The position numbers and the translations under genes are program-made. The notes under the pieces are model-generated. The model saw only the letters and a list, made by a program, of their open reading frames with translations. It was not told where the DNA came from and ran no database searches. Shown one piece after another: positions 1 to 64,000 of a stretch of DNA of 64,000 nucleotides. The DNA comes from a virus: positions 19,588 to 83,587 of the IMG/VR virus record IMGVR_UViG_3300025280_000026, one strand, 5' to 3'. The number at the start of each line of letters is the position of its first letter. Position 1 is the stretch's first letter.

Positions 1-2
1 GC

Positions 3-392
3 GATAAATTGCTTTGTACTTACCAAAGTGAGATTAAGCTTAAGGATGTTTATAAGGGAAATCTTGAGAATGAAATGGAACAAACAATGGCAGATATTGT
101 TAAACATCTCAAGAAAGAATATAAAAAAATTACCGGCAACGCCTTGGCTTTAACTCCAGAAGGAGAAGTAGATGTTTTAGTTCAATCAACTTCCAGAGTT
201 AGAGTGTTCGTAACTGCTAGCAAGGCTTACAAAGTCGGTGGTCTCGATGGTATAGAAGCTGTTGTCCAGCCTTCTAAAGAAAAACTTGAAACTTCATTTA
301 AAAGTTTTCTTGACCAAGGCGGCTGGGGGAAGGCTCCTACGAATAAAGAACAAAAAGGTGGTTGGAAGAAAAACAAGCAAAAGGATGGTTGA
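3..392 (+). CDS. Hypothetical protein upstream of terminase, 5' end not in window
   Basis: The reading frame is open from the first bases, so the true start may lie outside the window; a TTG at 9 and an ATG at 75 are internal candidates. About 127 residues are visible. The middle is mixed alpha/beta and the last ~25 residues are rich in Gly, Lys, Trp and Gln. It sits directly before the large terminase gene, where small terminase genes often occur, but I recognise no terminase-small motif, so that role is only positional inference. Confidence 0.6.
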   Translation, partial: DKLLCTYQSEIKLKDVYKGNLENEMEQTMADIVKHLKKEYKKITGNALALTPEGEVDVLVQSTSRVRVFVTASKAYKVGGLDGIEAVVQPSKEKLETSFKSFLDQGGWGKAPTNKEQKGGWKKNKQKDG

Positions 393-397
393 TAATC

Positions 398-1981
398 ATG
401 AGATATCAGCTCTCCAAAGAAGAAATTGTTAAAGAAATAATCAAATGTGGCAAAAATGCTTCATACTTTATAAACAATTATGCTAAAATTTCCCACCCCC
501 AATTGGGACTAATCCCTTTCAACACTTATGATTTCCAAGATGAACTAATCAATGATTTTAACGAACATCGTTTTAATATTATCTTGAAAGCGAGGCAGCT
601 AGGTATTTCAACTATAACTGCCGCCTACGTCGCCTGGATAATGATGTTCCGCAGGGACAAAAATGTTTTAGTGATGGCCACCAAGTTTGGCACTGCGTCC
701 AATCTAGTCAAAAAGGTTAAAAATATTCATAAAAACCTTCCAGACTGGATGAAAATTGCTAAGATTATTATTGATAATAGAACTTCATTCGAATTATCAA
801 ATGGCTCACAGATAAAAGCGTCCTCAACAACCGCCGACGCTGGCCGCTCTGAAGCGCTTTCTTTGTTAGTTGTCGACGAGGCCGCACACGTCGAAGGTTT
901 GGGCGAACTATGGACCGGTCTTTATCCCACTCTATCGACTGGCGGTCGTTGTATCGCTCTTTCTACTCCCAACGGCGTTGGAAACTGGTTTCACCAAAAC
1001 TGTGTCGACGCCATGTCTTCTAAAAATGATTTTAAAATCACGACGCTGTTATGGGACGTCCATCCAGATCGCGATCAAGAGTGGTTTGAGAAAGAAACTA
1101 AAAATATGTCACGTCGACAGATCGCCCAAGAATTAGAATGTAATTTTAACATGTCTGGCGAGACTGTTTTCCATCCAGAAGATATGCAGTTCTTAGAAGC
1201 AATGATCAAAGATCCTAAGCACAGAACCGGCTTCGATAGAAATTTTTGGATTTGGGAAGAACATGATCCTGGATTTACATATTTGCTTTCTGCAGATGTT
1301 GCTAGGGGTGATGGAAACGACTACTCAGCTTTTCATATTTTTAAAATAGAAACAATGGAGGTGGTTGCTGATTATCAAGGCAAAGCAACACCTGATATTT
1401 TTTCTAATTTAATCATAAACGCCGGCAAAGAATACGGAAGTTGTATGATTGCTGTTGAAAATAATTCTGTTGGATTTGCTGTTCTGGAGAAGTTGAGAGA
1501 TCAAGGGTATCCAAATATTTATTACTCCTATAAATCATCACACGATTATGCCGATCCCGTTACCGCCGAATATTCTAACAACACCGTTGCTGGGTTTTCA
1601 ACAACCCAAAAAACAAGACCTTTGATCGTCGCCAAGATGGAAGAATTTATACGCAATAAACTAATTAAAATATATTCCAGTAGGTTATACAACGAAATGA
1701 AGACTTTTATATGGCACAATGGTCGACCCCAAGCAATGAAAAAGTATAATGATGACTTAATAATGTCGTGTGCAATTGGTTGTTGGATTAAAGATATAGC
1801 CTTTACTGTCAACCAAAGAGATTTACAATACAAAAAAGCTTTCTTAAATTCCATGACGAAATCTGGTAATATGCTTAATACTGCAATAAAAGGCATGGAA
1901 GGCTATAAGTCTAATAATACCAGAGAATTAAATAAGAAAAAGGAAGAGCAGGATAAATATATTTGGCTTTTAAAAGGATAA
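398..1981 (+). CDS. terL: Terminase large subunit (gp17-like)
   Basis: DNA-packaging motor: an N-terminal ATPase that translocates DNA into the prohead and a C-terminal nuclease that cuts the concatemer. The 527-residue product has a Walker A-like ARQLGIST at about 65-72, Walker B LLVVDE at 156-161, a coupling motif ALSTPNG at 187-193, and RNase H-fold nuclease acids at D300 (SADVARGDG), E353 (IAVENNS) and the later NDDL. I chose the ATG at 398 over a TTG at 362 because AAGGATGG lies about 10 nt upstream and the TTG would overlap the previous gene. Length and domain order match T4-type TerL. The portal gene follows after 6 nt. Confidence 0.96.
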   Translation: MRYQLSKEEIVKEIIKCGKNASYFINNYAKISHPQLGLIPFNTYDFQDELINDFNEHRFNIILKARQLGISTITAAYVAWIMMFRRDKNVLVMATKFGTASNLVKKVKNIHKNLPDWMKIAKIIIDNRTSFELSNGSQIKASSTTADAGRSEALSLLVVDEAAHVEGLGELWTGLYPTLSTGGRCIALSTPNGVGNWFHQNCVDAMSSKNDFKITTLLWDVHPDRDQEWFEKETKNMSRRQIAQELECNFNMSGETVFHPEDMQFLEAMIKDPKHRTGFDRNFWIWEEHDPGFTYLLSADVARGDGNDYSAFHIFKIETMEVVADYQGKATPDIFSNLIINAGKEYGSCMIAVENNSVGFAVLEKLRDQGYPNIYYSYKSSHDYADPVTAEYSNNTVAGFSTTQKTRPLIVAKMEEFIRNKLIKIYSSRLYNEMKTFIWHNGRPQAMKKYNDDLIMSCAIGCWIKDIAFTVNQRDLQYKKAFLNSMTKSGNMLNTAIKGMEGYKSNNTRELNKKKEEQDKYIWLLKG

Positions 1982-1987
1982 CAAAAT

Positions 1988-3922
1988 ATGGTTGACAACA
2001 ACAGAAACCCTAGAAATAAAGATAGTACACTATTCAGACAGCTAACCCGTTTGTTTTCTGGCCCGATTATAAATTACAGGAAACAAATCCCGCGTCAGTT
2101 AAAAAGAAGACAACTAGACAGCTATAAATTTAGATCAGCCAGCGGTCAAAACTTTAAAAAATCTGGCTATAGCCCATATGATAAACTCCAAGCAAACTTT
2201 TTTGCCAGCCAGGCCCGCGCAGATCGCTATGTCGATTTCGATCAGATGGAATACACACCAGAAATAGCTTCTGCACTGGATATTTACGCTGATGAAATGA
2301 CAACTTCTACAGCTCTCCGCGCCATGATGGAAATTAAGTGTAACAACGAAGAAATTAAGTCGGTTTTGGATCTCTTATATCATAATGTTCTTAATTTAGA
2401 ATCAAATTTATTTGGTTGGTGTCGAACAATGTGTAAATACGGAGATTTTTTCTTATATCTAGACATCGATGATAAGCAGGGCATCAAAAATGCAACTGGT
2501 CTACCTTCGCCAGAAGTTGAAAGGTTAGAGGCAGAAGATAAAACAAATCCAAATTATGTACAATTCCAATGGAACACCGGGGGCATTACATTTGAAAACT
2601 GGCAAATAGGTCATTTTCGAGTACTCGGTAATGATAAATACGCTCCGTATGGAACTTCAGTTTTAGAGCCGGCCAGAAGAATTTGGCGTCAGTTAACGCT
2701 TTTAGAAGATGCAATGATGGCATATCGAATTGTAAGATCTCCTGAAAGAAGGGTGTTTTATGTTGATGTTGGCAACATTGCTCCTGAAGATGTTGAACAA
2801 TACGTTCAGAAAGTTATGACTCAAATGAAACGTAATCAAATTGTTGATACAAGCAGCGGGCGCGTCGACCTTCGATATAATCCCATGAGTGTGGAGGAGG
2901 ATTACTTCATTCCTGTAAGGGGAAACCAATCATCTAGAGTCGAGAGTTTGCCTGGTGGTACATATACCGGCGATATCGATGATGTTAAATATTTGAGAGA
3001 TAAATTATTTTCGGCGCTTAAAGTACCTGCATCTTATTTATCGAGAGCAGAAGGAGCAGAAGAAGACAAAACCACTCTCGCTCAAAAAGATATTCGTTTT
3101 GCTAGAACGGTTCAAAGGTTGCAGCGTGTTATAGTATCCGAACTTGAAAAAATTGGTATTATTCATTTGTTTACATTAGGATATCGTGGTGACGATTTGC
3201 TATCGTTTAAGCTAAGATTGAATAATCCATCAAAGATCGCAGAGCTGCAAGAACTTGAACATTGGAGAACGAAATTCGACGTCGCCGCCGCAGCAACTGA
3301 AGGTTTCTTTAGCAAACATTGGATTGCTGATAATATTTTTGGTATGTCCGAAGAAGCACTATTGAAGGTACAGAGAGAAATGTACCACGACAAGAAATTT
3401 GAAGCTTCTCTATCAAAAGCTATAGAGGCGATGGCTTCTGCACCGCCCCCCGACGCCGGAGGTGGCCCCGGCCCAGGCGCTCCACCTCTCCCTGGTGGAG
3501 AAATTCCCGCGACTCCGCCTCCTGGCGACGACGCGCCATCAGATGAAGGTGAAGACAGCCCACTATTAGTCGCGCCCCCAGGCGAAGCAACTGCATCACC
3601 TGAAGAGGGCCTTGGCGGAGAAGCCCCTGCCCCGGCAAAGAGGGATGATAATTCTCATTTAACGGTTGGGGCAAAGGACCATTGGTACACCCCAAAAAAA
3701 TATAGGGGAGGCGACCGACGCGACCGCGGGGCTCGCCAAAGACATTTTGTTGCTCAGGGCCGACCCGGATACAAAGATTTAAAATCTCTTGGTGTTGGAA
3801 TTGTAGCGGAAATGGAAGATTTAGATTCTACTTATAATATGGAAGAACAGAAGATAATTCGTAGTTCACAAGAAATAAAAATGCTGATTGAAAGAATGGA
3901 GTCAAAAAATAATGAAGTTTAA
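1988..3922 (+). CDS. Portal vertex protein (gp20-like)
   Basis: Forms the dodecameric DNA gate of the head and docks the terminase. The 644-residue product follows TerL and precedes the prohead protease, the T4-type position. Residues ~60-470 carry the portal-like core, including the stretch around YGTSVLEPARRIW and a long C-terminal helical part. It is longer than T4 gp20 (524 aa) because of a Pro/Gly/Ala-rich, low-complexity segment at about 480-552 followed by a basic tail, probably a flexible extension. AAAGGA precedes the ATG. The end overlaps the next gene by 11 nt. Confidence 0.92.
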   Translation: MVDNNRNPRNKDSTLFRQLTRLFSGPIINYRKQIPRQLKRRQLDSYKFRSASGQNFKKSGYSPYDKLQANFFASQARADRYVDFDQMEYTPEIASALDIYADEMTTSTALRAMMEIKCNNEEIKSVLDLLYHNVLNLESNLFGWCRTMCKYGDFFLYLDIDDKQGIKNATGLPSPEVERLEAEDKTNPNYVQFQWNTGGITFENWQIGHFRVLGNDKYAPYGTSVLEPARRIWRQLTLLEDAMMAYRIVRSPERRVFYVDVGNIAPEDVEQYVQKVMTQMKRNQIVDTSSGRVDLRYNPMSVEEDYFIPVRGNQSSRVESLPGGTYTGDIDDVKYLRDKLFSALKVPASYLSRAEGAEEDKTTLAQKDIRFARTVQRLQRVIVSELEKIGIIHLFTLGYRGDDLLSFKLRLNNPSKIAELQELEHWRTKFDVAAAATEGFFSKHWIADNIFGMSEEALLKVQREMYHDKKFEASLSKAIEAMASAPPPDAGGGPGPGAPPLPGGEIPATPPPGDDAPSDEGEDSPLLVAPPGEATASPEEGLGGEAPAPAKRDDNSHLTVGAKDHWYTPKKYRGGDRRDRGARQRHFVAQGRPGYKDLKSLGVGIVAEMEDLDSTYNMEEQKIIRSSQEIKMLIERMESKNNEV

Positions 3923-4766
3923 GCACAATAAAAAGAGAAATACTGCTTTTTTGTTTGAGACCTTAATAAGAGAACTTACGAAGTCTACTCTCGGTAAAGA
4001 CCACGATAGAAAAGACACTATTCTTTCTATTGTAAAAGAACATTTTGCTAAAAAAACCATTCTTTCAAAGGAGTTAGAGTTGTATAAATCACTTTATAAA
4101 AGCGATGATTTGACTCCACCTCTTGCCGAGAAACTTTTAAAAGAAGTAAAAAGAGAACATAAAAGTTTAGATCAAAAAAAGATTTTTGAAGCACAGTCTA
4201 AACTTATTAGAAAAATTAATAGAAAATTGTCAAATAAAGTATTTTCTAATTTTGTACCAAATTACAAAAACCTTGCGACAATACATCAGATTTTTAATTC
4301 AAAAAACGCGAACCCCAAATCGCGTATCCTTTTAGAACAAAATTATATTAAAATTATATCTTCTAGTATAAATCTAAAAGAAAACATCCTCGCCCCGGTT
4401 GATAAATTAACGTTTAAAACTTTTATTAACAAGTTCAACGATAGATATTCTGCAGATCTTTTAAAAGAACAAAAATCGCTTTTAAAATATTATATCACTT
4501 CTTTTACAGATCAGGGTTTAGAATTAAAGATATTTTTAAATGAAGAAATTGATAGATTGAAGAAAGAGCTTCATAAGACGATCTTAACTGAAACCGTGCA
4601 AAACGATAAAAAGCTTTTTGGCAAAACTAAAAAAGTTTTAAATATCGTTGAAAATTTCCGCAATAGAGAAGTTGATAATAAAATGGTTGAAATTATTTTA
4701 AAAGTTCAAGAACTCGTAAAAGAGACCTCAAATTATGGCAACAAAGAAAGTAGTAATAACAATTAG
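3912..4766 (+). CDS. Conserved hypothetical protein next to portal
   Basis: A 284-residue, Lys-rich, mostly helical protein. The ATG at 3912 is preferred over the in-frame TTG at 3888 because GGAG lies just upstream and the N-terminus then begins MKFKHNKKRNTAF, a pattern I associate with genes next to the portal in marine T4-like phages. The gene overlaps the portal by 11 nt and the next gene by 32 nt, so it is translationally coupled to the head module. No catalytic motif is visible. A role in head assembly or packaging is positional inference only. Confidence 0.8.
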   Translation: MKFKHNKKRNTAFLFETLIRELTKSTLGKDHDRKDTILSIVKEHFAKKTILSKELELYKSLYKSDDLTPPLAEKLLKEVKREHKSLDQKKIFEAQSKLIRKINRKLSNKVFSNFVPNYKNLATIHQIFNSKNANPKSRILLEQNYIKIISSSINLKENILAPVDKLTFKTFINKFNDRYSADLLKEQKSLLKYYITSFTDQGLELKIFLNEEIDRLKKELHKTILTETVQNDKKLFGKTKKVLNIVENFRNREVDNKMVEIILKVQELVKETSNYGNKESSNNN

Positions 4767-5322
4767 AAAAGGCCCGGGGGTATCGGCAACACCTCCACCC
4801 GTTCCCCCGCCCGAGCCAGAAAAAAAACCACAGGCCGAGGTGTCTTTAAAAATTAGAAAGACGCTGGATGGAAATTATATAATTTTTGACCATACAGATG
4901 TTGATATTGTTGTATCGCCTACACAAAACAAAATTATTGTTTTTGCAAAAAACAATTTTGATGATTACGTTTACGAGGTACAAGATAAATTATTTAAATT
5001 TCTTGTGAAAAAGGGTATAATAGATCCAAATTCGGTCCAAGGTGGAAACGTCTTTATGTCTATGGAAGGTGCAATCTTGCCAGCAAGTGAAAAACATGAT
5101 GCAATTCAAATGAGCATATTAAATGTGGCTAGATTCATTGAAAACGAAAAGCCAGAATATTTGCTCCGCAAAGCATATGAGGAAGAAGATGAAAGAAGAC
5201 TTACTGAGCCTGGTCCAGAAGATTCAACCGAGTTTGATCCAGAGAGGTTACACAAAGCGCAAAAGGGTTCACATCGTCCTGTCATGCGCCCATACGGAAT
5301 AAGCTCGATTTACAGAATCTAG
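4735..5322 (+). CDS. Hypothetical protein with proline-rich N-terminus
   Basis: A 195-residue protein that starts inside the previous gene. Residues ~18-30 are a proline run (TPPPVPPPEPE) that likely forms a linker, followed by a compact alpha/beta region to about 135 and an acidic, charged C-terminus. No known domain is recognised. Its place between portal and prohead protease suggests a head-related role, which is inference. Confidence 0.75.
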   Translation: MATKKVVITIRKGPGVSATPPPVPPPEPEKKPQAEVSLKIRKTLDGNYIIFDHTDVDIVVSPTQNKIIVFAKNNFDDYVYEVQDKLFKFLVKKGIIDPNSVQGGNVFMSMEGAILPASEKHDAIQMSILNVARFIENEKPEYLLRKAYEEEDERRLTEPGPEDSTEFDPERLHKAQKGSHRPVMRPYGISSIYRI

Positions 5323-5342
5323 TAATTGAAGAGAGACTTAAA

Positions 5343-5678
5343 TTGGATTTATTATATTTTTTATTGATTGCGTATGGAATGACGCAAGTTATTGTAAGTG
5401 GCACCATTTTTGATAAAATTAGACCATCCAAACAATGGCTTAATGGTTTCGGCCAACTTTTCCATTGCGCATTATGTATGGGCTTTTGGGTTGGTGTATT
5501 TTTGTGGAGTATTAATGGCTTAACAGAACTATTTAGCTTTGAATATAATATAATTAATCCACTATTACTTGGATCTTTGTCATCTGGAACTTCATATTTG
5601 CTTTATACAATAATGGGGGATTTCGGAATACGCTCTGAACAAATGACAAATGTTTTTCATAGACAACAAGGAAGGTAA
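5343..5678 (+). CDS. DUF1360-like small membrane protein
   Basis: A 111-residue protein with about three hydrophobic segments and the motif HCALCMGFWVGVF at about 40-52, matching the C-x2-C-x-GFWVG pattern of the DUF1360 membrane family, known from Bacillus spore proteins and many phages but without a defined biochemical role. The start is TTG at 5343 with GAGAG about 8 nt upstream; no ATG fits. It is unusual to find it inside the head gene cluster. Confidence 0.75.
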   Translation: MDLLYFLLIAYGMTQVIVSGTIFDKIRPSKQWLNGFGQLFHCALCMGFWVGVFLWSINGLTELFSFEYNIINPLLLGSLSSGTSYLLYTIMGDFGIRSEQMTNVFHRQQGR

Positions 5679-5680
5679 AA

Positions 5681-5818
5681 ATGAGAAGACAAAATATCGC
5701 AGAAGTAAGACGCTGCTGTAAGGGAAGCAAAAACACGCAAGGGAGAGCCTTGCAAAAAAATTCTTATTATAAAAGGAGTAACAAAAATGAGTATTTGGAA
5801 AGAACAAAAAACAGGTAA
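5681..5818 (+). CDS. Small basic hypothetical protein
   Basis: A 45-codon reading frame beginning ATG at 5681 with AGGAAGG at a suitable distance. The product is rich in Arg, Lys and Asn and has a CC pair near residue 12. It overlaps the next small gene by 32 nt in another frame. The good ribosome site is the main support; expression is uncertain. Confidence 0.45.
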   Translation: MRRQNIAEVRRCCKGSKNTQGRALQKNSYYKRSNKNEYLERTKNR

Positions 5819-5930
5819 AGGTAACGCAGCGAAGGGTACGCCCACGACGAAAACCAATGTCGTGCCTCCAGCTTGGAAAAATGGTAAAGGCGCTGTTAGG
5901 GGTGATAAAGGCAAGGCCGCTAAAAAGTAA
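5787..5930 (+). CDS. Small Lys/Gly-rich protein
   Basis: A 47-residue, strongly basic protein (MSIWKEQKTGKGNAAKG...) with a strong AAAAGGAG ribosome site 8 nt before the ATG at 5787. About a quarter of the residues are lysine, and Gly and Ala dominate the rest, so it is probably disordered and nucleic-acid binding. It sits directly before the prohead protease. It resembles in composition the other tiny basic gene at 61397. Confidence 0.65.
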   Translation: MSIWKEQKTGKGNAAKGTPTTKTNVVPPAWKNGKGAVRGDKGKAAKK

Positions 5931-5943
5931 AAGGCTTGATTAA

Positions 5944-6597
5944 ATGACACAAAAACTTTTACGAGAATATTTTGAATTATGTCCCGATGGGAATTGTGTA
6001 CTTGATGTATTAACGGAAGGTGAACGCAGATCCTTGCAAGAAGGCGCGGTTTTTCTCGTAGGTGTTTGTCAAAGGGCAGGTGTCAAAAATGGCAATGGCC
6101 GGATCTATAAGAAGTCGACTCTTGAAAGAGAGGTGGAGAAATACCAGGCTTTGGTACAAGAGCGCCGCGCTTTAGGAGAGTTGGACCACCCAGATGATTC
6201 AGTTGTTAATCTTAAAAACGTATCTCATCTCATGACAAAAATGTGGTGGAAGGGTGACGACGTTATGTGCAAACTTGAAGTAATGAACACTCCATCCGGA
6301 CAAGTCCTCAAGGAGCTTATAAAATCAGGTATTAAATTAGGGATTTCCTCCAGAGGCTTGGGTTCTGTCAAAAATCACGGCGGGCAAACAATTGTAGAAG
6401 ATGATTTTAAATTGATTGCATTTGATATGGTTTCTGACCCGTCGACGCCCGGCGCCTGGGTCGGCCCGGAAAGAGGTTCTAGCTCAAACCCAGATTTGGC
6501 AGATGTTCTGGCAAAAATGTCTGAGAATATAACTTTGAAAGAAAGCACCGCAAACGGCAAGCTTAATGAAGTTCTAGATGATATATTAAAGAGCTAA
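5944..6597 (+). CDS. Prohead core protease (gp21-like)
   Basis: Serine protease that cleaves scaffold and head proteins during capsid maturation. In the 217-residue product the herpesvirus-type triad is visible: His82 in GELDHPD, Ser135/136 in LGISSRGLGS, and a downstream Asp in AFDMVSDPSTPGA (about 161-165), followed by the characteristic PSTPGA. Length is close to T4 gp21 (212 aa). It precedes scaffold and major capsid genes as in T4-type phages. Confidence 0.95.
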   Translation: MTQKLLREYFELCPDGNCVLDVLTEGERRSLQEGAVFLVGVCQRAGVKNGNGRIYKKSTLEREVEKYQALVQERRALGELDHPDDSVVNLKNVSHLMTKMWWKGDDVMCKLEVMNTPSGQVLKELIKSGIKLGISSRGLGSVKNHGGQTIVEDDFKLIAFDMVSDPSTPGAWVGPERGSSSNPDLADVLAKMSENITLKESTANGKLNEVLDDILKS

Positions 6598-6607
6598 GGA
6601 AAATTTA

Positions 6608-7006
6608 ATGAAGAGAAATGAAATTAAAAGCATTATCAAGCCGATAGTAAAAGAATGTATAACTGAACTTTTGTTACAAAAAGAAGGCATTTTGTCGAAC
6701 GTCGTATCAGAAGTGGTCAAAGGATTGCAAAGTCCAATCTTGGAATCTAATAATTTTGATAAAAACGAACAGACCGAACAAGAGTTGTCAGAGCTTGAAG
6801 CAAAATATGAATTGGAAAGACAAGAACGTATCAAAAGATTAAATGAATCTGTTGGTAGCAATTTCTTTAAAGGAACGCGCCCCGCGCCTACAGATAATGC
6901 ATCTCAATATGACCCCTTGTCTGGTATTAGCGCACGAGATCCTGGTGTTGATATTAAAGGCATCATGGCCATCGCCGGAAACAAATGGAAGAAACACACA
7001 AAGTAA
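6608..7006 (+). CDS. Hypothetical protein between protease and bS21
   Basis: A 132-residue protein with an N-terminal helical half containing a charged coiled-coil-like stretch around residues 50-78, and a C-terminal half with Asp/Gly-rich turns ending IMAIAGNKWKKHTK. AAGGAAAA precedes the ATG. No family recognised. Position between the prohead protease and the scaffold suggests a minor prohead or core protein, by analogy only. Confidence 0.75.
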   Translation: MKRNEIKSIIKPIVKECITELLLQKEGILSNVVSEVVKGLQSPILESNNFDKNEQTEQELSELEAKYELERQERIKRLNESVGSNFFKGTRPAPTDNASQYDPLSGISARDPGVDIKGIMAIAGNKWKKHTK

Positions 7007-7012
7007 AATATA

Positions 7013-7261
7013 ATGAGCAAAAACAAGCCAGTAAACGTCGAAGTAACACTAAGACATGTGAGAAACGACCCCAACAAATTGATTAGAAAGTTTATAAAAA
7101 AAGTTAAAAAAGAGAAAATATTAGAGGAAGTTAAAGGCCGAATGTACTACGAGAAGCCTTCATCAAAAAGAAGACGAATGAAAAAACGAAAATTAGAAAA
7201 CGCAAGAAAAGCTCAAAAAGAGCAAAATAAAAAATTAAACATACAACCAATGAAGAGGTAA
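7013..7261 (+). CDS. rpsU: Ribosomal protein bS21 homologue
   Basis: An 82-residue basic protein. Residues ~8-65 follow the bS21 pattern: a beta start (VEVTLRHVRND), the paired helix PNKLIRKFIKKVKKEKILEE, then the signature V-x-R-x-YYEKPSSKRRR, which corresponds to EVRRREFYEKPTTERKR of E. coli bS21 (71 aa). bS21 sits near the anti-Shine-Dalgarno end of 16S rRNA and affects translation initiation. Phage-encoded bS21 copies are known from aquatic phages. Here it lies 6 nt after the upstream gene inside the head operon, suggesting biasing of host ribosomes when virion genes are translated; that role is inference. Confidence 0.88.
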   Translation: MSKNKPVNVEVTLRHVRNDPNKLIRKFIKKVKKEKILEEVKGRMYYEKPSSKRRRMKKRKLENARKAQKEQNKKLNIQPMKR

Positions 7262-7267
7262 AAAGAA

Positions 7268-7756
7268 TTGGCAACTACAATCAAATCATCAACGCTAACT
7301 GTAAGTCTTGTTGAAGATATTTTTCTCAACGGAAGCCAACAAGGCTCGAAAAATACACTAAGTATTAGTGGCATAAAAGATGTATTTAAAAGAATAATTA
7401 CTATTGCAGCAGATGATGACGCTACAGTTCTAGTTTTTAAATCTACAACAGCCATTGCAGACGGAGCATTAGATTTGCAGAACGTGAAATATATTCGTGT
7501 AACGAATTTGGATGATACTAATTCTGTTGGTCTCTCTTTACAACTAGATTCAGATGAAGATAATAGTGCTGCAAATGAATCTTGTACTATCCTGTTAGAA
7601 GCAGGCCGCAGCTTTATAATGGGAACGCCTGATGAAGGAATTCATGTGGATGATGATTCAGCTGGTATATTAACAGCGCTAACGGATCTAGAGAGTATTA
7701 TAATTAATCCGGGCGCCAATGCCGGCTCCGTGGAAGTGTTTGTAGCTTCCGCATAA
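7268..7756 (+). CDS. Beta-rich putative virion protein
   Basis: A 162-residue protein starting with TTG at 7268 (MATTIKSSTL), six bases after the bS21 gene; no better ATG is available. Alternating hydrophobic and Thr/Ser/Asp residues predict an all-beta domain, with a segment YIRVTNLDDTNSVGLSLQL at about 77-95 and a conserved-looking LEAGRSFIM near 115. This style is common in phage decoration or fibre-type proteins. It is followed by another beta-rich protein before the scaffold gene; a capsid accessory role is inference. Confidence 0.72.
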   Translation: MATTIKSSTLTVSLVEDIFLNGSQQGSKNTLSISGIKDVFKRIITIAADDDATVLVFKSTTAIADGALDLQNVKYIRVTNLDDTNSVGLSLQLDSDEDNSAANESCTILLEAGRSFIMGTPDEGIHVDDDSAGILTALTDLESIIINPGANAGSVEVFVASA

Positions 7757-7768
7757 AAAGGATTTTTA

Positions 7769-7834
7769 ATGAAAAACAAACTAAATATTAATAACAGAAT
7801 AATTATATTGGAGAATTTAAATGGCAGTACATAA
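7769..7834 (+). CDS. Possible 21-residue leader peptide
   Basis: ATG at 7769 follows AAAAGGAT by 5 nt and encodes MKNKLNINNRIIILENLNGS and one more residue before a stop inside the next gene (overlap 14 nt). It may couple translation into the gene at 7821 or may be chance. Support is limited to the ribosome site and overlap geometry. Confidence 0.25.
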   Translation: MKNKLNINNRIIILENLNGST

Positions 7835-8282
7835 ATATACAAGCTGGGGAAGGACAAGAAGCCCTAAGAATATAGCTGGAGACCCAGGTACCGCGGTTAC
7901 TTTAGAATCAGATACCGACAATCTGCTCACAAGCAATAGCGATTATAAAACTGTAGGCTATGCCACAGAGAATCAAAGATATTTACATGTTCTTGTTACC
8001 GACCTTAATGACACCGCTCCTGCCGCACTAACCGTATTTGGATATTGTCACGCTTTTGAAAGATGGTTTGAGATAGCGGAAACAGAAGCCGGAGGCGAAG
8101 GTCAAAACACTGCAAACGCCGCGGCCTCCATAACAGTGGCTGATTCTGGAAGGGCTGTTACTGCTCAGGTTCCAAGCGATAGGGAATACCGGGTCTATGA
8201 AATACGAGGAATAGATCGAGTTGCTTTTGTACATGAAGACAGCACTGAAGTCGATGTTTTCGCCGCTTGTAGCACCTTTTAA
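7821..8282 (+). CDS. Beta-rich putative virion protein
   Basis: A 153-residue protein with ATG at 7821 and GGAG 9 nt upstream. It is Thr/Ala/Asp-rich with predicted beta strands throughout (for example RYLHVLVTDLND at about 54-65 and AVTAQVPSDREYRVYEIRG at about 112-130). It lies immediately before the scaffold/major capsid pair and beside another beta-rich protein, so a head-decoration or vertex role is plausible but unproven. Confidence 0.72.
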   Translation: MAVHKYTSWGRTRSPKNIAGDPGTAVTLESDTDNLLTSNSDYKTVGYATENQRYLHVLVTDLNDTAPAALTVFGYCHAFERWFEIAETEAGGEGQNTANAAASITVADSGRAVTAQVPSDREYRVYEIRGIDRVAFVHEDSTEVDVFAACSTF

Positions 8283-8311
8283 AATCAAAATGGATTTTAT
8301 AGCTAACAATT

Positions 8312-8320
8312 ACTATTTAC
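8312..8320 (+). promoter_or_regulatory. Putative late promoter motif ACTATTTAC
   Basis: ACTATTTAC lies about 35 nt before the scaffold gene. The same ACTAYTTAY core recurs upstream of other abundant virion genes at 11371, 11929 and 15107. A second ACTATTTT copy follows at 8332. Role inferred from recurrence and position. Confidence 0.5.
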
Positions 8321-8354
8321 TAACAGTATGTACTATTTTCAGGAGAAATAATTA

Positions 8355-9506
8355 ATGTCCTCAATGTTAGAGCAAGCTATTGTTGATGCAAATGCATTGA
8401 GAGACGTAGCGATTAAAACAGCTGAATCAAACTTGGTTGAAAAATATTCAGAACAGATTAAAGAAGCGGTTGAAACGCTTTTAGAACAACCAATGCCGGG
8501 CGAGGAAGACCCCATGGCCCCAATGACCCCCGGCCCCATGGCGATGGATCCTGCAGCTGCCGGAATGGCAATGCCTCCGCCCCCAATGGGAAATGAAGGT
8601 TCTCCTGAAGATGAATTGGACGTCCCTCTTGGAGCTACCGAAGGCGAGAAACTATGCCCTTGTCCTGAAGAAGAAAAAATTGTAGTTGTTAATTTACCTG
8701 AATTAATTAAACAAGCTGAAGAAGAAGCAGGCGAAGGTGTTTCTCCTGAAGAAGTAGAACAATTCGGTACAGAAGTAGAACCAGAGGAAGAAGAAGAGGA
8801 AGAGGAAGAACTTCCCATGGGCTTGGAAGAATCAATTGAATTGCCAGAAGAATATTTATATGATATTCTAGAGTCATTAAAAGTAGATGTCAGCCCATAT
8901 TCTGTTCGCGATGGCTGGACCGGCACACCAACCGCTGCTATAGAAGAAGCAGAGGAATTAGAATTAGCTCGTCAACAAAGTGACGAGGTTGCTGAAGACC
9001 TAGAGGTACTTCAGACGGCAGTTAAAGAACTGCACGAAACAAATGAATATTATGAGAATATGCTACTAGAAGCTAAGAGTTATATTGATGCTAGGGAAAA
9101 CGATCACCAAGCTAAATTAAACGAAGCCGCCGGAGTTTTAAATGAAACTAAAAAAGTAGCGTATATTCTAAAGAATAAATTGGACGAAGCGAACTTAACA
9201 AATGCTCGTCTATTATATACAAATAAGGTTTTATCAAACAGCTCTTTGAATGGGCGACAAAAAAATCAAATTGTCGAAGCTTTGATAAACACCGAATCTG
9301 TTGAAGAAACAAAAACAATATATGAGACTCTTCAAAGCGCAGTGGGCAGCACCAGTAAATCAACTAAAAGACAGCCGAAATCACTGAGCGAGGTAGTTAA
9401 TAGAACTTCAACAACAATGTTGCCTCGATTGAATGAGGGACAAGAGAAGCAAGATACGTCGGCTTCAAACCGATGGAAAATCTTAGCAGGAATAAAAGAC
9501 AATTAA
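8355..9506 (+). CDS. Prohead core scaffold protein (gp22-like)
   Basis: Internal scaffold around which the major capsid assembles, later removed by the prohead protease. The 383-residue product sits between protease and major capsid as in T4. Residues ~1-35 are helical; ~37-95 are Pro/Met/Gly-rich low complexity; ~145-158 is a Glu run; ~195-310 is a long charged coiled coil; the C-terminus is basic. This acidic, coiled-coil composition is typical of scaffolds. It is longer than T4 gp22 (269 aa), mainly from the Pro/Met-rich insert. Confidence 0.85.
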   Translation: MSSMLEQAIVDANALRDVAIKTAESNLVEKYSEQIKEAVETLLEQPMPGEEDPMAPMTPGPMAMDPAAAGMAMPPPPMGNEGSPEDELDVPLGATEGEKLCPCPEEEKIVVVNLPELIKQAEEEAGEGVSPEEVEQFGTEVEPEEEEEEEEELPMGLEESIELPEEYLYDILESLKVDVSPYSVRDGWTGTPTAAIEEAEELELARQQSDEVAEDLEVLQTAVKELHETNEYYENMLLEAKSYIDARENDHQAKLNEAAGVLNETKKVAYILKNKLDEANLTNARLLYTNKVLSNSSLNGRQKNQIVEALINTESVEETKTIYETLQSAVGSTSKSTKRQPKSLSEVVNRTSTTMLPRLNEGQEKQDTSASNRWKILAGIKDN

Positions 9507-9535
9507 AATTTTAAAAATATAGGAGGAAATTAAAA

Positions 9536-11293
9536 ATGTCTGTTTTGCAAAAGTTGACTGAAGGTCTTGTTAAACGTGATCTCCAGAAGGAAGGTGCTGC
9601 TCTCATGGATAAATGGGAAGCCACAGGTCTTCTTGAGGGTCTTAACAGTGACCACAATAAAAATACAATGGCTCGCTTGCTTGAAAACCAAGCTTCTGAG
9701 CTACTTAGAGAGGCCAGCTCAATGGCAGCTGGTGACGTCGAAGGTTTTGCTTCCGTAGCATTCCCTATCGTTCGTCGTGTCTTTGGCGGTCTTATCGCCA
9801 ATGATCTTGTTTCCGTCCAACCGATGAGCTTGCCTTCGGGCCTCATCTTCTTCATGGACTTCACATACAACGATGGCCGACTCGGCGTCGACTCTGGAGA
9901 TTCCCTCTACGGTGGAGGCGTTGTTGGTAAAAACATCATCAGCGGTACATCGGATATCACTGAAGCAGGCGGCGGGTTCTATAACCTTGCCAACCACTAT
10001 TCTTCGGTTACCGCTTCCGCCGACGTCACCGTGAGCGCTCACGCAACGTCGGGCGACGTCCCGGGCGCTACAGGTGTGGATGTTTCTGCATTCACCGAAG
10101 CCCATAAGAAAGATGTACGTTTTGATGCGGATTTGCTGGCCAACACATCTTACAATGTGCGCCATTACACCATCGATGCTGACGAAGATCTCGAAGGTCT
10201 TAATCATGATGCTCTCGGAGCTATTAATTGGACTAATTTGGGCGACACAACTAATGATAGTGTTGTTCGTCGTTTGACCAAATACGTTCGTAGCACAGGC
10301 CTGGTTCACCTCTATGTCCAAGCTACTGACGGCGCCGGGACCGACGATGCCGGAGGTTCTAAAACAATTGTTTATCCAGTTAAGGATACTTTTAACAAAA
10401 GCAACCTTGGTGCTGTTGTTGGTTCAACCCCGTGGGGACTTGAAGCTGCTGATAATAGCTTCCGTCAATCTGACAACGTTGACTGGGATCAAAATAGTGG
10501 CGCCGGCGACAAGAACAGGATTCCTGAGATTGACATCAAGGTCGACAGCGTGTCTGTCACCGCGATGACCAAAAAGCTCAAGGCCAAATGGACGCCTGAG
10601 CTTGGGCAAGATCTCAATGCTTACCACAACCTCGACGCGGAAGTTGAGCTTACCTCGATTCTTTCTGAGCAGATTGCTCTTGAAATCGATCGTGAGATTC
10701 TCAACGACCTCGTTCAAGGTGCAACCGCTGGTACGTATTACTGGTCTCGTTCACCTGGTTTATTTGTCGATAAGACAGCTGGTACCGAGCTTGGTGCTAC
10801 TGCTGCTGCCCCGGATTTCACCGGTACAGTTAGTGAGTGGTATGAGACACTTGTTGAGACAGTCAACGATGTGTCGGCTCAAATTCACCGTAAGACTCTT
10901 CGCGGTGGAGCCAATTTCCTCGTGACTTCACCAGAGGTTGCCAATATTCTTGAGTTTACTTCTGGTTTCCGCGCTAGTGTTACAGCTGATGCCGATCGTG
11001 GTGTCGTAGGTGCGGTTAAGACAGGTGCGCTTAGTAAGAAATGGGACGTTTACGTCGATCCTTACTTCCCGCGTAATCTTGTTCTTGTTGGTCGCAAGGG
11101 AGGAAGCTTCCTTGAGAGCGGTTATGTATACGCTCCTTACGTGCCCCTGCAAGTCACGCCTACCATCTTTGGTACGGAAGACTTCACGCCACGCAAGGGT
11201 GTGATGACCCGCTACGCAAAGCAGATGGTCCGTCCTGATATGTACGGTCTCGTCGTGGTTCGCGGATTACTTGGTGAGTCTGGCGCAAGCTAG
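9536..11293 (+). CDS. Major capsid protein (gp23-like)
   Basis: HK97-fold shell protein. The 585-residue product has the gp23-type N-terminal region with ARLLENQASELL and the following FASVAFPIVRRVFGGL, then LVSVQPMSLPSGLIFFMDF, and a C-terminal block with VYVDPYFPRN and YAPYVPLQVTPTIF. The N-terminal segment before about residue 60 is the likely region removed on maturation. An AGGAGGAAAT ribosome site precedes the ATG. Codon use is visibly GC-richer than neighbours, as expected for the most highly expressed protein. A strong terminator follows. Confidence 0.96.
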   Translation: MSVLQKLTEGLVKRDLQKEGAALMDKWEATGLLEGLNSDHNKNTMARLLENQASELLREASSMAAGDVEGFASVAFPIVRRVFGGLIANDLVSVQPMSLPSGLIFFMDFTYNDGRLGVDSGDSLYGGGVVGKNIISGTSDITEAGGGFYNLANHYSSVTASADVTVSAHATSGDVPGATGVDVSAFTEAHKKDVRFDADLLANTSYNVRHYTIDADEDLEGLNHDALGAINWTNLGDTTNDSVVRRLTKYVRSTGLVHLYVQATDGAGTDDAGGSKTIVYPVKDTFNKSNLGAVVGSTPWGLEAADNSFRQSDNVDWDQNSGAGDKNRIPEIDIKVDSVSVTAMTKKLKAKWTPELGQDLNAYHNLDAEVELTSILSEQIALEIDREILNDLVQGATAGTYYWSRSPGLFVDKTAGTELGATAAAPDFTGTVSEWYETLVETVNDVSAQIHRKTLRGGANFLVTSPEVANILEFTSGFRASVTADADRGVVGAVKTGALSKKWDVYVDPYFPRNLVLVGRKGGSFLESGYVYAPYVPLQVTPTIFGTEDFTPRKGVMTRYAKQMVRPDMYGLVVVRGLLGESGAS

Positions 11294-11312
11294 TCATTAA
11301 GTGACACATATT

Positions 11313-11342
11313 AAGCCCCACCTTCGGGTGGGGCTTTTTTTG
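11313..11342 (+). terminator. Rho-independent terminator after major capsid gene
   Basis: AAGCCCCACC, TTCG loop, GGTGGGGCTT, then a run of seven T. The perfect 10-bp GC-rich stem with a UUCG tetraloop is a classic intrinsic terminator. Confidence 0.95.
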
Positions 11343-11370
11343 ATTTAATTGGATTTAACAAATCCAACAA

Positions 11371-11379
11371 ACTATTTAC
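11371..11379 (+). promoter_or_regulatory. Putative late promoter motif ACTATTTAC
   Basis: Same core as at 8312, placed directly after the capsid terminator and about 45 nt before the next gene, where a new promoter would be needed. Confidence 0.5.
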
Positions 11380-11423
11380 TACTGATTGATAAGGCAGAAA
11401 GCCCTTTAAAAGGAGAAACGAAC

Positions 11424-11855
11424 ATGAGTAAATTAGGAAGATATTCAGCAGACAGAAAAAAGGTACAAAGTCTAACTGCGGCTTATACCGTTACAAAAGC
11501 CGATTGCGGAACAATTTTTGTGCTTAACCTTGCAGCTGGTTTTACCGTCACTTTACCGACCGTCGCTGACGCCGGCAAAGGCTGGTGGTGTAAGTTTATT
11601 GTTGGCACCAATTGCTCAAGCGGTAATTATATTATCACGGAAGCTACCGCAACTGATACTAACGTATTAGTCACACAAATTAATGAGCTGGAAACCGATA
11701 CCAACGACGACGGACCCAGTAGCACGGGTCATACGACTATTACTTTGCCCAACGCCACTGACACTGTGGGTGATATGATAGAGGTTGTTTGTGATGGAAG
11801 TAATTTTTACTGCCACGGACAGACCGCTCTCGATGGCGGCGCTGCCCTAGCTTAA
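11424..11855 (+). CDS. Putative small virion (decoration/fibre-type) protein
   Basis: A 143-residue protein. I chose the ATG at 11424 because AAAAGGAG lies 9 nt upstream; an in-frame upstream TTG would overlap the promoter region. After a short basic start the rest is beta-rich and Thr/Asp/Gly-rich, with TVTLPTVADAGKGWWCKFIV at about 42-61, a pattern seen in phage fibre-like or capsid accessory domains. It has its own promoter motif and terminator, suggesting high expression as an independent unit. Confidence 0.75.
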   Translation: MSKLGRYSADRKKVQSLTAAYTVTKADCGTIFVLNLAAGFTVTLPTVADAGKGWWCKFIVGTNCSSGNYIITEATATDTNVLVTQINELETDTNDDGPSSTGHTTITLPNATDTVGDMIEVVCDGSNFYCHGQTALDGGAALA

Positions 11856-11884
11856 TAGATAATAAAGACCTTATCAAAAACATC

Positions 11885-11918
11885 AAGCCTCGTGTTCTTA
11901 TTGAACATGGGGTTTTTT
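11885..11918 (+). terminator. Rho-independent terminator with G-U pairs
   Basis: AAGCCTCGTGTTC (11885-11897) pairs over 13 positions with GAACATGGGGTTT (11903-11915) if G-U wobbles are allowed, loop TTATT, followed by T residues to 11918. The wobble pairs mean the reverse strand would not fold as well, so it is directional. Confidence 0.75.
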
Positions 11919-11928
11919 GTTGTGTTAT

Positions 11929-11937
11929 ACTATTTAT
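11929..11937 (+). promoter_or_regulatory. Putative late promoter motif ACTATTTAT
   Basis: Recurring ACTAYTTAY core between a terminator and the strong ribosome site of the next gene, 22 nt before its ATG. Confidence 0.45.
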
Positions 11938-11958
11938 TATCAACCAAGGAGGCCTAAA

Positions 11959-12348
11959 ATGGGCAAACGTAGAAGAAGACTTCATAGTCCAAAATACGCT
12001 AAGAAATACGCCAAGGTAAGAGAAACTTATAATCGTTTAAGAGGCGTTGTAACAGCTGCAGAAGCTGATGGTGTAGTGACACCCGAAGAAGTAAAAGTAA
12101 TTGAAGAAGTTAAACAGGAAGTTGTTGAAGCAGTAGCAGAAATTAAAGCCGAACCAGTCGTTGAAGTCAAACCAAAACCAGTTGTTGAAGTCAAACCAAA
12201 ACCAGTTGTTGAAGTCAAACCAAAACCAGTTGTTCAGGCCCCTAAAAAATCTTTATTCTCAAGAACAACAAAAAAAGCGTCTGCAAGAAAAGCACCCGCA
12301 AGAAAAAAAGCTGCAAAAGTAACTAAGAAGTCTTCCATTAAGGAATGA
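11959..12348 (+). CDS. Basic protein with KPKP repeats and H1-like tail
   Basis: A 129-residue protein; ATG at 11959 is fixed by AAGGAGGCC just upstream. It begins with a basic patch (MGKRRRRLHSPKYAKKYAKV), then an acidic helical stretch (~35-72), then three perfect VVEVKPKP-type octapeptide repeats (~67-90), then a Lys/Ala-rich tail with KKASARKAPARKKAAK similar in composition to histone H1 C-termini. It may bind DNA or polyanions in the head, or be a flexible virion protein; I do not recognise a family. Confidence 0.75.
   Translation: MGKRRRRLHSPKYAKKYAKVRETYNRLRGVVTAAEADGVVTPEEVKVIEEVKQEVVEAVAEIKAEPVVEVKPKPVVEVKPKPVVEVKPKPVVQAPKKSLFSRTTKKASARKAPARKKAAKVTKKSSIKE
12157..12228 (+). repeat. 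Three 24-bp in-frame tandem repeats
   Basis: Units at 12157-12180, 12181-12204 and 12205-12228, each encoding VVEVKPKP; units 2 and 3 are identical and unit 1 differs at one base. A fourth copy begins (GTTGTT) then diverges. Near-identity at the DNA level implies recent expansion. Confidence 0.92.
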
Positions 12349-12400
12349 TATGGGTTTTCCCTTCATGAGAACTAATTACTCTTGATAGGAGAACTTATGA

Positions 12401-13699
12401 ATGGCTGTACCTACTTTAACACCGAAAAGACAATCAAGCGCAGTGATTTTGCCATCAACAGGGACGATTGATGACGCAAAAACTTCAACGAACTATGCCT
12501 TTGGTATTTATTCTATAGTTGGCCAACCCCTGTATGATGATAATTTTGTCCATGGCGCCGTCGATCAAATATCCTATACCTATAAAAAACTTGGTGGCGA
12601 TGTACTTGATATTGAATTAACACCAGGCAATATTTATACAGCATATGAAGAAGCTGTACTAGAATATTCTTATATTGTTAATATTCATCAAGCCAAAAAT
12701 GCTTTGCCAAGTATGCTGGGCGCTACAACTGGTACTTTCGACCATGACGGCAATCTTTCTGGAGAGGACGGGAGTGCTTTACTTGCTAGTTTAGATGGAA
12801 AAAGAATAGAACTATCTTATCCAAAGTATAAATTTACTTATTGGAAAAGAGTTTCAGAGGGTTTTTCTACAGAAGCCAACATTGGCGGAACAGAAACAAT
12901 TAGATCTGCTTCTTTCTCTGTCTCAACTGATGTACAAGATTACGATTTACAATCCATTTTAACAGGAACTCTTGGAGGAGCCGGCGAATTATTAGAAAAA
13001 AACAAAAAAGTTTCAATTAAGAGAGTTTTTTACAAGACACCTCATGCTATGTGGAGATTCTATGGTTATTACGGTGGGATCAACACGATTGGAAATTTGT
13101 CGACATATGGAATGTATTCAGATGATTCCACATTTGAAGTAATCCCCGCGTGGCAAAATAAATTACAGGCCATGGCCTATGAGGATGCAATTTATACTAG
13201 AAATTCTCATTATTCTTACGAGATTAAAAACAACAAGTTAAGAATATTTCCAGCCCCGGTTGGAAACTCAGCGAGCAAATTTTGGTTTGAATATGTCGTC
13301 CAAACAGATCCTTGGGATGAGGACGCCTCATCTGGAGGAAAAGCAAATACCGATGGTGTTAACAACATGAACACGCTTCCCTTTTCCAACATTCCTTATA
13401 AAAATATTAACTCTATTGGCAAGCAGTGGATCCGCAGGTTCGCCCTATCTCTCACAAAAGGCATGCTTGGTCAAGTGAGAGGCAAATTTGCTTCGATACC
13501 CATACCAGGAAACGACCTCACGCTCAATGCTAGTGAATTATTATCCCAAGCACAAAATGAACAACAGGTTCTTAGAGAAGAATTGAAAACAACGCTCGAT
13601 GAACTGACATACAAACAAATAGTCAGTGATCAAGCAACTATGTCAAATCAAGTTACCGAAACAAATAAACATATACCGATGGGTATATATCATGGCTAA
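12401..13699 (+). CDS. Neck protein (gp13-like)
   Basis: A 432-residue protein placed first in a trio that corresponds to T4 gp13-gp14-gp15. The segment LDIELTPGNIYTAYEEAVLEY at about 68-88 fits the pattern 'V-x-IELTD-x-QI-x2-AIDEA-x3-Y' of gp13-type head-completion proteins. It is longer than T4 gp13 (309 aa). A Trp/Tyr-rich middle region and a helical C-terminus follow. Assignment rests on gene order plus this motif, so it is less sure than the sheath or capsid calls. Confidence 0.72.
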   Translation: MAVPTLTPKRQSSAVILPSTGTIDDAKTSTNYAFGIYSIVGQPLYDDNFVHGAVDQISYTYKKLGGDVLDIELTPGNIYTAYEEAVLEYSYIVNIHQAKNALPSMLGATTGTFDHDGNLSGEDGSALLASLDGKRIELSYPKYKFTYWKRVSEGFSTEANIGGTETIRSASFSVSTDVQDYDLQSILTGTLGGAGELLEKNKKVSIKRVFYKTPHAMWRFYGYYGGINTIGNLSTYGMYSDDSTFEVIPAWQNKLQAMAYEDAIYTRNSHYSYEIKNNKLRIFPAPVGNSASKFWFEYVVQTDPWDEDASSGGKANTDGVNNMNTLPFSNIPYKNINSIGKQWIRRFALSLTKGMLGQVRGKFASIPIPGNDLTLNASELLSQAQNEQQVLREELKTTLDELTYKQIVSDQATMSNQVTETNKHIPMGIYHG

Positions 13700-13712
13700 A
13701 AGGAGAGTGTAA

Positions 13713-14204
13713 ATGGCTACCGATAATAAATGGAAGCAGCCAAAGTCGCCTCCACCACCCTTGTTTGCCGGTGAAAAAGAACGCGACTTGGTTAAACAAG
13801 TTAATGATGAATTGATAGAGCGTGTCATCGGCCAACAAATATTATATTATCCGATTGATATGGAAACAACAAATTTTCACCCTCTTTATGGCGAAGCACT
13901 TAGCAAAAGCTTTTTGCCGCCAATAAGAGTTCATGCTTTAATTGATTTTGAAGGGTTCCAAACTACAACAGAAACTTATGGGTTAGATAAAGATGCCAGT
14001 ATAACTGTACATTTTCACAAACGCCGACTAACCGAAGACCAAAATCTATATGTCCGTGAAGGCGATTTTGTTCTCTATGGACAACAATATTATAAAATTG
14101 TTTCGCTGGCGGAACCAAGAGAATTATTTGGTCAAGCAGACAAAAGAGTAGAAATTTCAGCCAAATGTATTAAGGTAAGGGAGGGAATGTTCGATGCCAA
14201 CTAA
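13713..14204 (+). CDS. Neck protein (gp14-like)
   Basis: A 163-residue protein, ATG with AAAAGGAG upstream. After a Pro-rich start, residues ~28-60 (VNDELIERVIGQQILYYPID) and the later DFEGFQTTTETYGLDKDASITV block match the pattern of gp14-type neck proteins, which join head and tail. It is shorter than T4 gp14 (256 aa). It overlaps the next gene by 11 nt, supporting co-translation with gp15-like. Confidence 0.72.
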   Translation: MATDNKWKQPKSPPPPLFAGEKERDLVKQVNDELIERVIGQQILYYPIDMETTNFHPLYGEALSKSFLPPIRVHALIDFEGFQTTTETYGLDKDASITVHFHKRRLTEDQNLYVREGDFVLYGQQYYKIVSLAEPRELFGQADKRVEISAKCIKVREGMFDAN

Positions 14205-15072
14205 TGAAGCTGAAATACCTTTTGGACCATCAACTATCGAGACAATAGATTATGCGGTATTTAATTGGGTTAACGATCTACTAGATATTCATTCTGAAAC
14301 AAACAAAGGTTTCAAAAAAGTACCGGTGATCTGGGTCTCGGCTGAAAGATCATTTCAAATAAAAAATGATATTGATTTACGGGAAAAAACAGGTGTTTTC
14401 TCTTTCCCGGTGATCACACTAGAAAGAACAAATATGGTTAAATCTTTGAATTCCAAAGGCGCCATCTATGGAAATGTCTATCCAGTTGATGATAATAAAG
14501 GCGGATCAATAGCCATAACAAAACAGATTAATCAATATAAAAGCAGCAATTTTATCAATGCCGATTCTGGCCGAAGTACATCAGATCCATATCATAAATC
14601 AAGAAGAACGGGTGTTAGATACGCTATTAAAACAGAACAAAAACCAAAAATTGTGTATGAGACAATAACAATTCCCATTCCAGTTTATGTTAACGTATCT
14701 TATACTATTGGTATAAAAGCAGAATACCAACAACAATTTAATGAAATTATAACTCCTTTTATGACCCGACCTTCTGGTTTAAATTATGTATCCTTGAACC
14801 ACGAAAGACACGTTTTCGAGGGCTTCTTAGGAGAAAATTTTTCACAAACAAGCAATGCTGGCGCCCTCGCCGAAGAAGAAAGAAGATATGAAAGCAATGT
14901 TGATTTTAGAGTGCTTGGGTACCTCATTGGAGACGACAAGAATCAAATAACGCCGAGAGTAGTCCGAAGACAAAACTTTGTGGATGTTAAGATCCCTCGG
15001 GAACATGTGATTCTTGGTGACATTCCAGAACACACCGGGTCTCTGAGCAGCGAACCTTTCTACAGAGAATAA
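14194..15072 (+). CDS. Tail completion / sheath terminator protein (gp15-like)
   Basis: A 292-residue protein between the neck pair and the sheath. The stretch IPIPVYVNVSYTIGIKAEYQ at about 160-180, then QQFNEIITPFM and a later ERRYESNVDFRVLGYL, matches gp15-type proteins, which cap the contractile tail (pattern 'PV-x-V-x-Y-x-I-x-I-x-T/AEY-x2-Q-x-N'). Length is near T4 gp15 (272 aa). Confidence comes from motif plus gene order. Confidence 0.78.
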   Translation: MPTNEAEIPFGPSTIETIDYAVFNWVNDLLDIHSETNKGFKKVPVIWVSAERSFQIKNDIDLREKTGVFSFPVITLERTNMVKSLNSKGAIYGNVYPVDDNKGGSIAITKQINQYKSSNFINADSGRSTSDPYHKSRRTGVRYAIKTEQKPKIVYETITIPIPVYVNVSYTIGIKAEYQQQFNEIITPFMTRPSGLNYVSLNHERHVFEGFLGENFSQTSNAGALAEEERRYESNVDFRVLGYLIGDDKNQITPRVVRRQNFVDVKIPREHVILGDIPEHTGSLSSEPFYRE

Positions 15073-15106
15073 GATTGCTAAAAGATGGAGTTTTGAGTTT
15101 AAAATT

Positions 15107-15115
15107 ACTATTTAT
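15107..15115 (+). promoter_or_regulatory. Putative late promoter motif ACTATTTAT
   Basis: Recurring core in the ~110-nt gap before the sheath gene, about 68 nt ahead of its ATG. The rest of this gap shows nothing else clear. Confidence 0.48.
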
Positions 15116-15182
15116 TAAAGAAGTTAGTATTAATCTAAACTCTATTGAAACACCAAGTTTCGCATAAATAGGAGAAAAATCC

Positions 15183-18100
15183 ATGGCTGAGAAAAAGTTT
15201 AAATTCGTATCTCCAGGAATCTTTGTCGACGAAATCGATGATTCTGGTATACCAAATTCAGGTGGAGACATTGGACCTGTCATTGTCGGCAGATCCACAA
15301 GGGGCCCGGGCATGCGCCCAACAAGAATCGAATCTTTTTCTGAATTCGTTCAAACATTTGGTGCACCCACACCAGGCAATGATACAGAAAAAGATGTTTG
15401 GAGAAGCAATAACCCCGCTGGCCCAACATACGCCGCTTACGGCGCTCAAGCGTGGCTAAAAAATAACAGACCTCTTACTTTCGTGCGATTAATGGGAGAA
15501 GAACACCCCTCGGCTGCAACTGCGGGGAAAGCCGGATTTAAAACAACCAATACGTTCAACAACACTAATTCTAGCAATGGTGGAGCTTACGGTCTTTTCT
15601 TAATTAATTCGTCTTCGATTCAAGGCGATCAACAAAGCTCGCCAGGAAATTTCCCAACTGGTACATTAGCTGCCATATGGTATTTGCAAGCCGGCGCCAT
15701 GGCCCTTACTGGTAATGTACCAGTCGGAGCGCTTGGAGGTGACGATGATGTCATCGCCACTGTAGCGCACTCCAGCCCAACAGCTTCTGTCGGTGGTTTT
15801 ATTCAAAATGCAGCGTCTAATGAGTGGACAATTATTCTTAATGACGGCACCGACACCGACGCCGGCGCGGGCACCTGTACAGGTAAGAAATATACTTTTA
15901 ACTTTGACAGAAACAGCTCAAAGTTTATTCGAACCGTCTTTAACACAAATCCAGTCCTAACTAATTCAAACATCGCTAGCACACAGCAAAAATACTGGCT
16001 TGGTGAAACTTTCGAAGGATCCGTCGCTAAATATATTACAAGCGGCTCTGGCGCCGGGACAGTGTTTGGTTTCATCGCAGGATTGGGTACATCCGATACT
16101 GTAGGACACCATCACCGACAAATGCCGGCACAGCCTTCAAAAACTGGTTGGTTTATCTCCCAGGATTCTAGAGCAACATACACTGATTACACGGCAGATG
16201 GCACGACTTATGTAAAGCAATTATTCAGGTTTGTTTCCCTTGACGATGGCGAATGGTCGCAGAGCAACCTTAAAATTTCTATTGCAGATATCAAAGCACC
16301 TAGAAACAGCTATGAAAAATATGGTTCTTTTAGCGTTCTCGTCCGCGATATTCGAGATTCTGACAACGCTCCTGGTATTGTTGAAAAATTCACCAATCTC
16401 AACTTAAATCCTTCTTCCGAAAACTTTATCTCTAAAAGAATCGGTGATCAACATTTGGTTTGGGATAGTGAACTTAGTGTTCCTGGTGGTGTCGCTCGCT
16501 ACAAAATGCGTGGCGATTATCCGAATGTCTCTAGATTCTTTAGAGTTGAGCTTAATGATGAAGTTAAGCTTGGATTAGACACCCCAGAGCTTCTTCCATT
16601 TGGAGTGAGAGGGCCAATGCGCTATAAAGGCTGGTCCTTTAAAGGCCGCGACATACAGGCTTACCAAATTAATCAAAAAACTTCTGTCGCTGCCGCGGCA
16701 GCCTCGGTAGTATTTCAATTTTCTGATAACTCCAGCGATGAGACTACATTTACATTTACAGATGCACTAGGGACGTCAGCAACGTTTGAAGTTGATCGTG
16801 TCGCCGCTGACGGCGCCTCAGTCGCTGGCGCCATCGCCATGTCAGGCTATGCAAACAGCGGAACAGGGCTTGCAACCGCGCTTGAAACCGCGCTTGATGC
16901 ATCTGATCTGCGAATTGATACAACCCGATCAACCGCAAAATTGACCCTTACAATGCAAGACGCCGGCGCCTCTGGTAATACACCGATCGTAACTGCTGGT
17001 GGGGTTGTTAATGTTGATGACTCCTCGCAAGGAGACGCTATGCCAACTCAATTCGAGGGTGGCTCTGACACCATGGGCCCAGCACACACGGCTGCTACTT
17101 TATTCCTTGAAACCGATCCGGGAGTAGTACCTTATAAGCATGGTATACATAAAGGTGATGTCGACGGCGCCGGTAACGCCTGTGCTCCACATGCTGCTGG
17201 AAAGAATCCAATTGCACCACATAGTATCCCTGCTCACAGTGCTTCCGCAGCAGCCTATTCGGCTGTGCCAAGACAAGCGCTATCTGGAGCTTTCGTATTC
17301 CCAACAATTTCTATGAGGTCTTCTTCATTAGATGGTAACTTAAAAGATAGAACGGATGCATTCTTCGGCGCAACCTTTAATCGCCTTGGCGAAGCAACAA
17401 AGTCTAATCTTTTTGATGAAAGCTCGATTGATGTTGTCCGAGCCCTCGCTGCGACTTATTCTAAAAACTCGTGGGATCCCCCCGCAGAAGCTACTGCAGT
17501 TGAACACGCTTGGACATTTACTTTGGACGACCTTCAGAAAGCAACGTCGTCCGATTTCCTTGCAGCTGCATATGTTTCTGGCTCTAGAGTAAGTGGAGAA
17601 TCATTTACGGCAGCTTCTGGTTCTTACCGTGAAGTTCTAAATAATGGATATGATAGATTCACAGCAGCTCTTTATGGTGGATTTAATGGCCTAGATGTAA
17701 CGGAAGCCGAACCTTTTGGGAACCATAGATTAGATGATAGCACAAATGTAAAAGAGAATTACAGCTATTACTCAGTGAAAAAAGCAATTGATGCAATTGC
17801 CGATTCCGAATCAGCTGAAATGGATCTCTTGGTTGCACCTGGCATCACAAATCCAAGCATTACAGAACACATGATTAACGTGTGCGAGAATAGAGGAGAC
17901 GCCTTAGCTATTATCGATATTGAAAGCGATTACATACCTCGTTATGAGAGTAATTCTGCAGAGGCTAGCCGAATCGGTACAGTCGTTTCTGCTGTCAACA
18001 CCTTTAAAGATAGAGGGCTTAACTCTAGTTACGGATGCGCTTTTTATCCATGGGTACAAGTCAGAGACTCAGCATCAGAAACTTTCCCAGGCAAACTAGT

Positions 18101-18683
18101 TTGGATGCCACCTTCGGTCGCTGCCTTGGGCACATTCTCAAGCACACAGCGAAACGCCGAGTTATGGTTTGCTCCTGCAGGCTTCAACCGAGGAGGTCTC
18201 TCTGAAGGTGTGTCTGGTCTAAATGTTGTTAACGTGCGACAAAGGTTAACTTCTGTCGATCGTGACAGGCTCTATGGCGCGAATATCAACCCCATCGCGA
18301 AATTCCCATCGGAGGGCATCGTGGTCTTTGGCCAAAAAACGCTTCAGGTCACTCCTTCCGCATTAGATAGAATCAATGTTAGGAGACTGCTCATTTTCCT
18401 TAAAAAGAGAATTTCTAGAATTTCTGCTAGCATTTTGTTTGAACCCAATGTGCAAACAACGTGGGATCGATTTTTGGGTAGAGTAAATCCCTTGTTAGAA
18501 AGCGTGAAGGCACGATTTGGCTTGGTAGACTTTAAAGTTGTTTTGGATTCCAGCACGACTACAGATGATCTTATTGATCAAAATATCCTTTATGCTAAAG
18601 TTTTCTTGAAGCCGACTAAGGCTATTGAGTTTATCGCACTAGATTTTGTAATTACAAATACCGGTGCGTCATTCGAGGATTAA
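15183..18683 (+). CDS. Contractile tail sheath protein (gp18-like)
   Basis: Sheath subunit that contracts to drive the tube into the cell. The 1166-residue product begins with the usual SPGIFVDEIDDSGI segment and ends with the conserved sheath core: LYGANINPIAKFP, VFGQKTLQ, a helix RRLLIFLKKRISRISASILF, and FKVVLDSSTTTDDLIDQN. It is far longer than T4 gp18 (659 aa): residues ~120-330 and ~490-700 are Gly/Ala/Thr/Asp-rich inserted domains that probably sit on the outer surface. AGGAG precedes the ATG. Confidence 0.94.
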   Translation: MAEKKFKFVSPGIFVDEIDDSGIPNSGGDIGPVIVGRSTRGPGMRPTRIESFSEFVQTFGAPTPGNDTEKDVWRSNNPAGPTYAAYGAQAWLKNNRPLTFVRLMGEEHPSAATAGKAGFKTTNTFNNTNSSNGGAYGLFLINSSSIQGDQQSSPGNFPTGTLAAIWYLQAGAMALTGNVPVGALGGDDDVIATVAHSSPTASVGGFIQNAASNEWTIILNDGTDTDAGAGTCTGKKYTFNFDRNSSKFIRTVFNTNPVLTNSNIASTQQKYWLGETFEGSVAKYITSGSGAGTVFGFIAGLGTSDTVGHHHRQMPAQPSKTGWFISQDSRATYTDYTADGTTYVKQLFRFVSLDDGEWSQSNLKISIADIKAPRNSYEKYGSFSVLVRDIRDSDNAPGIVEKFTNLNLNPSSENFISKRIGDQHLVWDSELSVPGGVARYKMRGDYPNVSRFFRVELNDEVKLGLDTPELLPFGVRGPMRYKGWSFKGRDIQAYQINQKTSVAAAAASVVFQFSDNSSDETTFTFTDALGTSATFEVDRVAADGASVAGAIAMSGYANSGTGLATALETALDASDLRIDTTRSTAKLTLTMQDAGASGNTPIVTAGGVVNVDDSSQGDAMPTQFEGGSDTMGPAHTAATLFLETDPGVVPYKHGIHKGDVDGAGNACAPHAAGKNPIAPHSIPAHSASAAAYSAVPRQALSGAFVFPTISMRSSSLDGNLKDRTDAFFGATFNRLGEATKSNLFDESSIDVVRALAATYSKNSWDPPAEATAVEHAWTFTLDDLQKATSSDFLAAAYVSGSRVSGESFTAASGSYREVLNNGYDRFTAALYGGFNGLDVTEAEPFGNHRLDDSTNVKENYSYYSVKKAIDAIADSESAEMDLLVAPGITNPSITEHMINVCENRGDALAIIDIESDYIPRYESNSAEASRIGTVVSAVNTFKDRGLNSSYGCAFYPWVQVRDSASETFPGKLVWMPPSVAALGTFSSTQRNAELWFAPAGFNRGGLSEGVSGLNVVNVRQRLTSVDRDRLYGANINPIAKFPSEGIVVFGQKTLQVTPSALDRINVRRLLIFLKKRISRISASILFEPNVQTTWDRFLGRVNPLLESVKARFGLVDFKVVLDSSTTTDDLIDQNILYAKVFLKPTKAIEFIALDFVITNTGASFED

Positions 18684-18691
18684 TAAAAAAT

Positions 18692-18715
18692 GGGGGTGAA
18701 ATATGTTTCACCCCC
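18692..18715 (+). other. Perfect hairpin between sheath and tube genes
   Basis: GGGGGTGAAA, loop TATG, TTTCACCCCC: a perfect 10-bp stem. It is not followed by a T-run on the + strand but is preceded by an A-run, so as an intrinsic terminator it would work only leftward, where no gene is seen. It may stabilise or separate the sheath and tube mRNAs. Confidence 0.8.
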
Positions 18716-18752
18716 TAATTAAAAGTAGAACATTTTTTGGAGGATTAATACA

Positions 18753-19301
18753 ATGGCAACAGGATATTGGGCGGATCAAGGCATACAGCCGAAAAGACAA
18801 TATAAATGGATATTACAATTTAGTGAACTAGGCAGCCAAACCGGCCTTATGTCGCTACCACAATGGATTGTTAAAACCGCTAGCAAACCCTCTTTTACCA
18901 TTGGCGAATCCTCACATTCATTTATTAATCATACTTTCCATTTCCCTGGCAAGCTCACATGGTCAGCTGTTGATGTGACCATGGTTGATCCTATCTCTCC
19001 CAACGCCTCAGAGGCACTTATGGAGGCCATCAGGGCGTCTGGCTACGCTTACCCGAATGAAAACCAGGGTAACGAATCAGCTGGTGTTTCTTTTAGCAAG
19101 GAAGCCGCCGTTGGCACTTTGGGTGAAGTAAAACTGATCCAACTTGGTAATACAATGGCGGAACGAATTGAAGAATGGGTGCTACATAATGCTTGGATCA
19201 AAGATGTTAATTTTGGTAGCCTTTCATATGATACGGAAGAGTTAACCAACATTAGTTTAACTTTACGTTATGACTGGGCCCGATTTAATAAATTAAGTTA
19301 A
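18753..19301 (+). CDS. Tail tube protein (gp19-like)
   Basis: Inner tube subunit. The 182-residue product has the gp19 pattern: RQYKWILQFSEL near the start, then LPQWIVKTASKPSFTI, then HTFHFPGKLTWSAVDVTMVD at about 66-85, and a C-terminal LTLRYDWARFNKL. Slightly longer than T4 gp19 (163 aa). TTTGGAGG precedes the ATG. It follows the sheath as in T4. Confidence 0.94.
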   Translation: MATGYWADQGIQPKRQYKWILQFSELGSQTGLMSLPQWIVKTASKPSFTIGESSHSFINHTFHFPGKLTWSAVDVTMVDPISPNASEALMEAIRASGYAYPNENQGNESAGVSFSKEAAVGTLGEVKLIQLGNTMAERIEEWVLHNAWIKDVNFGSLSYDTEELTNISLTLRYDWARFNKLS

Positions 19302-19333
19302 AATAAAACATTAACGCTTTGTTAAGCTTATTG

Positions 19334-19339
19334 TATAAT
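19334..19339 (+). promoter_or_regulatory. Possible -10 box TATAAT before gp26-like gene
   Basis: A perfect TATAAT lies about 32 nt before the next ATG, preceded by TATTG as at 63341. A -35 match is poor (TTAACG at 19311 with 17-bp spacing). Confidence 0.35.
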
Positions 19340-19370
19340 CTATTCTAGAGTTAATTTATCGAGGTGAATA

Positions 19371-20261
19371 ATGTCTAGAAGAAATAACCGTGCCAGAGCA
19401 GGAAGCACAGAAAAAAAAGTTCCTGCTGATTCTTCTGTTGAGGCTACTCTAGCCTCACAAAGTGACGAGAGTGGTTCAAGTTTGCTGTCTTTCGTGACAC
19501 CAACAGAGTTTGTTCAGTTGCCTTCGAAGGGCAAATTTTACCCTTCAGAACATCCTTTACATAATAAAGATGTTGTTGAAATTAAGTACATGACTGCGAA
19601 ACACGAAGATATTCTGACTTCACAAACCTTGCTCAGGAAGGGAATCGCTATTGATCGGTTATTAGAAAGTCTTATTTTAGATAAAAGTATAAAATTAGAT
19701 AATTTGCTTATAGGAGATAAAAATGCAATTACAATAGCAGCCAGGAAAACCGGCTATGGAAGTGAATATGAAACTTCCATGGTATGCCCCGGCTGTGGCA
19801 TAAAACAAAATCATTCTTTTGATTTGGACGAGTTAAAACACAACTTTCCTTTTGAAGAAGAACTAGAAGAATTTAATATAGAATTAACTGCAAATAATAC
19901 ATTTTTAATTAATTTGCCCCAAACAAAAGTTGCTTTAGAAACTCGTTTGCTTAGTGACGCAGATGAGAGAGTATTGGAGAAGACAAGCAAAATGCGTAAA
20001 AAGCACGGTCTCGGCCGTGGAGAAATTACTTTAACCGATAGATTAAAAGCGGTTGTGTTAACAGCAGATGGAGAAACTAATAGAAATATTATAGAGGAAT
20101 TTATTGATAATATGCCAGCTCTTGATGCTAAATTTTTTAGAGCGGCGTATGCCGCGTTAACCCCAAATATCGAAATGAAACAAGAATATCGGTGTGATTC
20201 TTGTGGACACGAAGAGGAGGTAGATGTGCCCCTGTCGGCCGACTTTTTTTGGCCTGGGTGA
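19371..20261 (+). CDS. Baseplate hub / tail assembly protein (gp26-like, T4 baseplate family)
   Basis: A 296-residue protein. After a basic start, EFVQLPSKGKFYPSEHPL at about 46-63 is the hallmark opening of the T4_baseplate (gp26) family. Two Cys pairs, CPGC at about 140 and CDSC near 278, probably bind one zinc, and the C-terminus VDVPLSADFFWPG is typical of the family. The last 38 nt overlap the next reading frame at a seven-T run, suggesting possible frameshifting as in tail-assembly chaperones that precede tape measures. Confidence 0.85.
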   Translation: MSRRNNRARAGSTEKKVPADSSVEATLASQSDESGSSLLSFVTPTEFVQLPSKGKFYPSEHPLHNKDVVEIKYMTAKHEDILTSQTLLRKGIAIDRLLESLILDKSIKLDNLLIGDKNAITIAARKTGYGSEYETSMVCPGCGIKQNHSFDLDELKHNFPFEEELEEFNIELTANNTFLINLPQTKVALETRLLSDADERVLEKTSKMRKKHGLGRGEITLTDRLKAVVLTADGETNRNIIEEFIDNMPALDAKFFRAAYAALTPNIEMKQEYRCDSCGHEEEVDVPLSADFFWPG

Positions 20262-20445
20262 TGAGTATATTGAATCTGTTTATGAACAATTTTTCTTGCT
20301 TAAATACCACGGTGGTTGGAGCTTTATAGAAGCATATAATCTTCCCATACCTCTAAGAACATGGTTTATTAATCGTTTGGCAAAACAATTCGAAACAGAA
20401 ACAGAGGAAATGGAAAAAGCTTATAAAAAAGCAAAAAAATCTTAA
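20224..20445 (+). CDS. gp51-like tail/baseplate assembly protein
   Basis: A 73-residue frame in +1 relative to the preceding gene. The core YIESVYEQFFLLKYHGGWSF, then EAYNLPIPLRTWFINRLAKQ, matches the small gp51-type proteins that follow gp26 homologues. The independent start would be ATG 20224 with AGGAGG only 3 nt away; the first ~12 residues then duplicate coding already used by the upstream gene, so a frameshift fusion is an alternative to independent initiation. Confidence 0.72.
   Translation: MCPCRPTFFGLGDEYIESVYEQFFLLKYHGGWSFIEAYNLPIPLRTWFINRLAKQFETETEEMEKAYKKAKKS
20244..20250 (+). other. Candidate frameshift site (seven-T run)
   Basis: Zero frame reads GAC TTT TTT TGG with stop TGA at 20259. 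Moving one base (+1) or two back (-2) at the T run would fuse the gp26-like protein to the gp51-like frame, which stays open to 20445. Confidence 0.4.
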
Positions 20446-20449
20446 TAGT

Positions 20450-20482
20450 AAGCCGGCTCTCATGCCGGCTTTTATTTTTTTT
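20450..20482 (+). terminator. Rho-independent terminator
   Basis: AAGCCGGC, loop TCTCAT, GCCGGCTT, then a T-rich run broken by one A. An 8-bp GC-rich stem. Confidence 0.92.
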
Positions 20483-20487
20483 AATTA

Positions 20488-20496
20488 ACTACTTAT
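20488..20496 (+). promoter_or_regulatory. Putative late promoter motif ACTACTTAT
   Basis: ACTACTTAT inside ATTAACTACTTAT, identical over 13 bases to the element at 40417-40429, and placed between a terminator and the next gene start. Confidence 0.5.
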
Positions 20497-20519
20497 TTAT
20501 ATGATATGAGGACTAGCGT

Positions 20520-20855
20520 ATGAAAAACGACATAATCGAAATTAATTTAGATATCAAGACCGTTGAAAAACTAGAAGAAGGAGTTATGCACGTTGCTCCC
20601 GCCGCACTCGGAGACGCTGTTAAAATAGCTTTATGGGATATGTTTGGATATCAGGCGGCACCTTCAATTGATTTGAAAGGAACACCACAACAAATTAGTG
20701 CTTTTGTTACTGCTCTAAGCGGGGAAAAGAAGTACTTAGATTCTGTCATGCGAAATGGTCTTGATAGTCCTTCAACATACAAGAGTAAATTTTCGTTGGA
20801 AAATGCTATTGGTAATTTTGAGAGAGAAACTGGCTTAGAATGGCCAATTAAGTAA
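20520..20855 (+). CDS. Hypothetical protein before tape measure
   Basis: A 111-residue alpha/beta protein (IIEINLDIKTVEKLEE at the start) with no recognised domain. ATG at 20520 follows ATGAGGA. It has its own promoter-like element and lies 13 nt before the tape-measure gene, so a tail role is likely but inferred. Confidence 0.75.
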   Translation: MKNDIIEINLDIKTVEKLEEGVMHVAPAALGDAVKIALWDMFGYQAAPSIDLKGTPQQISAFVTALSGEKKYLDSVMRNGLDSPSTYKSKFSLENAIGNFERETGLEWPIK

Positions 20856-20868
20856 TCGGGGCTTTTAA

Positions 20869-23478
20869 ATGGATGAAGATCTGAAAAATTTATTAAGGGA
20901 TTTGATCTCTAAACTGAATCAAACCCCTCCAACCACAACGGGCCCCCCACCGGGTCAACCACCCGGAACGGGCCCGGTTGGTGGTTACGCCGGCGGCGCC
21001 GGTGCTAACATACCCACTCCACAGGATGCTGCAACCATACAACAAATTGGTGAAATGGAGGCTCGACGCAAAAATTATTCAGATGGAATTGCCAGAAGCT
21101 TGGAACAACAGCGCAGCATCGCAAAAAACATTGAAAGTATAATACAGAGAACCCTCAAAATAAAAAGAGAGGAAGAAGCCGCAGCTAGAAATTTATATAA
21201 TGAGCAGCAAAAAGTGGTTCGGGTATTAGAAGAGGATTTGTCATTATCCAAACAGAATTCTTCTGTGACTCAATCGGAAATACAAGCAAAGCAACAAATC
21301 TTATCTCAGCACAAAGGGGAACTACAAGATCTTAAAACAAAACTTGAGTTGAGTGAACGTAGCGCTCAATTAGCTCAGCAAGAAGCCTCTCTTATAGCAC
21401 AGGTTGAGGCTAGAACCCAATCTCTTGTTTCCACGTTATCACAAGGTATTTTAACAGCCAATGCTGCTAGCAAAACTGGCATGTTCGGTGCATTATTCGG
21501 TTCTGGGTCTGGAGCCGGCTTCTTTGAAAAGCTTAAGACTTCTGGAAAAGCTATAGGCCAAATCGCTTCCCCTTTGAACGCTTCTTTAAGCGTGGTTGGG
21601 TACCTTACCGATGCATTTAAAAAATTATTTTGGGCGACAGACGAAACCGCTGCTAAATTTAGAAGAGCTACAGGCGCCGGCCAAGAATATACCAAGGTCT
21701 TAACTCAAACAATACAAAGAAACACGCGCTTTGGAATCATAACCGAAGAGGCCGGCAGGGCCATGACAGCGCTTCATACTCAAATGAGAAGTTTTTCCGG
21801 CGCCACTGACAGCGCCCAAAGGTCGGTTATAGACTTAACATTGCGAATGACTCGCTTGGGTGTTTCTGAACAAACTACAGCCCGAATGACAGATATGCTT
21901 ACCAAAGCTATGGGGATGAATATAAATCAAGCCATCGCTGCCCAAGACAAAATAGCTGTATACGCTCGGCAGATTAAAGTGAGCGAACAAGAAGCTGCCC
22001 AGGCATTTTTGCAATTCTCAGGTGCTTTGGCAGCCCATGGCCCGAATATGATTAATGTTTTTAAAGGCTTGATTTCGCAAGTTAAACAAACAGGGGTTGA
22101 AATGAGTTCCCTTGTTAATATCGCCAACCAATTTGATACATTTGAATCTGCAGCTGCTTCAGTAGGTAAATTAAATGCATTACTGGGCGGTAGTCACCTG
22201 AATTCTCTTCGAATGGTGAATGCAACGGAATCAGAGAGAATAAGATTAGTTGCAGAAGCTGTCCGAGCGTCCGGAGCTAATATTAATGCCCTTGGTCGTT
22301 TTACACAAAAAGCACTTGCTCAAGCCATCGGCGCCAAAGACTCTGCAGAAGCAATGAAGATCCTTCGCGGACAATTAAATATGTTAACTCCTGCAGAATT
22401 ACAAGCTGCAGAAGCGATGGAAGCGAATAAACGAAAAGCAGAAGAAAACATGTCGATTCAAATGAAGTTAAAGACAATTTTGTTGTCCTTGGCCAATTCT
22501 CTAATGCCACTTATCGAAAAATTGCATGAAAATAGAGATGCAATTGTTGATGTTATTACCAGGGTCGCAGCCTTTATGCAGAAAAACGGCGCTTTAATAG
22601 CTCAGTTCGCTATTCTTTTTCCTGTAATACGAACTGGAGTTTCTCTTGTTGGAGGCCTCTCTACAGCTTTTAGAGCCATGGGTGTAAGCGCCGGCGCCGC
22701 AAGATTGGGTATACTGGGCCTCGGCGCCGGCGTACTTTATTTTGCAACACAGTTGTTGAAACCTATGTTCTCACCATCCGCGATCCGCGCCACTCCAGAA
22801 TTCGCTGATGATATAAAAAAGCTTGGTGACAAAGCTTTGCTTGCACAAAGTCCAATGCGCGACCTGGGCGTGGAAACAGGTAAACTGGCAAGAAATTTAT
22901 CTATAGGCGCCCAGGCCACAGCTCAGTTGGGTAGTGCTTATGAAGTTGTTGGAAAGCATTCTTCCAAAGCCGCCAGTGGGGTACGAGCCGTATCCTCTGC
23001 CGGCCGAAACGCCAGCAAGGATATGCAAAAAGCTGCTAATAGCACTGCGCAATTGGCTTTCGGCGTCCAGTCAATACAAAAAAATGTTGATAAGTTGAAC
23101 ACTGCTAAATTGGCTGATTTCGGTCAAAAAATAAACCTTGTGACTGAAAATCTAAATTTGACGGATGCTCAAAATGAAAACATTCAAAAAACAGTGACAA
23201 ATATTAATAGGGTAGCAATGGTGGGCCAACAAGCCACCGAGCATGCCTCTGCAGCCGGCGTAGAACGCCTTGCCGTGGCTGTTAATAAATTTAATTTAAC
23301 GCAAGTAACTCAAACGACACAAACCGCTGCAGCAGCTTCTGCCGGTGGTCAAAGGAACGTCATCATCGAGACGCCCCGGGATGTAATCGTAGACTTAGAC
23401 GGGATTACTGTCGGTCGTGCAGCGCTGCAATTTATAGACAAAGAAAGAAGTTCAAGAACCTTGGTCGGTCGGTCATAG
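20869..23478 (+). CDS. Tail tape measure protein
   Basis: An 869-residue protein that sets tail length and is ejected with DNA. Features: a Pro/Gly-rich linker at ~25-55, long charged coiled coil at ~60-185, an Ala/Gly-rich helical body, hydrophobic segments at about 572-596 (IAQFAILFPVIRTGVSLVGG) and 613-631 (LGILGLGAGVLYFATQLL), and a further helical C-terminal part. Long helices plus membrane-active hydrophobic patches and its place after the gp26/gp51-like pair support the call, although it has no strong sequence likeness to T4 gp29 that I can see. Confidence 0.85.
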   Translation: MDEDLKNLLRDLISKLNQTPPTTTGPPPGQPPGTGPVGGYAGGAGANIPTPQDAATIQQIGEMEARRKNYSDGIARSLEQQRSIAKNIESIIQRTLKIKREEEAAARNLYNEQQKVVRVLEEDLSLSKQNSSVTQSEIQAKQQILSQHKGELQDLKTKLELSERSAQLAQQEASLIAQVEARTQSLVSTLSQGILTANAASKTGMFGALFGSGSGAGFFEKLKTSGKAIGQIASPLNASLSVVGYLTDAFKKLFWATDETAAKFRRATGAGQEYTKVLTQTIQRNTRFGIITEEAGRAMTALHTQMRSFSGATDSAQRSVIDLTLRMTRLGVSEQTTARMTDMLTKAMGMNINQAIAAQDKIAVYARQIKVSEQEAAQAFLQFSGALAAHGPNMINVFKGLISQVKQTGVEMSSLVNIANQFDTFESAAASVGKLNALLGGSHLNSLRMVNATESERIRLVAEAVRASGANINALGRFTQKALAQAIGAKDSAEAMKILRGQLNMLTPAELQAAEAMEANKRKAEENMSIQMKLKTILLSLANSLMPLIEKLHENRDAIVDVITRVAAFMQKNGALIAQFAILFPVIRTGVSLVGGLSTAFRAMGVSAGAARLGILGLGAGVLYFATQLLKPMFSPSAIRATPEFADDIKKLGDKALLAQSPMRDLGVETGKLARNLSIGAQATAQLGSAYEVVGKHSSKAASGVRAVSSAGRNASKDMQKAANSTAQLAFGVQSIQKNVDKLNTAKLADFGQKINLVTENLNLTDAQNENIQKTVTNINRVAMVGQQATEHASAAGVERLAVAVNKFNLTQVTQTTQTAAAASAGGQRNVIIETPRDVIVDLDGITVGRAALQFIDKERSSRTLVGRS

Positions 23479-23491
23479 GAGGTAATTAATA

Positions 23492-24247
23492 ATGGCAGTA
23501 TGGAGTAGTTCGGATGTTAATGACACAAAAAGTTTTGAAGACATAATTTTCACTTATGCTTCCATTAAAGGGGGTCAACATCATTATAGGGTTAAATTTA
23601 GTGCCTTTGTTACTGGCTTTTCAGATAATTTTACTCAGGCTTGGTCGACAACTAGCGTTTATGGTAAACAAGACTCTATTGAAACTTATCAAGGCACTCG
23701 CCGCATGATAGATTTATCATGGGATGTGCCTTCCAACGGCCCAAAACAAGGTTGGGGGAATATGGTGAAACTCGAAACTTTGATTAAAATGCTATATCCA
23801 ATGTACGATGTTCAAAGTACAAGAATAAACGCTGCTACAATTAACAAACCTCCTCTTTTGAGGCTTAAATTCGCTAATTTAATTAAAAACCACAAAGGCG
23901 AAGGCCTGTTAGGACATGTTAATGGTTTTACTTTTAACCCGAGCATGGAACATGGCATGTATAATACAAATAATACCCGGCAAAAAGCCATAGGAATCCC
24001 CAATTTCGGACTGATCCCAAAAGTTTATAGTATGAGATGTCAATTTACTGTCCTTCACGAGCAGGATTTAGGATTCAAAAGCAGCGACAATAGATTTTTC
24101 AACTCAATTGGTGACGGTGAGTCGGGCTTCCCCTATGGTTTTACAGGCAAGCGGGCCGAAGTAGTTGCGGTTAACAAAGGCACAACGGTCAGCCCCCCAT
24201 CAACCGGTGTGACCACGGGCCAAGAGAAAAAAATAACAGGAGGATAA
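23492..24247 (+). CDS. Putative baseplate / tail structural protein
   Basis: A 251-residue protein with AGGAGG upstream. The N-terminal half is beta-rich, with FVTGFSDNFTQAWSTTSVYG at about 39-58 followed by a QDSIETYQGTRRMIDLSWDV segment; this reads like a tube-fold domain such as those in tube initiator or tube cap proteins (gp54/gp48 position), but the assignment is only by position and fold impression. Confidence 0.7.
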   Translation: MAVWSSSDVNDTKSFEDIIFTYASIKGGQHHYRVKFSAFVTGFSDNFTQAWSTTSVYGKQDSIETYQGTRRMIDLSWDVPSNGPKQGWGNMVKLETLIKMLYPMYDVQSTRINAATINKPPLLRLKFANLIKNHKGEGLLGHVNGFTFNPSMEHGMYNTNNTRQKAIGIPNFGLIPKVYSMRCQFTVLHEQDLGFKSSDNRFFNSIGDGESGFPYGFTGKRAEVVAVNKGTTVSPPSTGVTTGQEKKITGG

Positions 24248-24251
24248 TAAT

Positions 24252-24596
24252 ATGGCTTTCGTCAAAAGAAATTCAAATAGAAACGTTATATTCAACAAAA
24301 AAAGAGTCTATAAATCTTTTTTTGATAAAAGATATATTGATAGGATTGAACATTATGACACTCCTGTTTTATACTATCCAGAGCAAGAAGAAATAAATGA
24401 GTTTGAAATTGTGAATGTGATTTGGAAAGTGGGCGATAGGTTTTCAAAACTGGCTCACGAACATTATGGAAATTCAAGATTGTGGTGGGTAATCGCGTGG
24501 TATAATAAGAAACCAACGGATTCTGATGTAGAACATGGAGATATGATTGAAATACCATTCCCACTTCAGGCTGTGATGTCTTCTTATGGTTACTAA
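24252..24596 (+). CDS. LysM-type baseplate wedge protein (gp53-like)
   Basis: A 114-residue protein. Residues ~60-105 form a LysM-like domain: WKVGDRFSKLAHEHYGNSRL, WWVIAWYN, and the closing HGDMIEIPFP. LysM-bearing small proteins in this position correspond to gp53 of T4-type baseplates. AGGAGG precedes the ATG. Confidence 0.82.
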   Translation: MAFVKRNSNRNVIFNKKRVYKSFFDKRYIDRIEHYDTPVLYYPEQEEINEFEIVNVIWKVGDRFSKLAHEHYGNSRLWWVIAWYNKKPTDSDVEHGDMIEIPFPLQAVMSSYGY

Positions 24597-24615
24597 TTAA
24601 AAAGGATAGGATAAA

Positions 24616-27600
24616 GTGGCGAATGTAGTTAAATTAACTGGCGTATTTGGTAACCTCAGAGATCTGTTGAAGAATGAGAAAGTGTGTAACGGCAAAATCA
24701 AGGGTCTGACTGACGATCAGGTCGATGATGCTGAGCACATTGCTCATCTTCTCGCCATCCAAACCCTCGGCGATCGAGTTGGGTTCTACTTCAATCTCTT
24801 ACGTTTGCCGCTGATGCCTACTGGCGCCAACAAACATATTATCCCAGGTTTAAAACCCGGCACGGACAAAGAACCCGCCGCCATCACGCCGGAACAGCTT
24901 TTAAGTTTTGGTGTTGCTCTAAAAACTGATTCATCTGCTGATCCTGCAAACTACAAGGCGACAATTGAAAATTTAGCAAAACAACTTATTGGTGGTAGTA
25001 ACCATGTTCTAAACAAAGCATTTCTGCACCAACTTATTACTAATAAAAGTACAGGCACCGACGCCAAAAGCAATAAAATTGGTTCCGTAATAAAGGAGAT
25101 AGATAAGCTTATCGCCCTCGGTGCCAACACTCTTCGCGCGCGCCAGAAAGACGCCGGCTCCGCTCTTGGTTTCGTCGATCTTCGAGCCTTCATCGGCGGT
25201 AAACTTCCAGTAGGCTTGGGTTTAAACCCAAAATTTACAAGCAACTTGGTAAAATTTTTAGATGCCCGCTTTGCGTTAACATTAAATGAAATCAAGTCTC
25301 CCATCGATAAAACAATATTTGAAAGACTTTTATTCGAGACTTTAGCAAAATGCGGCGAAACGAACGAGGCTTCCGGCATTCTAAAATATTTAATGGATCC
25401 TGGCACAAACGTCGCTCCACCAACGCCCTTCGTCACCGGCGACAAGATCGACCTCCCCGACGACAATACAGCAGGAACAAGACCTGTTGGTTTTTATCTC
25501 GGCACCCAAGGCGGCCAAAACGCGCTCGGTTTCACTTCTGATAGCGTAGCTAAACTTACAAAAGCATTTTTAGTTAGTATCAAGGACCAGAGAATAGTAA
25601 TCAACGACAGCACCGTCTCAAGCACCGGCAGACTTAGTTCATATTACGCAGTTTTCATAGACAAATTCGACCCCATATGTCGCGAGTTCGTCGACCCAAC
25701 AAACGATTCAGCCACCAACGTAGCCGAGCAGATCGGCAACCCTCTAGAATTAAAAAGAAGGCGCCTACAAAATATTAGATGTGTTTTACCTTTATTCGAG
25801 CACCTTTATTCAAGTCCGAATGCGCAAACTTTAAGGGATCCCGGCCTCGTTGGGGTATATTCAAAACATTATACACACACGCTGGGATCACAAAAAACCA
25901 CCTCAACAAAACTTCCTAGAAAGTTTTTTGCAAGTACTCAACATCCTTTAGTTTTTGCACATACGAAAAATGTTGATTTTTTTATTAATAAATTGTTTAA
26001 CTACGACACAACTGGTAAAAAAGTAAAAACTTTTTTGGAAACTACAAACACTGATATTTCTTTTCTTCAACCTAGAATCCGCATCTACAAAGTATTATAT
26101 GATGATGAAAGAAATGAGATAGAGATACCGATTGAGTTTTCAAATAAGATAGAAATCGTCAAGCCTTCTGGTGTTTATGAAAGGGAAAATGCTGGGATCA
26201 AACGAATTCGTATAAATAGACTAGGACAAACCCCCGCAACTTTTGATAAGTGGATTTCGGTCGATGCTAGTTTCATATTTGATAGCGTTAATGCCTTCAC
26301 AAAATGTCGTAAATCAAATAAAGAATATTCTTATGTTGATTTATTGAGGAGACCCATTAAATATACTCGAAATTCTCCGGACCAAATAAAAACGTACCTC
26401 AAACAAGCAAAAGAAGTATCAACCAAAGATGATATAAAGAAATTTGCTGAATACATGAATTCAGTTAGTTTAGATGTATACAATCCAGAATATTTTGAAA
26501 TAAAACTTGAAGTTGGCTGGTCTTTTAACGAACAAGTTTTCGTGAATTCAAGAGACCGCGGTGACCTCCGTCGCGATTTAAAGGATTTTTTGAACAGAAC
26601 AAATTTAGTTTTGTATTTATATTTGACAACACATAACTTTACATTTCGCAACGATGGCACCATCTCCTTGGATATTAAATATATGGGCCGCGCAGCTGCG
26701 CAGCTAATGGATTCATTTGATACTAATGTATTCCACACGCCAAATTTGAAGTATTATAGAAGATCTTCCCAAGCTCTGTCTGAGTTGCTTGACATATCAT
26801 CTGGTCTAAAAACTAGTGATGGTGGACTTGAACCCGAAGATCAGAAAAAGCTTCGTCAAATGAAAAATCGATTGACTGCCAAATTGAGTCAAGAGAGATC
26901 TGAATTAACCAGTCAATTGTGGAAACGCTTGGTCGACCAAGAAAAAACATTGCTTCAACCGGCAGAGGTAGAAGGGAAAGATAAACCCACACATATGTTG
27001 AAACTAACAATGCCAGAACACTTTGCCTTTTTTGATGCGAACGCATTGAAAGAGGAATTCCAAATTAATCTGCCCGGATCCCAGGAGAAGGAATTCGAAA
27101 ACAAATCCGAAGAAGTTGTTTTAGATCCAGCTTTAATTATGGCTCATTACCGTGCTAAGTTGAAAGGTTCGAATGCCAAGCCAGGGGATATAATGCAACT
27201 AAGCGTTGTTAAGAAAAACGGACATTTTCAAGGCGAAGAGGGAGTTCCCCAAACCGCCGATGAAGCGTCGAGGGCATACGAAGAAGGCGATATTTTGAGG
27301 CCTGAAGACTTTGATGCACAGCAACGCGACTCCGATAAGGAGATGGAAGCACTGCCTTTCCAAAAAACATATATGAATAGGAAGGAAAAACAGAAGAAAA
27401 TAGATGTGTATTGTATGAGATACGGATCCGTGATACACACTGCAGTGCAAAACATATGGCAATTTAATCCAGAGGGGTTGAGGGACATAGTTATAATGTT
27501 GAGCGGCACCAAATTTCGGTCTGTGGTCGCAGGCGGAGGCGCCAGATACATGAACTTTGCCGATGTTCCCATTTTGTTTGAAGACTGGAAACGCTTTATA

Positions 27601-28416
27601 TTGGATAAAACCGTTAACAAGAAAAAGGTTAATTATGCTTTAATTGATTTTATAAGAGATTCGATGATGGAACTTTTAATTCCGGCAATGGGCGCGATGC
27701 AAACTGGATGCAAAGATGGATCTCAAATTGTGTCGCCTCTGAGGGGCGTGCGGCCGAAGCTGACTACTTTTTCAGCCCGTCGCCCAAAAGCGTTACAGAC
27801 TACGAACGGACGCATTGCTGTTAATTTAGATGTCCCCGGTAGCCACCTTAAAGTCGGGCAAGACTTGTTAAACAACAAAGATATCTTGTCCGACACTAAA
27901 GGAGACTTAAAACACTTCTTGGTTATATATGATTCTGGTTTTTCTTACGATGCTGAATTCGAGAAGAAAACTTCGAGGCCTAAATTATATGATGAAAACT
28001 TAAAACACAATATTCCACATTTTTTCATTGGTGCGAACAAGGGAATTCTAAGAACCATATCATTCCAGAAATCAAGTGTACCATTTCTCCAAGAGGCGAA
28101 AGTTCTGGACCGCGGCCATACTGATTTTGGACTCCTCCGCGAAAAATATGATTGCACTTTAGAAGTTGTAGGTGACGCCCAGTTCCATTGCGGTATGAGA
28201 TTTTATTTGGATCCAACTTTCACGGGTATGTCTTCTCAAAACATAGATGTAGTACAGGGTGTTCTCGGCCTGGGCGGTTATTATGATATTATAAACGTAA
28301 ATTCAGATATAAGCGACAACGGTTTTAAAACCACCTTGGTTGGTTCGTGGCAGGCTTTCCGCCCCGGGTATAATCCTGAAAGAGATCGCGTTGACCCTTG
28401 TAAAGAAATACCTTGA
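24616..28416 (+). CDS. Large uncharacterised baseplate protein
   Basis: A 1266-residue protein starting with GTG (AAAGGATAGG upstream). I recognise no family over the first ~900 residues, which mix alpha/beta parts with a charged helical linker (~750-900). The last ~350 residues contain AGGGARYMNFADVPILFEDW and end with RFYLDPTFTGM, GLGGYYDIINVNSDIS and FKTTLVGSWQAFRP, a closing pattern like that of hub-type tail proteins, where a final beta domain stacks on the tube. Its size and place among baseplate genes make it a baseplate component; hub identity is inference. The first ~400 codons are richer in C-ending codons than the rest. Confidence 0.8.
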   Translation: MANVVKLTGVFGNLRDLLKNEKVCNGKIKGLTDDQVDDAEHIAHLLAIQTLGDRVGFYFNLLRLPLMPTGANKHIIPGLKPGTDKEPAAITPEQLLSFGVALKTDSSADPANYKATIENLAKQLIGGSNHVLNKAFLHQLITNKSTGTDAKSNKIGSVIKEIDKLIALGANTLRARQKDAGSALGFVDLRAFIGGKLPVGLGLNPKFTSNLVKFLDARFALTLNEIKSPIDKTIFERLLFETLAKCGETNEASGILKYLMDPGTNVAPPTPFVTGDKIDLPDDNTAGTRPVGFYLGTQGGQNALGFTSDSVAKLTKAFLVSIKDQRIVINDSTVSSTGRLSSYYAVFIDKFDPICREFVDPTNDSATNVAEQIGNPLELKRRRLQNIRCVLPLFEHLYSSPNAQTLRDPGLVGVYSKHYTHTLGSQKTTSTKLPRKFFASTQHPLVFAHTKNVDFFINKLFNYDTTGKKVKTFLETTNTDISFLQPRIRIYKVLYDDERNEIEIPIEFSNKIEIVKPSGVYERENAGIKRIRINRLGQTPATFDKWISVDASFIFDSVNAFTKCRKSNKEYSYVDLLRRPIKYTRNSPDQIKTYLKQAKEVSTKDDIKKFAEYMNSVSLDVYNPEYFEIKLEVGWSFNEQVFVNSRDRGDLRRDLKDFLNRTNLVLYLYLTTHNFTFRNDGTISLDIKYMGRAAAQLMDSFDTNVFHTPNLKYYRRSSQALSELLDISSGLKTSDGGLEPEDQKKLRQMKNRLTAKLSQERSELTSQLWKRLVDQEKTLLQPAEVEGKDKPTHMLKLTMPEHFAFFDANALKEEFQINLPGSQEKEFENKSEEVVLDPALIMAHYRAKLKGSNAKPGDIMQLSVVKKNGHFQGEEGVPQTADEASRAYEEGDILRPEDFDAQQRDSDKEMEALPFQKTYMNRKEKQKKIDVYCMRYGSVIHTAVQNIWQFNPEGLRDIVIMLSGTKFRSVVAGGGARYMNFADVPILFEDWKRFILDKTVNKKKVNYALIDFIRDSMMELLIPAMGAMQTGCKDGSQIVSPLRGVRPKLTTFSARRPKALQTTNGRIAVNLDVPGSHLKVGQDLLNNKDILSDTKGDLKHFLVIYDSGFSYDAEFEKKTSRPKLYDENLKHNIPHFFIGANKGILRTISFQKSSVPFLQEAKVLDRGHTDFGLLREKYDCTLEVVGDAQFHCGMRFYLDPTFTGMSSQNIDVVQGVLGLGGYYDIINVNSDISDNGFKTTLVGSWQAFRPGYNPERDRVDPCKEIP

Positions 28417-28443
28417 ATTTTGTTCACGAATGATAATTAGAGT

Positions 28444-29922
28444 ATGGCCTCATTAATAAACATTTTCGAAATAGCGGACTACGAAGATATTAAACAGTCT
28501 TTGCCAATCAACGGCGCATCTCCCGTGATCACTACAAATGTTATAGATTTCTCCCAGCCAGGAGCTAATTTATACGGCAAAGTTGATCGAAGAAATGAGG
28601 CAATAGTCCCAAAAGTATCAAACAATAATTTGCTCACTGTCGACGGTTCTCAGGCTCTAGGGATGATATCTGTCGAAGCCAACACCCAAGTTTTTGATTT
28701 TGTTGCAGATGCATACAACGATATGATTGATTATTTACAATCCGTTCGTTTCCGTGCTGGGGAATATTCTCCTGATTCATATGAAGACGAAGATGGAAAT
28801 ACTAGGCAAACTTTTCTAATGAACTTATCCCCGTCTGGAGGATATATTAACCCGAAAGCATTACATTCAGAACATTTAGATATTATATACGATCATTTTG
28901 TTAAAGTATATTTGGGTAAAAAAAGCAGACATAAACAGATAAACGATCACAAAGATTTTATAAAGATGTTCGTGAATTATGTTTTTAGTGATCTTTTTAC
29001 GAACATTGCTAGTATAAATTTATCTTCCCATATAAAAAAATCACTCATTCCAATTGAATGCACTGGTTTGGTTGTAAAGGTTGCCGCTCCCGTGGTTGAA
29101 GACCAAGTTAACAACAACCAATATTTTTGGAGGGATCCTAATTTCAGTTTGTATGTATCAACAGCTCACAAATTTGGCTTTTATGTTGACAAAGATCGTC
29201 CTTGGATGCTCGTCGCCAATTTGGGGTCTAGAATAATGGATAGTTATCTCCGAGCGAGAGGTTCTTTTTTGATTAAGGATACTTCAGAAAGTGGTAAAAC
29301 ACACCCCGGGGGTTTGGGGCATATACACGAATATGAAATCGATTCTCGTGGGGATGGTAGAACAATTTCAACTTCCGCCGGCCCTGATCACACACATACT
29401 ATTAAAAATTATTGTGTTAAATATGCTTTGAAAGAGTTACCGCATCCGCATGATTTACCAACACAAGATGTATTTACAAAATATTATGAAAGGGCCCAAT
29501 TAAACGAGCTTAAAGAATTAATAACTTTGCTCCATAGGATGTATTCAAGTTATATAAACCAAAACCCTCAGAACGTTGTCAACTTTTTTGAAGCCGGCAA
29601 ACTTGTAAAGAAAAGCACTTTCCGTAAAAATGTTTCAGAACAAGAATTCAGCCTGGCTCTATCTGAGAAAAATTGGATTAGATTTTATTTTGATTTAAAA
29701 ATCAACGAGGAAAAATTATTTCTCAAGAGAAGTAAATATTTAAAAATTCTCCGTAACGCACAAGAAAAAGTCCTCTCCAGTACTAAACAAGAAGCAGTAG
29801 AATACATTAACGAGGAAATTAACAAGCGTTTGTTTTATTTAGTTCAAGGTCCGAACGTTAATAAATATTATCATAACTTACCAGGGCCCAACACGCTAAA
29901 AAAACTAGCAGAATATTTCTAA
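28444..29922 (+). CDS. Putative baseplate protein with HxH clusters
   Basis: A 492-residue protein, last of the structural block. No family recognised. Residues ~280-330 contain an unusual cluster of histidines: THPGGLGHIHEYEID, then GPDHTHTI, then ELPHPHDLP, which could bind a metal ion as HxH motifs do in tail-tip proteins. The C-terminal ~120 residues are helical. The start ATG at 28444 has no strong ribosome site, so translation may be coupled to the upstream gene. Confidence 0.72.
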   Translation: MASLINIFEIADYEDIKQSLPINGASPVITTNVIDFSQPGANLYGKVDRRNEAIVPKVSNNNLLTVDGSQALGMISVEANTQVFDFVADAYNDMIDYLQSVRFRAGEYSPDSYEDEDGNTRQTFLMNLSPSGGYINPKALHSEHLDIIYDHFVKVYLGKKSRHKQINDHKDFIKMFVNYVFSDLFTNIASINLSSHIKKSLIPIECTGLVVKVAAPVVEDQVNNNQYFWRDPNFSLYVSTAHKFGFYVDKDRPWMLVANLGSRIMDSYLRARGSFLIKDTSESGKTHPGGLGHIHEYEIDSRGDGRTISTSAGPDHTHTIKNYCVKYALKELPHPHDLPTQDVFTKYYERAQLNELKELITLLHRMYSSYINQNPQNVVNFFEAGKLVKKSTFRKNVSEQEFSLALSEKNWIRFYFDLKINEEKLFLKRSKYLKILRNAQEKVLSSTKQEAVEYINEEINKRLFYLVQGPNVNKYYHNLPGPNTLKKLAEYF

Positions 29923-29967
29923 TTGTCTTATTAAGCAGCGTGTTTATCTTATTGAAAGAGGTTTGTT

Positions 29968-31158
29968 TTGTATTTTCAAGTCATTGACGATAAGACAGAG
30001 TGCATTGGCGTTTACGCAAATGAAAAAATATATTATGACGAGATGCCAAAGGGCATTTCAAAGACATGGAAGTATACTTCGATCCTACGCGATAGAAATG
30101 ATATAGAATATGCTAGTTTATATTGTGGCGGAGAAAACTTGGAAAAAGCATGTCCAGAACATTTGCAAACGCGATTACACAATGTGCTTGACCGCTTCAA
30201 AGCATATTTAATTTCGTTTAAAGAAGCAAAGATATCGTTATATGATAATTGCTTTTACGATTTAGTTCCAGAGAGGTTCGTGTTAAAATATTGTGATGTG
30301 AAAAATCAAATTACAAAATATATTTTTGAGAATTACGACAAGCCCAAGAATTATAATTTTCTTGTCTCTCTAAGCAAAGTTCTGGAAGATATTAAATATC
30401 GAGCCCTTCAATTGGATTTTGATGGTTTTGATTTTGGTTCTGTGGGAGGAAGGGCCTTCCATAAAAAAATCAAGCAAATCAATCCTTATATCGCATATGA
30501 TATTTTTGGTTCTAGAACTGGACGCTTAACAACCAAGAAAAAAAGCTTTCCTATTTTGACTCTAGACAAGAAATATAGGGGCACCTTAAAACCAAATAAC
30601 GACTATTTTGTCGAATTAGACTTTAACTCAGCCGAGATCAGGACTTTCTTGGCCCTCCAAGGCCTCAAGCAGCCCAAGGAGGATATTCATACCTGGATTG
30701 GTGAGAACGTCTTTAGGGGCCAAATAACCCGTGAAGAAACAAAGAAGAAGTTTTTTGCATGGTTGTACAATCCTGAAGCAAAAAATGAGGTTCTGGAGAA
30801 AATTTTTGATAAAAATAAAATATTAGAGAAATATTGGGATGGTGAACAAGTTGAAACACACTATGATCGAAGAATAAAAGCTGGTAAGAAGCATGCCTTG
30901 AATTATTTAGTACAGAGTACCACAAGTGATTTATTTTTGCGTCGCGTGATCGACATATGGGATTTTTTGAAGGGAAGGTTAACCCACGTTGCTTTTTGTA
31001 TACATGATTCGTTGATATTAGATTTTTCTATAGAAGATAAGCCACTACTAGAAGGGATTATCGATACATTTTCAAATACAGAATTAGGGAGATTCAAAGC
31101 CAATGTGAGTATTGGAAAGAATTTTGGTGAAATGAGGAAACTAGAATGGAAACAGTAA
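29968..31158 (+). CDS. Family A DNA polymerase, polymerase domain only
   Basis: A 396-residue protein starting with TTG (AGAGG upstream). Polymerase motifs are in order: motif A YFVELDFNSAEIRTFL at ~212-227 with the catalytic Asp and a Glu-Ile-Arg, motif B REETKKKFFAWLYN at ~254-267, the NYLVQSTTSD segment at ~311-320, and motif C FCIHDSLILDF at ~343-353. No 3'-5' exonuclease motifs are seen in the short N-terminal part, and the length is about half that of typical phage PolA. A DnaE-type polymerase is also present at 45214, so this may be a lesion-bypass, repair or primer-processing enzyme. It overlaps the next gene by 13 nt. Confidence 0.88.
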   Translation: MYFQVIDDKTECIGVYANEKIYYDEMPKGISKTWKYTSILRDRNDIEYASLYCGGENLEKACPEHLQTRLHNVLDRFKAYLISFKEAKISLYDNCFYDLVPERFVLKYCDVKNQITKYIFENYDKPKNYNFLVSLSKVLEDIKYRALQLDFDGFDFGSVGGRAFHKKIKQINPYIAYDIFGSRTGRLTTKKKSFPILTLDKKYRGTLKPNNDYFVELDFNSAEIRTFLALQGLKQPKEDIHTWIGENVFRGQITREETKKKFFAWLYNPEAKNEVLEKIFDKNKILEKYWDGEQVETHYDRRIKAGKKHALNYLVQSTTSDLFLRRVIDIWDFLKGRLTHVAFCIHDSLILDFSIEDKPLLEGIIDTFSNTELGRFKANVSIGKNFGEMRKLEWKQ

Positions 31159-32006
31159 TAGGTTTAGGTCAAGCTGGTTGTAAAATAGCAGAACAGTTTG
31201 CAAAATATCCCCAGTATGACGTTTATCGAATTGATTCTGAAAAGAGACAGGGAAACAAATTTAAACATATTAAAGAATGCGATTCACATGAGGAGTATGA
31301 GAACAAGTGTCCTTCATTCAAAAGATTTTTTAAAAATGTAAAACCACCTTATCTTTTTATACTTTCCGGCGCAGGATCCATTTCTGGCTCGGCCTTAAGA
31401 ATAATGGAACAATTAAATTCTGATGATATATACGTTCTATATATAAGGCCAGACACCTCGTTACTATCCGAGATCAAGAAAAAGCAGGAGAGAGCAGGTT
31501 TTCATGTGTTACAGGAATTCGCTCGTTCTGGGTTGCTCAAAAGAATGTTTTTGGTTGATAACACAAAAGTAGAAGAGCTTATACAAAATCTTCCAGTAAT
31601 CGGTTATTATGATAAATTAAATGAAATGATAGTATCTGTGATGCACATGATAAATTGTTGCATGAATTCTAAACCGGAGCTTGAAACATTCGACGATCCA
31701 CCAGAAACTGCGAGGATATCAACTTTGGGAATTGTTGAGCTAGAAACGGGCAAAGAAAGTTTATTTTTTGATTTAAAAATGCCTCGTGAAAAGGTATACT
31801 TCTATATGATTCATGAAGATAAATTAAAGAATGACGGAGAGTTATTAAAGACCATAACGAGCCAAGTTCGCTCAAGGATGGAAGGTGGCAACATACAGAC
31901 GTCATTTGGGATATACTCCACGGAATATGAACAAGGGTACGTTTATGTTCTTGCACACACTTCTTTAGTACAAAATGAAATTTTTTATTTGTCTGATAAG
32001 AATTAG
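31146..32006 (+). CDS. Tubulin/FtsZ-like GTPase
   Basis: A 286-residue protein beginning METVIGLGQAGCKIAEQF, matching the tubulin-superfamily first loop (G-x-GQAG/GQCG-x2-I). At 70-84, LFILSGAGSISGSAL aligns with the GGGTGTG tubulin signature, here changed to GAGSISGS. A later YYDKLNEMIVSVMHMIN fits the central H7 helix with a nucleotide-contacting Asn. The product is shorter than FtsZ or PhuZ (~315+). It could form filaments that position DNA or replication sites; the altered signature may mean changed GTP hydrolysis. Encoded between polymerase and SSB genes. GAGGAAA precedes the ATG. Confidence 0.72.
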   Translation: METVIGLGQAGCKIAEQFAKYPQYDVYRIDSEKRQGNKFKHIKECDSHEEYENKCPSFKRFFKNVKPPYLFILSGAGSISGSALRIMEQLNSDDIYVLYIRPDTSLLSEIKKKQERAGFHVLQEFARSGLLKRMFLVDNTKVEELIQNLPVIGYYDKLNEMIVSVMHMINCCMNSKPELETFDDPPETARISTLGIVELETGKESLFFDLKMPREKVYFYMIHEDKLKNDGELLKTITSQVRSRMEGGNIQTSFGIYSTEYEQGYVYVLAHTSLVQNEIFYLSDKN

Positions 32007-32009
32007 TGC

Positions 32010-32020
32010 TTATTATTTAT
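32010..32020 (+). promoter_or_regulatory. Possible promoter element before SSB gene
   Basis: TTATTATTTAT, a looser relative of the ACTATTTAT motif, 69 nt before the gp32-like start. The gap 32007-32088 holds nothing else clear. Confidence 0.3.
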
Positions 32021-32088
32021 ACAGCGATAATCAACCTAGATGTTCAGAAAATTAGCTGGGCATACTATACCAAAAAAGGAGAATTTAC

Positions 32089-32841
32089 ATGGGTATTGAT
32101 ATGAAGAAGATGAAGTCAAAGCGGGAAGCTTTGCAAAACCGTGGAAGCGGTGGGAGTAACAAGGAAATGTTTTGGCGTCCTCAAGACGGCGAGACCACAA
32201 TCCGCATTGTCCCAACTGAAGACGGTGATCCGTTTAAGGATTTCTGGTTCCATTATAATGTGGGCAATAATCCTGGGTTTTTGAGCCCGAAGAAAAACTT
32301 CGGTGAGGATGATCCCCTTGATAGTTTTGTAAGGAGTCTCTTTAAGGAGGGTTCAGATGATAGCATCAAGATGGCCAAAAGTTTGATGGCCCGCCAACGT
32401 TTCTTCGCACCAGTCTTGGTTCGAGGGGAAGAGGACAAAGGAGTCCGTGTCTGGGGCTTCGGCAAGATGGCTTATCAAGAGTTGCTTAACCTTGTTCTCA
32501 ATCCAGACTATGGTGATATTACTGATATCTCAGAGGGTACCGATTTGGTAATTACTTACGGCAAACCCCCGGGAGCACAATTCCCGCAAACGACCATTAC
32601 GCCTCGCCGTCGGCCGTCACCCTTGTCAAGTGTCAAGAAGGATATCAAGACGTATCTTGAGCAAGTACCTGATTTTACTACGCTTTTCGAGCGTAAGACC
32701 CCGGTACACGTTCAAGGAATGCTCGATGAATTCCTCTTGGGCGAAGAAGCAGAGGAGAATTCAACGGAAACTAAGAAGTATAAAACAGATACTGACAAGG
32801 CATCTTCCGTTGATGAGGCTTTCGCAGAATTTCTTGGTTAA
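32089..32841 (+). CDS. Single-stranded DNA-binding protein (gp32-like)
   Basis: A 250-residue protein that coats ssDNA during replication and recombination. The opening basic helix (MGIDMKKMKSKREALQNR), then FWRPQDGETTIRIVPTEDGD at ~29-48 and DFWFHYNV, matches gp32-type proteins of marine T4-like phages; the C-terminus is acidic (from ~218), as needed for partner contacts. The T4 zinc-binding Cys residues are absent. AAAAGGAG precedes the ATG. Codon use is GC-richer than neighbours, consistent with high expression. Confidence 0.9.
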   Translation: MGIDMKKMKSKREALQNRGSGGSNKEMFWRPQDGETTIRIVPTEDGDPFKDFWFHYNVGNNPGFLSPKKNFGEDDPLDSFVRSLFKEGSDDSIKMAKSLMARQRFFAPVLVRGEEDKGVRVWGFGKMAYQELLNLVLNPDYGDITDISEGTDLVITYGKPPGAQFPQTTITPRRRPSPLSSVKKDIKTYLEQVPDFTTLFERKTPVHVQGMLDEFLLGEEAEENSTETKKYKTDTDKASSVDEAFAEFLG

Positions 32842-32850
32842 TTCCAAGAA

Positions 32851-32883
32851 CCACAGGGAGGCATAGGTTTATCAGGTGCCTCA
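32851..32883 (+). repeat. Direct repeat copy L with hairpin
   Basis: A 33-bp element opening CCACAGGGAGGCAT and ending TGCCTCA. GAGGCA (32858-32863) pairs with TGCCTC (32877-32882). The same element recurs at 34259-34290, so the pair flanks the gene at 32949. Confidence 0.85.
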
Positions 32884-32908
32884 ATTTTCATTAATGGGAT
32901 GACGGTTG

Positions 32909-32914
32909 TATAAT
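32909..32914 (+). promoter_or_regulatory. Possible -10 box TATAAT
   Basis: TATAAT preceded by TTG, 35 nt before the DGQHR-type gene. The -35 region is weak, so this is a low-confidence promoter. Confidence 0.35.
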
Positions 32915-32948
32915 AACCAAAATATCCCCTAACTACAAGGAGAATAAA

Positions 32949-34250
32949 ATGAAAAAAATTAAATTAAATCTGCCGCCTGGGCAGCCATTCTTAACAAACG
33001 GGAATGGAGTATACGACGTGTATGTAATACCGTCTTTGGAATGCGGATTAGACCAAATACCAAAAGGTCTGAATCCTCGGGATCTGGACCCGGAGTGTAC
33101 AAAAGTTAAAAACATCAAGGCCAGCTTTTTAAAAAATGACAATATGTTTATAACCAAGTGCGGTGGCATGCAAGTTACTATAGATAACGACTCTTTTGAG
33201 TTCGATTCAAATAATAGTTGTGTCACTTTCACTTGCGAATGGGGTCATAATCCACCACGGCCGATCGCAGAAGGTCGATCTGGTCATTATGATGGTCAAC
33301 ATAGTGGGTACGCTATAACCACGGCTCTTCAAGAAAATCCAAATGTTAATGAGGAGGTTAAGGTGACCCTCGTGGAGCAGCGCGTGTTTAAAACTATTGA
33401 TGAAAACCGCGACGCCACCAACTGTTGGAATGACAGAACCAATCAAAAGCAGTCTAGCGAACAAAACATGCGAGGACTTTTTGATGATCTGAAAAGCAAT
33501 ATCAAATATACTGACCTTAAAAATATTGGATGGAAACAATATCAGAAAAACGTCAATGGTGAGAAAATAACTGCCGCGAATGAGGTACAACAAGTCATCA
33601 GACTTTTATCTACCTACTTCCCTCTAACTTATGAACCGGGCCTTGGTGTTCCTTATATCGCGACACTTCCTAAAGCTGGAGAGAAAACAGCGATCAATAT
33701 GTTAACAAACGACAAATATAAGCCGTATACTCTTCCCACACAAAAACATGTGGATTATGTTTTAGAACTGTCTGATTATATTCAGAGCACTATGGAGAAT
33801 ATTTTGGGCAGTGATTTTAATGAATTTCCATTAATTAAACAATCCGGCGCCAAGCAGCTTCTTAAGCAGCCAAGCAAAAGAAGATTTTTTAGAACAAATT
33901 TATTCAATGGTCAGGAAGCCATCGGTGCCCTTAACAAAGACTATATTTTGATGTTCGTATACGCAGTTGTTAGTAACTGCTATGAATGGGATGAAAAGAG
34001 ACAAGAATATGATCAAAAGCATTCTATTGCCTCCGCAAAAGCAATCTGGTCTGAATACGGCAAAAGGCTGCTCGATGAAGTTAATAGAGATTTTATAGCG
34101 TCTTTTGCAAATTCGAGCAAATCGAGAAAGTCTGATTTTGTTAATCAGCACACCAAGTGGGGTCTACTCTCACACTTAATTTTCAAAGGAATGAGGGATA
34201 ACAAGTGGAAGAATAGAATCAATACTTCTCTTAAAGCAAAGGCAGCTTAA
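32949..34250 (+). CDS. DGQHR/AIPR-like domain protein
   Basis: A 433-residue protein inserted between SSB and recombinase genes. GHYDGQHSGYAI at 113-123 contains the DGQH core of DGQHR-type domains (as in DndB relatives), and NDRTNQKQSSEQN at 161-173 fits the following polar loop seen in these and in AIPR abortive-infection proteins. The C-terminal ~230 residues are helical with no recognised motif. It could sense or handle DNA ends or nucleotides, but the molecular role of such domains is poorly known. The gene is bracketed by a direct repeat, which hints at cassette acquisition. Confidence 0.6.
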   Translation: MKKIKLNLPPGQPFLTNGNGVYDVYVIPSLECGLDQIPKGLNPRDLDPECTKVKNIKASFLKNDNMFITKCGGMQVTIDNDSFEFDSNNSCVTFTCEWGHNPPRPIAEGRSGHYDGQHSGYAITTALQENPNVNEEVKVTLVEQRVFKTIDENRDATNCWNDRTNQKQSSEQNMRGLFDDLKSNIKYTDLKNIGWKQYQKNVNGEKITAANEVQQVIRLLSTYFPLTYEPGLGVPYIATLPKAGEKTAINMLTNDKYKPYTLPTQKHVDYVLELSDYIQSTMENILGSDFNEFPLIKQSGAKQLLKQPSKRRFFRTNLFNGQEAIGALNKDYILMFVYAVVSNCYEWDEKRQEYDQKHSIASAKAIWSEYGKRLLDEVNRDFIASFANSSKSRKSDFVNQHTKWGLLSHLIFKGMRDNKWKNRINTSLKAKAA

Positions 34251-34258
34251 ATGCCACA

Positions 34259-34290
34259 CCACAGGGAGGCATGGGTTTATAGATGCCTCA
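34259..34290 (+). repeat. Direct repeat copy R with hairpin
   Basis: Same element as 32851-32883 with one substitution in the first 22 bases and a short difference in the loop. GAGGCA (34266-34271) pairs with TGCCTC (34284-34289). It lies just before, or at, the start of the UvsX gene. Confidence 0.85.
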
Positions 34291-34309
34291 TTCAATATAT
34301 GGAGAAAAA

Positions 34310-35410
34310 GTGGCCAGGAAAGCTAAAAAACTAGGAAAGCTCAGCATGGATGACATGCGAAACCTAATCAACAGAAAAGCAGGATTAGACGTTGCACACG
34401 ATCTGAGAGAAGAGAATCCAACTGAAGTAAAACAATGGATTCCAACTGGATCAACTTGGCTGGATAATATCATATGCAGAGGCAAAAAAGCAGGAATTCC
34501 TGTTGGCAAGATATCAGAGATTGCTGGACTAGAGGGATCCGGAAAATCATGGATGGCTGCAGAAATCGCCACCAACGCTCAGGAAATGGGCATAGACGTC
34601 GTTTACTTCGATTCTGAATCTGCCATAGACCCAAGCCTCTTGGAGCGCTTAGGAGTTGATTTAAACCGGTTCCTGTACGTTCAAGCTTCGAGCGTGGAAT
34701 TTGTGTTGGAAACGATTGAGGAACTTCTTGGTTCGAATGATGGCCAAATGTTGTTCATTTGGGATTCGCTAGCTTTAACACCGGCAATTACAGATGTGGA
34801 GGGTGATTTTAATCCCCAATCATCGATGGCTGTCAAAGCTAGAATTTTGGCCAAAGGCATGTCGAAGCTGACAGTACCAATCGCGAATACACAATCAACG
34901 TTTTTGGTACTAAATCAACTTAAAACAAATATCGCATCCAATCCTTCACAAAGGATGCAAATAATGACTACTCCGTATGTGACCCCAGGTGGAAAAGCAA
35001 TGCATTACGCATATTCACTACGTATCTGGCTTACTGGTCGCAGGGCTAAATCTTCCTTTATTATGGATGGCGACGACCGCGTAGGATATCAGGTGCAAGT
35101 GAAACTTGAGAAATCACGTTTCGGAACATCTGGTCGAAGATGTCATTTTAAGATTATGTTTGCTGGAGAAGTTGGTATCCGTGATCAAGAGAGCTGGCTA
35201 GAAGCGTTAGCCGGTTCTGAAAACCTAACACAATCCGGTGCATGGTATACTTTACGTTATGAAGATGAGACCACTGAGAAATTTCAATCAAAAAATTGGG
35301 TTGAAAAAATAAATAGCAATGAACGCTTTCAAGAAAGAGTGTTGGAGCTAATGGAAGAAGAGATTGTTCGGAAATATCAAAAAAAGACTGAACAAACCTC
35401 GACTGCATAA
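34310..35410 (+). CDS. uvsX: UvsX/RecA-like recombinase
   Basis: Strand-exchange protein for recombination-dependent replication. Walker A GLEGSGKSW at about residues 79-87 from this start, a FDSESAID block, Walker B MLFIWDS and the downstream FLVLNQLKTNI identify the RecA/UvsX fold; 366 aa matches T4 UvsX (391 aa). I prefer the GTG at 34310 with GGAG 5 nt upstream over the ATG at 34283 (9 residues longer), because that ATG lies within the right arm of a repeated hairpin and has its GGGAGG 13 nt away; either could be used. Confidence 0.92.
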   Translation: MARKAKKLGKLSMDDMRNLINRKAGLDVAHDLREENPTEVKQWIPTGSTWLDNIICRGKKAGIPVGKISEIAGLEGSGKSWMAAEIATNAQEMGIDVVYFDSESAIDPSLLERLGVDLNRFLYVQASSVEFVLETIEELLGSNDGQMLFIWDSLALTPAITDVEGDFNPQSSMAVKARILAKGMSKLTVPIANTQSTFLVLNQLKTNIASNPSQRMQIMTTPYVTPGGKAMHYAYSLRIWLTGRRAKSSFIMDGDDRVGYQVQVKLEKSRFGTSGRRCHFKIMFAGEVGIRDQESWLEALAGSENLTQSGAWYTLRYEDETTEKFQSKNWVEKINSNERFQERVLELMEEEIVRKYQKKTEQTSTA

Positions 35411-35436
35411 ATTGCTCCTGCGCCCAACCCCTAATA

Positions 35437-35468
35437 TTAGTTTTTAAGCAAGAGTTTTTAAAAACTAA
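35437..35468 (+). other. AT-rich inverted repeat
   Basis: TTAGTTTTTAA and TTAAAAACTAA form a perfect 11-bp stem with a 10-nt loop, between uvsX and the next gene. It could be a weak terminator or an operator; no T-run follows. Confidence 0.6.
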
Positions 35469-35492
35469 TTAAATGTACACGAGGAGAATCGT

Positions 35493-35858
35493 ATGTCTAA
35501 AATAATTAAAAATATAGTTGCAGAAGTAATTGCAGACAAAGTGCAAGAAGCCGAATGTCTTATCCACACTTCTACAAAAGAAAATTTAACCGATGTCTTA
35601 ACTTCTATCCGAGCAATATCGGGAGTTACAATTGTTAATTTAGTTGGCTCTTCACAAAAAGTTTCGGAAGGTAGAACAGCATCATATTTGAAAATTAAGT
35701 TTATACCCAATATAACTTCTTCTGATAGCTATGTAAGAAACCTGGCGGATTACGTAAGAAATCTTCCAAGCGTCTTCACCTTCGAAGTCAAGAAAGTTGA
35801 AAACCTCAAACAGAAATTGGCGCGCAGGAAGCAACAAAAAGATATAATGAGTATTTAA
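35493..35858 (+). CDS. Hypothetical small alpha/beta protein
   Basis: A 121-residue protein with GAGGAG upstream. The order VLTSIRAISGVTIVNLVG, SYLKIKFIP and VRNLPSVFTFEV suggests a beta-alpha-beta ferredoxin/ACT-like fold, but no family is recognised. The C-terminus is basic (KQKLARRKQQKD). Its place in the replication block suggests an accessory role in DNA metabolism. Confidence 0.75.
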   Translation: MSKIIKNIVAEVIADKVQEAECLIHTSTKENLTDVLTSIRAISGVTIVNLVGSSQKVSEGRTASYLKIKFIPNITSSDSYVRNLADYVRNLPSVFTFEVKKVENLKQKLARRKQQKDIMSI

Positions 35859-35874
35859 AGCACTAGAGGAAAAA

Positions 35875-36852
35875 TTGAAAACTAAAAGATTGCTGTTAAT
35901 TGATCAGCTAAACTTGTTTTTTAGATCTTACATTGTTGATCCTTCTTTGTCCACTAATGGCCAACCCATTGGAGGTTTAAAAGGAGTGATAAAGGCATTG
36001 CAAAAAATCATCCGCGAGGCGAAACCTGATGAAATTATTATTTGTTGGGATGGCCGCGGAGGTTCTACAAAGCGCAAAATTATAAATAAAAATTACAAAG
36101 AAGGCCGAAAGCCCCCACGCCTTAATCGAGGGGACAGAATTCTTACAGAATCAGAAGAGCGAACAAACAAAGTGTGGCAACTTCAGAGGTTAACTGAATA
36201 TTTCAATGAAATGCCGTTAATACAATTTATGTTCGATGGGGTCGAGGCCGATGACGTAATCGCTTATCTGGCAAAACACAAATATTATGAAGATTGGCAA
36301 AAAGTAATTGTTTCAAGTGACAAAGATTTTTTTCAACTTCTAGACACAACTACAGTTCTTTACAGACCAGTACAAAAACAGGTCTTAAACATGAAGACTT
36401 TAATAAAAAAACACAATATACATCCTAATAATTTTGCTCTTGCGAGAGCAATGGTGGGTGATAAGAGTGACAATCTTGAAGGTGTAGGTAATATTGGATT
36501 AGCCACGGCCTATAAAAGATTTCCTTTTTTACTGGATGAGAAGCCAGCTACCTTAACCGAGGTTTTAGATTATTCTAAAGAGCAGCTTAAAGAAAAAAAA
36601 CTCAAAGCATATGAAAATATTATTAACAACGCTGATATCTTAAAGAGAAACTACAAGATGATGCAATTATACGCTCCCATCCTGGACATAAATGCAAAGA
36701 AAATACTTCGCGAGACAGTGCAAGGAGCAAAAATTAGTTTTAATAAAACAGAGATTATTAAGATGATGACACAAGATGGTTTTGGAGAGGTAAATTTTAA
36801 TGAACTATTTGTCCATTTTAATAAGATAGTGGTTGACCAGAAAGCCATCTGA
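35875..36852 (+). CDS. 5'-3' exonuclease / RNase H (FEN family, T4 Rnh-like)
   Basis: Removes RNA primers and 5' flaps. The 325-residue product (TTG start, GAGGAAAA upstream) has the FEN active-site acids in order: LLLIDQLNLFFRSY near 6-19, IIICWDGRGGSTKR at ~54-67, GVEADDVIAYL at ~122-132, SSDKDFFQLL at ~145-154, and the H3TH region MVGDKSDNLEGVGNIG at ~197-212. Length is near T4 RNase H (305 aa). Confidence 0.93.
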   Translation: MKTKRLLLIDQLNLFFRSYIVDPSLSTNGQPIGGLKGVIKALQKIIREAKPDEIIICWDGRGGSTKRKIINKNYKEGRKPPRLNRGDRILTESEERTNKVWQLQRLTEYFNEMPLIQFMFDGVEADDVIAYLAKHKYYEDWQKVIVSSDKDFFQLLDTTTVLYRPVQKQVLNMKTLIKKHNIHPNNFALARAMVGDKSDNLEGVGNIGLATAYKRFPFLLDEKPATLTEVLDYSKEQLKEKKLKAYENIINNADILKRNYKMMQLYAPILDINAKKILRETVQGAKISFNKTEIIKMMTQDGFGEVNFNELFVHFNKIVVDQKAI

Positions 36853-36875
36853 CCTTATATTATATCTAAAGGAAG

Positions 36876-38249
36876 ATGATGAAAGAAGAACAGGTTAATT
36901 TTGCAAAATATGGTAAAAGTTTTCAGGAAACATTAGCTCAACTAATATTAGAAGACCGGCCTTTTGCAGACCAAATCGAGGAAGTTATTGATGTTAACTT
37001 CTTTGAATTAAAATACCTTCGTGTTTTTATAAGTAAAGTATTTGAGTATCGAAAAAAATACGGGGTACATCCAACTAACAAGATTATAGCATCCGTGTTA
37101 AGAACGGAGCTGGATAATGAGAATGAAGCTGTCCAAAAACAAGCAAGAGATTATTTTGCTAGGACACTTGCCAGGCCGGCTTCAGACACAAAATACATCA
37201 AAGAGACTAGTCTTGACTTTTGTAAAAAACAAAACTTAAAAAGAGCAATTTTGAAGTCTGTTGAGTTACTTCAGTCGTCGTCTTATGATGAAATTAAGGA
37301 TGTCATTGATGAAGCTTTAAAATTGGGTGTTGATAATAATCACGGTCATGATTTCAAAAAGGATTTTGAACTTCGTTATACACTCCAAGCACGAAACCCT
37401 GTTTCGACTGGTTGGAAAATAATTGACGGCATCACAAAAAATGGTTTAGGCAAAGGAGAGTTGGGAGTCATTATTGCTCCAACCGGCGCGGGTAAATCAA
37501 TGGCCCTAGCCCACCTCGGCGCCATCGCTGTGAAGAATGGTAAAAGCGTCGTGCATTATACTTTGGAGCTTTCTGAAGCAATCACTGGCCAAAGATACGA
37601 TAGTTGTATAAGTGGTGTCAGATTAACCGATCTTCTTTCAATGAAAGATATGGTGTATGAAAAAATTACCGATGTTGAGGGATCTCTGATTATAAAAGAG
37701 TATCCAACTCGTTCAGCAACTATAAATATTTTGCGCGCTCATCTAGAAAAATTAAAAAAAAGAAATCAAGAAATCGATGTAATTTTAGTGGATTACGCCG
37801 ATCTGCTCAAACCTACATCAAATTATAAAGAGAAAAGGACTGAGTTGGAGTCTATTTATGAGAGTCTAAGAGCTTTAGCGCAAGAATATAATTGTCCAGT
37901 ATGGACAGCATCCCAAACTAATAGATCTGGACTTAATGCAGAAGTTGTGACAATGGAATCGATTTCAGAGGCTTTCAGTAAATGTTTTGTTGCAGATTTT
38001 ATACTTTCCATCTCTAGGACGATCAAAGATAAAAATGCAAATACCGGTAGAATGTTTGTTGCGAAGAACCGCAACGGCGTCGACGGTTTAGTATATCCAA
38101 TTTTTATGGAACCAGCGACCGTCAAAATTAAAGTATTCGAACAGGAAGAAGATGCCGCCGAACTGTTGAGAGAAAAGACTCCGAAAGAACAAGCTGATGC
38201 AATAAAAGAGAAATATAAGAATTTTAGAAGACAAGCAAGGGGGGCGTGA
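36876..38249 (+). CDS. Replicative DNA helicase (DnaB/gp41-like)
   Basis: Hexameric 5'-3' helicase. The 457-residue product has an N-terminal helical domain, Walker A IIAPTGAGKS at ~199-208, Walker B VILVDYADLL at ~301-310, and the SQTNRSG sensor at ~347. Two adjacent ATGs exist (36876 and 36879) after AAAGGAAG. It sits just before the ribonucleotide reductase gene. Confidence 0.93.
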   Translation: MMKEEQVNFAKYGKSFQETLAQLILEDRPFADQIEEVIDVNFFELKYLRVFISKVFEYRKKYGVHPTNKIIASVLRTELDNENEAVQKQARDYFARTLARPASDTKYIKETSLDFCKKQNLKRAILKSVELLQSSSYDEIKDVIDEALKLGVDNNHGHDFKKDFELRYTLQARNPVSTGWKIIDGITKNGLGKGELGVIIAPTGAGKSMALAHLGAIAVKNGKSVVHYTLELSEAITGQRYDSCISGVRLTDLLSMKDMVYEKITDVEGSLIIKEYPTRSATINILRAHLEKLKKRNQEIDVILVDYADLLKPTSNYKEKRTELESIYESLRALAQEYNCPVWTASQTNRSGLNAEVVTMESISEAFSKCFVADFILSISRTIKDKNANTGRMFVAKNRNGVDGLVYPIFMEPATVKIKVFEQEEDAAELLREKTPKEQADAIKEKYKNFRRQARGA

Positions 38250-38253
38250 ATAA

Positions 38254-40110
38254 ATGGAAGTAGCATCAAAGATTTTATCAGATATAGCAGTATACATGAA
38301 ATATGCAAGGTATTTACCCAAAAAGAAGAGAAGAGAAACTTGGCAGGAACTTGTTACGAGAAACAAGAATATGCATTTAAAAAAGTATCCTGACTTAAAA
38401 GATGAAATCGAAGAGAGCTATAAATTTGTTTATGCTAAAAAAGTTTTACCATCAATGCGCTCTATGCAATTCGCTGGCAAACCGATAGAGGTTGCACCTA
38501 ACAGAATATACAATTGTGCCTACCTGCCAATTGATGATTGGCGTTCTTTTAGTGAAACAATGTTTTTGTTGCTTGGTGGAACGGGCGTTGGATATTCAGT
38601 GCAAAAACACCATGTTGAGAAACTTCCAGAAATACGAAAGCCGAACAAGAAGAGAACCCGCCGGTATCTTATTGGAGATTCAATTGAAGGGTGGTCAGAC
38701 TCTATTAAAGTTTTGCTGAGAAGCTATTTCGAGGGCATGTCTGATATCAGATTTGATTTTTCTGATATTAGGCCGAAAGGAAGTCTTTTAATTACATCTG
38801 GTGGTAAAGCTCCCGGCCCCCAACCTCTGAGAGAATGCTTGGTGAAAGTCAAAGGAATACTAGATGAAAAAGAAAATGGCGACAAACTTACGACCATCGA
38901 GGTTCATGATATTGTATGCCACATCGCAGACGCCGTTCTCGCCGGAGGAATCCGTCGCGCAGCTCTCATTTCTCTTTTTAGCGCAGATGATGATGAAATG
39001 CTAGCGTCAAAGGCTGGGAACTGGTGGGAAACAAACCCACAAAGAGGAAGAGCGAATAACTCAGTTGTTTTGATGAGACATAGAGTAACGAAAGAATTCT
39101 TCATGAATATTTGGGAAAGAGTAAAAGAATCTGGCTCCGGCGAACCTGGTTTTTATTTTACCAATGATAAAGATTGGGGGACAAACCCTTGCTGTGAAAT
39201 AGCTTTGAGACCATATCAGTTTTGTAATCTTACTGAAGTCAACGCTAGCGATCTGGAAAGCCAAGAGGAACTAGAAAGAAGAGTACAAGCTGCAGCTTTT
39301 ATTGGCACCTTACAGGCCGGATACACTGATTTTCATTATCTTCGTGATATTTGGCAGAGGACTACGGAAAAAGATGCTCTCGTCGGTGTCTCGATGACCG
39401 GAATCGCTTCAGGCAATGTTCTTGGTTTAGATATGTCTCAGGCTGCAAAAGTTGTTAAACAAGAGAATTTAAGAGTTGCCGGCTTGACAGGGATAAACAA
39501 AGCAGCTAGAACAACAACCGTGAAACCTGCAGGCACAACCTCTCTTACGCTTGGAACCTCAAGCGGTATTCATGCATGGCATAATGATTATTATGTCCGA
39601 CGGATCCGCGTCAACAAAGCGGAAGCGATATACACTTATCTTTCTATACGCCACCCAGAGTTATTAGAAGATGAATTTTTTAGGCCGCACGATACTGCTG
39701 TGATATCTGTTCCGCAAAAAGCACCACCCAGTGGAATTACAAGACAGGAAACAGCACAAAATCTTTTGGAGAGAATCAAAAAGGTTAGCCAGGAGTGGGT
39801 CAAAACCGGCCACAGGCGAGGACAAAATACACATAATGTTTCTGCTACCGTTACGGTTAAAGAAGAAGAATGGAACCACGTTGGCCAATGGATGTGGGAA
39901 AATAGGAGATGCTACAACGGATTGTCTGTTTTACCACATTCAGAACACACATATAAACAAGCGCCCTTCGAAGATTGTTCTCGCGAGAAATATGATGAGA
40001 TGATCAAAACTTTACAAAAACTTGACTTAACAAAAGTGGTAGAGATAGAGGATAATACAACTTTGGCCGGCGAACTTGCTTGTTCAAGTGGCGCCTGCGA
40101 AATAAAATAA
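38254..40110 (+). CDS. nrdJ: Adenosylcobalamin-dependent (class II) ribonucleotide reductase
   Basis: Makes deoxynucleotides using B12 and needs no oxygen. The 618-residue product is a monomeric class II type: an N-terminal redox Cys in RIYNCAYLP (~83-91), the GGTGVGYS loop, a radical-site region NPCCEIALRP at ~311-320, the KPAGTTSL signature at ~428, and a C-terminal swivel CSSGACE with two Cys. Phage class II RNRs are well known. A glutaredoxin gene at 58957 could serve as reductant. It overlaps nothing and follows the helicase by 4 nt. Confidence 0.94.
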   Translation: MEVASKILSDIAVYMKYARYLPKKKRRETWQELVTRNKNMHLKKYPDLKDEIEESYKFVYAKKVLPSMRSMQFAGKPIEVAPNRIYNCAYLPIDDWRSFSETMFLLLGGTGVGYSVQKHHVEKLPEIRKPNKKRTRRYLIGDSIEGWSDSIKVLLRSYFEGMSDIRFDFSDIRPKGSLLITSGGKAPGPQPLRECLVKVKGILDEKENGDKLTTIEVHDIVCHIADAVLAGGIRRAALISLFSADDDEMLASKAGNWWETNPQRGRANNSVVLMRHRVTKEFFMNIWERVKESGSGEPGFYFTNDKDWGTNPCCEIALRPYQFCNLTEVNASDLESQEELERRVQAAAFIGTLQAGYTDFHYLRDIWQRTTEKDALVGVSMTGIASGNVLGLDMSQAAKVVKQENLRVAGLTGINKAARTTTVKPAGTTSLTLGTSSGIHAWHNDYYVRRIRVNKAEAIYTYLSIRHPELLEDEFFRPHDTAVISVPQKAPPSGITRQETAQNLLERIKKVSQEWVKTGHRRGQNTHNVSATVTVKEEEWNHVGQWMWENRRCYNGLSVLPHSEHTYKQAPFEDCSREKYDEMIKTLQKLDLTKVVEIEDNTTLAGELACSSGACEIK

Positions 40111-40132
40111 CAGCTTATTAATCGGAGATCAT

Positions 40133-40393
40133 ATGAGACCTTGTAACCGACACATTTTAATTAAACCCATGGAAGAAGAAGAAAAAGAAATTGCGGTATT
40201 GGTGCCTGATAATTTTAGGGCTAAAACTACTTCTTTTATTAAAGCAAGAGTAGTAGACTGGGCAGATGATATAAATATACAAATGCATGAAAATGCTATA
40301 GTCGTCGTTAACTCTAGTATGATAGAAGAGATTGTGTTGGGTGACGAAAAATATCATTTAATACTAGAAAATTATGTTTTAGGCTATTTTTAG
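40133..40393 (+). CDS. GroES-like co-chaperonin (gp31-type)
   Basis: An 86-residue protein fitting the GroES beta-barrel layout: opening MRPCNRHILIKP, a flexible mobile-loop stretch IAVLVPDNFRAKT (~20-32), ARVVDWADD, ENAIVVVNSSMIEEI, and a closing YHLILENYVLGYF. The lid of a GroEL chamber contacts it through the mobile loop. The phage also encodes GroEL at 56571, so this is probably its matched partner, although it may also work with host GroEL as T4 gp31 does. Similarity to classic GroES is remote; the call rests on layout and end motifs. Confidence 0.68.
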   Translation: MRPCNRHILIKPMEEEEKEIAVLVPDNFRAKTTSFIKARVVDWADDINIQMHENAIVVVNSSMIEEIVLGDEKYHLILENYVLGYF

Positions 40394-40416
40394 AAAAAAC
40401 TGTTTTTTCTAAAAAT
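40386..40416 (+). terminator. AT-rich perfect hairpin, possible terminator
   Basis: ATTTTTAGAAAAAA, loop CTG, TTTTTTCTAAAAAT: a perfect 14-bp stem that covers the stop codon of the co-chaperonin gene. It lacks G-C strength, and the T's lie inside the stem, so terminator function is possible on either strand but unproven. Confidence 0.5.
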
Positions 40417-40420
40417 ATTA

Positions 40421-40429
40421 ACTACTTAT
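40421..40429 (+). promoter_or_regulatory. Putative late promoter motif ACTACTTAT
   Basis: ATTAACTACTTAT at 40417-40429 is identical to 20484-20496. It follows the hairpin and lies about 42 nt before the next ATG. Confidence 0.5.
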
Positions 40430-40471
40430 CCGTATGAATAATTTAAACAGCCACTATCTAGGAGTTAAAAT

Positions 40472-41062
40472 ATGAATTCGTTAATTGTCGCCTTGTTGGC
40501 AACTCAAATCACAGCCGCAGGTGTAAACATTAATAAAGAAGACGTGACGTACTTCGAGATTGCTGAACAAGCAATCTTTAATTGTCCGACGTATAAGAAG
40601 GGCCCAGCCAATATACGGCCGACGGTCGTTTTTGATCTTATCGGAATCGAGAGAAAGTTTAACGTGCCCACACATATGAAGGGAATGTTATTAGCACATG
40701 CATGCACGCATGGAAGCCTTGCCGGCGACGTCAAAACCTTGCGCTATTGGAAAACAAAAAATATACTTGAAAAAAAGAAAGATATTTTAAGTATTTCCCC
40801 TCCCCAAAAATTAATTAGATTTAATCGTTTTCATTACCAAAGAGCAGCTGATATTTGGATGCGCCGCGTAATCAAAGAATTACCAAAAACAAAAAAAAAG
40901 TGCGCAAAATTTGATGAATCTTGTAGCTGGCTGAACGCGTGGCTTGGCAGTGTTAAAAACTTTAAAAAAGTACCAAAAAAAGAAGTAAAATTGTTAAGAA
41001 AGTGGCATAAAAGAATCGAAAAGAATCGCCAAACAAAAAATCATGTAGCATGCGGTTGCTGA
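40472..41062 (+). CDS. Possible exported protein, transglycosylase-like helical core
   Basis: A 196-residue protein with AGGAG upstream. The first ~17 residues (MNSLIVALLATQITAAG) look like a short signal or membrane segment without a basic start. Residues ~50-80 (DLIGIERKFNVPTHMKGMLL, then AHACTHGS) recall the helix holding the catalytic Glu of lysozyme-like transglycosylases, but I cannot confirm it. The C-terminus is strongly basic and ends with Cys residues. It overlaps the next gene by 13 nt. Confidence 0.65.
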   Translation: MNSLIVALLATQITAAGVNINKEDVTYFEIAEQAIFNCPTYKKGPANIRPTVVFDLIGIERKFNVPTHMKGMLLAHACTHGSLAGDVKTLRYWKTKNILEKKKDILSISPPQKLIRFNRFHYQRAADIWMRRVIKELPKTKKKCAKFDESCSWLNAWLGSVKNFKKVPKKEVKLLRKWHKRIEKNRQTKNHVACGC

Positions 41063-41886
41063 AAACCCCTTTATTTAGATGGAATGAAATTGTAATCGGA
41101 GGCAATACAAATGCTTTTTTCTACGCCAGTAAAAAGGGTTGTCACATCATCCCTAATATTATGGATATCCCTCTTGCTCACAACGGGCCGAGTTTTGCGA
41201 ATGATTTGGGGGTGAACCTAAACTCTAGTGAAGACGAATGGCGGTTCATGGCTTACAAACTTAATCGAAGAGGTCTGAACCCTTTTACCAATAAAATAAA
41301 ACATATACGTATTGACGAACCAAACAAGCAATTAGTCGTTAACATTGGCACTCCAAATATATTTTATATATCATATGATGAACTTCGTGTGTTCGATACT
41401 GAAAACGTTTCCGGCCTCTCTTTTGAATCTCAAGAAAGAGTTTTAGGATATCAAGTATATGATTGGTTTGATGTTCGTTCTGGAATGAAACACGGGCTGG
41501 ATTTTATAGAAGATCCAAACTCAAATTTTGTTAAGAAAATACACTTTTTCTTGTCAGAAAGAATTGATGGAAATTATGATAAAAAAGATTTGGTAGCTGA
41601 ATCGTTTTTGTCGGAAGAACAAATACATGACATAGATTACTCAGATTCAATATCTAGGTTGAAAACAATTAATATGATGAAAGGCGCCGGGATTAAAGGG
41701 AAGAAAAACGGCCTTGGAAGCCATGCATCGATCAAACTTGAGTTGTGGAAACGTGAGATTAAGAAGCTTAAAAGTATAAAAAGTTTTCAAAAAGGTGATA
41801 TAATAATTGACGGACGTCCACTTGAGGAAATAAAAAATGAGTTTTCATCTAGCAGGGATTGTGCCTCTCGCCGGCCACCCTCTTGA
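41050..41886 (+). CDS. Uncharacterised protein paired with nucleotidyltransferase-like gene
   Basis: A 278-residue protein opening MRLLKTPLFRWNEIVIGGN. No recognised domain; mixed alpha/beta with a Lys-rich helical tail. It overlaps the gene before by 13 nt and the gene after by 50 nt, an unusually long overlap that implies translational coupling and a shared task with the nucleotidyltransferase-like neighbour. The ATG lacks a clear ribosome site. Confidence 0.7.
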   Translation: MRLLKTPLFRWNEIVIGGNTNAFFYASKKGCHIIPNIMDIPLAHNGPSFANDLGVNLNSSEDEWRFMAYKLNRRGLNPFTNKIKHIRIDEPNKQLVVNIGTPNIFYISYDELRVFDTENVSGLSFESQERVLGYQVYDWFDVRSGMKHGLDFIEDPNSNFVKKIHFFLSERIDGNYDKKDLVAESFLSEEQIHDIDYSDSISRLKTINMMKGAGIKGKKNGLGSHASIKLELWKREIKKLKSIKSFQKGDIIIDGRPLEEIKNEFSSSRDCASRRPPS

Positions 41887-42661
41887 TTATAAAATGCCCT
41901 GGCATGATGCTATGATGCCTGTTGGTCCTGATTATTTAGCTGTCGAGCGAAGTGTTGTGGAATGCGCCAACGCTGGCTGTGAGACTATTTGGATTATATG
42001 TGATAATGATATTCAGCCTCTGATTCGTCATCGGTTGGGCGAATACGTGCAAGATCCTGTTTGGGTGACGAGACACTATTCGCCTAAAAAAGGGGATCAT
42101 AAAAAACCAATTCCGCTATACTACGTTCCAATAAATATAAGAGACAGGGGTAAAAAGGATAGTTTGTCGTGGAGTATACTACATGGTGCTTACATCGCAA
42201 ATAATATTTCTTCAAAGATGAGTAATTGGCTCCGGCCAAATAAGTTTTATGTTTCTTTTCCTTATGGTTATTATGGCCCAACACTTGTCAGGCAACATAG
42301 AGATTTAATATCTACAAATAAAAACTTTTTTATTTCACATAACGATAAAACTGCTATTGACGGAGAATTTTTGGGGTTTACATTTGGTTACGATGACTAT
42401 GAAAAATTATTAAACAACTTTAGAGGTATCTATTCCAACCATGCACATGAAACAAATTTAAAATTTTCATTGGAGGAAATATTTAATGTGTTAGATATAA
42501 AAAACTCAAATGTTGTTAGTTTTATGAATTACTGGAAGTTGGATGGTTGGGAAAATTATTGTGCATATATATCAGAGCAAGGTCATAGGACGAAAAGACC
42601 ATCAAAATATATCTTAAAATACCACGAATGGAACGATATTGGTGTTGACGAAACTAATTAA
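41837..42661 (+). CDS. Nucleotidyltransferase-like (GT-A fold) protein
   Basis: A 274-residue protein with GAGGAA upstream. Residues ~7-30 (GIVPLAGHPLDYKMPWHDAM then MPVG) and ~38-55 (VVECANAGCETIWIICDND) resemble the start of sugar-nucleotide transferases, where a Rossmann-like domain with a nucleotide-binding loop leads into a 'MMPV' pocket. The usual GxGxR loop is replaced by PLAGHPLDY, so substrate and activity are uncertain. It could take part in DNA base or surface modification. Confidence 0.6.
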   Translation: MSFHLAGIVPLAGHPLDYKMPWHDAMMPVGPDYLAVERSVVECANAGCETIWIICDNDIQPLIRHRLGEYVQDPVWVTRHYSPKKGDHKKPIPLYYVPINIRDRGKKDSLSWSILHGAYIANNISSKMSNWLRPNKFYVSFPYGYYGPTLVRQHRDLISTNKNFFISHNDKTAIDGEFLGFTFGYDDYEKLLNNFRGIYSNHAHETNLKFSLEEIFNVLDIKNSNVVSFMNYWKLDGWENYCAYISEQGHRTKRPSKYILKYHEWNDIGVDETN

Positions 42662-42667
42662 TAGTGT

Positions 42668-44311
42668 ATGAAGATAGGCGAAATATTAAATAAAAGAGGG
42701 GAAAGTTTGCTTTTGGAAGCAACCGATCCCACTCAACTTGAAATCGAACAACAGGCCCTTTCCATGGCCAAAAAGTACAATGTCCCTTTCGACATTGTTA
42801 TGCGCCACATGTGGATTGAGAGTGGATATAAACTCAGAGCGCGCAGCCCAAAGAACGCCTATGGTTTGATGCAGTTGATGCCAGGCACTGCGAAAGACCT
42901 CGGTGTCGACCGTAACAAGTGGGCCCAAAATATAGAAGGTGGTGTTAAATATTTGCGCAGTTTATACAATACACTTGATAATCGCGCTCTTAGTCTGAGC
43001 GGGTATTGGAAGAAAGAGGGCGCGAATTTGGGACGCTTCGGCGCAAAAGGAATTAAGGATAAGTGGGAAGCAGTTGCGGTGGCTTATTTTTCCGGCGGCG
43101 GCGGGTTTAACCAGGTCGCCGCCCGAGCTGCCAAGGCTGGCTATCTAGACGAAAATGGCATGATTGACTGGAAAAGATACAGTAAAGAAACGGGTCGTTA
43201 CAAAAGAAGAGTTCGTTATGCAAGAGCCGTTCATGATCCAGACCACTACAGACAAAAACAACGGCGCCGCAGACATTCGTCTTACAAGGTTGCGGTTCCA
43301 AAAGAGCTTATAAGCAATATTGGATTAAAAAAATTTGGGCTAGCACCTGATCCAAAAAACACAAAAACTGTAATCATTTCAGGCAACTCTCATGGTATGT
43401 TTATGAGCAAATTTGTCGAACAGAAGTATGAAGATTTAGGCAGAAGAACCGGCACTCATTATAAGATAATTACCATCCATGCGCCCCAAGGCCATGGCGG
43501 GGAGTTACCTGCTTTGAATTCGAAAATGGAAAATTTGATTCCCGAGTTAAAAGGGAAAAATGTCGCAGCTGTTATACACATCGGTTCCAATCGCGATCCA
43601 GTACTAGAAGAGTTAGTTGATAAGTATCAATCTGTTTCGGACAATGTTGTGTTTATAGGAACGCCAGAAGCTAGGAAAACTAGGTACCTCAAGCCGAATA
43701 AGGCATATAAACCTTATGCGGATAGAATAAAGTGGAATCAGGAGTTAAAAGAAAAATTGGGTGATCGCAAAGGTGTCAAGTTTATCGATACTCATGGTCT
43801 AACAACTCAGAAAGATTTACGCGATAACGTGCACTTACGTAGCAAAGCATACAAAAACCTCTATGGTGCCATAAATTCTCAAATAACATACGACCCAGAT
43901 ATTGATAATAATCAAAGTGGCTCCCCAGGCGGCGCATCTGTTGTTAAACCGCTCCCCAGAGACAAAATAACACCATCTGTTGGTTCTACACCTTCCCCCG
44001 GCCGCTTTGTTCATGGATTTACTAAAAAAGAATTCCCCAAATTCGATTTTGGTAAATTTTATAAAGAGCTGGATAATGTTTTTATTGATAAAGGTGGCGC
44101 CACAGGGATGTTGTCAAAACATGGACAAGATTATGCTTTCGGAAGAGAACACAAGGCAGCATGGGACGCTCTGCAAACAGCCAAAGCCAAGACCCCCGTG
44201 TCAACACCGGCACCACAAATTGTCGACGCAGACGACGAGGCAATAAAAAAAGATATTGATATTGCTGCCCAAGCAGCCGTTGTCGAAGTATTCAAGAAAT
44301 TCAAAATATAG
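42668..44311 (+). CDS. Lytic transglycosylase fused to SGNH-hydrolase-like domain
   Basis: A 547-residue two-domain cell-wall enzyme. Residues ~25-200 are a soluble lytic transglycosylase domain: catalytic Glu51 in WIESGYK, then AYGLMQLMPGTAKDLGV at 64-80 and a later AVAYFSGG motif. After a basic linker, ~232-400 carries SGNH-type blocks: GNSHG at ~238, GSNRD at ~304 and DNVHL at ~386, consistent with an esterase acting on acetyl groups. A Pro/Gly-rich linker and a short helical tail follow. It could cut glycan strands and remove O-acetyl groups that block cutting. No signal peptide, so it is likely virion-borne or needs a holin. Confidence 0.82.
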   Translation: MKIGEILNKRGESLLLEATDPTQLEIEQQALSMAKKYNVPFDIVMRHMWIESGYKLRARSPKNAYGLMQLMPGTAKDLGVDRNKWAQNIEGGVKYLRSLYNTLDNRALSLSGYWKKEGANLGRFGAKGIKDKWEAVAVAYFSGGGGFNQVAARAAKAGYLDENGMIDWKRYSKETGRYKRRVRYARAVHDPDHYRQKQRRRRHSSYKVAVPKELISNIGLKKFGLAPDPKNTKTVIISGNSHGMFMSKFVEQKYEDLGRRTGTHYKIITIHAPQGHGGELPALNSKMENLIPELKGKNVAAVIHIGSNRDPVLEELVDKYQSVSDNVVFIGTPEARKTRYLKPNKAYKPYADRIKWNQELKEKLGDRKGVKFIDTHGLTTQKDLRDNVHLRSKAYKNLYGAINSQITYDPDIDNNQSGSPGGASVVKPLPRDKITPSVGSTPSPGRFVHGFTKKEFPKFDFGKFYKELDNVFIDKGGATGMLSKHGQDYAFGREHKAAWDALQTAKAKTPVSTPAPQIVDADDEAIKKDIDIAAQAAVVEVFKKFKI

Positions 44312-44319
44312 AAGGTAAA

Positions 44320-45174
44320 ATGAATATCAATATCAAGACTTTAATAGGCAACACGCCTTTGGTAAAGATCGCAGAAAAGATTTATGCAAAGCTAGAAACG
44401 TATAGCCCATCCGGTTCTATAAAAGATCGTATGGCTTCGTATATTTTGCAGAAAGCAGAAGAAAATGGAGATTTAAAAAAAGGCTATACCATTGTTGAGG
44501 CTTCGTCTGGCAACACAGGTATCGCTTTTTCTATGTTAGCTGCAAACAAAGGCTATGGTTGCATTATAATCATGCCAAAGAATATGAGTGAAGAGCGCAA
44601 ACAAATGATGAAGATGTTTGGTGCCAAGATAATTGAAGTTGGCCATAATGCTTTTAAAAATGCAATAAGAACGAGAGATGAGTTGGTTCACAATTTTGGT
44701 ACGTACTGGTCTCCAATGCAATTTAGCAACAAATACAACATTGAGTGTCACGAAAAGACCACAGCCAGAGAGATACTAGCGCAGGTACCTGAAAATATAT
44801 CTGCATTGATCACTGGTTCCGGCACCGGTGGTACCATTATGGGGTGTCATAATTTTCTATCGGTGAAGTATCCAGGCATGAAAACAGTTCTCGTGAAACC
44901 AGCGGAATCAGCAGAAACTCACGGTATACAGGGTATTAATGATGGCGCTGATTTCTTGTGCGACATGTCAAAAATTGATAGTGTGATAGAAATAACAACA
45001 AAAGAAGCTAAAGAAAGGTCTTGCCGCCTTGCTAAAGAGGATGGACTCCTAGTCGGCATAAGTTCTGGAGCAAACATATCGGCTGCAGAAAAATGGGTTA
45101 AAAACAACAATCCATCTGGTGTTGTGATCACTTTTTTGTGTGATCGTGGCGAAAGATACTTAAGTTGCCAATAA
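44320..45174 (+). CDS. cysK: Cysteine synthase (O-acetylserine sulfhydrylase family)
   Basis: PLP enzyme that makes cysteine from O-acetylserine and sulfide. The 284-residue product has every hallmark: IGNTPLVKI at 9-17, the PLP lysine K35 in SGSIKDRM, EASSGNTGIAFS at ~60-71, the phosphate-binding GSGTGGT at ~166-172 and VGISSGAN near 247. It is slightly shorter than bacterial CysK (~310-320 aa). It is a host-type metabolic gene and sits between a cell-wall enzyme and DnaE, just before a sigma70-like promoter. Whether the phage uses it for cysteine supply, sulfide removal or tRNA/Fe-S needs is unknown. Confidence 0.93.
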   Translation: MNINIKTLIGNTPLVKIAEKIYAKLETYSPSGSIKDRMASYILQKAEENGDLKKGYTIVEASSGNTGIAFSMLAANKGYGCIIIMPKNMSEERKQMMKMFGAKIIEVGHNAFKNAIRTRDELVHNFGTYWSPMQFSNKYNIECHEKTTAREILAQVPENISALITGSGTGGTIMGCHNFLSVKYPGMKTVLVKPAESAETHGIQGINDGADFLCDMSKIDSVIEITTKEAKERSCRLAKEDGLLVGISSGANISAAEKWVKNNNPSGVVITFLCDRGERYLSCQ

Positions 45175-45178
45175 CTTG

Positions 45179-45206
45179 TTGACTTTTTCACTAAAGTACC
45201 TATAAT
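45179..45206 (+). promoter_or_regulatory. Sigma70-like promoter for Pol III alpha
   Basis: TTGACT (45179-45184), 16-bp spacer, TATAAT (45201-45206), 8 nt before the ATG at 45214. The start point would fall at or inside the first codons, so the mRNA may be leaderless. Confidence 0.75.
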
Positions 45207-45213
45207 TATACAT

Positions 45214-48200
45214 ATGCAAAGAGAACTTACAGAACGTACTAAATCAACCATTTCTTTCGTAGGTCTGCACGCCCATAGCGTGGCAGGCTCGCCTTTTGAC
45301 GGATTTGGGTATCCGCATGAACACATGGACTTCGCCTACCAAAACGGCTGCAATGCTTTGGCACTCACTGACCATGGCAATATGAATGGGCTATCTCACC
45401 AGGTTCTGCACGCTAAGAAAATGTGCGAAGAAGGCAAAGACTTTAAGCCAATTTTTGGCGTCGAAGCATACTTTGTTCCTTCAGTTAAAGAATGGAAAAC
45501 AGCATATGAAAAGGCAAAAGAGGATAAAAAAGCAGCTAGGGACTTAGAAAGCGACCCAACAAAAACTGCCAATGAAGACGAAGGCGCTTCCAAACAGAAA
45601 GTTGATAATATCATCCGTCGTAGAAGGCATCTTATCCTTATTGCACAGAACCAAATTGGCCTGAACAATATTTTTAAGATGATCTCAACGTCATTCCAGG
45701 GCGATAATTTTTATCGATATCCTCGCGTTGATTACGATTTAATGAGTAAACATAGCGAAGGTGTTATTGCATCATCAGCTTGCCTAGGCGGCGTCTATGC
45801 CGGTGATTATTGGGATAACCGCGACGATGGAGAAGAAGCTGTTCTTAATGCTATGCGAGAAACTACGCAGCACATGATAGATATCTTTGGTGAAAGATGG
45901 TATGGCGAATTACAATGGAATAATATACCAGAACAACACGCGCTTAACAAATATGTTTTGCGAATGAAAGACGAGTTTGATATCGATGTTATCTCTACCG
46001 CCGATAGTCACTATCCTAGTCCTGATGCTTGGAAAGACCGTGAGCTTTATAAACGTCTTGGTTTCCTTAATAGACCGAAGAAACCCGAATGGATGACTTC
46101 TGAACTTCCTGATGGCGTTGAAGAAATTGGATATGAACTATATCCAAAGAACGGCGATCAGATGTGGGAATCATACAAAAAGTACTCTGAAGAGTGTAAA
46201 ACAGAATATGATGACCAGACGGTTCTTGATTCGCTAACGACAACTCATTGGATCGCGCATCAATTAATTGAAGAGTTTATGCCAGACGATACAGTCAGGC
46301 TTCCAGGGTTTGTTGTTCCTGAAAACCAAACAGCTACACAAGCTTTAGCGCGAGCATGCATCGACGGTTTAACAAGTCTTGATTTACATAAGAAAAATGA
46401 GTATGTTGATCGTTTAAAACATGAACTGCATGTTATCGATGATCGTGGCTTTAGTAAATACTTTTTAACGATGAAGGCCATCGCGGATAAAGCGAATGAG
46501 AATATGTTATCAGGGCCCGGGCGAGGATCCGCCGCAGGTTCGTTAGTCGCTTATGTGCTTAGTATCACGCAAGTTGATCCGATTAAATATGGTTTGTTGT
46601 TCAGTCGTTTTCTTCGCTCTGATACAACAGAGTATCCTGATATTGATTATGATGTCAGCGATGCCTTTGGTTTAAAAGAGATTTTGGCTAAAGAGTGGGG
46701 TGAAACAACAGTTGTCCCAATTTCTAATTTTAATACACTGCAGCTTCGCTCTTTGATTAAAGACATCAGTAAGTTCTATGAAGTCCCATTTGTAGAAACA
46801 AATGCTGTTACCTCGCAGATGATGCATGAAGCTATGCCAAGAGCGAAACAGGTTCATGGTATTAAAGCAGGTGTTTATATCCCAACCTTTGAAGAGATTA
46901 TGGAATATTCAGAGTCCCTTCAGAAATTTCTTAATAAGTATCCACATATTAAGACACATGTTGAAGCTCTCTACGGTCAAGTCCGTTCAACGAGCCGACA
47001 TGCCGGCGGCGTTGTGATCGGCGAAGACTTAGATAAACATATGCCGCTGATTAATTCAGGCGGCGTTATACAGACTCCATGGTCTGAAGGCATGAACGTC
47101 CGCCACTTAGAACCTCTTGGATTTATTAAATTTGATTTGCTTGGACTAACAACGTTAGAAATGATCCAAGGCGCAATTGAACACATCTTGCGAAGGCATC
47201 ATAAAGTTGAGAATCCAACGTTTGAGGAAGTTAAGTATTGGTATGATAAGAATTTACATCCAGATAATATAAACTTCGAAGATAAAGAGGTTTATAGAAA
47301 TATATTTCACAAGGGTAAATTTGTTGGAATATTCCAATTTACAAACGAAGGTGCACAAAAGTTTTGCATGAGGGCAAAACCAAATAATATTATTGACATC
47401 TCAGCTGTCACATCAATTTACCGGCCTGGTCCTTTGAGCGCTGACGTTGACGATCTCTACGTCGATGCCAAAGCAAATCCAAGCAAAATTGTGCACCCGC
47501 ATGAAATTGTTAAGGAAATCACACAAGAGACCGCTGGTTTCTTAATTTTCCAGGAGCAGATTGCTTTGTTGGCTCATAAACTTGGAGAGAATATTTCTCT
47601 TGATGAAGGAAACAAACTACGCAAACTTCTCACGAAGAAAGGCACAGGAGAAAGTGCAAGAGAAAAGAATAAGATTCGTAAAAAGTTTGTTAACGGTTGC
47701 ATGCAAAAGAAGATTGATAAGACAACAGCAGAAGCGATGTGGAAGAAGTTTGAATACTTCTCAGGCTACGGTTTCAACAAATCGCATGCTGTGTCTTATT
47801 CTATTCTTTCTTATCAATGCGCCTGGCTTTTGAATTATTATCCTGCTGAGTGGATGGCTGCGTTTCTTGATAAAGAACCAGAGAAAAGGAAAGAAGCTGC
47901 GATCAATTTGGCACAAAAATACGGCTTTAAGATCGAACCAGTTAATATCAATACTTCAAGTTGGCATTGGGATATTTCTGATGATAGTAAAACGATGATC
48001 CAACCTTTAAGTTCGATTAAAGGTTTGGGCGATAAAGCCATCGAACAAATTATTAATAACCGGCCTTTTAACAACGCTGAAGATTTATTGTTTAACGAGG
48101 ATATTGTATATTCAAAGTTTAATAAAAAAGCGATGGATGTTCTTTGTCGTTGTGGCGCCATGAGAGATTTACTTGATGAGAATTTTACAGGGATGAAACA

Positions 48201-48666
48201 TCTCTGGGCATCATGTATCGCAGATCGCCCGAAGAATAAGAAAAAACTATATGAAAACATAGAACTGTATAGACCAGAGGGAGAATACACAGACGAGGAA
48301 AAGATTGAAAACATCTCTTCACTTACAGGTATTTTTCCAATCAGCCTTGTTATGACACGTGATGTCCGCGATCGTTTGGAACATTATATGGTCCCGCCTC
48401 TAGGCGCCAGAGATCCAGAACTTGGTAATGTTGTATGGTTTATTCCACGAGAAATACTTTCAAAGAAAACAAAGACGGGAAGAACATATTGGATCCTCAG
48501 AGTTATCGATAGTACCTCAACAGTTACAAGTATCAGATGTTGGGGCGTAAAAGAAGGTAAAGACAAACTTCATATTAACAGGCCATACATGGCAAAATTG
48601 GATTATGATCCTGCCTGGGGTTTTTCCACGAAGTCAATAAAGCATAATTTTAGACTTTTAGGTTAA
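45214..48666 (+). CDS. dnaE: DNA polymerase III alpha subunit (family C, DnaE-type)
   Basis: Replicative polymerase. The 1150-residue product equals bacterial DnaE in length (E. coli 1160). The N-terminal PHP domain shows LHAHSVAGSPFDGFG at ~18-32 and LTDHGNMNG at ~49-57. The palm has GPGRGSAAGS at ~433-442 and the catalytic YPDIDYD at ~473-479, followed by DnaE-like FQFTNEGAQ, ITSIYRPGPL-type and GYGFNKSHAVSYS blocks. The C-terminus has a tandem HhH and an OB-type domain. T4-type phages normally use a family B polymerase, so a family C enzyme here is striking. No ribosome site is visible before the ATG and a promoter abuts it, suggesting leaderless translation. Confidence 0.95.
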   Translation: MQRELTERTKSTISFVGLHAHSVAGSPFDGFGYPHEHMDFAYQNGCNALALTDHGNMNGLSHQVLHAKKMCEEGKDFKPIFGVEAYFVPSVKEWKTAYEKAKEDKKAARDLESDPTKTANEDEGASKQKVDNIIRRRRHLILIAQNQIGLNNIFKMISTSFQGDNFYRYPRVDYDLMSKHSEGVIASSACLGGVYAGDYWDNRDDGEEAVLNAMRETTQHMIDIFGERWYGELQWNNIPEQHALNKYVLRMKDEFDIDVISTADSHYPSPDAWKDRELYKRLGFLNRPKKPEWMTSELPDGVEEIGYELYPKNGDQMWESYKKYSEECKTEYDDQTVLDSLTTTHWIAHQLIEEFMPDDTVRLPGFVVPENQTATQALARACIDGLTSLDLHKKNEYVDRLKHELHVIDDRGFSKYFLTMKAIADKANENMLSGPGRGSAAGSLVAYVLSITQVDPIKYGLLFSRFLRSDTTEYPDIDYDVSDAFGLKEILAKEWGETTVVPISNFNTLQLRSLIKDISKFYEVPFVETNAVTSQMMHEAMPRAKQVHGIKAGVYIPTFEEIMEYSESLQKFLNKYPHIKTHVEALYGQVRSTSRHAGGVVIGEDLDKHMPLINSGGVIQTPWSEGMNVRHLEPLGFIKFDLLGLTTLEMIQGAIEHILRRHHKVENPTFEEVKYWYDKNLHPDNINFEDKEVYRNIFHKGKFVGIFQFTNEGAQKFCMRAKPNNIIDISAVTSIYRPGPLSADVDDLYVDAKANPSKIVHPHEIVKEITQETAGFLIFQEQIALLAHKLGENISLDEGNKLRKLLTKKGTGESAREKNKIRKKFVNGCMQKKIDKTTAEAMWKKFEYFSGYGFNKSHAVSYSILSYQCAWLLNYYPAEWMAAFLDKEPEKRKEAAINLAQKYGFKIEPVNINTSSWHWDISDDSKTMIQPLSSIKGLGDKAIEQIINNRPFNNAEDLLFNEDIVYSKFNKKAMDVLCRCGAMRDLLDENFTGMKHLWASCIADRPKNKKKLYENIELYRPEGEYTDEEKIENISSLTGIFPISLVMTRDVRDRLEHYMVPPLGARDPELGNVVWFIPREILSKKTKTGRTYWILRVIDSTSTVTSIRCWGVKEGKDKLHINRPYMAKLDYDPAWGFSTKSIKHNFRLLG

Positions 48667-48688
48667 TAAATAGAATAAGGAGCTTATA

Positions 48689-48964
48689 GTGGGTAACGCA
48701 TCTCGTAAAATTAAACGAAACAAAAAAAAGAAGGCTGAAAAAGAGCTTGCAATAAAAGTTGCTCTCTTCGGCGAATTAGGTGATGCATGTATGACGTGCG
48801 ATAAATCTTTTGACAAAAAAAATAGAGAACAGGTTATGTCCTGGTCTGTTGTCGTTAGAGAACAAGAAGAAAAAGTTAACTTGTACTGTCCCGAATGCTG
48901 GGACAAAGCAAAAACAATTATAGAAGATTTTAAAAAACATTTGGAGGAAAAAAATGATTCTTGA
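48689..48964 (+). CDS. Small zinc-ribbon-like protein
   Basis: A 91-residue protein starting with GTG after AAGGAG. A very basic N-terminus (RKIKRNKKKKAEKE) leads to CMTC at 34-37 and CPEC at 67-70, likely one zinc site, then a charged helix. It may bind nucleic acid. It overlaps the dUTPase gene by 11 nt. Confidence 0.75.
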   Translation: MGNASRKIKRNKKKKAEKELAIKVALFGELGDACMTCDKSFDKKNREQVMSWSVVVREQEEKVNLYCPECWDKAKTIIEDFKKHLEEKNDS

Positions 48965-49415
48965 ATATGCTAGAGTAAGAGAAGGGGCGAAACCCCCGGC
49001 AAGAGCAAATCCTAGTGACGCAGGTTTAGATGTATTTTATAACCCAAGCGACTGTTCAGAAACAGTGACTCTTAAACCGGGTGGGAGTGCTTTGTTTTCT
49101 ACAGGTTTGCGCTTCGGTGTCCCGCATGGATACATGCTCCAAGTCATGAACCGCTCCAGCATGGCCGCGAAACGCGGTCTTATCGTTGGAGCACACTGTG
49201 TAGATAGTGGTTATGACGGGGAAGTCTTTATAGATCTTCACAATATAGGCACTGAGAAACAACATGTTGACCCGGGCGAGAAAATAGCGCAAATTGTCTT
49301 GGTACCCGTCGTTCCGTTCCGAGCATTGGAAACTAATACTGGTAATCTTTATAATTGGTATCCAATCACAATTTCAAATCGAGGCGAAGGAGCTTTGGGG
49401 AGTACAGGAGAATGA
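48954..49415 (+). CDS. dut: dUTPase (deoxyuridine triphosphatase)
   Basis: Hydrolyses dUTP to dUMP, keeping uracil out of DNA and feeding dTTP synthesis. The 153-residue trimeric-type enzyme shows all five motifs: SDAGLDVF at ~21-28, NRSSMAAKRGL at ~65-75, VDSGYDGEVFIDLHN at ~83-97, GEKIAQIV at ~108-115, and the C-terminal RGEGALGSTGE. It overlaps the next gene by ATGA. Confidence 0.96.
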   Translation: MILEYARVREGAKPPARANPSDAGLDVFYNPSDCSETVTLKPGGSALFSTGLRFGVPHGYMLQVMNRSSMAAKRGLIVGAHCVDSGYDGEVFIDLHNIGTEKQHVDPGEKIAQIVLVPVVPFRALETNTGNLYNWYPITISNRGEGALGSTGE

Positions 49416-49780
49416 GCAAAATAGACCCTTTTGAGAATACACCGCTGGCAGCTCACGATATGGGGTTTGATACCCCAACTGTTGATGAAACATCATCAGC
49501 AAAGGTGGCGAAGTGGTTTGATAAACAGGAGAAAATCATGAAAAATAAAAAAGGATGCAAAAGGTGTGATAATGAAAAAGTCGATAGTCCCGCACACTAT
49601 AACGTTGGCAAAATCGAAGTTATCGATGCCATTGAAGATTGGAAGCTTGGTTTTAACGACGGAAATGCGGTTAAATATATTGCGAGACACCAACGTAAAG
49701 GCGATTCCATTCAAGATATTGAAAAAGCTATTTGGTATCTTAAAAGACATTTAAACAATTTAAGGAATAGCAATGAATAA
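49412..49780 (+). CDS. DUF3310 protein
   Basis: A 122-residue protein; the ATG at 49412 overlaps the dUTPase stop as ATGA, better than an upstream TTG at 49355. The C-terminal ~65 residues are the DUF3310 domain: VDSPAHYNVGKIEVIDAIED, then NAVKYIARHQRKG and IEKAIWYLKRHL. This domain is common in phages next to nucleotide genes and is sometimes called a nucleotide kinase-like protein, but its activity is not established. Confidence 0.88.
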   Translation: MSKIDPFENTPLAAHDMGFDTPTVDETSSAKVAKWFDKQEKIMKNKKGCKRCDNEKVDSPAHYNVGKIEVIDAIEDWKLGFNDGNAVKYIARHQRKGDSIQDIEKAIWYLKRHLNNLRNSNE

Positions 49781-50252
49781 CGAAACAACAGAATTAATGT
49801 TTGCTTCAGGGAAACTAAGTTGGTCTACACCACAAGATTTTTATGACAAATTAAATGAAGAATTAGGCCCATTTACGTTGGACGCCTGCGCGTCGAAGGA
49901 AAATACTAAATGTGAAAAATATTATTCTTTGAAGGATAACAGTCTAAAACAAGATTGGTCTGGTAATACTGTATTCTGTAATCCTCCATATGGAAGAAGG
50001 ATTCAGTACTGGATTAAAAAAGGATACGAAGAATCCTTAAAGAATAACACAAAAGTTGTCATGCTTATCCCATCTAGAACAGACACGAAGTATTGGCATA
50101 ACTATGTTATGAAGGCACAGGAAATTAGATTTGTGAAAGGAAGATTAAAATTTGGTGATTCAAGTAATTCAGCACCTTTTCCTTCAGCAGTTGTAATTTT
50201 TAATTCACAACCATCGCCTTCTATTTCGGCAATACAGAGTAAAGAAAAATAA
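49773..50252 (+). CDS. DNA N6-adenine methyltransferase (phage Dam type)
   Basis: A 159-residue protein of the phage Dam family. WSTPQDFYDKLNEELGPFTL at ~18-37, DACAS just after, and the catalytic NPPYG at ~70-74 match the family; a final KFGDSSNSAPFPSAVVIF closes the fold. It transfers methyl from SAM to adenine, probably to protect phage DNA or mark it. It overlaps both neighbours by a few bases. Confidence 0.9.
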   Translation: MNNETTELMFASGKLSWSTPQDFYDKLNEELGPFTLDACASKENTKCEKYYSLKDNSLKQDWSGNTVFCNPPYGRRIQYWIKKGYEESLKNNTKVVMLIPSRTDTKYWHNYVMKAQEIRFVKGRLKFGDSSNSAPFPSAVVIFNSQPSPSISAIQSKEK

Positions 50253-51286
50253 TGATCCAACAAGATTTTAGAGAAAGTTTATCCTTTGATGATGTTTTGT
50301 TGGTGCCGCAATATAGTGATATTGCAAGCAGAGCGCAGGTTGATATTGGGAGCAGTTTAGACGATAAACATAGATTTAAACTGCCAGTAATTTCTAGCCC
50401 AATGGACACGGTGACAGAGGAAACCATGGCCGTTGCACTTCACAGCGCCGACGCCTTCGGCATTGTACATAGGTATAATTCAATTAACGAACAAGCCGAC
50501 ATCGTTAAGAGGATCCGAGAGAAAAATTCCACTATTCCAGTTGCTGTCGCCATTGGCGCCACCGGTGATTACATCGACCGTGCCGAGAGAATGGTGCATC
50601 TTGGTGTAAAAATATTATGTATCGACATCGCCCATGGTCATCATATAGCAATGGAGCGCGCTATCAAAACCTTAAAAGACAATTATGGACGAAGGGCGCA
50701 CATCATGGCTGGAAATGTTGCGACGTTAGAAGGGTTCAACGCTCTCGCAGAGTGGGGAGCAGATAGTATTCGTGTTGGAATCGGCGGCGGTAGTATATGT
50801 TCCACTAGATTGGTTTCGGGACACGGCATCCCAACTTTGCAAAGTATTATGGAGTGTGCTAGAACACCACATTCAGCAAAAATTATTGCCGATGGAGGAA
50901 TTAAAACTAGCGGCGATATTGTTAAAGCTCTGGCCCTCGGCGCAGATTTTGTTATGGTTGGATCTTTATTCGCAGGTACAAAGGAGACACCAGGAAATGT
51001 TTTTACGTCAAGCAAAGGAAAGAAATATAAAGTCTACAGAGGAATGGCATCAGCGAAAGCACAAGAAGACTGGAGAGGGAAAGCCTCAACTCCAGAAGGA
51101 ATATCCACAACCGTGCCTTATAAAGGGAAGGTTGCTTCTATACTTAATAATCTTTCTGGTGGTATTAGGAGTGGATTTAGTTATTCTGGTGCACGGAATT
51201 TGAAGGAACTGCAAGCCAAATCTAAGTTTATTCGCCAAACATCTGCCGGCCAGCTCGAAAGTTCAACACACGCTATGAGGAGATGA
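50252..51286 (+). CDS. IMP dehydrogenase / GMP reductase family enzyme without CBS domains
   Basis: A 344-residue TIM-barrel enzyme. Hallmarks: LSFDDVLLVPQYSDI at 10-24, the active Cys183 in GIGGGSICSTR at 177-186, and EGISTTVPYKG near 280. IMPDH makes XMP from IMP, feeding guanine nucleotides; GMP reductase works the other way. PEGI-x3-VPYKG and YRGM resemble IMPDH more than GMPR, but the GGG loop is seen in both, so direction is not certain. The CBS regulatory pair is missing (bacterial IMPDH ~490 aa), which would escape nucleotide feedback. It pairs with a PurA-like gene at 62159. Confidence 0.88.
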   Translation: MIQQDFRESLSFDDVLLVPQYSDIASRAQVDIGSSLDDKHRFKLPVISSPMDTVTEETMAVALHSADAFGIVHRYNSINEQADIVKRIREKNSTIPVAVAIGATGDYIDRAERMVHLGVKILCIDIAHGHHIAMERAIKTLKDNYGRRAHIMAGNVATLEGFNALAEWGADSIRVGIGGGSICSTRLVSGHGIPTLQSIMECARTPHSAKIIADGGIKTSGDIVKALALGADFVMVGSLFAGTKETPGNVFTSSKGKKYKVYRGMASAKAQEDWRGKASTPEGISTTVPYKGKVASILNNLSGGIRSGFSYSGARNLKELQAKSKFIRQTSAGQLESSTHAMRR

Positions 51287-51606
51287 TGAAAAAAATAATT
51301 TTATTAATGATGGTGTTTTTATATAGCTGTGAGACAGGGAGAATTTACGAGTGTGATCTGTGGGAAGAACGCCAGTGTATTTGTCCGAATGGTTCAATAG
51401 GCGAACAAGAATGTTCCCGAGGGCCGGCCTTCTCGCAGCCAAAACCTCCAAGAACTTGGCCTCCATGCAGCTGTTGTTTCGATAAGAAAGAAGGCGAACA
51501 TGGTCTTTATCATATTGATAAAAATGATGCTTCTGGGTGCTGGGAAGACACGTATGATCCTTCAATTGGGCCATTCGAAATGGACGTGAAGGGTCCGACG
51601 GAATGA
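51286..51606 (+). CDS. Cysteine-rich lipoprotein
   Basis: A 106-residue protein: MKKIILLMMVFLYSC is a lipoprotein signal with Cys15 as the lipidated residue. The mature part has many Cys residues and CICPNGSIGEQEC, then WPPCSCC, a pattern like the C-x-CPNG-x3-G-x-Q-x-C motif of small exported proteins in Myxococcota-like bacteria. I use the second ATG (51286) because GAGGAG would be too close to the first (51283). It could be a superinfection-exclusion or surface lipoprotein; function unknown. Confidence 0.8.
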   Translation: MKKIILLMMVFLYSCETGRIYECDLWEERQCICPNGSIGEQECSRGPAFSQPKPPRTWPPCSCCFDKKEGEHGLYHIDKNDASGCWEDTYDPSIGPFEMDVKGPTE

Positions 51607-51944
51607 AAGATCCTACAGTTCCTGATCCTCGCGAGAGAAAGAAGTTTATGTTTTATGACACAGAGAAACGCCAAGCTGATTTGCGTATTAAATTACAGCA
51701 TGACGGCATGACGCAGAGTACTTTTTTTAGAGTTATGATGTCTGGCTATTTAGAAAATGATGAAGACATATTAAATTATCTTAACAAATTTCAAGAAAAG
51801 TATAAAATGCGAGGAAAACATAAAATTAAAAAAGTTCGTAAATTAATTGATAAAGGAAAAGAATTGAAAAAACAATTTAGTATTGACGAAAAGGAAATTG
51901 AAGATATATTCGATCTTGTTGAAGAAGAAGGCCCAGCTCTATGA
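51603..51944 (+). CDS. Hypothetical protein, ribbon-helix-helix-like
   Basis: A 113-residue protein beginning within the upstream stop (ATGA). Residues ~22-50 (KRQADLRIKLQHDGMTQSTF, then FRVMMSGYLEND) have the strand-helix-helix layout of Arc/MetJ-type DNA binders, followed by a strongly charged helical tail. Possible regulator; unproven. Confidence 0.7.
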   Translation: MKDPTVPDPRERKKFMFYDTEKRQADLRIKLQHDGMTQSTFFRVMMSGYLENDEDILNYLNKFQEKYKMRGKHKIKKVRKLIDKGKELKKQFSIDEKEIEDIFDLVEEEGPAL

Positions 51945-52177
51945 AGTGTTTAGATAAATGTATTGAATTAGACGTCTCGTGCCCTGTCTGTGAATGTCGA
52001 GCGTGGATCGACAGTGAAGAAGAATTTAACTGTATTCACGAAGCCGTCGCAGCTGCGGGGGGGATGACCTTGCGTGAAGTAGCCAAAAGATTGGGCGTTA
52101 GTTTTGTTAGGGTCAAACAGATAGAAGACAAAGCAATAAAAAAATTAGGTAAAATCACAAATCTCAAGACTATTTAG
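51941..52177 (+). CDS. Small sigma region 4-like HTH protein
   Basis: A 78-residue protein overlapping the preceding stop (ATGA). The first ~31 residues hold six Cys (3, 7, 14, 17, 19, 31), suggesting a metal site. Residues 42-69 (MTLREVAKRLGVSFVRVKQI, then EDKAIKKLG) match the helix-turn-helix of sigma70 region 4, which reads the -35 box. It is too short for a full sigma and lacks regions 2 and 3, so it may act as an accessory factor or anti-sigma-like competitor. Confidence 0.75.
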   Translation: MKCLDKCIELDVSCPVCECRAWIDSEEEFNCIHEAVAAAGGMTLREVAKRLGVSFVRVKQIEDKAIKKLGKITNLKTI

Positions 52178-52244
52178 AGTAGTAAAATTATTTGTGTTTT
52201 TAGCACGTAACGATACGTTGAAAAGTCTCAAGGAGTCAAATAAA

Positions 52245-52784
52245 ATGAAAAAACGTCTACTTAACGAACAAAAAACTCGTCGCTTTATGAACCTGGCCGG
52301 TATTAAAAATCTAAGTGAAAACTTTATCGATGAAACTGATTTAGATGAAGTTGACGAATCCGCCACTGATGTTGATGAAGCTCACGATTTAGAGCCCCCT
52401 GAGCTGGATGAACCTGAAGATATGGATGAGCCTGAAGGCATGGATGAGCCTGAAGGCATGGATGAGCCTGAAGATATGGATGAGCCTGAAGATATGGATG
52501 AGCCTGAAGACGAAGTTTCTGGTGAGAGCCTGGCAGACTTTTTAGATTGGATATCTGGCAAGGTTGAGGATTACGCACAAGAACATGACATTGATTTTGA
52601 CGTCGAGGTAGAAGAACTGCCCGGCGACGAAGAAGAAGATTTAGGGCCTGACCTCGAACCCGAGGACGCCGACATCGAGGAACCCGGCATGGAGGGTGAA
52701 GAAGAGCCTGCTATGGAAGATGAGCTAATTGATGAAGTAACCAAGAGAGTTGCTCTTCGGTTACTCCGCGAAGCGCGACGATAA
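52245..52784 (+). CDS. Acidic repeat protein, possible prohead core component
   Basis: A 179-residue, strongly acidic protein; ATG at 52245 follows AAGGAG. The start KRLLNEQKTRRFMNLAGI resembles small core proteins of marine T4-like phages. Residues ~55-90 are DEPEDM/DEPEGM hexapeptide repeats; a helical segment SLADFLDWISGKVEDYA follows, then more Glu/Asp, ending with a helical basic tail (VTKRVALRLLREARR). Function not established. Confidence 0.75.
   Translation: MKKRLLNEQKTRRFMNLAGIKNLSENFIDETDLDEVDESATDVDEAHDLEPPELDEPEDMDEPEGMDEPEGMDEPEDMDEPEDMDEPEDEVSGESLADFLDWISGKVEDYAQEHDIDFDVEVEELPGDEEEDLGPDLEPEDADIEEPGMEGEEEPAMEDELIDEVTKRVALRLLREARR
52407..52511 (+). repeat. 18-bp in-frame tandem repeats
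   Basis: Five complete units (52407, 52425, 52443, 52461, 52479) and a partial sixth, consensus GATGAGCCTGAAGATATG or GGCATG, encoding DEPEDM/DEPEGM. Units 2-3 and 4-5 are identical pairs, implying recent slippage. Confidence 0.92.
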
Positions 52785-52802
52785 ATAGTACAAAAATGAC
52801 TC

Positions 52803-52830
52803 TTGACTTTTTAAAAAAACCCGCTATATT
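52803..52830 (+). promoter_or_regulatory. Sigma70-like promoter overlapping a terminator
   Basis: TTGACT (52803-52808), 16-bp spacer, TATATT (52825-52830). The -10 box lies within the stem-loop of the terminator at 52816-52850, so initiation and termination signals share bases. It would drive the ClpP/amidase/GroEL block. Confidence 0.55.
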
Positions 52831-52850
52831 TATAGCGGGTTTTTCTTTTT
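52816..52850 (+). terminator. Rho-independent terminator
   Basis: CCCGCTA (52820-52826), loop, TAGCGGG (52833-52839), then T's interrupted by one C. An A-run precedes, lengthening the stem. Confidence 0.9.
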
Positions 52851-52865
52851 CAAAATGAGGTTTAA

Positions 52866-53246
52866 ATGGAAACAAATGGATGGGAAGTTTTTTTATGGTA
52901 TTGTTTTGGAGCGTTCTCTTACCAGCTGGTTTCTAGGTTGCTCCGTCACGGCAATCTGATAGTTTTATATAACGCTGCTTTGTTATCGTTACTCAATATA
53001 ATTTACTTGGCGGATAAAGAGGTTAAATTTTTAAACGAATACCGCTATAATATTCTAAAAGACACCGGCACTTCCGAGGAAGAAATTAATATTTTAATGG
53101 ATACCAACAACCGGTCAATAGAAATATGGCGTTTTCTTGTCATACAAACTTTAATAGGGATGGCCCCACCAAAGCTCCGACAAACCCTAAAATTTAAAAA
53201 TTGGGAACAAGCAGTCAATTTAATTGAAAAGCACAATAGGGAATAA
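52866..53246 (+). CDS. Hypothetical protein with N-terminal membrane segment
   Basis: A 126-residue protein with ATGAGG upstream. Residues ~7-25 (EVFLWYCFGAFSYQLVSRLL) and ~30-50 are hydrophobic, the rest helical and charged. A possible inner-membrane protein next to lysis genes; no family recognised. The last bases abut the ClpP start. Confidence 0.75.
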   Translation: METNGWEVFLWYCFGAFSYQLVSRLLRHGNLIVLYNAALLSLLNIIYLADKEVKFLNEYRYNILKDTGTSEEEINILMDTNNRSIEIWRFLVIQTLIGMAPPKLRQTLKFKNWEQAVNLIEKHNRE

Positions 53247-53247
53247 A

Positions 53248-53940
53248 ATGTTTACACAAAGAAAGAAGAAAAAGCAAGATTCGAAGGAAGAGACAAAAGA
53301 AGAATGTCCGACCCCGGAAGAAGAATGTGGTTCTCCGTTGATGCTTGATATAAGCTCGTTAACCTCCCAAGAAGCTCCTAAAATCAGGGCAACGGGTATT
53401 TATGGTACTATTAACGAGGATAAGTGTTCCGAGGCTTTATTTTCTTTGATTGTTTTAAAAGAAACCGGCAAAAAAGAAATTCTTGAAGACCCGGAAAGCA
53501 CAGATTCAGAAGTAATCACCACTTATGAACCTATTGATTTTTATATATCAACGTATGGCGGCTCAGCAGCGGATATGTTTGCTGTGTATGACGCTATAAG
53601 ATATGTTCGTGAAGAGTGTTTTGTTCGAACATTCGGACTTGGCAAGGTAATGTCTGCCGGCGTCCTCTTACTGGCATCGGGGACAAAAGGCGAGCGTCGA
53701 ATTGGCGCAAGCTGCCGTGTTATGATTCATGGTGTGATGTCGGGCCAAGCCGGGCACTTAGACGATTTAGAAAATGAAATGGAGGAAGCTAAATTTACCC
53801 AAAGACAATATGTTAAAGCATTGGCAAAAGAAACAAATATGACTGAAAAGTATATTAAAAAATTAATGGATAAAAAAATAAATGTTTATCTTGATGCAGA
53901 AGAAGCGGTTGATTTAGGGATCGCTGACATAATTATTTAA
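53248..53940 (+). CDS. clpP: ClpP-like serine protease
   Basis: A 230-residue protein; ATG at 53248 is preferred over an upstream TTG/ATT because it follows the previous stop directly. After a charged, Cys-containing N-terminal extension (~1-45), the ClpP fold shows YISTYGGSAADMFAVYDAI at ~99-117, catalytic Ser136 in GKVMSAGVLLLASG, His161 in VMIHGVMSGQAGH, and Asp216 in NVYLDAEEAVDLGIAD. All three triad residues are present. No ClpX/ClpA ATPase is visible in the window, so it may use a host unfoldase or act as a prohead-type or independent peptidase. Confidence 0.93.
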   Translation: MFTQRKKKKQDSKEETKEECPTPEEECGSPLMLDISSLTSQEAPKIRATGIYGTINEDKCSEALFSLIVLKETGKKEILEDPESTDSEVITTYEPIDFYISTYGGSAADMFAVYDAIRYVREECFVRTFGLGKVMSAGVLLLASGTKGERRIGASCRVMIHGVMSGQAGHLDDLENEMEEAKFTQRQYVKALAKETNMTEKYIKKLMDKKINVYLDAEEAVDLGIADIII

Positions 53941-53946
53941 AAGAAG

Positions 53947-54846
53947 ATGAATTGGTTTAAACTACGATATAACAAGAGATCTGCAAAAAAATACAGCTGG
54001 GATCCTTCCTGGTTCGGCGCTACAAAATTTGATGGTGTCTTGATAAACAACATTAAGGAATTCCAGAAGTTACACGATCTAAACCCAGACGGTCTCTGTG
54101 GTCCGATGACATACCGGAGAGCCTATACAAATAAATTAGCTTATATTGATGACGCGGAGGATACTGTGGCCACGGACATTAAAAAAAATCGTATTTTCTG
54201 CAATGGTTTTTCCGTAAGAATCAAATGGGACAAAATAAATGTCAATTGGATCAATGAGAAATGCTATTCGAAAGTTGCCGGCAAAGCGAGAAAACCGACG
54301 ATGGTCGTTACTCATTGGGACGCAGCGCTTTCCGCTGCATCGTGTAAGAGGATCTTAGAGAAGCGCAAGATATCAACTCATTTTGTTATAGACAACGATG
54401 GCACCATTGTCCAACTCGTCGATACACAGGACGTTGCTTGGCATGCTGGAATAAGACGAGTGAATAAAGCCTCAATAGGTATCGATTTCAGCAATGCTGT
54501 GTACACGAAATATAACAAAGCCTACCACAAGAAGGGTTTTGGTTTCCGTCCCATTATAGAAGGATGGAGGGTCCATGGTTGGCGTCCGAAGCCATTCCTG
54601 GGCGCATATCCAGTACAAATTGAAGCGTACAAGGCCTTGCTCGAAGCTTTGCACAATCATTATGGCATTCCTTTGGAGTGCCCGCTAGATGACGACGGAA
54701 GACTTCTAACGGCGATGCACAAGCCCTCTAAGAAAGCCAAATTCAAGGGTGTGGTCAACCATTATAACCTGTCTACAAATAAGTGGGACACTTTAGGTTT
54801 GCAGCTAGATGAAATACTTGAAGAAATTCGTTTAAATGAGGACTAA
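53947..54846 (+). CDS. N-acetylmuramoyl-L-alanine amidase endolysin
   Basis: Peptidoglycan amidase for lysis. The 299-residue product has an N-terminal peptidoglycan-binding-like segment (INNIKEFQKLHDLNPDGLCG at ~33-52) and an Amidase_2 domain at ~110-290, with a zinc His123 in VVTHWDA, an HFVIDNDGTIVQLVD strand pair, VAWHAG at ~163-168 and a late His in VVNHYN. No signal peptide, so a holin is needed; the membrane protein at 61788 is a candidate. Confidence 0.9.
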   Translation: MNWFKLRYNKRSAKKYSWDPSWFGATKFDGVLINNIKEFQKLHDLNPDGLCGPMTYRRAYTNKLAYIDDAEDTVATDIKKNRIFCNGFSVRIKWDKINVNWINEKCYSKVAGKARKPTMVVTHWDAALSAASCKRILEKRKISTHFVIDNDGTIVQLVDTQDVAWHAGIRRVNKASIGIDFSNAVYTKYNKAYHKKGFGFRPIIEGWRVHGWRPKPFLGAYPVQIEAYKALLEALHNHYGIPLECPLDDDGRLLTAMHKPSKKAKFKGVVNHYNLSTNKWDTLGLQLDEILEEIRLNED

Positions 54847-54854
54847 TTATAGTT

Positions 54855-56507
54855 ATGAAAAAAAGTGTTATCGATAAATTATATGAATTATACAAACCCA
54901 AAGAGAATCTTTCACTTGATTCTCTTTTAGATTTAATCACAGAGCAGATGGTGGTTGTACAAGAGGAAGACCCTCAACCTCAACGCAAATTCAGCGCAGC
55001 GAGAGCTTATAAAACCATTCTTAAATCATTTCAGGCCCCTTCGGAGCAAACGGGTAAAATAGGCACCGATGAAAGAATAAAATTTCAAAAATATGTTTCT
55101 CGCAATATTAGGGGGAATACGCTGGTTGAAAAAATAGCATCAATTAATAAAATTGTCGAGGGCTCTTTTGAAGGTGATCCGAAGATATCTGATATTTTAT
55201 CAGCCCTTGGTGCTATAAAAATGTTGCAACAAACATTAGATGATTTCAACGAGTCAACTGCTGGTTTTCTATTTGAAGCATTTTTATCCGGACTCTTAAA
55301 AGGCAAACAGGTAACCGATAAAGTTGGTGGTACTCTGCCCATTGAGGACTGTATGTTCTTCGTTGACCCCAAAACGGGCGAAGGCGGCCGGCCAGTCAGC
55401 TTGAAATTGCTCAGTCCCAGAACACTCATTGAGGGAAGTCTACAAAATTTGTTAGGATTCTTCGAGCGCGCCAAAATCGCTGCCATTGCCGAGCAAAAGG
55501 GAATTGAATATATTGTTGCAGTTAAAACCTTAAGAAATGAGCTAGATGTGTATTCTTTTAACATCAAACCAAGCAACTTTTTTAACTGGATAGATGAAAA
55601 ATATTTTGATTTTCATGATTATAATATTGAAGGTTCGAATAACTTGATGGAAGAAAAATCTCCAGAGGCCACTGAGACTTCAAAAAATGAGTGGGAGAGG
55701 TTTGCACGTGCCCGCTTGCCGATGATGGGTTTAGACCCGAGACAAACAAAATTTAATTATGATTGGAAACACATTCGCGATTGGAAGAACGTTATTCCTA
55801 TACCATCGAAGAAACGTGCCCTTGTTGCTGCAATTGCTGAAATTATTCTAAGCCCTGCAGGGAAGGACGCATTTGAAAAATGGGCTCTCGGCCAGTTTCG
55901 GCATGCCATACCTCCCGAGAAACTCGCCATCACACCGGAATTGGAGTCGGAGTTTCATTCTGAAGAGCCTGAAGTGCGGCAAAACGCAGCTATTCAAATA
56001 GCTAAAATGGGTGCAGAACGAAGAAGCGCTTACTTGGAATCTATTTTAGGTGTAGCTGAAGGCTTTAGAGAAGACGCCATACATGTCCAAAGGTGGTATG
56101 CTGTTAACACGAAGGGGGACCAAGCGACGTCCTCAGATGTTGTAAGCCATTTAAATGCACTTGTTAAGAGTGGAGACCCGGAGTCCATTAAAAAATGGGC
56201 GAAGATATTAGAAGATCGTCGGAGAGAATCACAGTTTAAGATTCAACCAATTAAAGCGAGATCCTACGGTACGCTTTACGGCACAATTGATGTCAACAAG
56301 AAAAAAATCTATCGTGTGCTTCAAAAGTATAGTGTACAGCTTGAAAAGTTGTGTGCACCAATATATGAAGAGTTAGAAGCCCTCTCTGGTTTCATTAACG
56401 GTTATTATATGCAGAATCGAGTTGGAGATGCGTTTAAAGCGTCAGATTCTGCTAAACGTCTCACTGGTTATACAGAGCAACTAACAGAAAAAACAGAAAA
56501 AGATTAA
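54855..56507 (+). CDS. Large uncharacterised protein, possible nuclease-like fold
   Basis: A 550-residue protein. Residues ~135-220 contain STAGFLFEAFLSGLL, then PIEDCMFF and GGRPVSLKLLSP; the order Glu, Asp, x-Lys within helix-strand-strand is reminiscent of PD-(D/E)xK nuclease folds, but the middle acidic residue is uncertain. The C-terminal half is helical. Similar proteins occur in marine T4-like phages without known function. It lies between the amidase and GroEL. Confidence 0.6.
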   Translation: MKKSVIDKLYELYKPKENLSLDSLLDLITEQMVVVQEEDPQPQRKFSAARAYKTILKSFQAPSEQTGKIGTDERIKFQKYVSRNIRGNTLVEKIASINKIVEGSFEGDPKISDILSALGAIKMLQQTLDDFNESTAGFLFEAFLSGLLKGKQVTDKVGGTLPIEDCMFFVDPKTGEGGRPVSLKLLSPRTLIEGSLQNLLGFFERAKIAAIAEQKGIEYIVAVKTLRNELDVYSFNIKPSNFFNWIDEKYFDFHDYNIEGSNNLMEEKSPEATETSKNEWERFARARLPMMGLDPRQTKFNYDWKHIRDWKNVIPIPSKKRALVAAIAEIILSPAGKDAFEKWALGQFRHAIPPEKLAITPELESEFHSEEPEVRQNAAIQIAKMGAERRSAYLESILGVAEGFREDAIHVQRWYAVNTKGDQATSSDVVSHLNALVKSGDPESIKKWAKILEDRRRESQFKIQPIKARSYGTLYGTIDVNKKKIYRVLQKYSVQLEKLCAPIYEELEALSGFINGYYMQNRVGDAFKASDSAKRLTGYTEQLTEKTEKD

Positions 56508-56515
56508 TTTTTCCG

Positions 56516-56543
56516 TTGACTTGGGTATAATGGTTGCTATTGT
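56516..56543 (+). promoter_or_regulatory. Sigma70-like promoter for GroEL gene
   Basis: TTGACT (56516-56521) with a perfect TATAAT only 4 nt later (56526-56531) and a weaker TATTGT at the usual 16-bp spacing (56538-56543). The gene starts at 56571 after ATAAGGAG. Confidence 0.5.
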
Positions 56544-56570
56544 TATGTATATAACTATAAGGAGCTAACT

Positions 56571-58151
56571 ATGGCTAAGAGCTACGCGCAAGGCAAGGAA
56601 CTACGCGAGAAGATTCTGAAGGGTATCAATATATTGGCTGACAACGTTGCTTCAACCCTCGGCCCAAAAGGGAGAAATGTAATTCTCCATAAAAAAGGTT
56701 CGTCTCCGATGATTACCAAAGACGGAGTTACGGTTGCTAAGTTTGTTAAATTAGAAGATCCATTTGAAAATTTGGGCGCCCAGATTATTAAGCAAGCAGC
56801 ATCAAACACGAACATCTCTGCCGGTGATGGAACAACTACATCGACTGTGTTGGCCCGAGAGATGCTGTTTAAGGCACAGAAGTACATTGCCGCAGGGGCT
56901 AGCCCAATTGACCTCAAAAGAGGCATGGACAGGGCCACAAGTGTTATTATTGAAAAGCTATTAGCTTCCTCAAGACCGGTTAAATCTGAAGAAGATATCC
57001 GACATGTCGCGACATTATCTGCTAACGGCGACAAGACAATCGGTGATATGATCACAATGGCAGTTGATAAAATCGGTAAAGATGGCGCTGTCTCAATTGA
57101 AGAAGGCAAGTCGATGAATACCACTATAGATATTGTGGAAGGTTTCAGGTTTGATTCTGGATATTTTGCACAAGCGTTCGTAACCAACAAGAGAAAACAA
57201 TCGATTAAATACGATGACGTACTCCTTTTGGTTACGAACTATAAAATTGAGTTGTTGGAGGAGATATTGCCCACGTTGGAGGTTGTAGCACGTGAGGGCC
57301 GGCCCTTTATAATCGTCTCAGAGGAGGTAGAAGGCCAAGCGCTGGCTGCATTAATTATGAATACCGTTCGGGGTAGCATGAAAGTTGCTGCTGTAAAAGC
57401 CCCTAGATATGGTCAGGAGCGCAGAAATATCCTGGAGGATTTATGTATCTCCACTGGAGCTACTTTTATCAGCCGTGATTCTGGTATTAAGCTTAAAGAT
57501 GTGAAGCTGAAGCATTTAGGCTCGGCTAAGAAGATTGAGATTCTTAAGAATACCACTACCATTGTTGACGGCAAGGCAGACTGGGAAAAAGTGGAGGAGA
57601 GGATAGAAAGCTTAAAGGAAGAGATAAAACAAACTGAAGATCTAGTAGAATGTGAACGAATTCAAGAAAGAATCACACGTATGTCTAGCGGCGTGGCTAT
57701 AATCAGAGTGGGCGCCCCAACTGAAATCGAAATGATCGAAAAGAAACATCGCATTGAGGATGCCCTCGAAGCCGTGCGTTCTGCTCAACTTGAGGGCACA
57801 GTCCCCGGTGGCGGTGTGGCATTAGTCCGAATTGTACAGAGTTTAGACGTTGAAGTTGATAACGATGATCAAAGGCTAGGTGTTGAAATCATCAAACAAG
57901 CAGCTTATGCCCCGTTAAGACAAATGGCCTTAAATGCAGGAGAATCTTATGATTTGATACTGGCAGAAATTTTGGCCAATCCAGATGGCTTCGGATGGGA
58001 TTTTTCGAATAACACAATTGTTGATATGTACGAGCAGGGTATTATTGATCCTGCGAAGGTTACTCGCAGTGCTATACAGAATGCAACTTCGGTGGCTTCG
58101 ACTTTGATTACAACGAATCACGCGATTGTGGAGATGGCTGATGAAAGTTAA
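56571..58151 (+). CDS. groEL: GroEL chaperonin (60 kDa, phage-encoded)
   Basis: A 526-residue full-length chaperonin (E. coli GroEL 548 aa). Signature GDGTTTSTVLARE at ~85-97, preceding AAGASPIDLKRGMD, the apical VAAVKAPRYGQERRN, the equatorial EGTVPGGGVALVR and SGVAIIRVGAPTEIE blocks are all present in order, so the ATPase and ring fold should be intact. The usual C-terminal Gly-Gly-Met tail is missing (ends VEMADES). In bacterial hosts GroEL folds capsid proteins, and a phage copy may be tuned to its own capsid or baseplate. A GroES-like partner is at 40133. The end overlaps the next gene by 11 nt. Confidence 0.97.
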   Translation: MAKSYAQGKELREKILKGINILADNVASTLGPKGRNVILHKKGSSPMITKDGVTVAKFVKLEDPFENLGAQIIKQAASNTNISAGDGTTTSTVLAREMLFKAQKYIAAGASPIDLKRGMDRATSVIIEKLLASSRPVKSEEDIRHVATLSANGDKTIGDMITMAVDKIGKDGAVSIEEGKSMNTTIDIVEGFRFDSGYFAQAFVTNKRKQSIKYDDVLLLVTNYKIELLEEILPTLEVVAREGRPFIIVSEEVEGQALAALIMNTVRGSMKVAAVKAPRYGQERRNILEDLCISTGATFISRDSGIKLKDVKLKHLGSAKKIEILKNTTTIVDGKADWEKVEERIESLKEEIKQTEDLVECERIQERITRMSSGVAIIRVGAPTEIEMIEKKHRIEDALEAVRSAQLEGTVPGGGVALVRIVQSLDVEVDNDDQRLGVEIIKQAAYAPLRQMALNAGESYDLILAEILANPDGFGWDFSNNTIVDMYEQGIIDPAKVTRSAIQNATSVASTLITTNHAIVEMADES

Positions 58152-58470
58152 AATAAGTTATTCCGTGGACATTGAGGAAATACCAGAAAAGGTTCATTGT
58201 ATTTTAGAGGAAGTTAAGAAGGAATTAACACACTTATCTGGTAGGATCCCTGCCGTCGTCAGCACGAATTTGCATGGCGAACAATATGTAGAATTAAGAC
58301 AAGAAATTGACCAAGTTAGAAAAAAACTTTTTATTGCTGATTCTAAACTAGAAGATAGTCTTTTAATATTGGACGATTGGAAACGTGTGACCTTGGCTTT
58401 AGAAGTTGAGAGAACGACATTGATTAACGAACCCAAGGAGGCAGAAAAAAATGTTGAAAACAGCGAATAA
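58141..58470 (+). CDS. Hypothetical coiled-coil protein after GroEL
   Basis: A 109-residue protein; ATG 58141 lies inside the last codons of groEL. The N-terminus is a beta-rich stretch (KVKISYSVDIEEIPEKV), then a charged helix-rich coiled coil (~45-100). No family recognised. The overlap suggests co-translation with GroEL; it may be an accessory of the chaperonin, which is speculative. Confidence 0.7.
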   Translation: MKVKISYSVDIEEIPEKVHCILEEVKKELTHLSGRIPAVVSTNLHGEQYVELRQEIDQVRKKLFIADSKLEDSLLILDDWKRVTLALEVERTTLINEPKEAEKNVENSE

Positions 58471-58702
58471 GGGAGATTTGGTTTATATTCCTTCGGAAGT
58501 GACAATATATCGATATTTCAGTACAGCGAGAGGAATTCAAGTAAAAGATTTCTGTAAATTAGAGGAACCTCGTCATTTTTTGGTTGTGGAATCCACATCC
58601 CGAGAAAAAGAAATTGGAATACATTGGGATGGTAGCACCTGGTATGTCGACCGAACGGATATTTTTGTAGAGGAGGATACTTTAAATGATACCGTTGACT
58701 GA
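58451..58702 (+). CDS. Hypothetical small protein, SH3-like
   Basis: An 83-residue protein; AAGGAGG precedes the ATG at 58451 and the start overlaps the preceding gene by 20 nt. KGDLVYIPSEVTIYRYF at ~7-23 and DGSTWYVDRTDIFVEED suggest a small beta-barrel. Unknown function. Confidence 0.7.
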   Translation: MLKTANKGDLVYIPSEVTIYRYFSTARGIQVKDFCKLEEPRHFLVVESTSREKEIGIHWDGSTWYVDRTDIFVEEDTLNDTVD

Positions 58703-58955
58703 AGTATATAAAACACAACAGCCGGGAAGCGATGAAAAAACATATTCTTTGCGGCAAGTGATGATCAGCCCACAACTCGTGTCTCTTATAAGGGAGGACG
58801 ACAAGATAGAAGACTGTTTTAAGAGAGGGTTGTTGCCTAAAAACTTAGATAAACGTCAAAAATTTTCAAAAATCCATCTTACTTCTCTAAATAACAGCAG
58901 CCTTACGGTTGTCGGAGATATGTTTTTAATATGTAAAAAGCTTCTAGGAGGATAA
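58686..58955 (+). CDS. Hypothetical protein, FlbD-like N-terminus
   Basis: An 89-residue protein overlapping the previous gene. MIPLTEVYKTQQPG, then YSLRQVMISPQLVSLIREDD and IHLTSLNNSSLTVVGD, follow the small-beta layout of FlbD-type proteins, an impression only. Function unknown. Confidence 0.65.
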   Translation: MIPLTEVYKTQQPGSDEKTYSLRQVMISPQLVSLIREDDKIEDCFKRGLLPKNLDKRQKFSKIHLTSLNNSSLTVVGDMFLICKKLLGG

Positions 58956-58956
58956 A

Positions 58957-59208
58957 ATGGAAAAATACTTATTGTTTATTATTGATGAATGTTCTTTCTG
59001 CACAAAAGCGGTCCTTCTATTGGAAAAACATTTTATAATTTATAAAACAGTTGACGTCACTGATGATTTGAATACCCGAGTTCAGATTAAAGAAGCGTTT
59101 GGATGGAACACTTTTCCTATTATTTTGAAGCAAGATAAAAATACGTTTAATTTGATAGGAGGATACACGGATTTAGAAAAATATGTGGGGGCTTATGACA
59201 CAAAGTGA
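58957..59208 (+). CDS. Glutaredoxin
   Basis: An 83-residue glutaredoxin/NrdH-type thioredoxin fold: active CSFC at ~12-15, cis-proline in TFPIIL at ~52-57 and GGYTDLEKYV near 68. It probably supplies electrons to the class II ribonucleotide reductase at 38254 or reduces other targets. AGGAGG precedes the ATG. Confidence 0.9.
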   Translation: MEKYLLFIIDECSFCTKAVLLLEKHFIIYKTVDVTDDLNTRVQIKEAFGWNTFPIILKQDKNTFNLIGGYTDLEKYVGAYDTK

Positions 59209-59539
59209 AGAATATTTCTCGATGCCAAGAGACAAAATAATATCTCATGTAAAAGAAAGTAGAAGAGAATTATCTGCATGCAAGCATTTAATAAAATATT
59301 TTTTACGGAAAGCCGCAGAAAATAGATGGTTATTGGCTGCAGTATGTGACGTCTACTCAGCAAATTATAAATTACTATCTGAGCTGAGCACACTGTTAGA
59401 ATATGCTAGTGACAAAGAACAAAATGTTGTGCTGATGACGAAGGAAGATCTTGCGATTGTTGAAACAATAATGATTGCCAGGCACTACACCACCCGCGAG
59501 TTACAGCTTCACGGGAATGTTTCCATATCAGTTCATTAA
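59195..59539 (+). CDS. Hypothetical helical protein
   Basis: A 114-residue, mostly helical protein; ATG 59195 sits within the last codons of the glutaredoxin gene, and is preferred over an upstream GTG. No family recognised. A basic Arg/Lys-rich N-terminal third is followed by hydrophobic helices. Confidence 0.7.
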   Translation: MTQSEEYFSMPRDKIISHVKESRRELSACKHLIKYFLRKAAENRWLLAAVCDVYSANYKLLSELSTLLEYASDKEQNVVLMTKEDLAIVETIMIARHYTTRELQLHGNVSISVH

Positions 59540-59557
59540 AAAAAGTTGTTTTTTTTC

Positions 59558-59585
59558 TTGACTTAATGATTTTGGTGATTAAATT
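59558..59585 (+). promoter_or_regulatory. Sigma70-like promoter before Hsp20 gene
   Basis: TTGACT (59558-59563), 16-bp spacer, TAAATT (59580-59585), about 64 nt before the ATG. A short A/T hairpin (AAAAAAA...TTTTTTT) just upstream may end the previous transcript. Confidence 0.6.
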
Positions 59586-59648
59586 TGTTCTGGTGAAGGT
59601 TGCTGCACAGGATCTTCGCCACAAACTTGCTTAAAAAGGAGAAATATT

Positions 59649-60083
59649 ATGAACAACACTGCAATAAGTAATTATCGTACAAGCCTATTGGGTTGGAACG
59701 TTTTTGATGATATCTTTAATTCTATGCCCACAACGTGGATGAAGAGAACAACTGAGGGTTATCCGGTGGCCGACATTTACCGCGATGATGGGGGGGACAC
59801 TATTATGGAATTCGCACTCGCCGGCTTTCAGAAAGAAAATTTACATGTCGAAATACTCCCAGAAAAAAGGGAGATTCACGTAAGCTCAGACTCGCACGGT
59901 GATGAGGAGAAGCCAGGTTTTAACAGTCGTCGTATCGCACGCAGGACTTTTCATAAGACCTACGTCAACTACGACAATAATTTAGATCTAAGCGGCGCCA
60001 CAGCTGAGTTCAAAAATGGACTTTTGCGCTTGGTTTTACCGCAAAGGCCAGAGGCAGAAGCTCTAAGGGTTGAAATTAAATAA
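59649..60083 (+). CDS. Small heat-shock protein (Hsp20/alpha-crystallin)
   Basis: A 144-residue protein; AAAAGGAG precedes the ATG. The alpha-crystallin domain runs from ~40 to ~130: PVADIYRDDGGDTIMEFALA, then AGFQKENLHVEI, SRRIARRTFHKTYV, and the closing NGLLRLVLPQRPE, where the G-L-L-R-L-V pattern (family A-x-x-x-n-G-v-L) is clear. Hsp20 keeps unfolding proteins soluble and hands them to GroEL-type machines. It is common in aquatic T4-like phages. A terminator follows. Confidence 0.95.
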   Translation: MNNTAISNYRTSLLGWNVFDDIFNSMPTTWMKRTTEGYPVADIYRDDGGDTIMEFALAGFQKENLHVEILPEKREIHVSSDSHGDEEKPGFNSRRIARRTFHKTYVNYDNNLDLSGATAEFKNGLLRLVLPQRPEAEALRVEIK

Positions 60084-60104
60084 GTTTTTTGTTTTAATTT
60101 TGTT

Positions 60105-60134
60105 AAAAGCAGGGGATATCCCCTGCTTTTTTTT
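60105..60134 (+). terminator. Rho-independent terminator after Hsp20
   Basis: AAAAGCAGGGG, loop ATAT, CCCCTGCTTTT, then more T's: an 11-bp perfect stem with an eight-T run. Confidence 0.95.
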
Positions 60135-60188
60135 ATAAATTAAAAAAATTGTAGCTAATTGAAATTATTAATATTTTTTTAAAAAAAC

Positions 60189-60216
60189 TTGTTCTTTAAA
60201 AAAATGATTCTATATT
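60189..60216 (+). promoter_or_regulatory. Sigma70-like promoter before PAP2 gene
   Basis: TTGTTC (60189-60194), 16-bp spacer, TATATT (60211-60216). The leader then contains a short hairpin GTGTAAA...TTTACAC at 60228-60245. The rest of the 60135-60275 gap shows only AT-rich sequence. Confidence 0.55.
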
Positions 60217-60275
60217 TATTAATGAGGGTGTAAATTTTTTTACACACCAACTGCTCATTCCAGCGAGGGAAGTGT

Positions 60276-60935
60276 ATGCCTGTTATGCGAAAAGCTAACT
60301 ACATGCTAGTATTTGGCATGTGCAATTTACTTATTTACTTCCTTATCCAAAGTTACGTTTCCAATGAGTATAATTTCATGACCCCTCTGGACCGGTCAAT
60401 TCCATTTATGCCCGAGTTTGTTTGGATTTATCAAAGTTTATTACCAGTTATTGCTTTAACAATGGTACTTCTAGTTAAATCCAAACGGCTTTTTTTCAAT
60501 ACTTTTTGGGCATGTCTGCTGGCAACCTTCATAATACACATGTTTTGGATCTTTTTTCCTTCGTTTTATCCAAGGCCAGAGATCAACCCTGAAAGTTTAT
60601 CCGAAATAGTAGTACAAATGTCATATGATATAGACAATTCATCTAATACTTTCCCTTCCGGCCATGTGGCCTTCGCGTGGATAATGCTATTCGGAGCTAG
60701 AAAAAGCACGAAGGCAAAGGAAATTTTAGGTCTAAGTCGTTTATATTTTCTTTGGGCAGCCGGCGTTACATTATCAACTTTGGTAATCAAAATGCACTAT
60801 GTGGTTGATGTAATAGGCGGCCTCGCCGTAGCGACCTTTTGTTTTTATATAGTTGGGTGGTTGATTAGAAGATTTAACTGGTACCCAGTTGTGGACACTA
60901 GTTATCATAATGAAGACTTACAAAATAATAACTGA
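60276..60935 (+). CDS. PAP2-family membrane phosphatase
   Basis: A 219-residue membrane protein with about six hydrophobic segments. The PAP2 motifs are present: PSGH at 127-130 (within NTFPSGHVAFAW) and KMHYVVDVIGG at 172-182 with His174 and Asp178; the conserved Arg of the SR motif is replaced (STLVIKMH). PAP2 enzymes cleave lipid phosphates such as undecaprenyl pyrophosphate or phosphatidic acid. In a phage it could alter envelope lipids, cell-wall precursor supply or O-antigen assembly. GAGGGAAG precedes the ATG at 60276. Confidence 0.82.
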   Translation: MPVMRKANYMLVFGMCNLLIYFLIQSYVSNEYNFMTPLDRSIPFMPEFVWIYQSLLPVIALTMVLLVKSKRLFFNTFWACLLATFIIHMFWIFFPSFYPRPEINPESLSEIVVQMSYDIDNSSNTFPSGHVAFAWIMLFGARKSTKAKEILGLSRLYFLWAAGVTLSTLVIKMHYVVDVIGGLAVATFCFYIVGWLIRRFNWYPVVDTSYHNEDLQNNN

Positions 60936-61407
60936 TGAAAGAATACTAAGAAACCCTTGCAAACCGTGTGAAACCGTTAAAGAAGGAAACGACATCGGTC
61001 ACATATTAAAGGTTATGCTTGATAAAAGCACCGATGGCGTAGGCCTGGCTGCTAATCAGGTAGGCATACAAAAGAGTGTTTGTCTAATCAACGTTAAGGA
61101 GCCAATCGTTCTAGTTAATCCTGAGATTGTGGGCAAGTCTGGCAAATTTCTTTATAAGGAGGGTTGTCTTTCTTTTCCAGGTGAGTATATTATAACTGAG
61201 AGGTATAAAAACATCGTGGTGAAAACCGATAATCATAAAAATTTGATTACTTTCTCCTCTGAAACCAAAGAGGATATGTTAGAATGCGCATGCGTCCAAC
61301 ATGAAATTGATCATTTAAATGGTAAAACGATGTTCGACCGCGCGCCTCCGCTAGCATCGCGAAAAACTGCGGATTTATTAATAAAAGGTTTAAAAAATGG
61401 CAAATAA
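60910..61407 (+). CDS. def: Peptide deformylase
   Basis: Removes the formyl group from new proteins. The 165-residue product shows all three motifs: GVGLAANQVG at 43-52, EGCLSFP at 84-90 and QHEIDHLNG at 130-138, giving the Cys and two His metal ligands and the catalytic Glu. Start ATG 60910 lies inside the PAP2 gene and beats an upstream GTG. Phage deformylases are known from aquatic phages. Confidence 0.94.
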   Translation: MKTYKIITDERILRNPCKPCETVKEGNDIGHILKVMLDKSTDGVGLAANQVGIQKSVCLINVKEPIVLVNPEIVGKSGKFLYKEGCLSFPGEYIITERYKNIVVKTDNHKNLITFSSETKEDMLECACVQHEIDHLNGKTMFDRAPPLASRKTADLLIKGLKNGK

Positions 61408-61567
61408 TTATTCAGGCGCGAAAAAGAAGAAGACGCGACAAGGTAATGGAAAATTTAGTAAAAAAACCCACTCCGGTGGAGAAACTTACACTGATCGCCA
61501 CCGACGCGGCTCAACTTCTAACAAATTTCATAGAAAAAAGAAGCCTTACCGAGGGCAGGGTCGTTGA
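61397..61567 (+). CDS. Tiny very basic protein
   Basis: A 56-residue protein (MANNYSGAKKKKTRQGNGKF...) overlapping the deformylase end by 11 nt. About 35% Lys/Arg with Gly, Ser and Asn, predicted disordered, likely nucleic-acid binding. Composition resembles the protein at 5787. Confidence 0.6.
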   Translation: MANNYSGAKKKKTRQGNGKFSKKTHSGGETYTDRHRRGSTSNKFHRKKKPYRGQGR

Positions 61568-61707
61568 ACGACGAAAGACCATTTTTACAAATACCCTTGC
61601 CTCCGCCCGAAGAAGAGCGTAGGTTATACGAAGAATGGCTCCGTCGACAACAAAATGAAGAAGAAAAATTAGAGGAAGGCGAAGTAATTATTATTGACAT
61701 GTCATAA
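61564..61707 (+). CDS. Small conserved acidic protein
   Basis: A 47-residue frame starting with TTG at 61564 (GAGGG upstream, overlap 4 nt). Sequence pattern NDERPFLQIPLPPPEEERRL ending EVIIIDMS is like short proteins I associate with T4-like marine phages. Function unknown. Confidence 0.55.
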   Translation: MNDERPFLQIPLPPPEEERRLYEEWLRRQQNEEEKLEEGEVIIIDMS

Positions 61708-61753
61708 TTACCTGCATGAAAGGTAAAACATTTGTCGTATTAAGCACCAAACC

Positions 61754-61762
61754 ACTACTTAA
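61754..61762 (+). promoter_or_regulatory. Putative late promoter motif ACTACTTAA
   Basis: A close variant of the ACTAYTTAY core, 26 nt before the next ATG and within a gap otherwise empty of genes. Confidence 0.35.
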
Positions 61763-61787
61763 AATGTAGTATACGGAGGCGGATTTG

Positions 61788-62111
61788 ATGGCTAATGAAG
61801 ATGGCTGGAGTGAGTATTCTAAACTTGTTTTAAAAGAACTTGAAACCTTGTCAAGAGGCATAGCGTCTCTAAACGAGGAAATTCAGGCACTTAAAAGCGA
61901 TATCACTGAGTTACGCTCCCGAGAAGATAAGATTAAAGAGTTACGCGATTGGAAGCAAAGGGTGGATGAAGTTGCTTCTCCAACCCAAATGAAATCATGG
62001 ATTAGGGAAATAGAACATCTTAAAACTTTTAAAACAAAGGCCATTACCATTTTCCTTGTGTTCCAGGGCGTCTTCGCACTTCTTTTTGCATTTGGCAAAT
62101 TTTTTGAATAG
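61788..62111 (+). CDS. Coiled-coil protein with C-terminal membrane anchor
   Basis: A 107-residue protein; ATG 61788 follows GGAGGCGG, so the TTG at 61785 is not needed. Residues ~10-75 form a charged coiled coil and the final ~18 (ITIFLVFQGVFALLFAFG) one membrane helix. This layout resembles XhlA-type holin accessory proteins, which would fit the need for a partner of the endolysin, but it is not diagnostic. Confidence 0.65.
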   Translation: MANEDGWSEYSKLVLKELETLSRGIASLNEEIQALKSDITELRSREDKIKELRDWKQRVDEVASPTQMKSWIREIEHLKTFKTKAITIFLVFQGVFALLFAFGKFFE

Positions 62112-62136
62112 ACAACTGGTGATGGGTGTTTATAAT
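62109..62136 (+). promoter_or_regulatory. Sigma70-like promoter before PurA-like gene
   Basis: TAGACA (62109-62114), 16-bp spacer, TATAAT (62131-62136), overlapping the stop codon of the previous gene and about 22 nt before the ATG at 62159. Confidence 0.6.
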
Positions 62137-62158
62137 ATGTTTAGACGAAGGAGTCACA

Positions 62159-63160
62159 ATGCGAGCTGATATTGTTGTTGGCGTTCAAGCTGGTGATGAA
62201 GCAAAAGGTAAAGTAACACACCATTTGTGTAAAAATGGAACTTATACTCATGTCTTACGCTTCAACGGAGGTTGCAACGCTGGTCATACTATTTACCACG
62301 AAGGTAGAAAATTTGTTACGCACCACATTCCAGCAGGGGTTTTTTATGGTATTAAATCCATAATTGGTTCGGGATGTGTTGTAAGTGTAAAACAATTCTT
62401 TAGAGAATTAAAAGAAATTAAAGAAGGAGGAGTAGAAGTAGATGGAAAAGTTTTTATTGCTAGAAACGCTCATATCATTACTAGCGAGCATCTTGAACAA
62501 GATGGTAGAGATAGTTGTATCGGTACAACAAAGCGCGGAAACGGCCCTGCTTATCGCGACAAGTATAACCGCACAGGAATTTTAGCTGAACATCATCCCG
62601 ACTTAAAACCCTTTCTCGTTGATCTATATGAGGAGTTCCACGAAAAAGGCCCTGTTGAGATTTTGTGCGAAGGCGCCCAGGGATTTGATTTGGACATCGA
62701 CTGGGGAGATTATCCTTATGTCACATCCAGTCACTGTACCTCTGCCGGCGCCCTTCTGAACGCTATTCCGCCTGGTTGGATAAGGAATATTTGGGGCGTT
62801 GCAAAAATATATGAAACTTACGTCGGCGCAAAAGAGTTTGAGACAAATGATCCAGTTTTCCCTTTGCTAAGAGCATATGGTGAAGAATACGGTGCGACCA
62901 CCGGACGGCCTCGTCAATGCAATTGGCTTAACATAGATAAGTTGTCTAAGGCTCTTAGAATTAACGGCGTGAATAGATTGGTTATAAATAAAATGGATGT
63001 GATGAGAAAGTTGGGTCAATGGACACTAATTAAGAATGGGAAGGAAAAACATTTTGGAAGCGAGCTAGAAATCAAATCATTTCTGGCCAAACATCTTTCT
63101 AATCCTTCAGCTAAAAGCTCGCTGTTGCTGTATTTTTCAGGCAACAAACACTCTATCTAG
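62159..63160 (+). CDS. purA: Adenylosuccinate synthetase (PurA-like, short form)
   Basis: Adds aspartate to IMP to make adenylosuccinate, using GTP. The 333-residue product shows GDEAKGK at 12-18 with Asp13 kept, NGGCNAGHT at 36-44 with the catalytic His43, GTTKRGNGPAYRDK, and TSSHCTSAG. It is shorter than bacterial PurA (~430 aa) and near the length of archaeal or phage forms. I believe PurZ enzymes of diaminopurine phages lose the Asp at this position, so this looks like PurA; but specificity cannot be proven from sequence alone. ATG 62159 follows AAGGAG, better than an upstream ATG at 62126. Confidence 0.9.
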   Translation: MRADIVVGVQAGDEAKGKVTHHLCKNGTYTHVLRFNGGCNAGHTIYHEGRKFVTHHIPAGVFYGIKSIIGSGCVVSVKQFFRELKEIKEGGVEVDGKVFIARNAHIITSEHLEQDGRDSCIGTTKRGNGPAYRDKYNRTGILAEHHPDLKPFLVDLYEEFHEKGPVEILCEGAQGFDLDIDWGDYPYVTSSHCTSAGALLNAIPPGWIRNIWGVAKIYETYVGAKEFETNDPVFPLLRAYGEEYGATTGRPRQCNWLNIDKLSKALRINGVNRLVINKMDVMRKLGQWTLIKNGKEKHFGSELEIKSFLAKHLSNPSAKSSLLLYFSGNKHSI

Positions 63161-63173
63161 GGAATTTAAATAA

Positions 63174-63335
63174 ATGAAGATTGTAATACCCGATCCGCAA
63201 TATTCTGCACTGCAGCAGGTGCTTAAGGAATTGTATCTCTTAAAAATAGGTTTGAAAAACGAGAACTATGAAAATTGTGCGAAAAAAATTGATCTAATTC
63301 GCTCTATGATCCAAGAAATCATTAACACAAAATAG
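63174..63335 (+). CDS. Small helical hypothetical protein
   Basis: A 53-residue protein (MKIVIPDPQYSALQQVLKEL...) with AGGGAA upstream of the ATG; predicted two helices. It ends exactly at a promoter for the tRNA region. Function unknown. Confidence 0.6.
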   Translation: MKIVIPDPQYSALQQVLKELYLLKIGLKNENYENCAKKIDLIRSMIQEIINTK

Positions 63336-63363
63336 TTGACTATTGTATAATAGTGTTTATATT
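63336..63363 (+). promoter_or_regulatory. Sigma70-like promoter for tRNA cluster
   Basis: TTGACT (63336-63341), 16-bp spacer, TATATT (63358-63363), 17 nt before tRNA-Arg. A perfect TATAAT also lies in the spacer at 63346-63351, as in the GroEL promoter. Confidence 0.65.
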
Positions 63364-63379
63364 ACCATTAAATCAGAAT

Positions 63380-63456
<77 letters not shown>

Positions 63457-63475
63457 TAATAAAAGGAGAAATACA

Positions 63476-63649
63476 ATGGCTGAATCAAGAATTACAAATA
63501 AAGAATTACAGGCTCAAGTTCAAAGCTTGAACACAAGGCTAGGCAAAATGGTCGATGACTTTTATGTTTTGAAAGAAGACATTGGTCAATTCAAGGCCGC
63601 CGTGGCTGATGATATACGCAAAGTCCTTAAAATTACCAATAAAAAATAA
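63476..63649 (+). CDS. Small coiled-coil hypothetical protein
   Basis: A 57-residue protein between two tRNAs; ATG 63476 after AAAAGGAG. The in-frame GTG at 63422 would run through tRNA-Arg, so it is rejected. Two charged helices (LQAQVQSLNTRLGKMVDDFY and on). Function unknown. Confidence 0.65.
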   Translation: MAESRITNKELQAQVQSLNTRLGKMVDDFYVLKEDIGQFKAAVADDIRKVLKITNKK

Positions 63650-63650
63650 A

Positions 63651-63723
63651 GGGCTTGTAGCTCAATGGTTAGAGCTACCGGCTCATAACCGGTAGGTTCC
63701 TGGTTCGAGTCCAGGCGGGCCCA
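63651..63723 (+). tRNA. tRNA with CAT anticodon (elongator Met or lysidine-modified Ile)
   Basis: 73 nt; acceptor GGGCTTG pairs with CGGGCCC, anticodon loop CTCATAA, no encoded CCA. A paired first base (G-C) argues against an initiator tRNA. Confidence 0.92.
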
Positions 63724-63730
63724 CTAACTT

Positions 63731-63803
63731 GCTGATGTAGCTCAACTGGTAGAGCAGCTGATTTGTAATCAGCAGGTTGTAGGTTCAAGTCCTGTCATCA
63801 GCT
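63731..63803 (+). tRNA. tRNA-Thr (anticodon TGT)
   Basis: 73 nt; acceptor GCTGATG pairs perfectly with CATCAGC; anticodon stem GCTGA/TCAGC with loop TTTGTAA. No encoded CCA. Reads ACA. Confidence 0.94.
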
Positions 63804-63814
63804 TAGGAATATTA

Positions 63815-63863
63815 ACCGAAGTGGTGGAATTGGCATACACAAGAGACTTTATTTATAAAGCGT
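63815..63863 (+). pseudogene. Truncated tRNA-Leu-like 5' half
   Basis: ACCGAAGTGGTGGAATTGGC and following bases match the 5' half (acceptor, D-arm) of a class II tRNA such as the intact tRNA-Leu at 63905, but the anticodon region (CTTTATTTATAAAG) is distorted and neither a variable arm, a T-arm nor a 3' strand complementary to ACCGAAG (CTTCGGT) is seen before the next tRNA. Probably a decayed duplicate. Confidence 0.5.
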
Positions 63864-63904
63864 TATGCAAAATCTAGCATTGAAATATAATCTAAATGAG
63901 TTAT

Positions 63905-63990
63905 GCGGGTATGGCGGAATTGGTATACGCAAGGCACTTAAAATGCCTCGATCTTTGATCATGCCGGTTCGAGTCCGGCTACCCGTACCA
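63905..63990 (+). tRNA. tRNA-Leu (anticodon TAA)
   Basis: 86 nt with an encoded CCA: acceptor GCGGGTA/TACCCGT (one G-T), anticodon stem GGCA/TGCC with loop CTTAAAA giving TAA, long variable arm, T-loop TTCGAGT. Reads TTA. Confidence 0.94.
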
Positions 63991-64000
63991 TATATTAAGG

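Follow-up and report, generated by a model that had tools for sequence, protein, structure and literature searches.

A putative GroEL/GroES folding module and an asparagine-bearing ClpP variant within the core gene array of a marine T4-like phage lineage

The window analysed here, a stretch of 64,000 nucleotides from IMG/VR record IMGVR_UViG_3300025280_000026 (positions 19,588 to 83,587), encodes a T4-like portal protein, a gp23 capsid protein and an S77 prohead protease, which identifies its source as a phage. A preliminary description of this DNA had named a ClpP-like protease, GroEL, glutaredoxin (Grx), Hsp20 and peptide deformylase (PDF), and all of them were found in place by profile matches; bS21 and tRNAs are present elsewhere in the window (Table 1). 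The alpha-crystallin domain of Hsp20 spans residues 53-141 (28.7 bits, cut-off 20.8), and PDF scores 102.2 bits against the Pep_deformylase profile (cut-off 22.8) and 103.7 bits against TIGR00079, slightly below its threshold of 103.95. Absent from that description were the 550-aa gene and the amidase within the block, the GroES-like gene and the terminators that bound the unit.

Table 1. Features of the window discussed in the text (positions counted from the first nucleotide of the window).
Feature	Position	Strand	Remarks
S77 prohead protease (gp21-like)	5944..6597	+	sits in capsid cluster
bS21 match	about 7064..7189	+	record positions 26651-26776
GroES-like Cpn10, 86 aa	40133..40393	+	downstream of class II RNR gene, 16 kb from GroEL
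Strong terminator-like stem (13 pairs and T tract)	52815..52844	+	before block
126-aa protein	52866..53246	+	first gene of unit; no PHROG match
ClpP-like S14-fold protein, Ser136-His161-Asn212	53248..53940	+	Pfam CLP_protease, E 4.5e-29
N-acetylmuramoyl-L-alanine amidase, endolysin-like	53947..54846	+	
550-aa protein, probable PD-(D/E)XK fold	54855..56507	+	adjoins GroEL
Promoter-like site before GroEL, TTGACT-16-TATTGT	56516..56543	+	
GroEL (group I chaperonin), without GGM tail	56571..58151	+	Cpn60_TCP1, E 1.4e-68
Glutaredoxin (CSFC)	58957..59208	+	profile match, E 1.8e-10
Promoter-like site before Hsp20, TTGACT-16-TAAATT	59558..59585	+	
Hsp20 small heat-shock protein	59649..60083	+	profile match, E 1.4e-6
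Strong terminator-like stem (11 pairs and T tract)	60105..60130	+	block end
Peptide deformylase	about 60910..61407	+	profile match, E 2.8e-29; outside bounded unit
tRNA-Arg, -Met, -Thr, -Leu	63380..63990	+	four tRNAs

The two stems that delimit the block are the strong ones of the region 50000-61700, where shuffled sequences give a mean of 0.05, and a terminator-like stem occupies the gap ahead of ClpP in 33 of 63 relatives. Sigma-70 sites with at most two mismatches precede GroEL in 49 of 70 relatives (3.2 in shuffles; no such site in the other 21) and Hsp20 in 9 of 20 (0.8 in shuffles), while the same test, which excluded genes with fewer than 125 bases ahead of them, gave 1/52 for IMPDH, 2/49 for Grx and 0/10 for PDF. 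The window's own GroEL and Hsp20 sites lie three mismatches from the consensus and are weaker than those of the relatives; the promoter-like site upstream of the 126-aa gene has two. Simple counts in the region match shuffles (31 promoters against 28.1, 9 terminators against 8.9); our claims are drawn only from the stems that qualify as strong and from the tally of sites across relatives. A T4-type late promoter, TATAAATA, was considered and rejected: it occurs 12 times in the window against 4.8 expected, yet 7 of the 12 are on the minus strand, and the plus strand is free of it from 40277 to 62983. TTGACTT alone carries no signal in the window (14 against 14.0 expected). A literature search, with most subscription journals outside its scope, found no early promoter on a phage GroEL.

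The chaperonin passes the NCBIfam equivalog TIGR02348 with 618.9 bits (cut-off 582.1), and its identity to the copies of relatives ranges from 53 to 82%. Asp51, Asp86 and Asp397, which we take to be the ATPase aspartates 52, 87 and 398 in E. coli numbering, are kept in 24/24 aligned GroELs. None of these 24 has the C-terminal GGM repeats, which are not essential to the GroEL family. Position 202, presumably the equivalent of E. coli Tyr203, is alanine in 17 of them, so docking of GroES may differ. The candidate partner is divergent: the Cpn10 of the window scores 16.7 bits in Pfam, under the cut-off of 21.1, and 23.1 against 128 in NCBIfam, with two relatives scanned alongside above the Pfam cut-off (23.6 and 25.7 bits). 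A profile of the family (17 rows) searched against the PDB matched Cpn11 (2.6e-9) and GroES (3.5e-5) over almost the full length, and a divergent GroES-like gene is present in 22 of 24 records. As read from these sequences, the lineage appears to bring its own folding machine, made up of GroEL and a distant, divergent GroES-like lid.

Gene neighbourhoods were compared across 80 GroEL loci, 58 of which have at least 6.5 kb upstream and 42 at least 8 kb downstream. ClpP lies near GroEL in 50/58 loci and Grx in 34/42, and GroEL is found in 12/12 ClpP-seeded loci with 5 kb downstream; the 550-aa protein (52/58) and the unrelated IMPDH (50/58) are just as constant. Hsp20 (12/42) and PDF (7/42) are sporadic, and among 14 longer records each occurs in 7 and both in just 4. 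After 100 loci had been dereplicated at 95% GroEL identity to 70 representatives, of which 57 and 34 had enough flank, Fisher tests gave p = 0.56 for Hsp20 with PDF and p = 1.0 for ClpP with either. The co-occurrence check named beforehand thus divides: ClpP, GroEL and Grx travel together, but Hsp20 and PDF are independent. PDF does lie downstream, as had been described, but past the terminator that closes the block. Since ClpP, the 550-aa gene and Grx are fixed but so is IMPDH, and since Hsp20 and PDF are sporadic and unlinked, the block is, on the evidence of gene order, a set of core genes of the lineage, for the most part passed on as one unit, to which accessories are added, and not one assembled quality-control system.

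This pattern gives plain lineage synteny a little under an even chance of being the whole explanation. The gene order would then descend from a common ancestor and the genes would serve separate tasks (Grx for ribonucleotide reductase, the amidase for lysis, PDF for translation), with no joint function in quality control. The constancy of IMPDH and of the 550-aa gene and the independent variation of Hsp20 and PDF favour it, as does the distance of approximately 80 kb between GroEL and ClpP in two Vibrio phage records with both genes among the matches listed (60 of 276 and 40 of 116 records). It accounts poorly, however, for the promoter type that GroEL and Hsp20 have in common and most of their neighbours lack, and for the terminators that bound the block.

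The ClpP-like protein adopts the ClpP fold in its predicted model (pLDDT 87.7; Z 25.5 and rmsd 1.4 over 165 residues against 1tg6). It falls short of the curated equivalog TIGR00493 (67.2 bits against 308.6). It had been credited with an intact Ser-His-Asp triad, which has to be corrected: Ser136 and His161 are present, but at the position where solved ClpPs have their catalytic Asp ("rDyfl" in 3q7h) this protein has Asn212 ("iNvyl"). The catalytic Ser and His are unchanged in 96/96 ClpP-family rows (ORFs of at least 150 aa), 8 of which were assigned on visual inspection to a separate, second type of ClpP. In the triad alignment of 58 divergent family rows Asn holds the Asp position in 51, and Ser and His are kept in all 58. 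The equivalents of E. coli Phe112 and Leu114, which we assume to be docking-pocket residues, are Lys or Arg in 51/58 and Gly in 53/58, respectively. As for a phage ClpX or ClpA, AAA_2 was above the cut-off in none of 14 records, with one weak match (21.2 bits, record G007); these records are incomplete or unrated, so a missing ClpX is no proof. A gene of the second ClpP type, with Asp in every case, occurs in 7 of the 14. A search of the literature found no phage ClpP with Ser-His-Asn, most subscription journals being outside its scope.

The same substitution is described in passages on Listeria monocytogenes ClpP1, where Asn replaces the catalytic Asp (PMC9765437); the Asn is common to both systems, the differences being that here it is the majority state of a viral family and that its own Clp ATPase was not found in the records searched. 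By comparison with that Ser-His-Asn ClpP1, active only with ClpP2, the phage protein might be a subunit of mixed rings with host ClpP or with the second phage ClpP, redirecting host Clp proteolysis. The frequent Asn beside an unvarying Ser and His, the altered pocket, the unfoldase not found and the Asp-bearing second gene all point that way, but 5 of 12 ClpP-bearing records are without the second gene and so is the window at the tRNA site, tRNA-Thr, that it follows in near relatives; we regard mixed rings as unlikely. A broader version is more doubtful still, namely that a viral family fixed on Ser-His-Asn has lost the usual ATPase-docking pocket and functions solely as part of rings mixed with host ClpP, which would place the host Clp protease under phage control in the same phase as phage GroEL/GroES, read from host sigma-70 promoters, take over folding.

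The 550-aa protein is probably PD-(D/E)XK nuclease-like. Glu141, Asp165 and Ser182-x-Lys184 are unchanged in 48 rows, with Ser182 where Asp or Glu is usual, and the structure comparison returned many nucleases, with Z only up to 7.1 (PvuII, 1ni0, rmsd 5.1 over 146 residues). Foldseek matched two viral proteins in BFVD and, at E ≤ 0.001, nothing in the PDB (best E 0.7), where the sequence profile found no match either. Genome contigs searched with the profile gave one match, on a contig of a Neomarinimicrobiota MAG that has no GroEL in the sequence examined and does not allow a host to be named. GroEL follows in 58 of 59 loci seeded on the 550-aa gene, mostly at a spacing of 12-96 bp. This tight linkage, together with the rapid divergence of the 550-aa protein (14-73% identity to the window's copy among relatives, against 53-82% for GroEL), would fit a GroEL that is mainly the private chaperone of this neighbour, a fast-evolving virion or host-attack protein. 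We hold this to be improbable, and at two loci (L237 and L253) no GroEL adjoins the 550-aa gene.

That the ClpP-like protein is the head maturation protease of the phage, as its best PHROG matches are labelled, is very improbable and was rejected, since the S77 protease in the capsid cluster makes it unnecessary for that task, 42 kb separate its gene from the capsid gene, and its score with the NCBIfam head-maturation model is 53.7 (cut-off 120).

With somewhat better than even confidence, we read the block as a core gene array of a marine T4-like lineage that centres on a dedicated folding module, GroEL with GroES, driven by host-type promoters, and that includes a ClpP variant working without a phage unfoldase. 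Host RNA polymerase would transcribe GroEL and GroES from their own promoters, probably early, and the two would fold bulky phage proteins. The first candidate client would be the 585-aa gp23-type capsid protein, by analogy with gp31 of T4, a small co-chaperonin that works with host GroEL; both are gp23-type-capsid phages with a small co-chaperonin, the difference being that the phage described here brings its own GroEL. GroEL does not adjoin the capsid gene and has the 550-aa protein as its fixed neighbour, which counts against a capsid client. Hsp20, where present, would hold unfolded protein, and the ClpP-like protein may dock on a host Clp ATPase or cut small unfolded substrates. Grx would probably reduce the class II ribonucleotide reductase and is explained as easily by that enzyme as by protein quality control; PDF, bS21 and the tRNAs would be separate accessories. 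Of the joint control over translation, folding and turnover put forward in the preliminary description, the folding part emerges stronger, with a candidate GroES partner and predicted promoters of its own, but the turnover part is weakened by the changed triad and the unfoldase not found in 14 records, and the synteny is one in which IMPDH and the 550-aa protein equally take part.

Passages of earlier work provide partial precedents. The phage EL chaperonin gp146 is only 22% identical to GroEL and does not respond to E. coli GroES, and some phages have homologues of both GroEL and GroES (PMC7185714); gp146 is likewise a phage-encoded group I chaperonin, whereas the present GroEL closely resembles its cellular counterparts, with a Cpn10 encoded 16 kb away. 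Earlier descriptions of marine viral genomes include ClpP and glutaredoxin, the latter in a T4-like genome, and GroEL in other marine virus groups (PMC5332604); Grx and ClpP are interpreted there as Fe-S cluster genes, and those passages do not describe the block, triad or promoters. Huge phages share bS21, tRNAs and PDF with the window, and the words Clp, GroEL and chaperone are absent from the main text that describes them (PMC7162821). Each of the genes by itself was already known in phages; what looks new is the altered form of the protease and a host-type promoter that GroEL has to itself.

The chaperonin and ClpP-like genes of phages tend to be catalogued singly, each as an auxiliary gene. 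In the large uncultured marine lineage described here they are kept in one array, the chaperones with a consistent promoter signature and the protease with a triad that matches that of a partner-dependent bacterial ClpP. This raises the questions of whether the phage GroEL depends on the distant Cpn10, and whether the protease works by itself or requires mixed rings.

The source virus record measures 83.6 kb, of which the window covers 19588-83587. Portal_T4, Gp23 and an S77 prohead protease are encoded in the window, and by these virion genes the phage is T4-like. It also carries a ribonucleotide reductase of class II, a DNA polymerase III alpha subunit of the bacterial type, and genes for RecA and a DnaB-like helicase. 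The short adenylosuccinate synthetase scores far under the PurA and PurZ cut-offs, and most of its length fits the short 337-position model PRK04293.

The block listed in the preliminary description was borne out. All its genes lie on the plus strand and encode a ClpP-like protein, an amidase, a 550-aa protein and GroEL, together with four small proteins, glutaredoxin (Grx) and Hsp20. A PAP2 gene and then peptide deformylase (PDF) follow downstream; bS21 and four tRNAs are likewise present in the window. Co-occurrence was assessed at 80 GroEL loci from IMG/VR (53-82% identity), restricting counts to loci with enough flank (58 upstream, 42 downstream). Upstream of GroEL we found the 550-aa protein in 52/58 loci, ClpP and IMPDH in 50/58 each and the amidase in 29/58, and downstream Grx in 34/42, Hsp20 in 12/42 and PDF in 7/42. 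Seeding from other genes gave the same picture, with GroEL in 12 of 12 ClpP-seeded loci having 5 kb downstream, and with GroEL in 58/59 and ClpP in 59/72 loci seeded with the 550-aa protein. Among dereplicated loci no association was observed between Hsp20 and PDF (p = 0.56) or between ClpP and either of them (p = 1.0 each); seven of 14 longer records carry Hsp20, seven PDF and four both. The proposed co-occurrence therefore holds for ClpP, GroEL and Grx, which travel together, whereas Hsp20 and PDF occur independently. Given that ClpP, GroEL and Grx are linked to each other no more than to unrelated neighbours, synteny by itself is no proof of joint function. The earlier proposal of one protein-quality system spanning translation, folding and turnover exceeds the evidence.

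Features located in the window and in two of its nearest relatives (loci L002 and L003)
Feature	Position	Strand	Remark
Short internal repeat	12164-12218	-	TTGACTT three times, spacing exactly 24 bases
DNA polymerase A-like protein	29968-31158		profile match E 3.9e-8, under cut-off
GroES-like protein, 86 aa	40133-40393		directly after ribonucleotide reductase gene
PLP-dependent enzyme (PALP fold)	44320-45174		replication region
DNA polymerase III alpha subunit, full	45214-48666		in phage with T4-like virion
CBS-less IMPDH/GMP-reductase-like protein	50252-51286
Strong terminator-like stem	52815-52844	+	before block
Strong terminator-like stem	60105-60130	+	after block
Very basic 56-aa protein (TRQG...YRGQGR)	61397-61567		overlaps end of deformylase gene; no match in Pfam, PHROG or NCBIfam
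Adenylosuccinate synthetase, short (333 aa)	62159-63160
Second ClpP-type gene, Ser-His-Asp	L002:17317-18027		in tRNA cluster
Second ClpP-type gene, Ser-His-Asp	L003:16768-17400		in tRNA cluster

Four strong plus-strand terminator-like stems are present in the window: one pair follows the capsid gene and the other brackets the block; the 11.7-kb block region holds two, against a shuffle mean of 0.05. Among relatives, a stem lies between the gene preceding the block and ClpP in 33/63 and inside the ClpP-GroEL stretch in 3/65. Promoter-like sites (at most two mismatches to TTGACA-16/18-TATAAT in the 120 bp before a gene) were sought in 70 dereplicated relatives. They precede GroEL in 49/70 (shuffles 3.2), Hsp20 in 9/20 (0.8), the block's first gene in 18/54 (1.6), the gene following GroEL in 15/60 (3.0), ClpP in 6/58 (1.0), Grx in 2/49, IMPDH in 1/52 and PDF in 0/10. 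At least 14 of the GroEL sites among those listed show zero or almost zero mismatches; those before GroEL and Hsp20 in the window itself are weaker, at three mismatches each. These patterns suggest that the chaperone genes may be transcribed by the host RNA polymerase from their own predicted promoters.

The ClpP-like protein had been described with a Ser-His-Asp triad; alignment with solved ClpPs retains the catalytic Ser and His and places Asn at the Asp position. Its predicted structure is that of ClpP (Z 25.5), the N-terminal 40 residues being of low confidence. Ser and His occur in all 96 ClpP-family rows, with Asn as third residue in 79 and Asp in 17, eight of the latter representing a second ClpP type located elsewhere on the same contigs. 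Within the main family (58 divergent rows; Asn 51, Asp 7) a quick tree gives at least two changes, of which well supported branches require only one. The second ClpP-type gene is found in 7 of the 14 longer records, always with Asp (7/7), and the first ClpP of those records has Asn in six and Asp in one. In L002-L004, the three relatives nearest to the window, it sits between tRNA-Thr, which it directly follows, and the next tRNA; it is absent from this site in the window, where 101 bp separate tRNA-Thr from tRNA-Leu. The L002 and L003 copies are close to head-maturation protease models. No AAA_2 unfoldase exceeded the cut-off in the 14 longer records. Listeria ClpP1 has the same Asn at the catalytic Asp position as the phage protein, and a passage of PMC9765437 reports it active only with ClpP2.

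Sequence searches of Pfam, PHROG and the PDB gave no match for the 550-aa neighbour of GroEL, which is fast evolving, with E64, G137, E141, Q152, D165, S182, K184, G194, S195 and F235 invariant in 48/48 aligned rows. Its model (pLDDT 83) bears a weak but consistent likeness to PvuII, Hjc and RecU nucleases (Z ≤7.1); the protein is probably of the PD-(D/E)XK type. Relatives of it, on L237 and on the Neomarinimicrobiota MAG contig L253, occur without GroEL beside them, with a trypsin-like protease on one side and a Lys-rich protein on the other (labels assigned by eye).

The window GroEL lies above the NCBIfam equivalog cut-off; the three ATPase aspartates are present in 24/24 aligned relatives and the GGM tail in 0/24. 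Alone, the window's GroES-like protein matches Pfam Cpn10 weakly (E 0.0074); those of two relatives exceed the cut-off, the family profile matches solved co-chaperonins at 2.6e-9 and 3.5e-5, and the gene is found in 22/24 records. By these profile matches the 86-aa protein is probably a divergent GroES. Phage chaperonins, ClpP, Hsp20, PDF and bS21 are all already known, as passages of earlier reports state (PMC5332604, PMC7185714, PMC7162821, PMC12619734); the block is a novel form of these, an array fixed in the lineage that combines a Ser-His-Asn ClpP with separately placed GroEL and GroES genes and predicted host-type chaperone promoters. Since GroEL is kept and a divergent GroES gene accompanies it, the phage would supply both halves of the folding machine.

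Follow-up and report, generated by a model that had tools for sequence, protein, structure and literature searches.

The T4 co-chaperonin gp31 has a GroES fold without the roof loops and is essential for gp23 folding (PMC6318259, PMC3012670), the absence of these loops being believed to aid folding of the larger gp23 (PMC6318259). In comparison with T4 gp31 and RB49 CocO, the phage analysed here differs in that it also supplies GroEL, whereas T4 relies on that of its host. The phages EL, OBP and AR9 encode GroEL-like ATPases which work without a co-chaperonin (PMC9598537), as single rings in OBP and AR9 and as double rings that separate in EL (PMC9598537, PMC5934643); most long records of the clade described below, in contrast, encode GroES. 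Both components are present in the T4-related Vibrio phage Pv27 (PMC12063606; OR413349), and chaperonin genes also occur in Southern Ocean viruses (PMC8407431). The part of Nishimura et al. 2017 drawn on here describes group I GroEL in viruses of MGII archaea and in Flavobacteriaceae phages, and in that part these GroELs are not described in phages with a T4-type head (PMC5332604). The Flavobacterium phages immuto and elemo likewise encode both GroES and GroEL. Chaperonins of the virioplankton are reportedly treated by Marine et al. 2017 (ISME J). The first-pass annotation of the present locus had regarded a full phage GroEL as known chiefly from a handful of jumbo phages, a view which did not survive the search: 276 phage records with GroEL were found, some of them bacterial contaminants, and the known examples include the pairs in Pv27, immuto and elemo. 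As virus-encoded GroEL and GroES are already known, the novelty of the locus had been overstated; the clade to which it belongs is a distinctive variant of the known ocean-virus chaperonins rather than a novel type of system, and it may well be among the ocean-virus chaperonins already seen.

The window, the whole stretch of DNA analysed, covers 64 kb out of the 83.6 kb of a phage record in IMG/VR. This record is probably a fragment of a larger genome, as those of its relatives reach 158–203 kb. Its initial description as T4-like applies to the virion module, composed of terminase, portal, gp23-type head protein and sheath, and to UvsX and a phage single-strand binding protein, but not to replication, for which the window encodes a bacterial-type DNA polymerase III alpha (DnaE, 1150 aa; 45214-48666) and an adenosylcobalamin (B12)-type ribonucleotide reductase (RNR; 38254..40110, plus strand). 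The gp23-type major head protein (9536..11293, plus strand) is 585 aa in length with a computed mass of 62.7 kDa and corresponds to PHROG 138 (4.2e-73). The window also contains a cysteine synthase-like gene (44320-45174; TIGR01136, 4.1e-84, under the cut-off), an unusual sulphur-metabolism gene for a phage, and an IMP dehydrogenase/GMP reductase-like gene (50252-51286) that is found 5' of groEL in many relatives as well. The best PHROG match of an adenylosuccinate synthetase-like gene (62126-63160) is a '2-amino' (PurZ-type) family (8.8e-65), whereas among NCBIfam models its protein matches PurA (2.3e-77) better than PurZ (5.2e-35), both under the cut-off. A phage genome with modified adenine (Z-genome) would be one possible reading of this gene. 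The IMP dehydrogenase/GMP reductase-like and PurA-like genes suggest control of the purine pool. Four tRNA genes (Arg, Met, Thr and Leu) are clustered by the window end at 63380-63990.

groEL (56571..58151, plus strand) is an intact open reading frame with an ATG start and AAGGAG 5' of it, encoding a 526-aa group I chaperonin. The protein is matched by Pfam Cpn60_TCP1 (PF00118; 1.4e-68, 232 bits, cut-off 34.3), by PHROG 5725, chaperonin GroEL (3.6e-142), and over its full length by the group I model TIGR02348 of NCBIfam (618.9 bits, curated cut-off 582.1), bearing out the original identification of a complete phage GroEL. The predicted structure has the three-domain GroEL fold (pLDDT 89.5), with TM-scores to Hsp60/GroEL of up to 0.94. 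The protein ends in VEMADES without a Gly-Gly-Met (GGM) tail, as had been noticed at the outset. Such a tail is usual but not universal in group I chaperonins. All 81 clade members possess only 2–10 residues past the last core strand and no GGM-like tail was detected among 46 clade representatives; the tail is also absent from several other phage GroELs and from some Planctomycetota and Agrobacterium copies, which rules out its absence as a special trait.

A scan with the window GroEL identified relatives on 106 viral contigs, of which 80, being 53–82% identical, were kept, while identity to GroELs of bacteria, plasmids and named phages reached at most about 48%. In a tree of 76 GroELs, one branch with a support of 100 and a long stem (0.86) split off the 47 clade-set members, window included, with no bacterium inside, although some clustering is expected because the window protein had served as query in assembling the set, and the bacterial sample covered few phyla, without Bacteroidota, Cyanobacteria, Chloroflexota or Marinimicrobia. 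The phage-specific clade anticipated by the first-pass annotation is thus recovered.

The residues of the ATPase site are fully conserved within this clade, T30, G32, P33, K51, D52, G53 and G86-D87-GTTT being invariant in 81/81 members, as are the ATP/Mg-binding and catalytic residues D398, G414, G416 and D495. In contrast to the conserved catalytic site, inter-subunit contacts are altered. In E. coli GroEL, inter-subunit salt bridges are formed by D83-K327 and R197-E386. The window GroEL has I82 and S196 at the positions equivalent to D83 and R197, and both residues are lost (no D/E at 83 and no R/K at 197) from 75 of the 81 clade sequences and from 44 of the 46 representatives. The representatives had been chosen at <75% identity, with the two nearest copies added. 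All 24 bacterial GroELs, conversely, retain D83 and, at position 197, either R or K. The bridge partners persist in the clade, E386 being invariant and the K327 position always K or R. Further changes affect the apical domain, where Y203, a substrate contact in E. coli, is replaced by Ala, Ser, Gln, Thr or Lys in 79/81 members and V264 by Met in 73/81, with the other residues of the groove (Y199, F204, L237, L259, N265 and a hydrophobic 263/264) retained. At the ring interface E461 is replaced by Ser (71/81) and S463 by Asp (74/81), while R452 and K105 are mostly retained. D359, which lines the cavity wall in E. coli GroEL, has given way to Leu, Ile or Met in 78 of the 81 members.

In E. coli, the D83A/R197A substitutions remove two inter-subunit salt bridges and effectively detach neighbouring apical domains (PMC10723157), and the resulting GroEL has been termed allosterically compromised (PMC5941174). 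The same two residues are missing in the phage clade; however, the E. coli protein is a laboratory double mutant, whereas the phage losses are natural and accompanied by other changes that may compensate. The predicted monomer resembles the relaxed structure of the D83A/R197A mutant (4ki8; TM 0.90), GroEL-ATP and the nucleotide states of Hsp60 (0.91–0.94) more closely than apo GroEL (0.75–0.76). This is no more than suggestive, and the conformation chosen by AlphaFold may reflect model bias and not a preferred state. A narrow literature search found no published description of salt-bridge loss in phage GroELs, and what appears to be new here is the clade-wide loss of D83 and R197 in combination with a full set of ATPase residues and with a GroES that, like gp31, has no dome-roof segment.

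The candidate partner is an 86-aa groES-like gene (40133..40393, plus strand) located immediately 3' of the RNR gene, whose product carries the putative mobile-loop triplet V22-L23-V24 followed by P25. By itself the window protein matches Pfam Cpn10 under the cut-off (E = 0.0074), but 18 of 20 members of its family, taken from GroEL-positive phage records, match this model, with a best value of 3.1e-10, and a profile built from the family hits co-chaperonins of solved structure at 1.6e-10; both tests are partly circular because the members other than the window protein were first recruited through Pfam Cpn10. Two checks depend less on this circularity. The window GroES is 49–52% identical to its counterparts in the two GroEL-positive phages that are nearest, and when its structure was predicted from an alignment of 45 sequences (pLDDT 83), the top 35 PDB hits were co-chaperonin chains and nothing else; the highest query TM-score among them, 0.67, was that of T4 gp31 (1g31). 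In 45/45 sequences the loop carries three consecutive hydrophobic residues and then an invariant Pro, the model being least certain at residues 11-30. On sequence and predicted structure, then, the 40133 gene genuinely encodes a GroES with the beta-barrel fold of co-chaperonins, in agreement with the first reading of it as GroES-like with a plausible mobile loop, and not a protein of unrelated fold. Compared directly with E. coli GroES by itself, the family profile gives a weak match (probability 2.4%), and tblastn with the window GroES alone returned no match among named phages. The segment in which E. coli GroES carries its roof hairpin numbers 15 residues in 30/45 sequences, compared to 23 in E. 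coli, and is longer than 15 in some members; E. coli Tyr71 aligns with Met in 44/45 (M63 in the window), the register being that of the alignment. The roof segment is shortened in Pv27 and elemo GroES as well, so that the shortening may be a general trait of GroES proteins from phages.

Among described systems, Pv27 is one of the closest. Like the window phage, Pv27 (~191 kb) has a gp23-type head, groES and groEL genes located apart, a GroEL without GGM and a GroES without the roof segment. Unlike the clade, its GroEL groups with gammaproteobacterial GroEL, retains D83, R197 and Y203, and is ~41.6% identical to the window GroEL.

groES and groEL lie ~16 kb apart in the window and do not form an operon. 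Each is embedded in a conserved neighbourhood, RNR being ≤3 kb from groES in 72/83 loci, and homologues of the 550-aa protein encoded immediately 5' of groEL (54855..56507, plus strand) being close to groEL in 70/80 loci, with the family directly upstream in 63. The 550-aa gene marks a conserved groEL gene block. An Hsp20-family small heat shock protein (59649..60083, plus strand; Pfam HSP20 1.4e-06, PHROG 432 9.1e-14) constitutes an additional phage chaperone close to groEL, and peptide deformylase and glutaredoxin genes (60889-61407 and 58957-59208, respectively) are also located by the chaperone genes. GroES was present in 32 of the 46 viral records examined and in 8/8 GroEL-positive records >100 kb. 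In the reverse search, GroEL was found in 19 of 33 GroES-positive records >25 kb and in five of the seven >100 kb. One of the latter without GroEL, at 127 kb, ends beside the usual upstream marker gene of groEL, which explains the apparent absence. In a second record (G077, locus L198; 161.7 kb) the GroES family is present and GroEL was not detected, possibly a natural GroES-only case as in T4; owing to this record, GroES and GroEL are not strictly tied. In an 84-kb GroES-positive record (G066, locus L177) GroEL is split into two reading frames at 31994-33492, by a frameshift, a sequencing error or decay. The divergence of GroES is correlated with that of GroEL (Mantel r 0.43, p 0.0004), a correlation that shared descent alone may explain. 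groEL and groES are core genes of a large, mostly marine phage lineage, in which they have been passed on vertically over a long period.

We consider it likely that, with these genes, the phage produces a complete group I chaperonin that is driven by ATP, has its own GroES as lid and forms a dedicated chamber for phage clients. In the proposed cycle, GroEL rings, presumably heptameric and either single or double, would take up non-native phage protein, and ATP binding would lift their more loosely coupled apical domains; with fewer inter-subunit contacts to break, these domains would rise and encapsulate the client more readily. The phage GroES would then cap the phage GroEL via its hydrophobic triplet, producing a dome whose lack of a roof would give extra room, as with gp31. 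By analogy with T4, the main client is probably the 62.7-kDa gp23-type capsid protein, which would be made in bulk late in infection. As the phage brings both GroEL and GroES, it would require neither component of the host. A more specific proposal, that the clade represents a naturally 'unlocked' GroEL, stripped of both apical salt bridges in evolution, in which greater independence of the subunits, fast encapsulation and a roofless GroES are suited to a single oversized capsid client and not to an entire proteome, is put forward tentatively and regarded as possible but doubtful.

The alternatives differ in what each gene product would act upon. In one, the phage GroEL works alone, as do the chaperonins of EL, OBP and AR9, which require no co-chaperonin (PMC9598537), and the phage GroES acts on host GroEL in the manner of gp31. 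The separation of the two genes, the alteration of Y203 in most of the clade and the 162-kb record with GroES but no detected GroEL are consistent with such a division. However, the window protein is a bona fide GroEL scoring above the TIGR02348 cut-off and far from the PBS1 type (PBS1 is ~24% identical to it), the remaining residues of the apical groove are retained, nearly all long records hold both genes with correlated divergences, and the 127-kb GroEL-negative record stops beside the upstream marker gene, so that we regard independent action as unlikely. Alternatively, the phage subunits could act on the host machine, either in mixed rings or in a regulatory or dominant-negative takeover role, in line with the changes seen at inter-ring (E461S, S463D) and inter-subunit contacts. 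A full-length protein with a full catalytic site and its own GroES argues against this, and an identity of ~44–48% to bacterial GroEL makes mixed rings unlikely; overall, this role seems quite improbable. A third component had also been suspected by the first-pass annotation in a coiled-coil-like ORF (58141..58470, plus strand; 109 aa) whose ATG at 58141 creates, exactly as had been described, an 11-nt overlap with groEL (58141-58151). Its homologues are close to groEL in 55/80 loci, but lie immediately 3' of it in just 14/80, another small gene intervening in 47/80, and no convincing family match was obtained in Pfam, PHROG or NCBIfam. This ORF is probably not a chaperonin component, and a three-part machine appears hardly credible.

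Contamination, or a very recent gain from a bacterium, would have its sole indication in a single 62% match in a WOR-3 (Caldifarciminota) MAG 'chromosome', CP070664.1 (L119). This match resides on a 12.3-kb phage contig (201219-213537) that lies exactly between 100-N spacers and is therefore a binned contig; several phage genes besides groEL are shared as well. The spacers rule out WOR-3 as a demonstrated host and the stretch as an integrated prophage. The clade GroEL was absent from 119 other Caldifarciminota genomes, and genuine GroELs of this group are just 43–48% identical to that of the window. A phage-type GroES at the start of CP070664.1 (about 830-1108) suggests that a second phage contig was binned there, and anyone working with this genome should expect binned phage sequence in it. 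The window GroEL does not group tightly within one bacterial genus without phage copies, but belongs to the single viral clade with its support of 100 and its conserved phage neighbourhood. The probability of contamination or recent bacterial gain is accordingly negligible, and within the data searched this origin is refuted.

Concerted movement of the GroEL ring is usually viewed as central to serving a whole proteome. A clade that retains the full ATPase but lacks the apical ties, and which probably serves one or a few clients, would constitute a natural experiment on allostery. Because the window phage supplies both components, questions that arise in T4, namely the need of gp23 for gp31 as opposed to host GroEL, become separable. 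Such a clade would show which parts of GroEL allostery serve folding itself and which serve generality.
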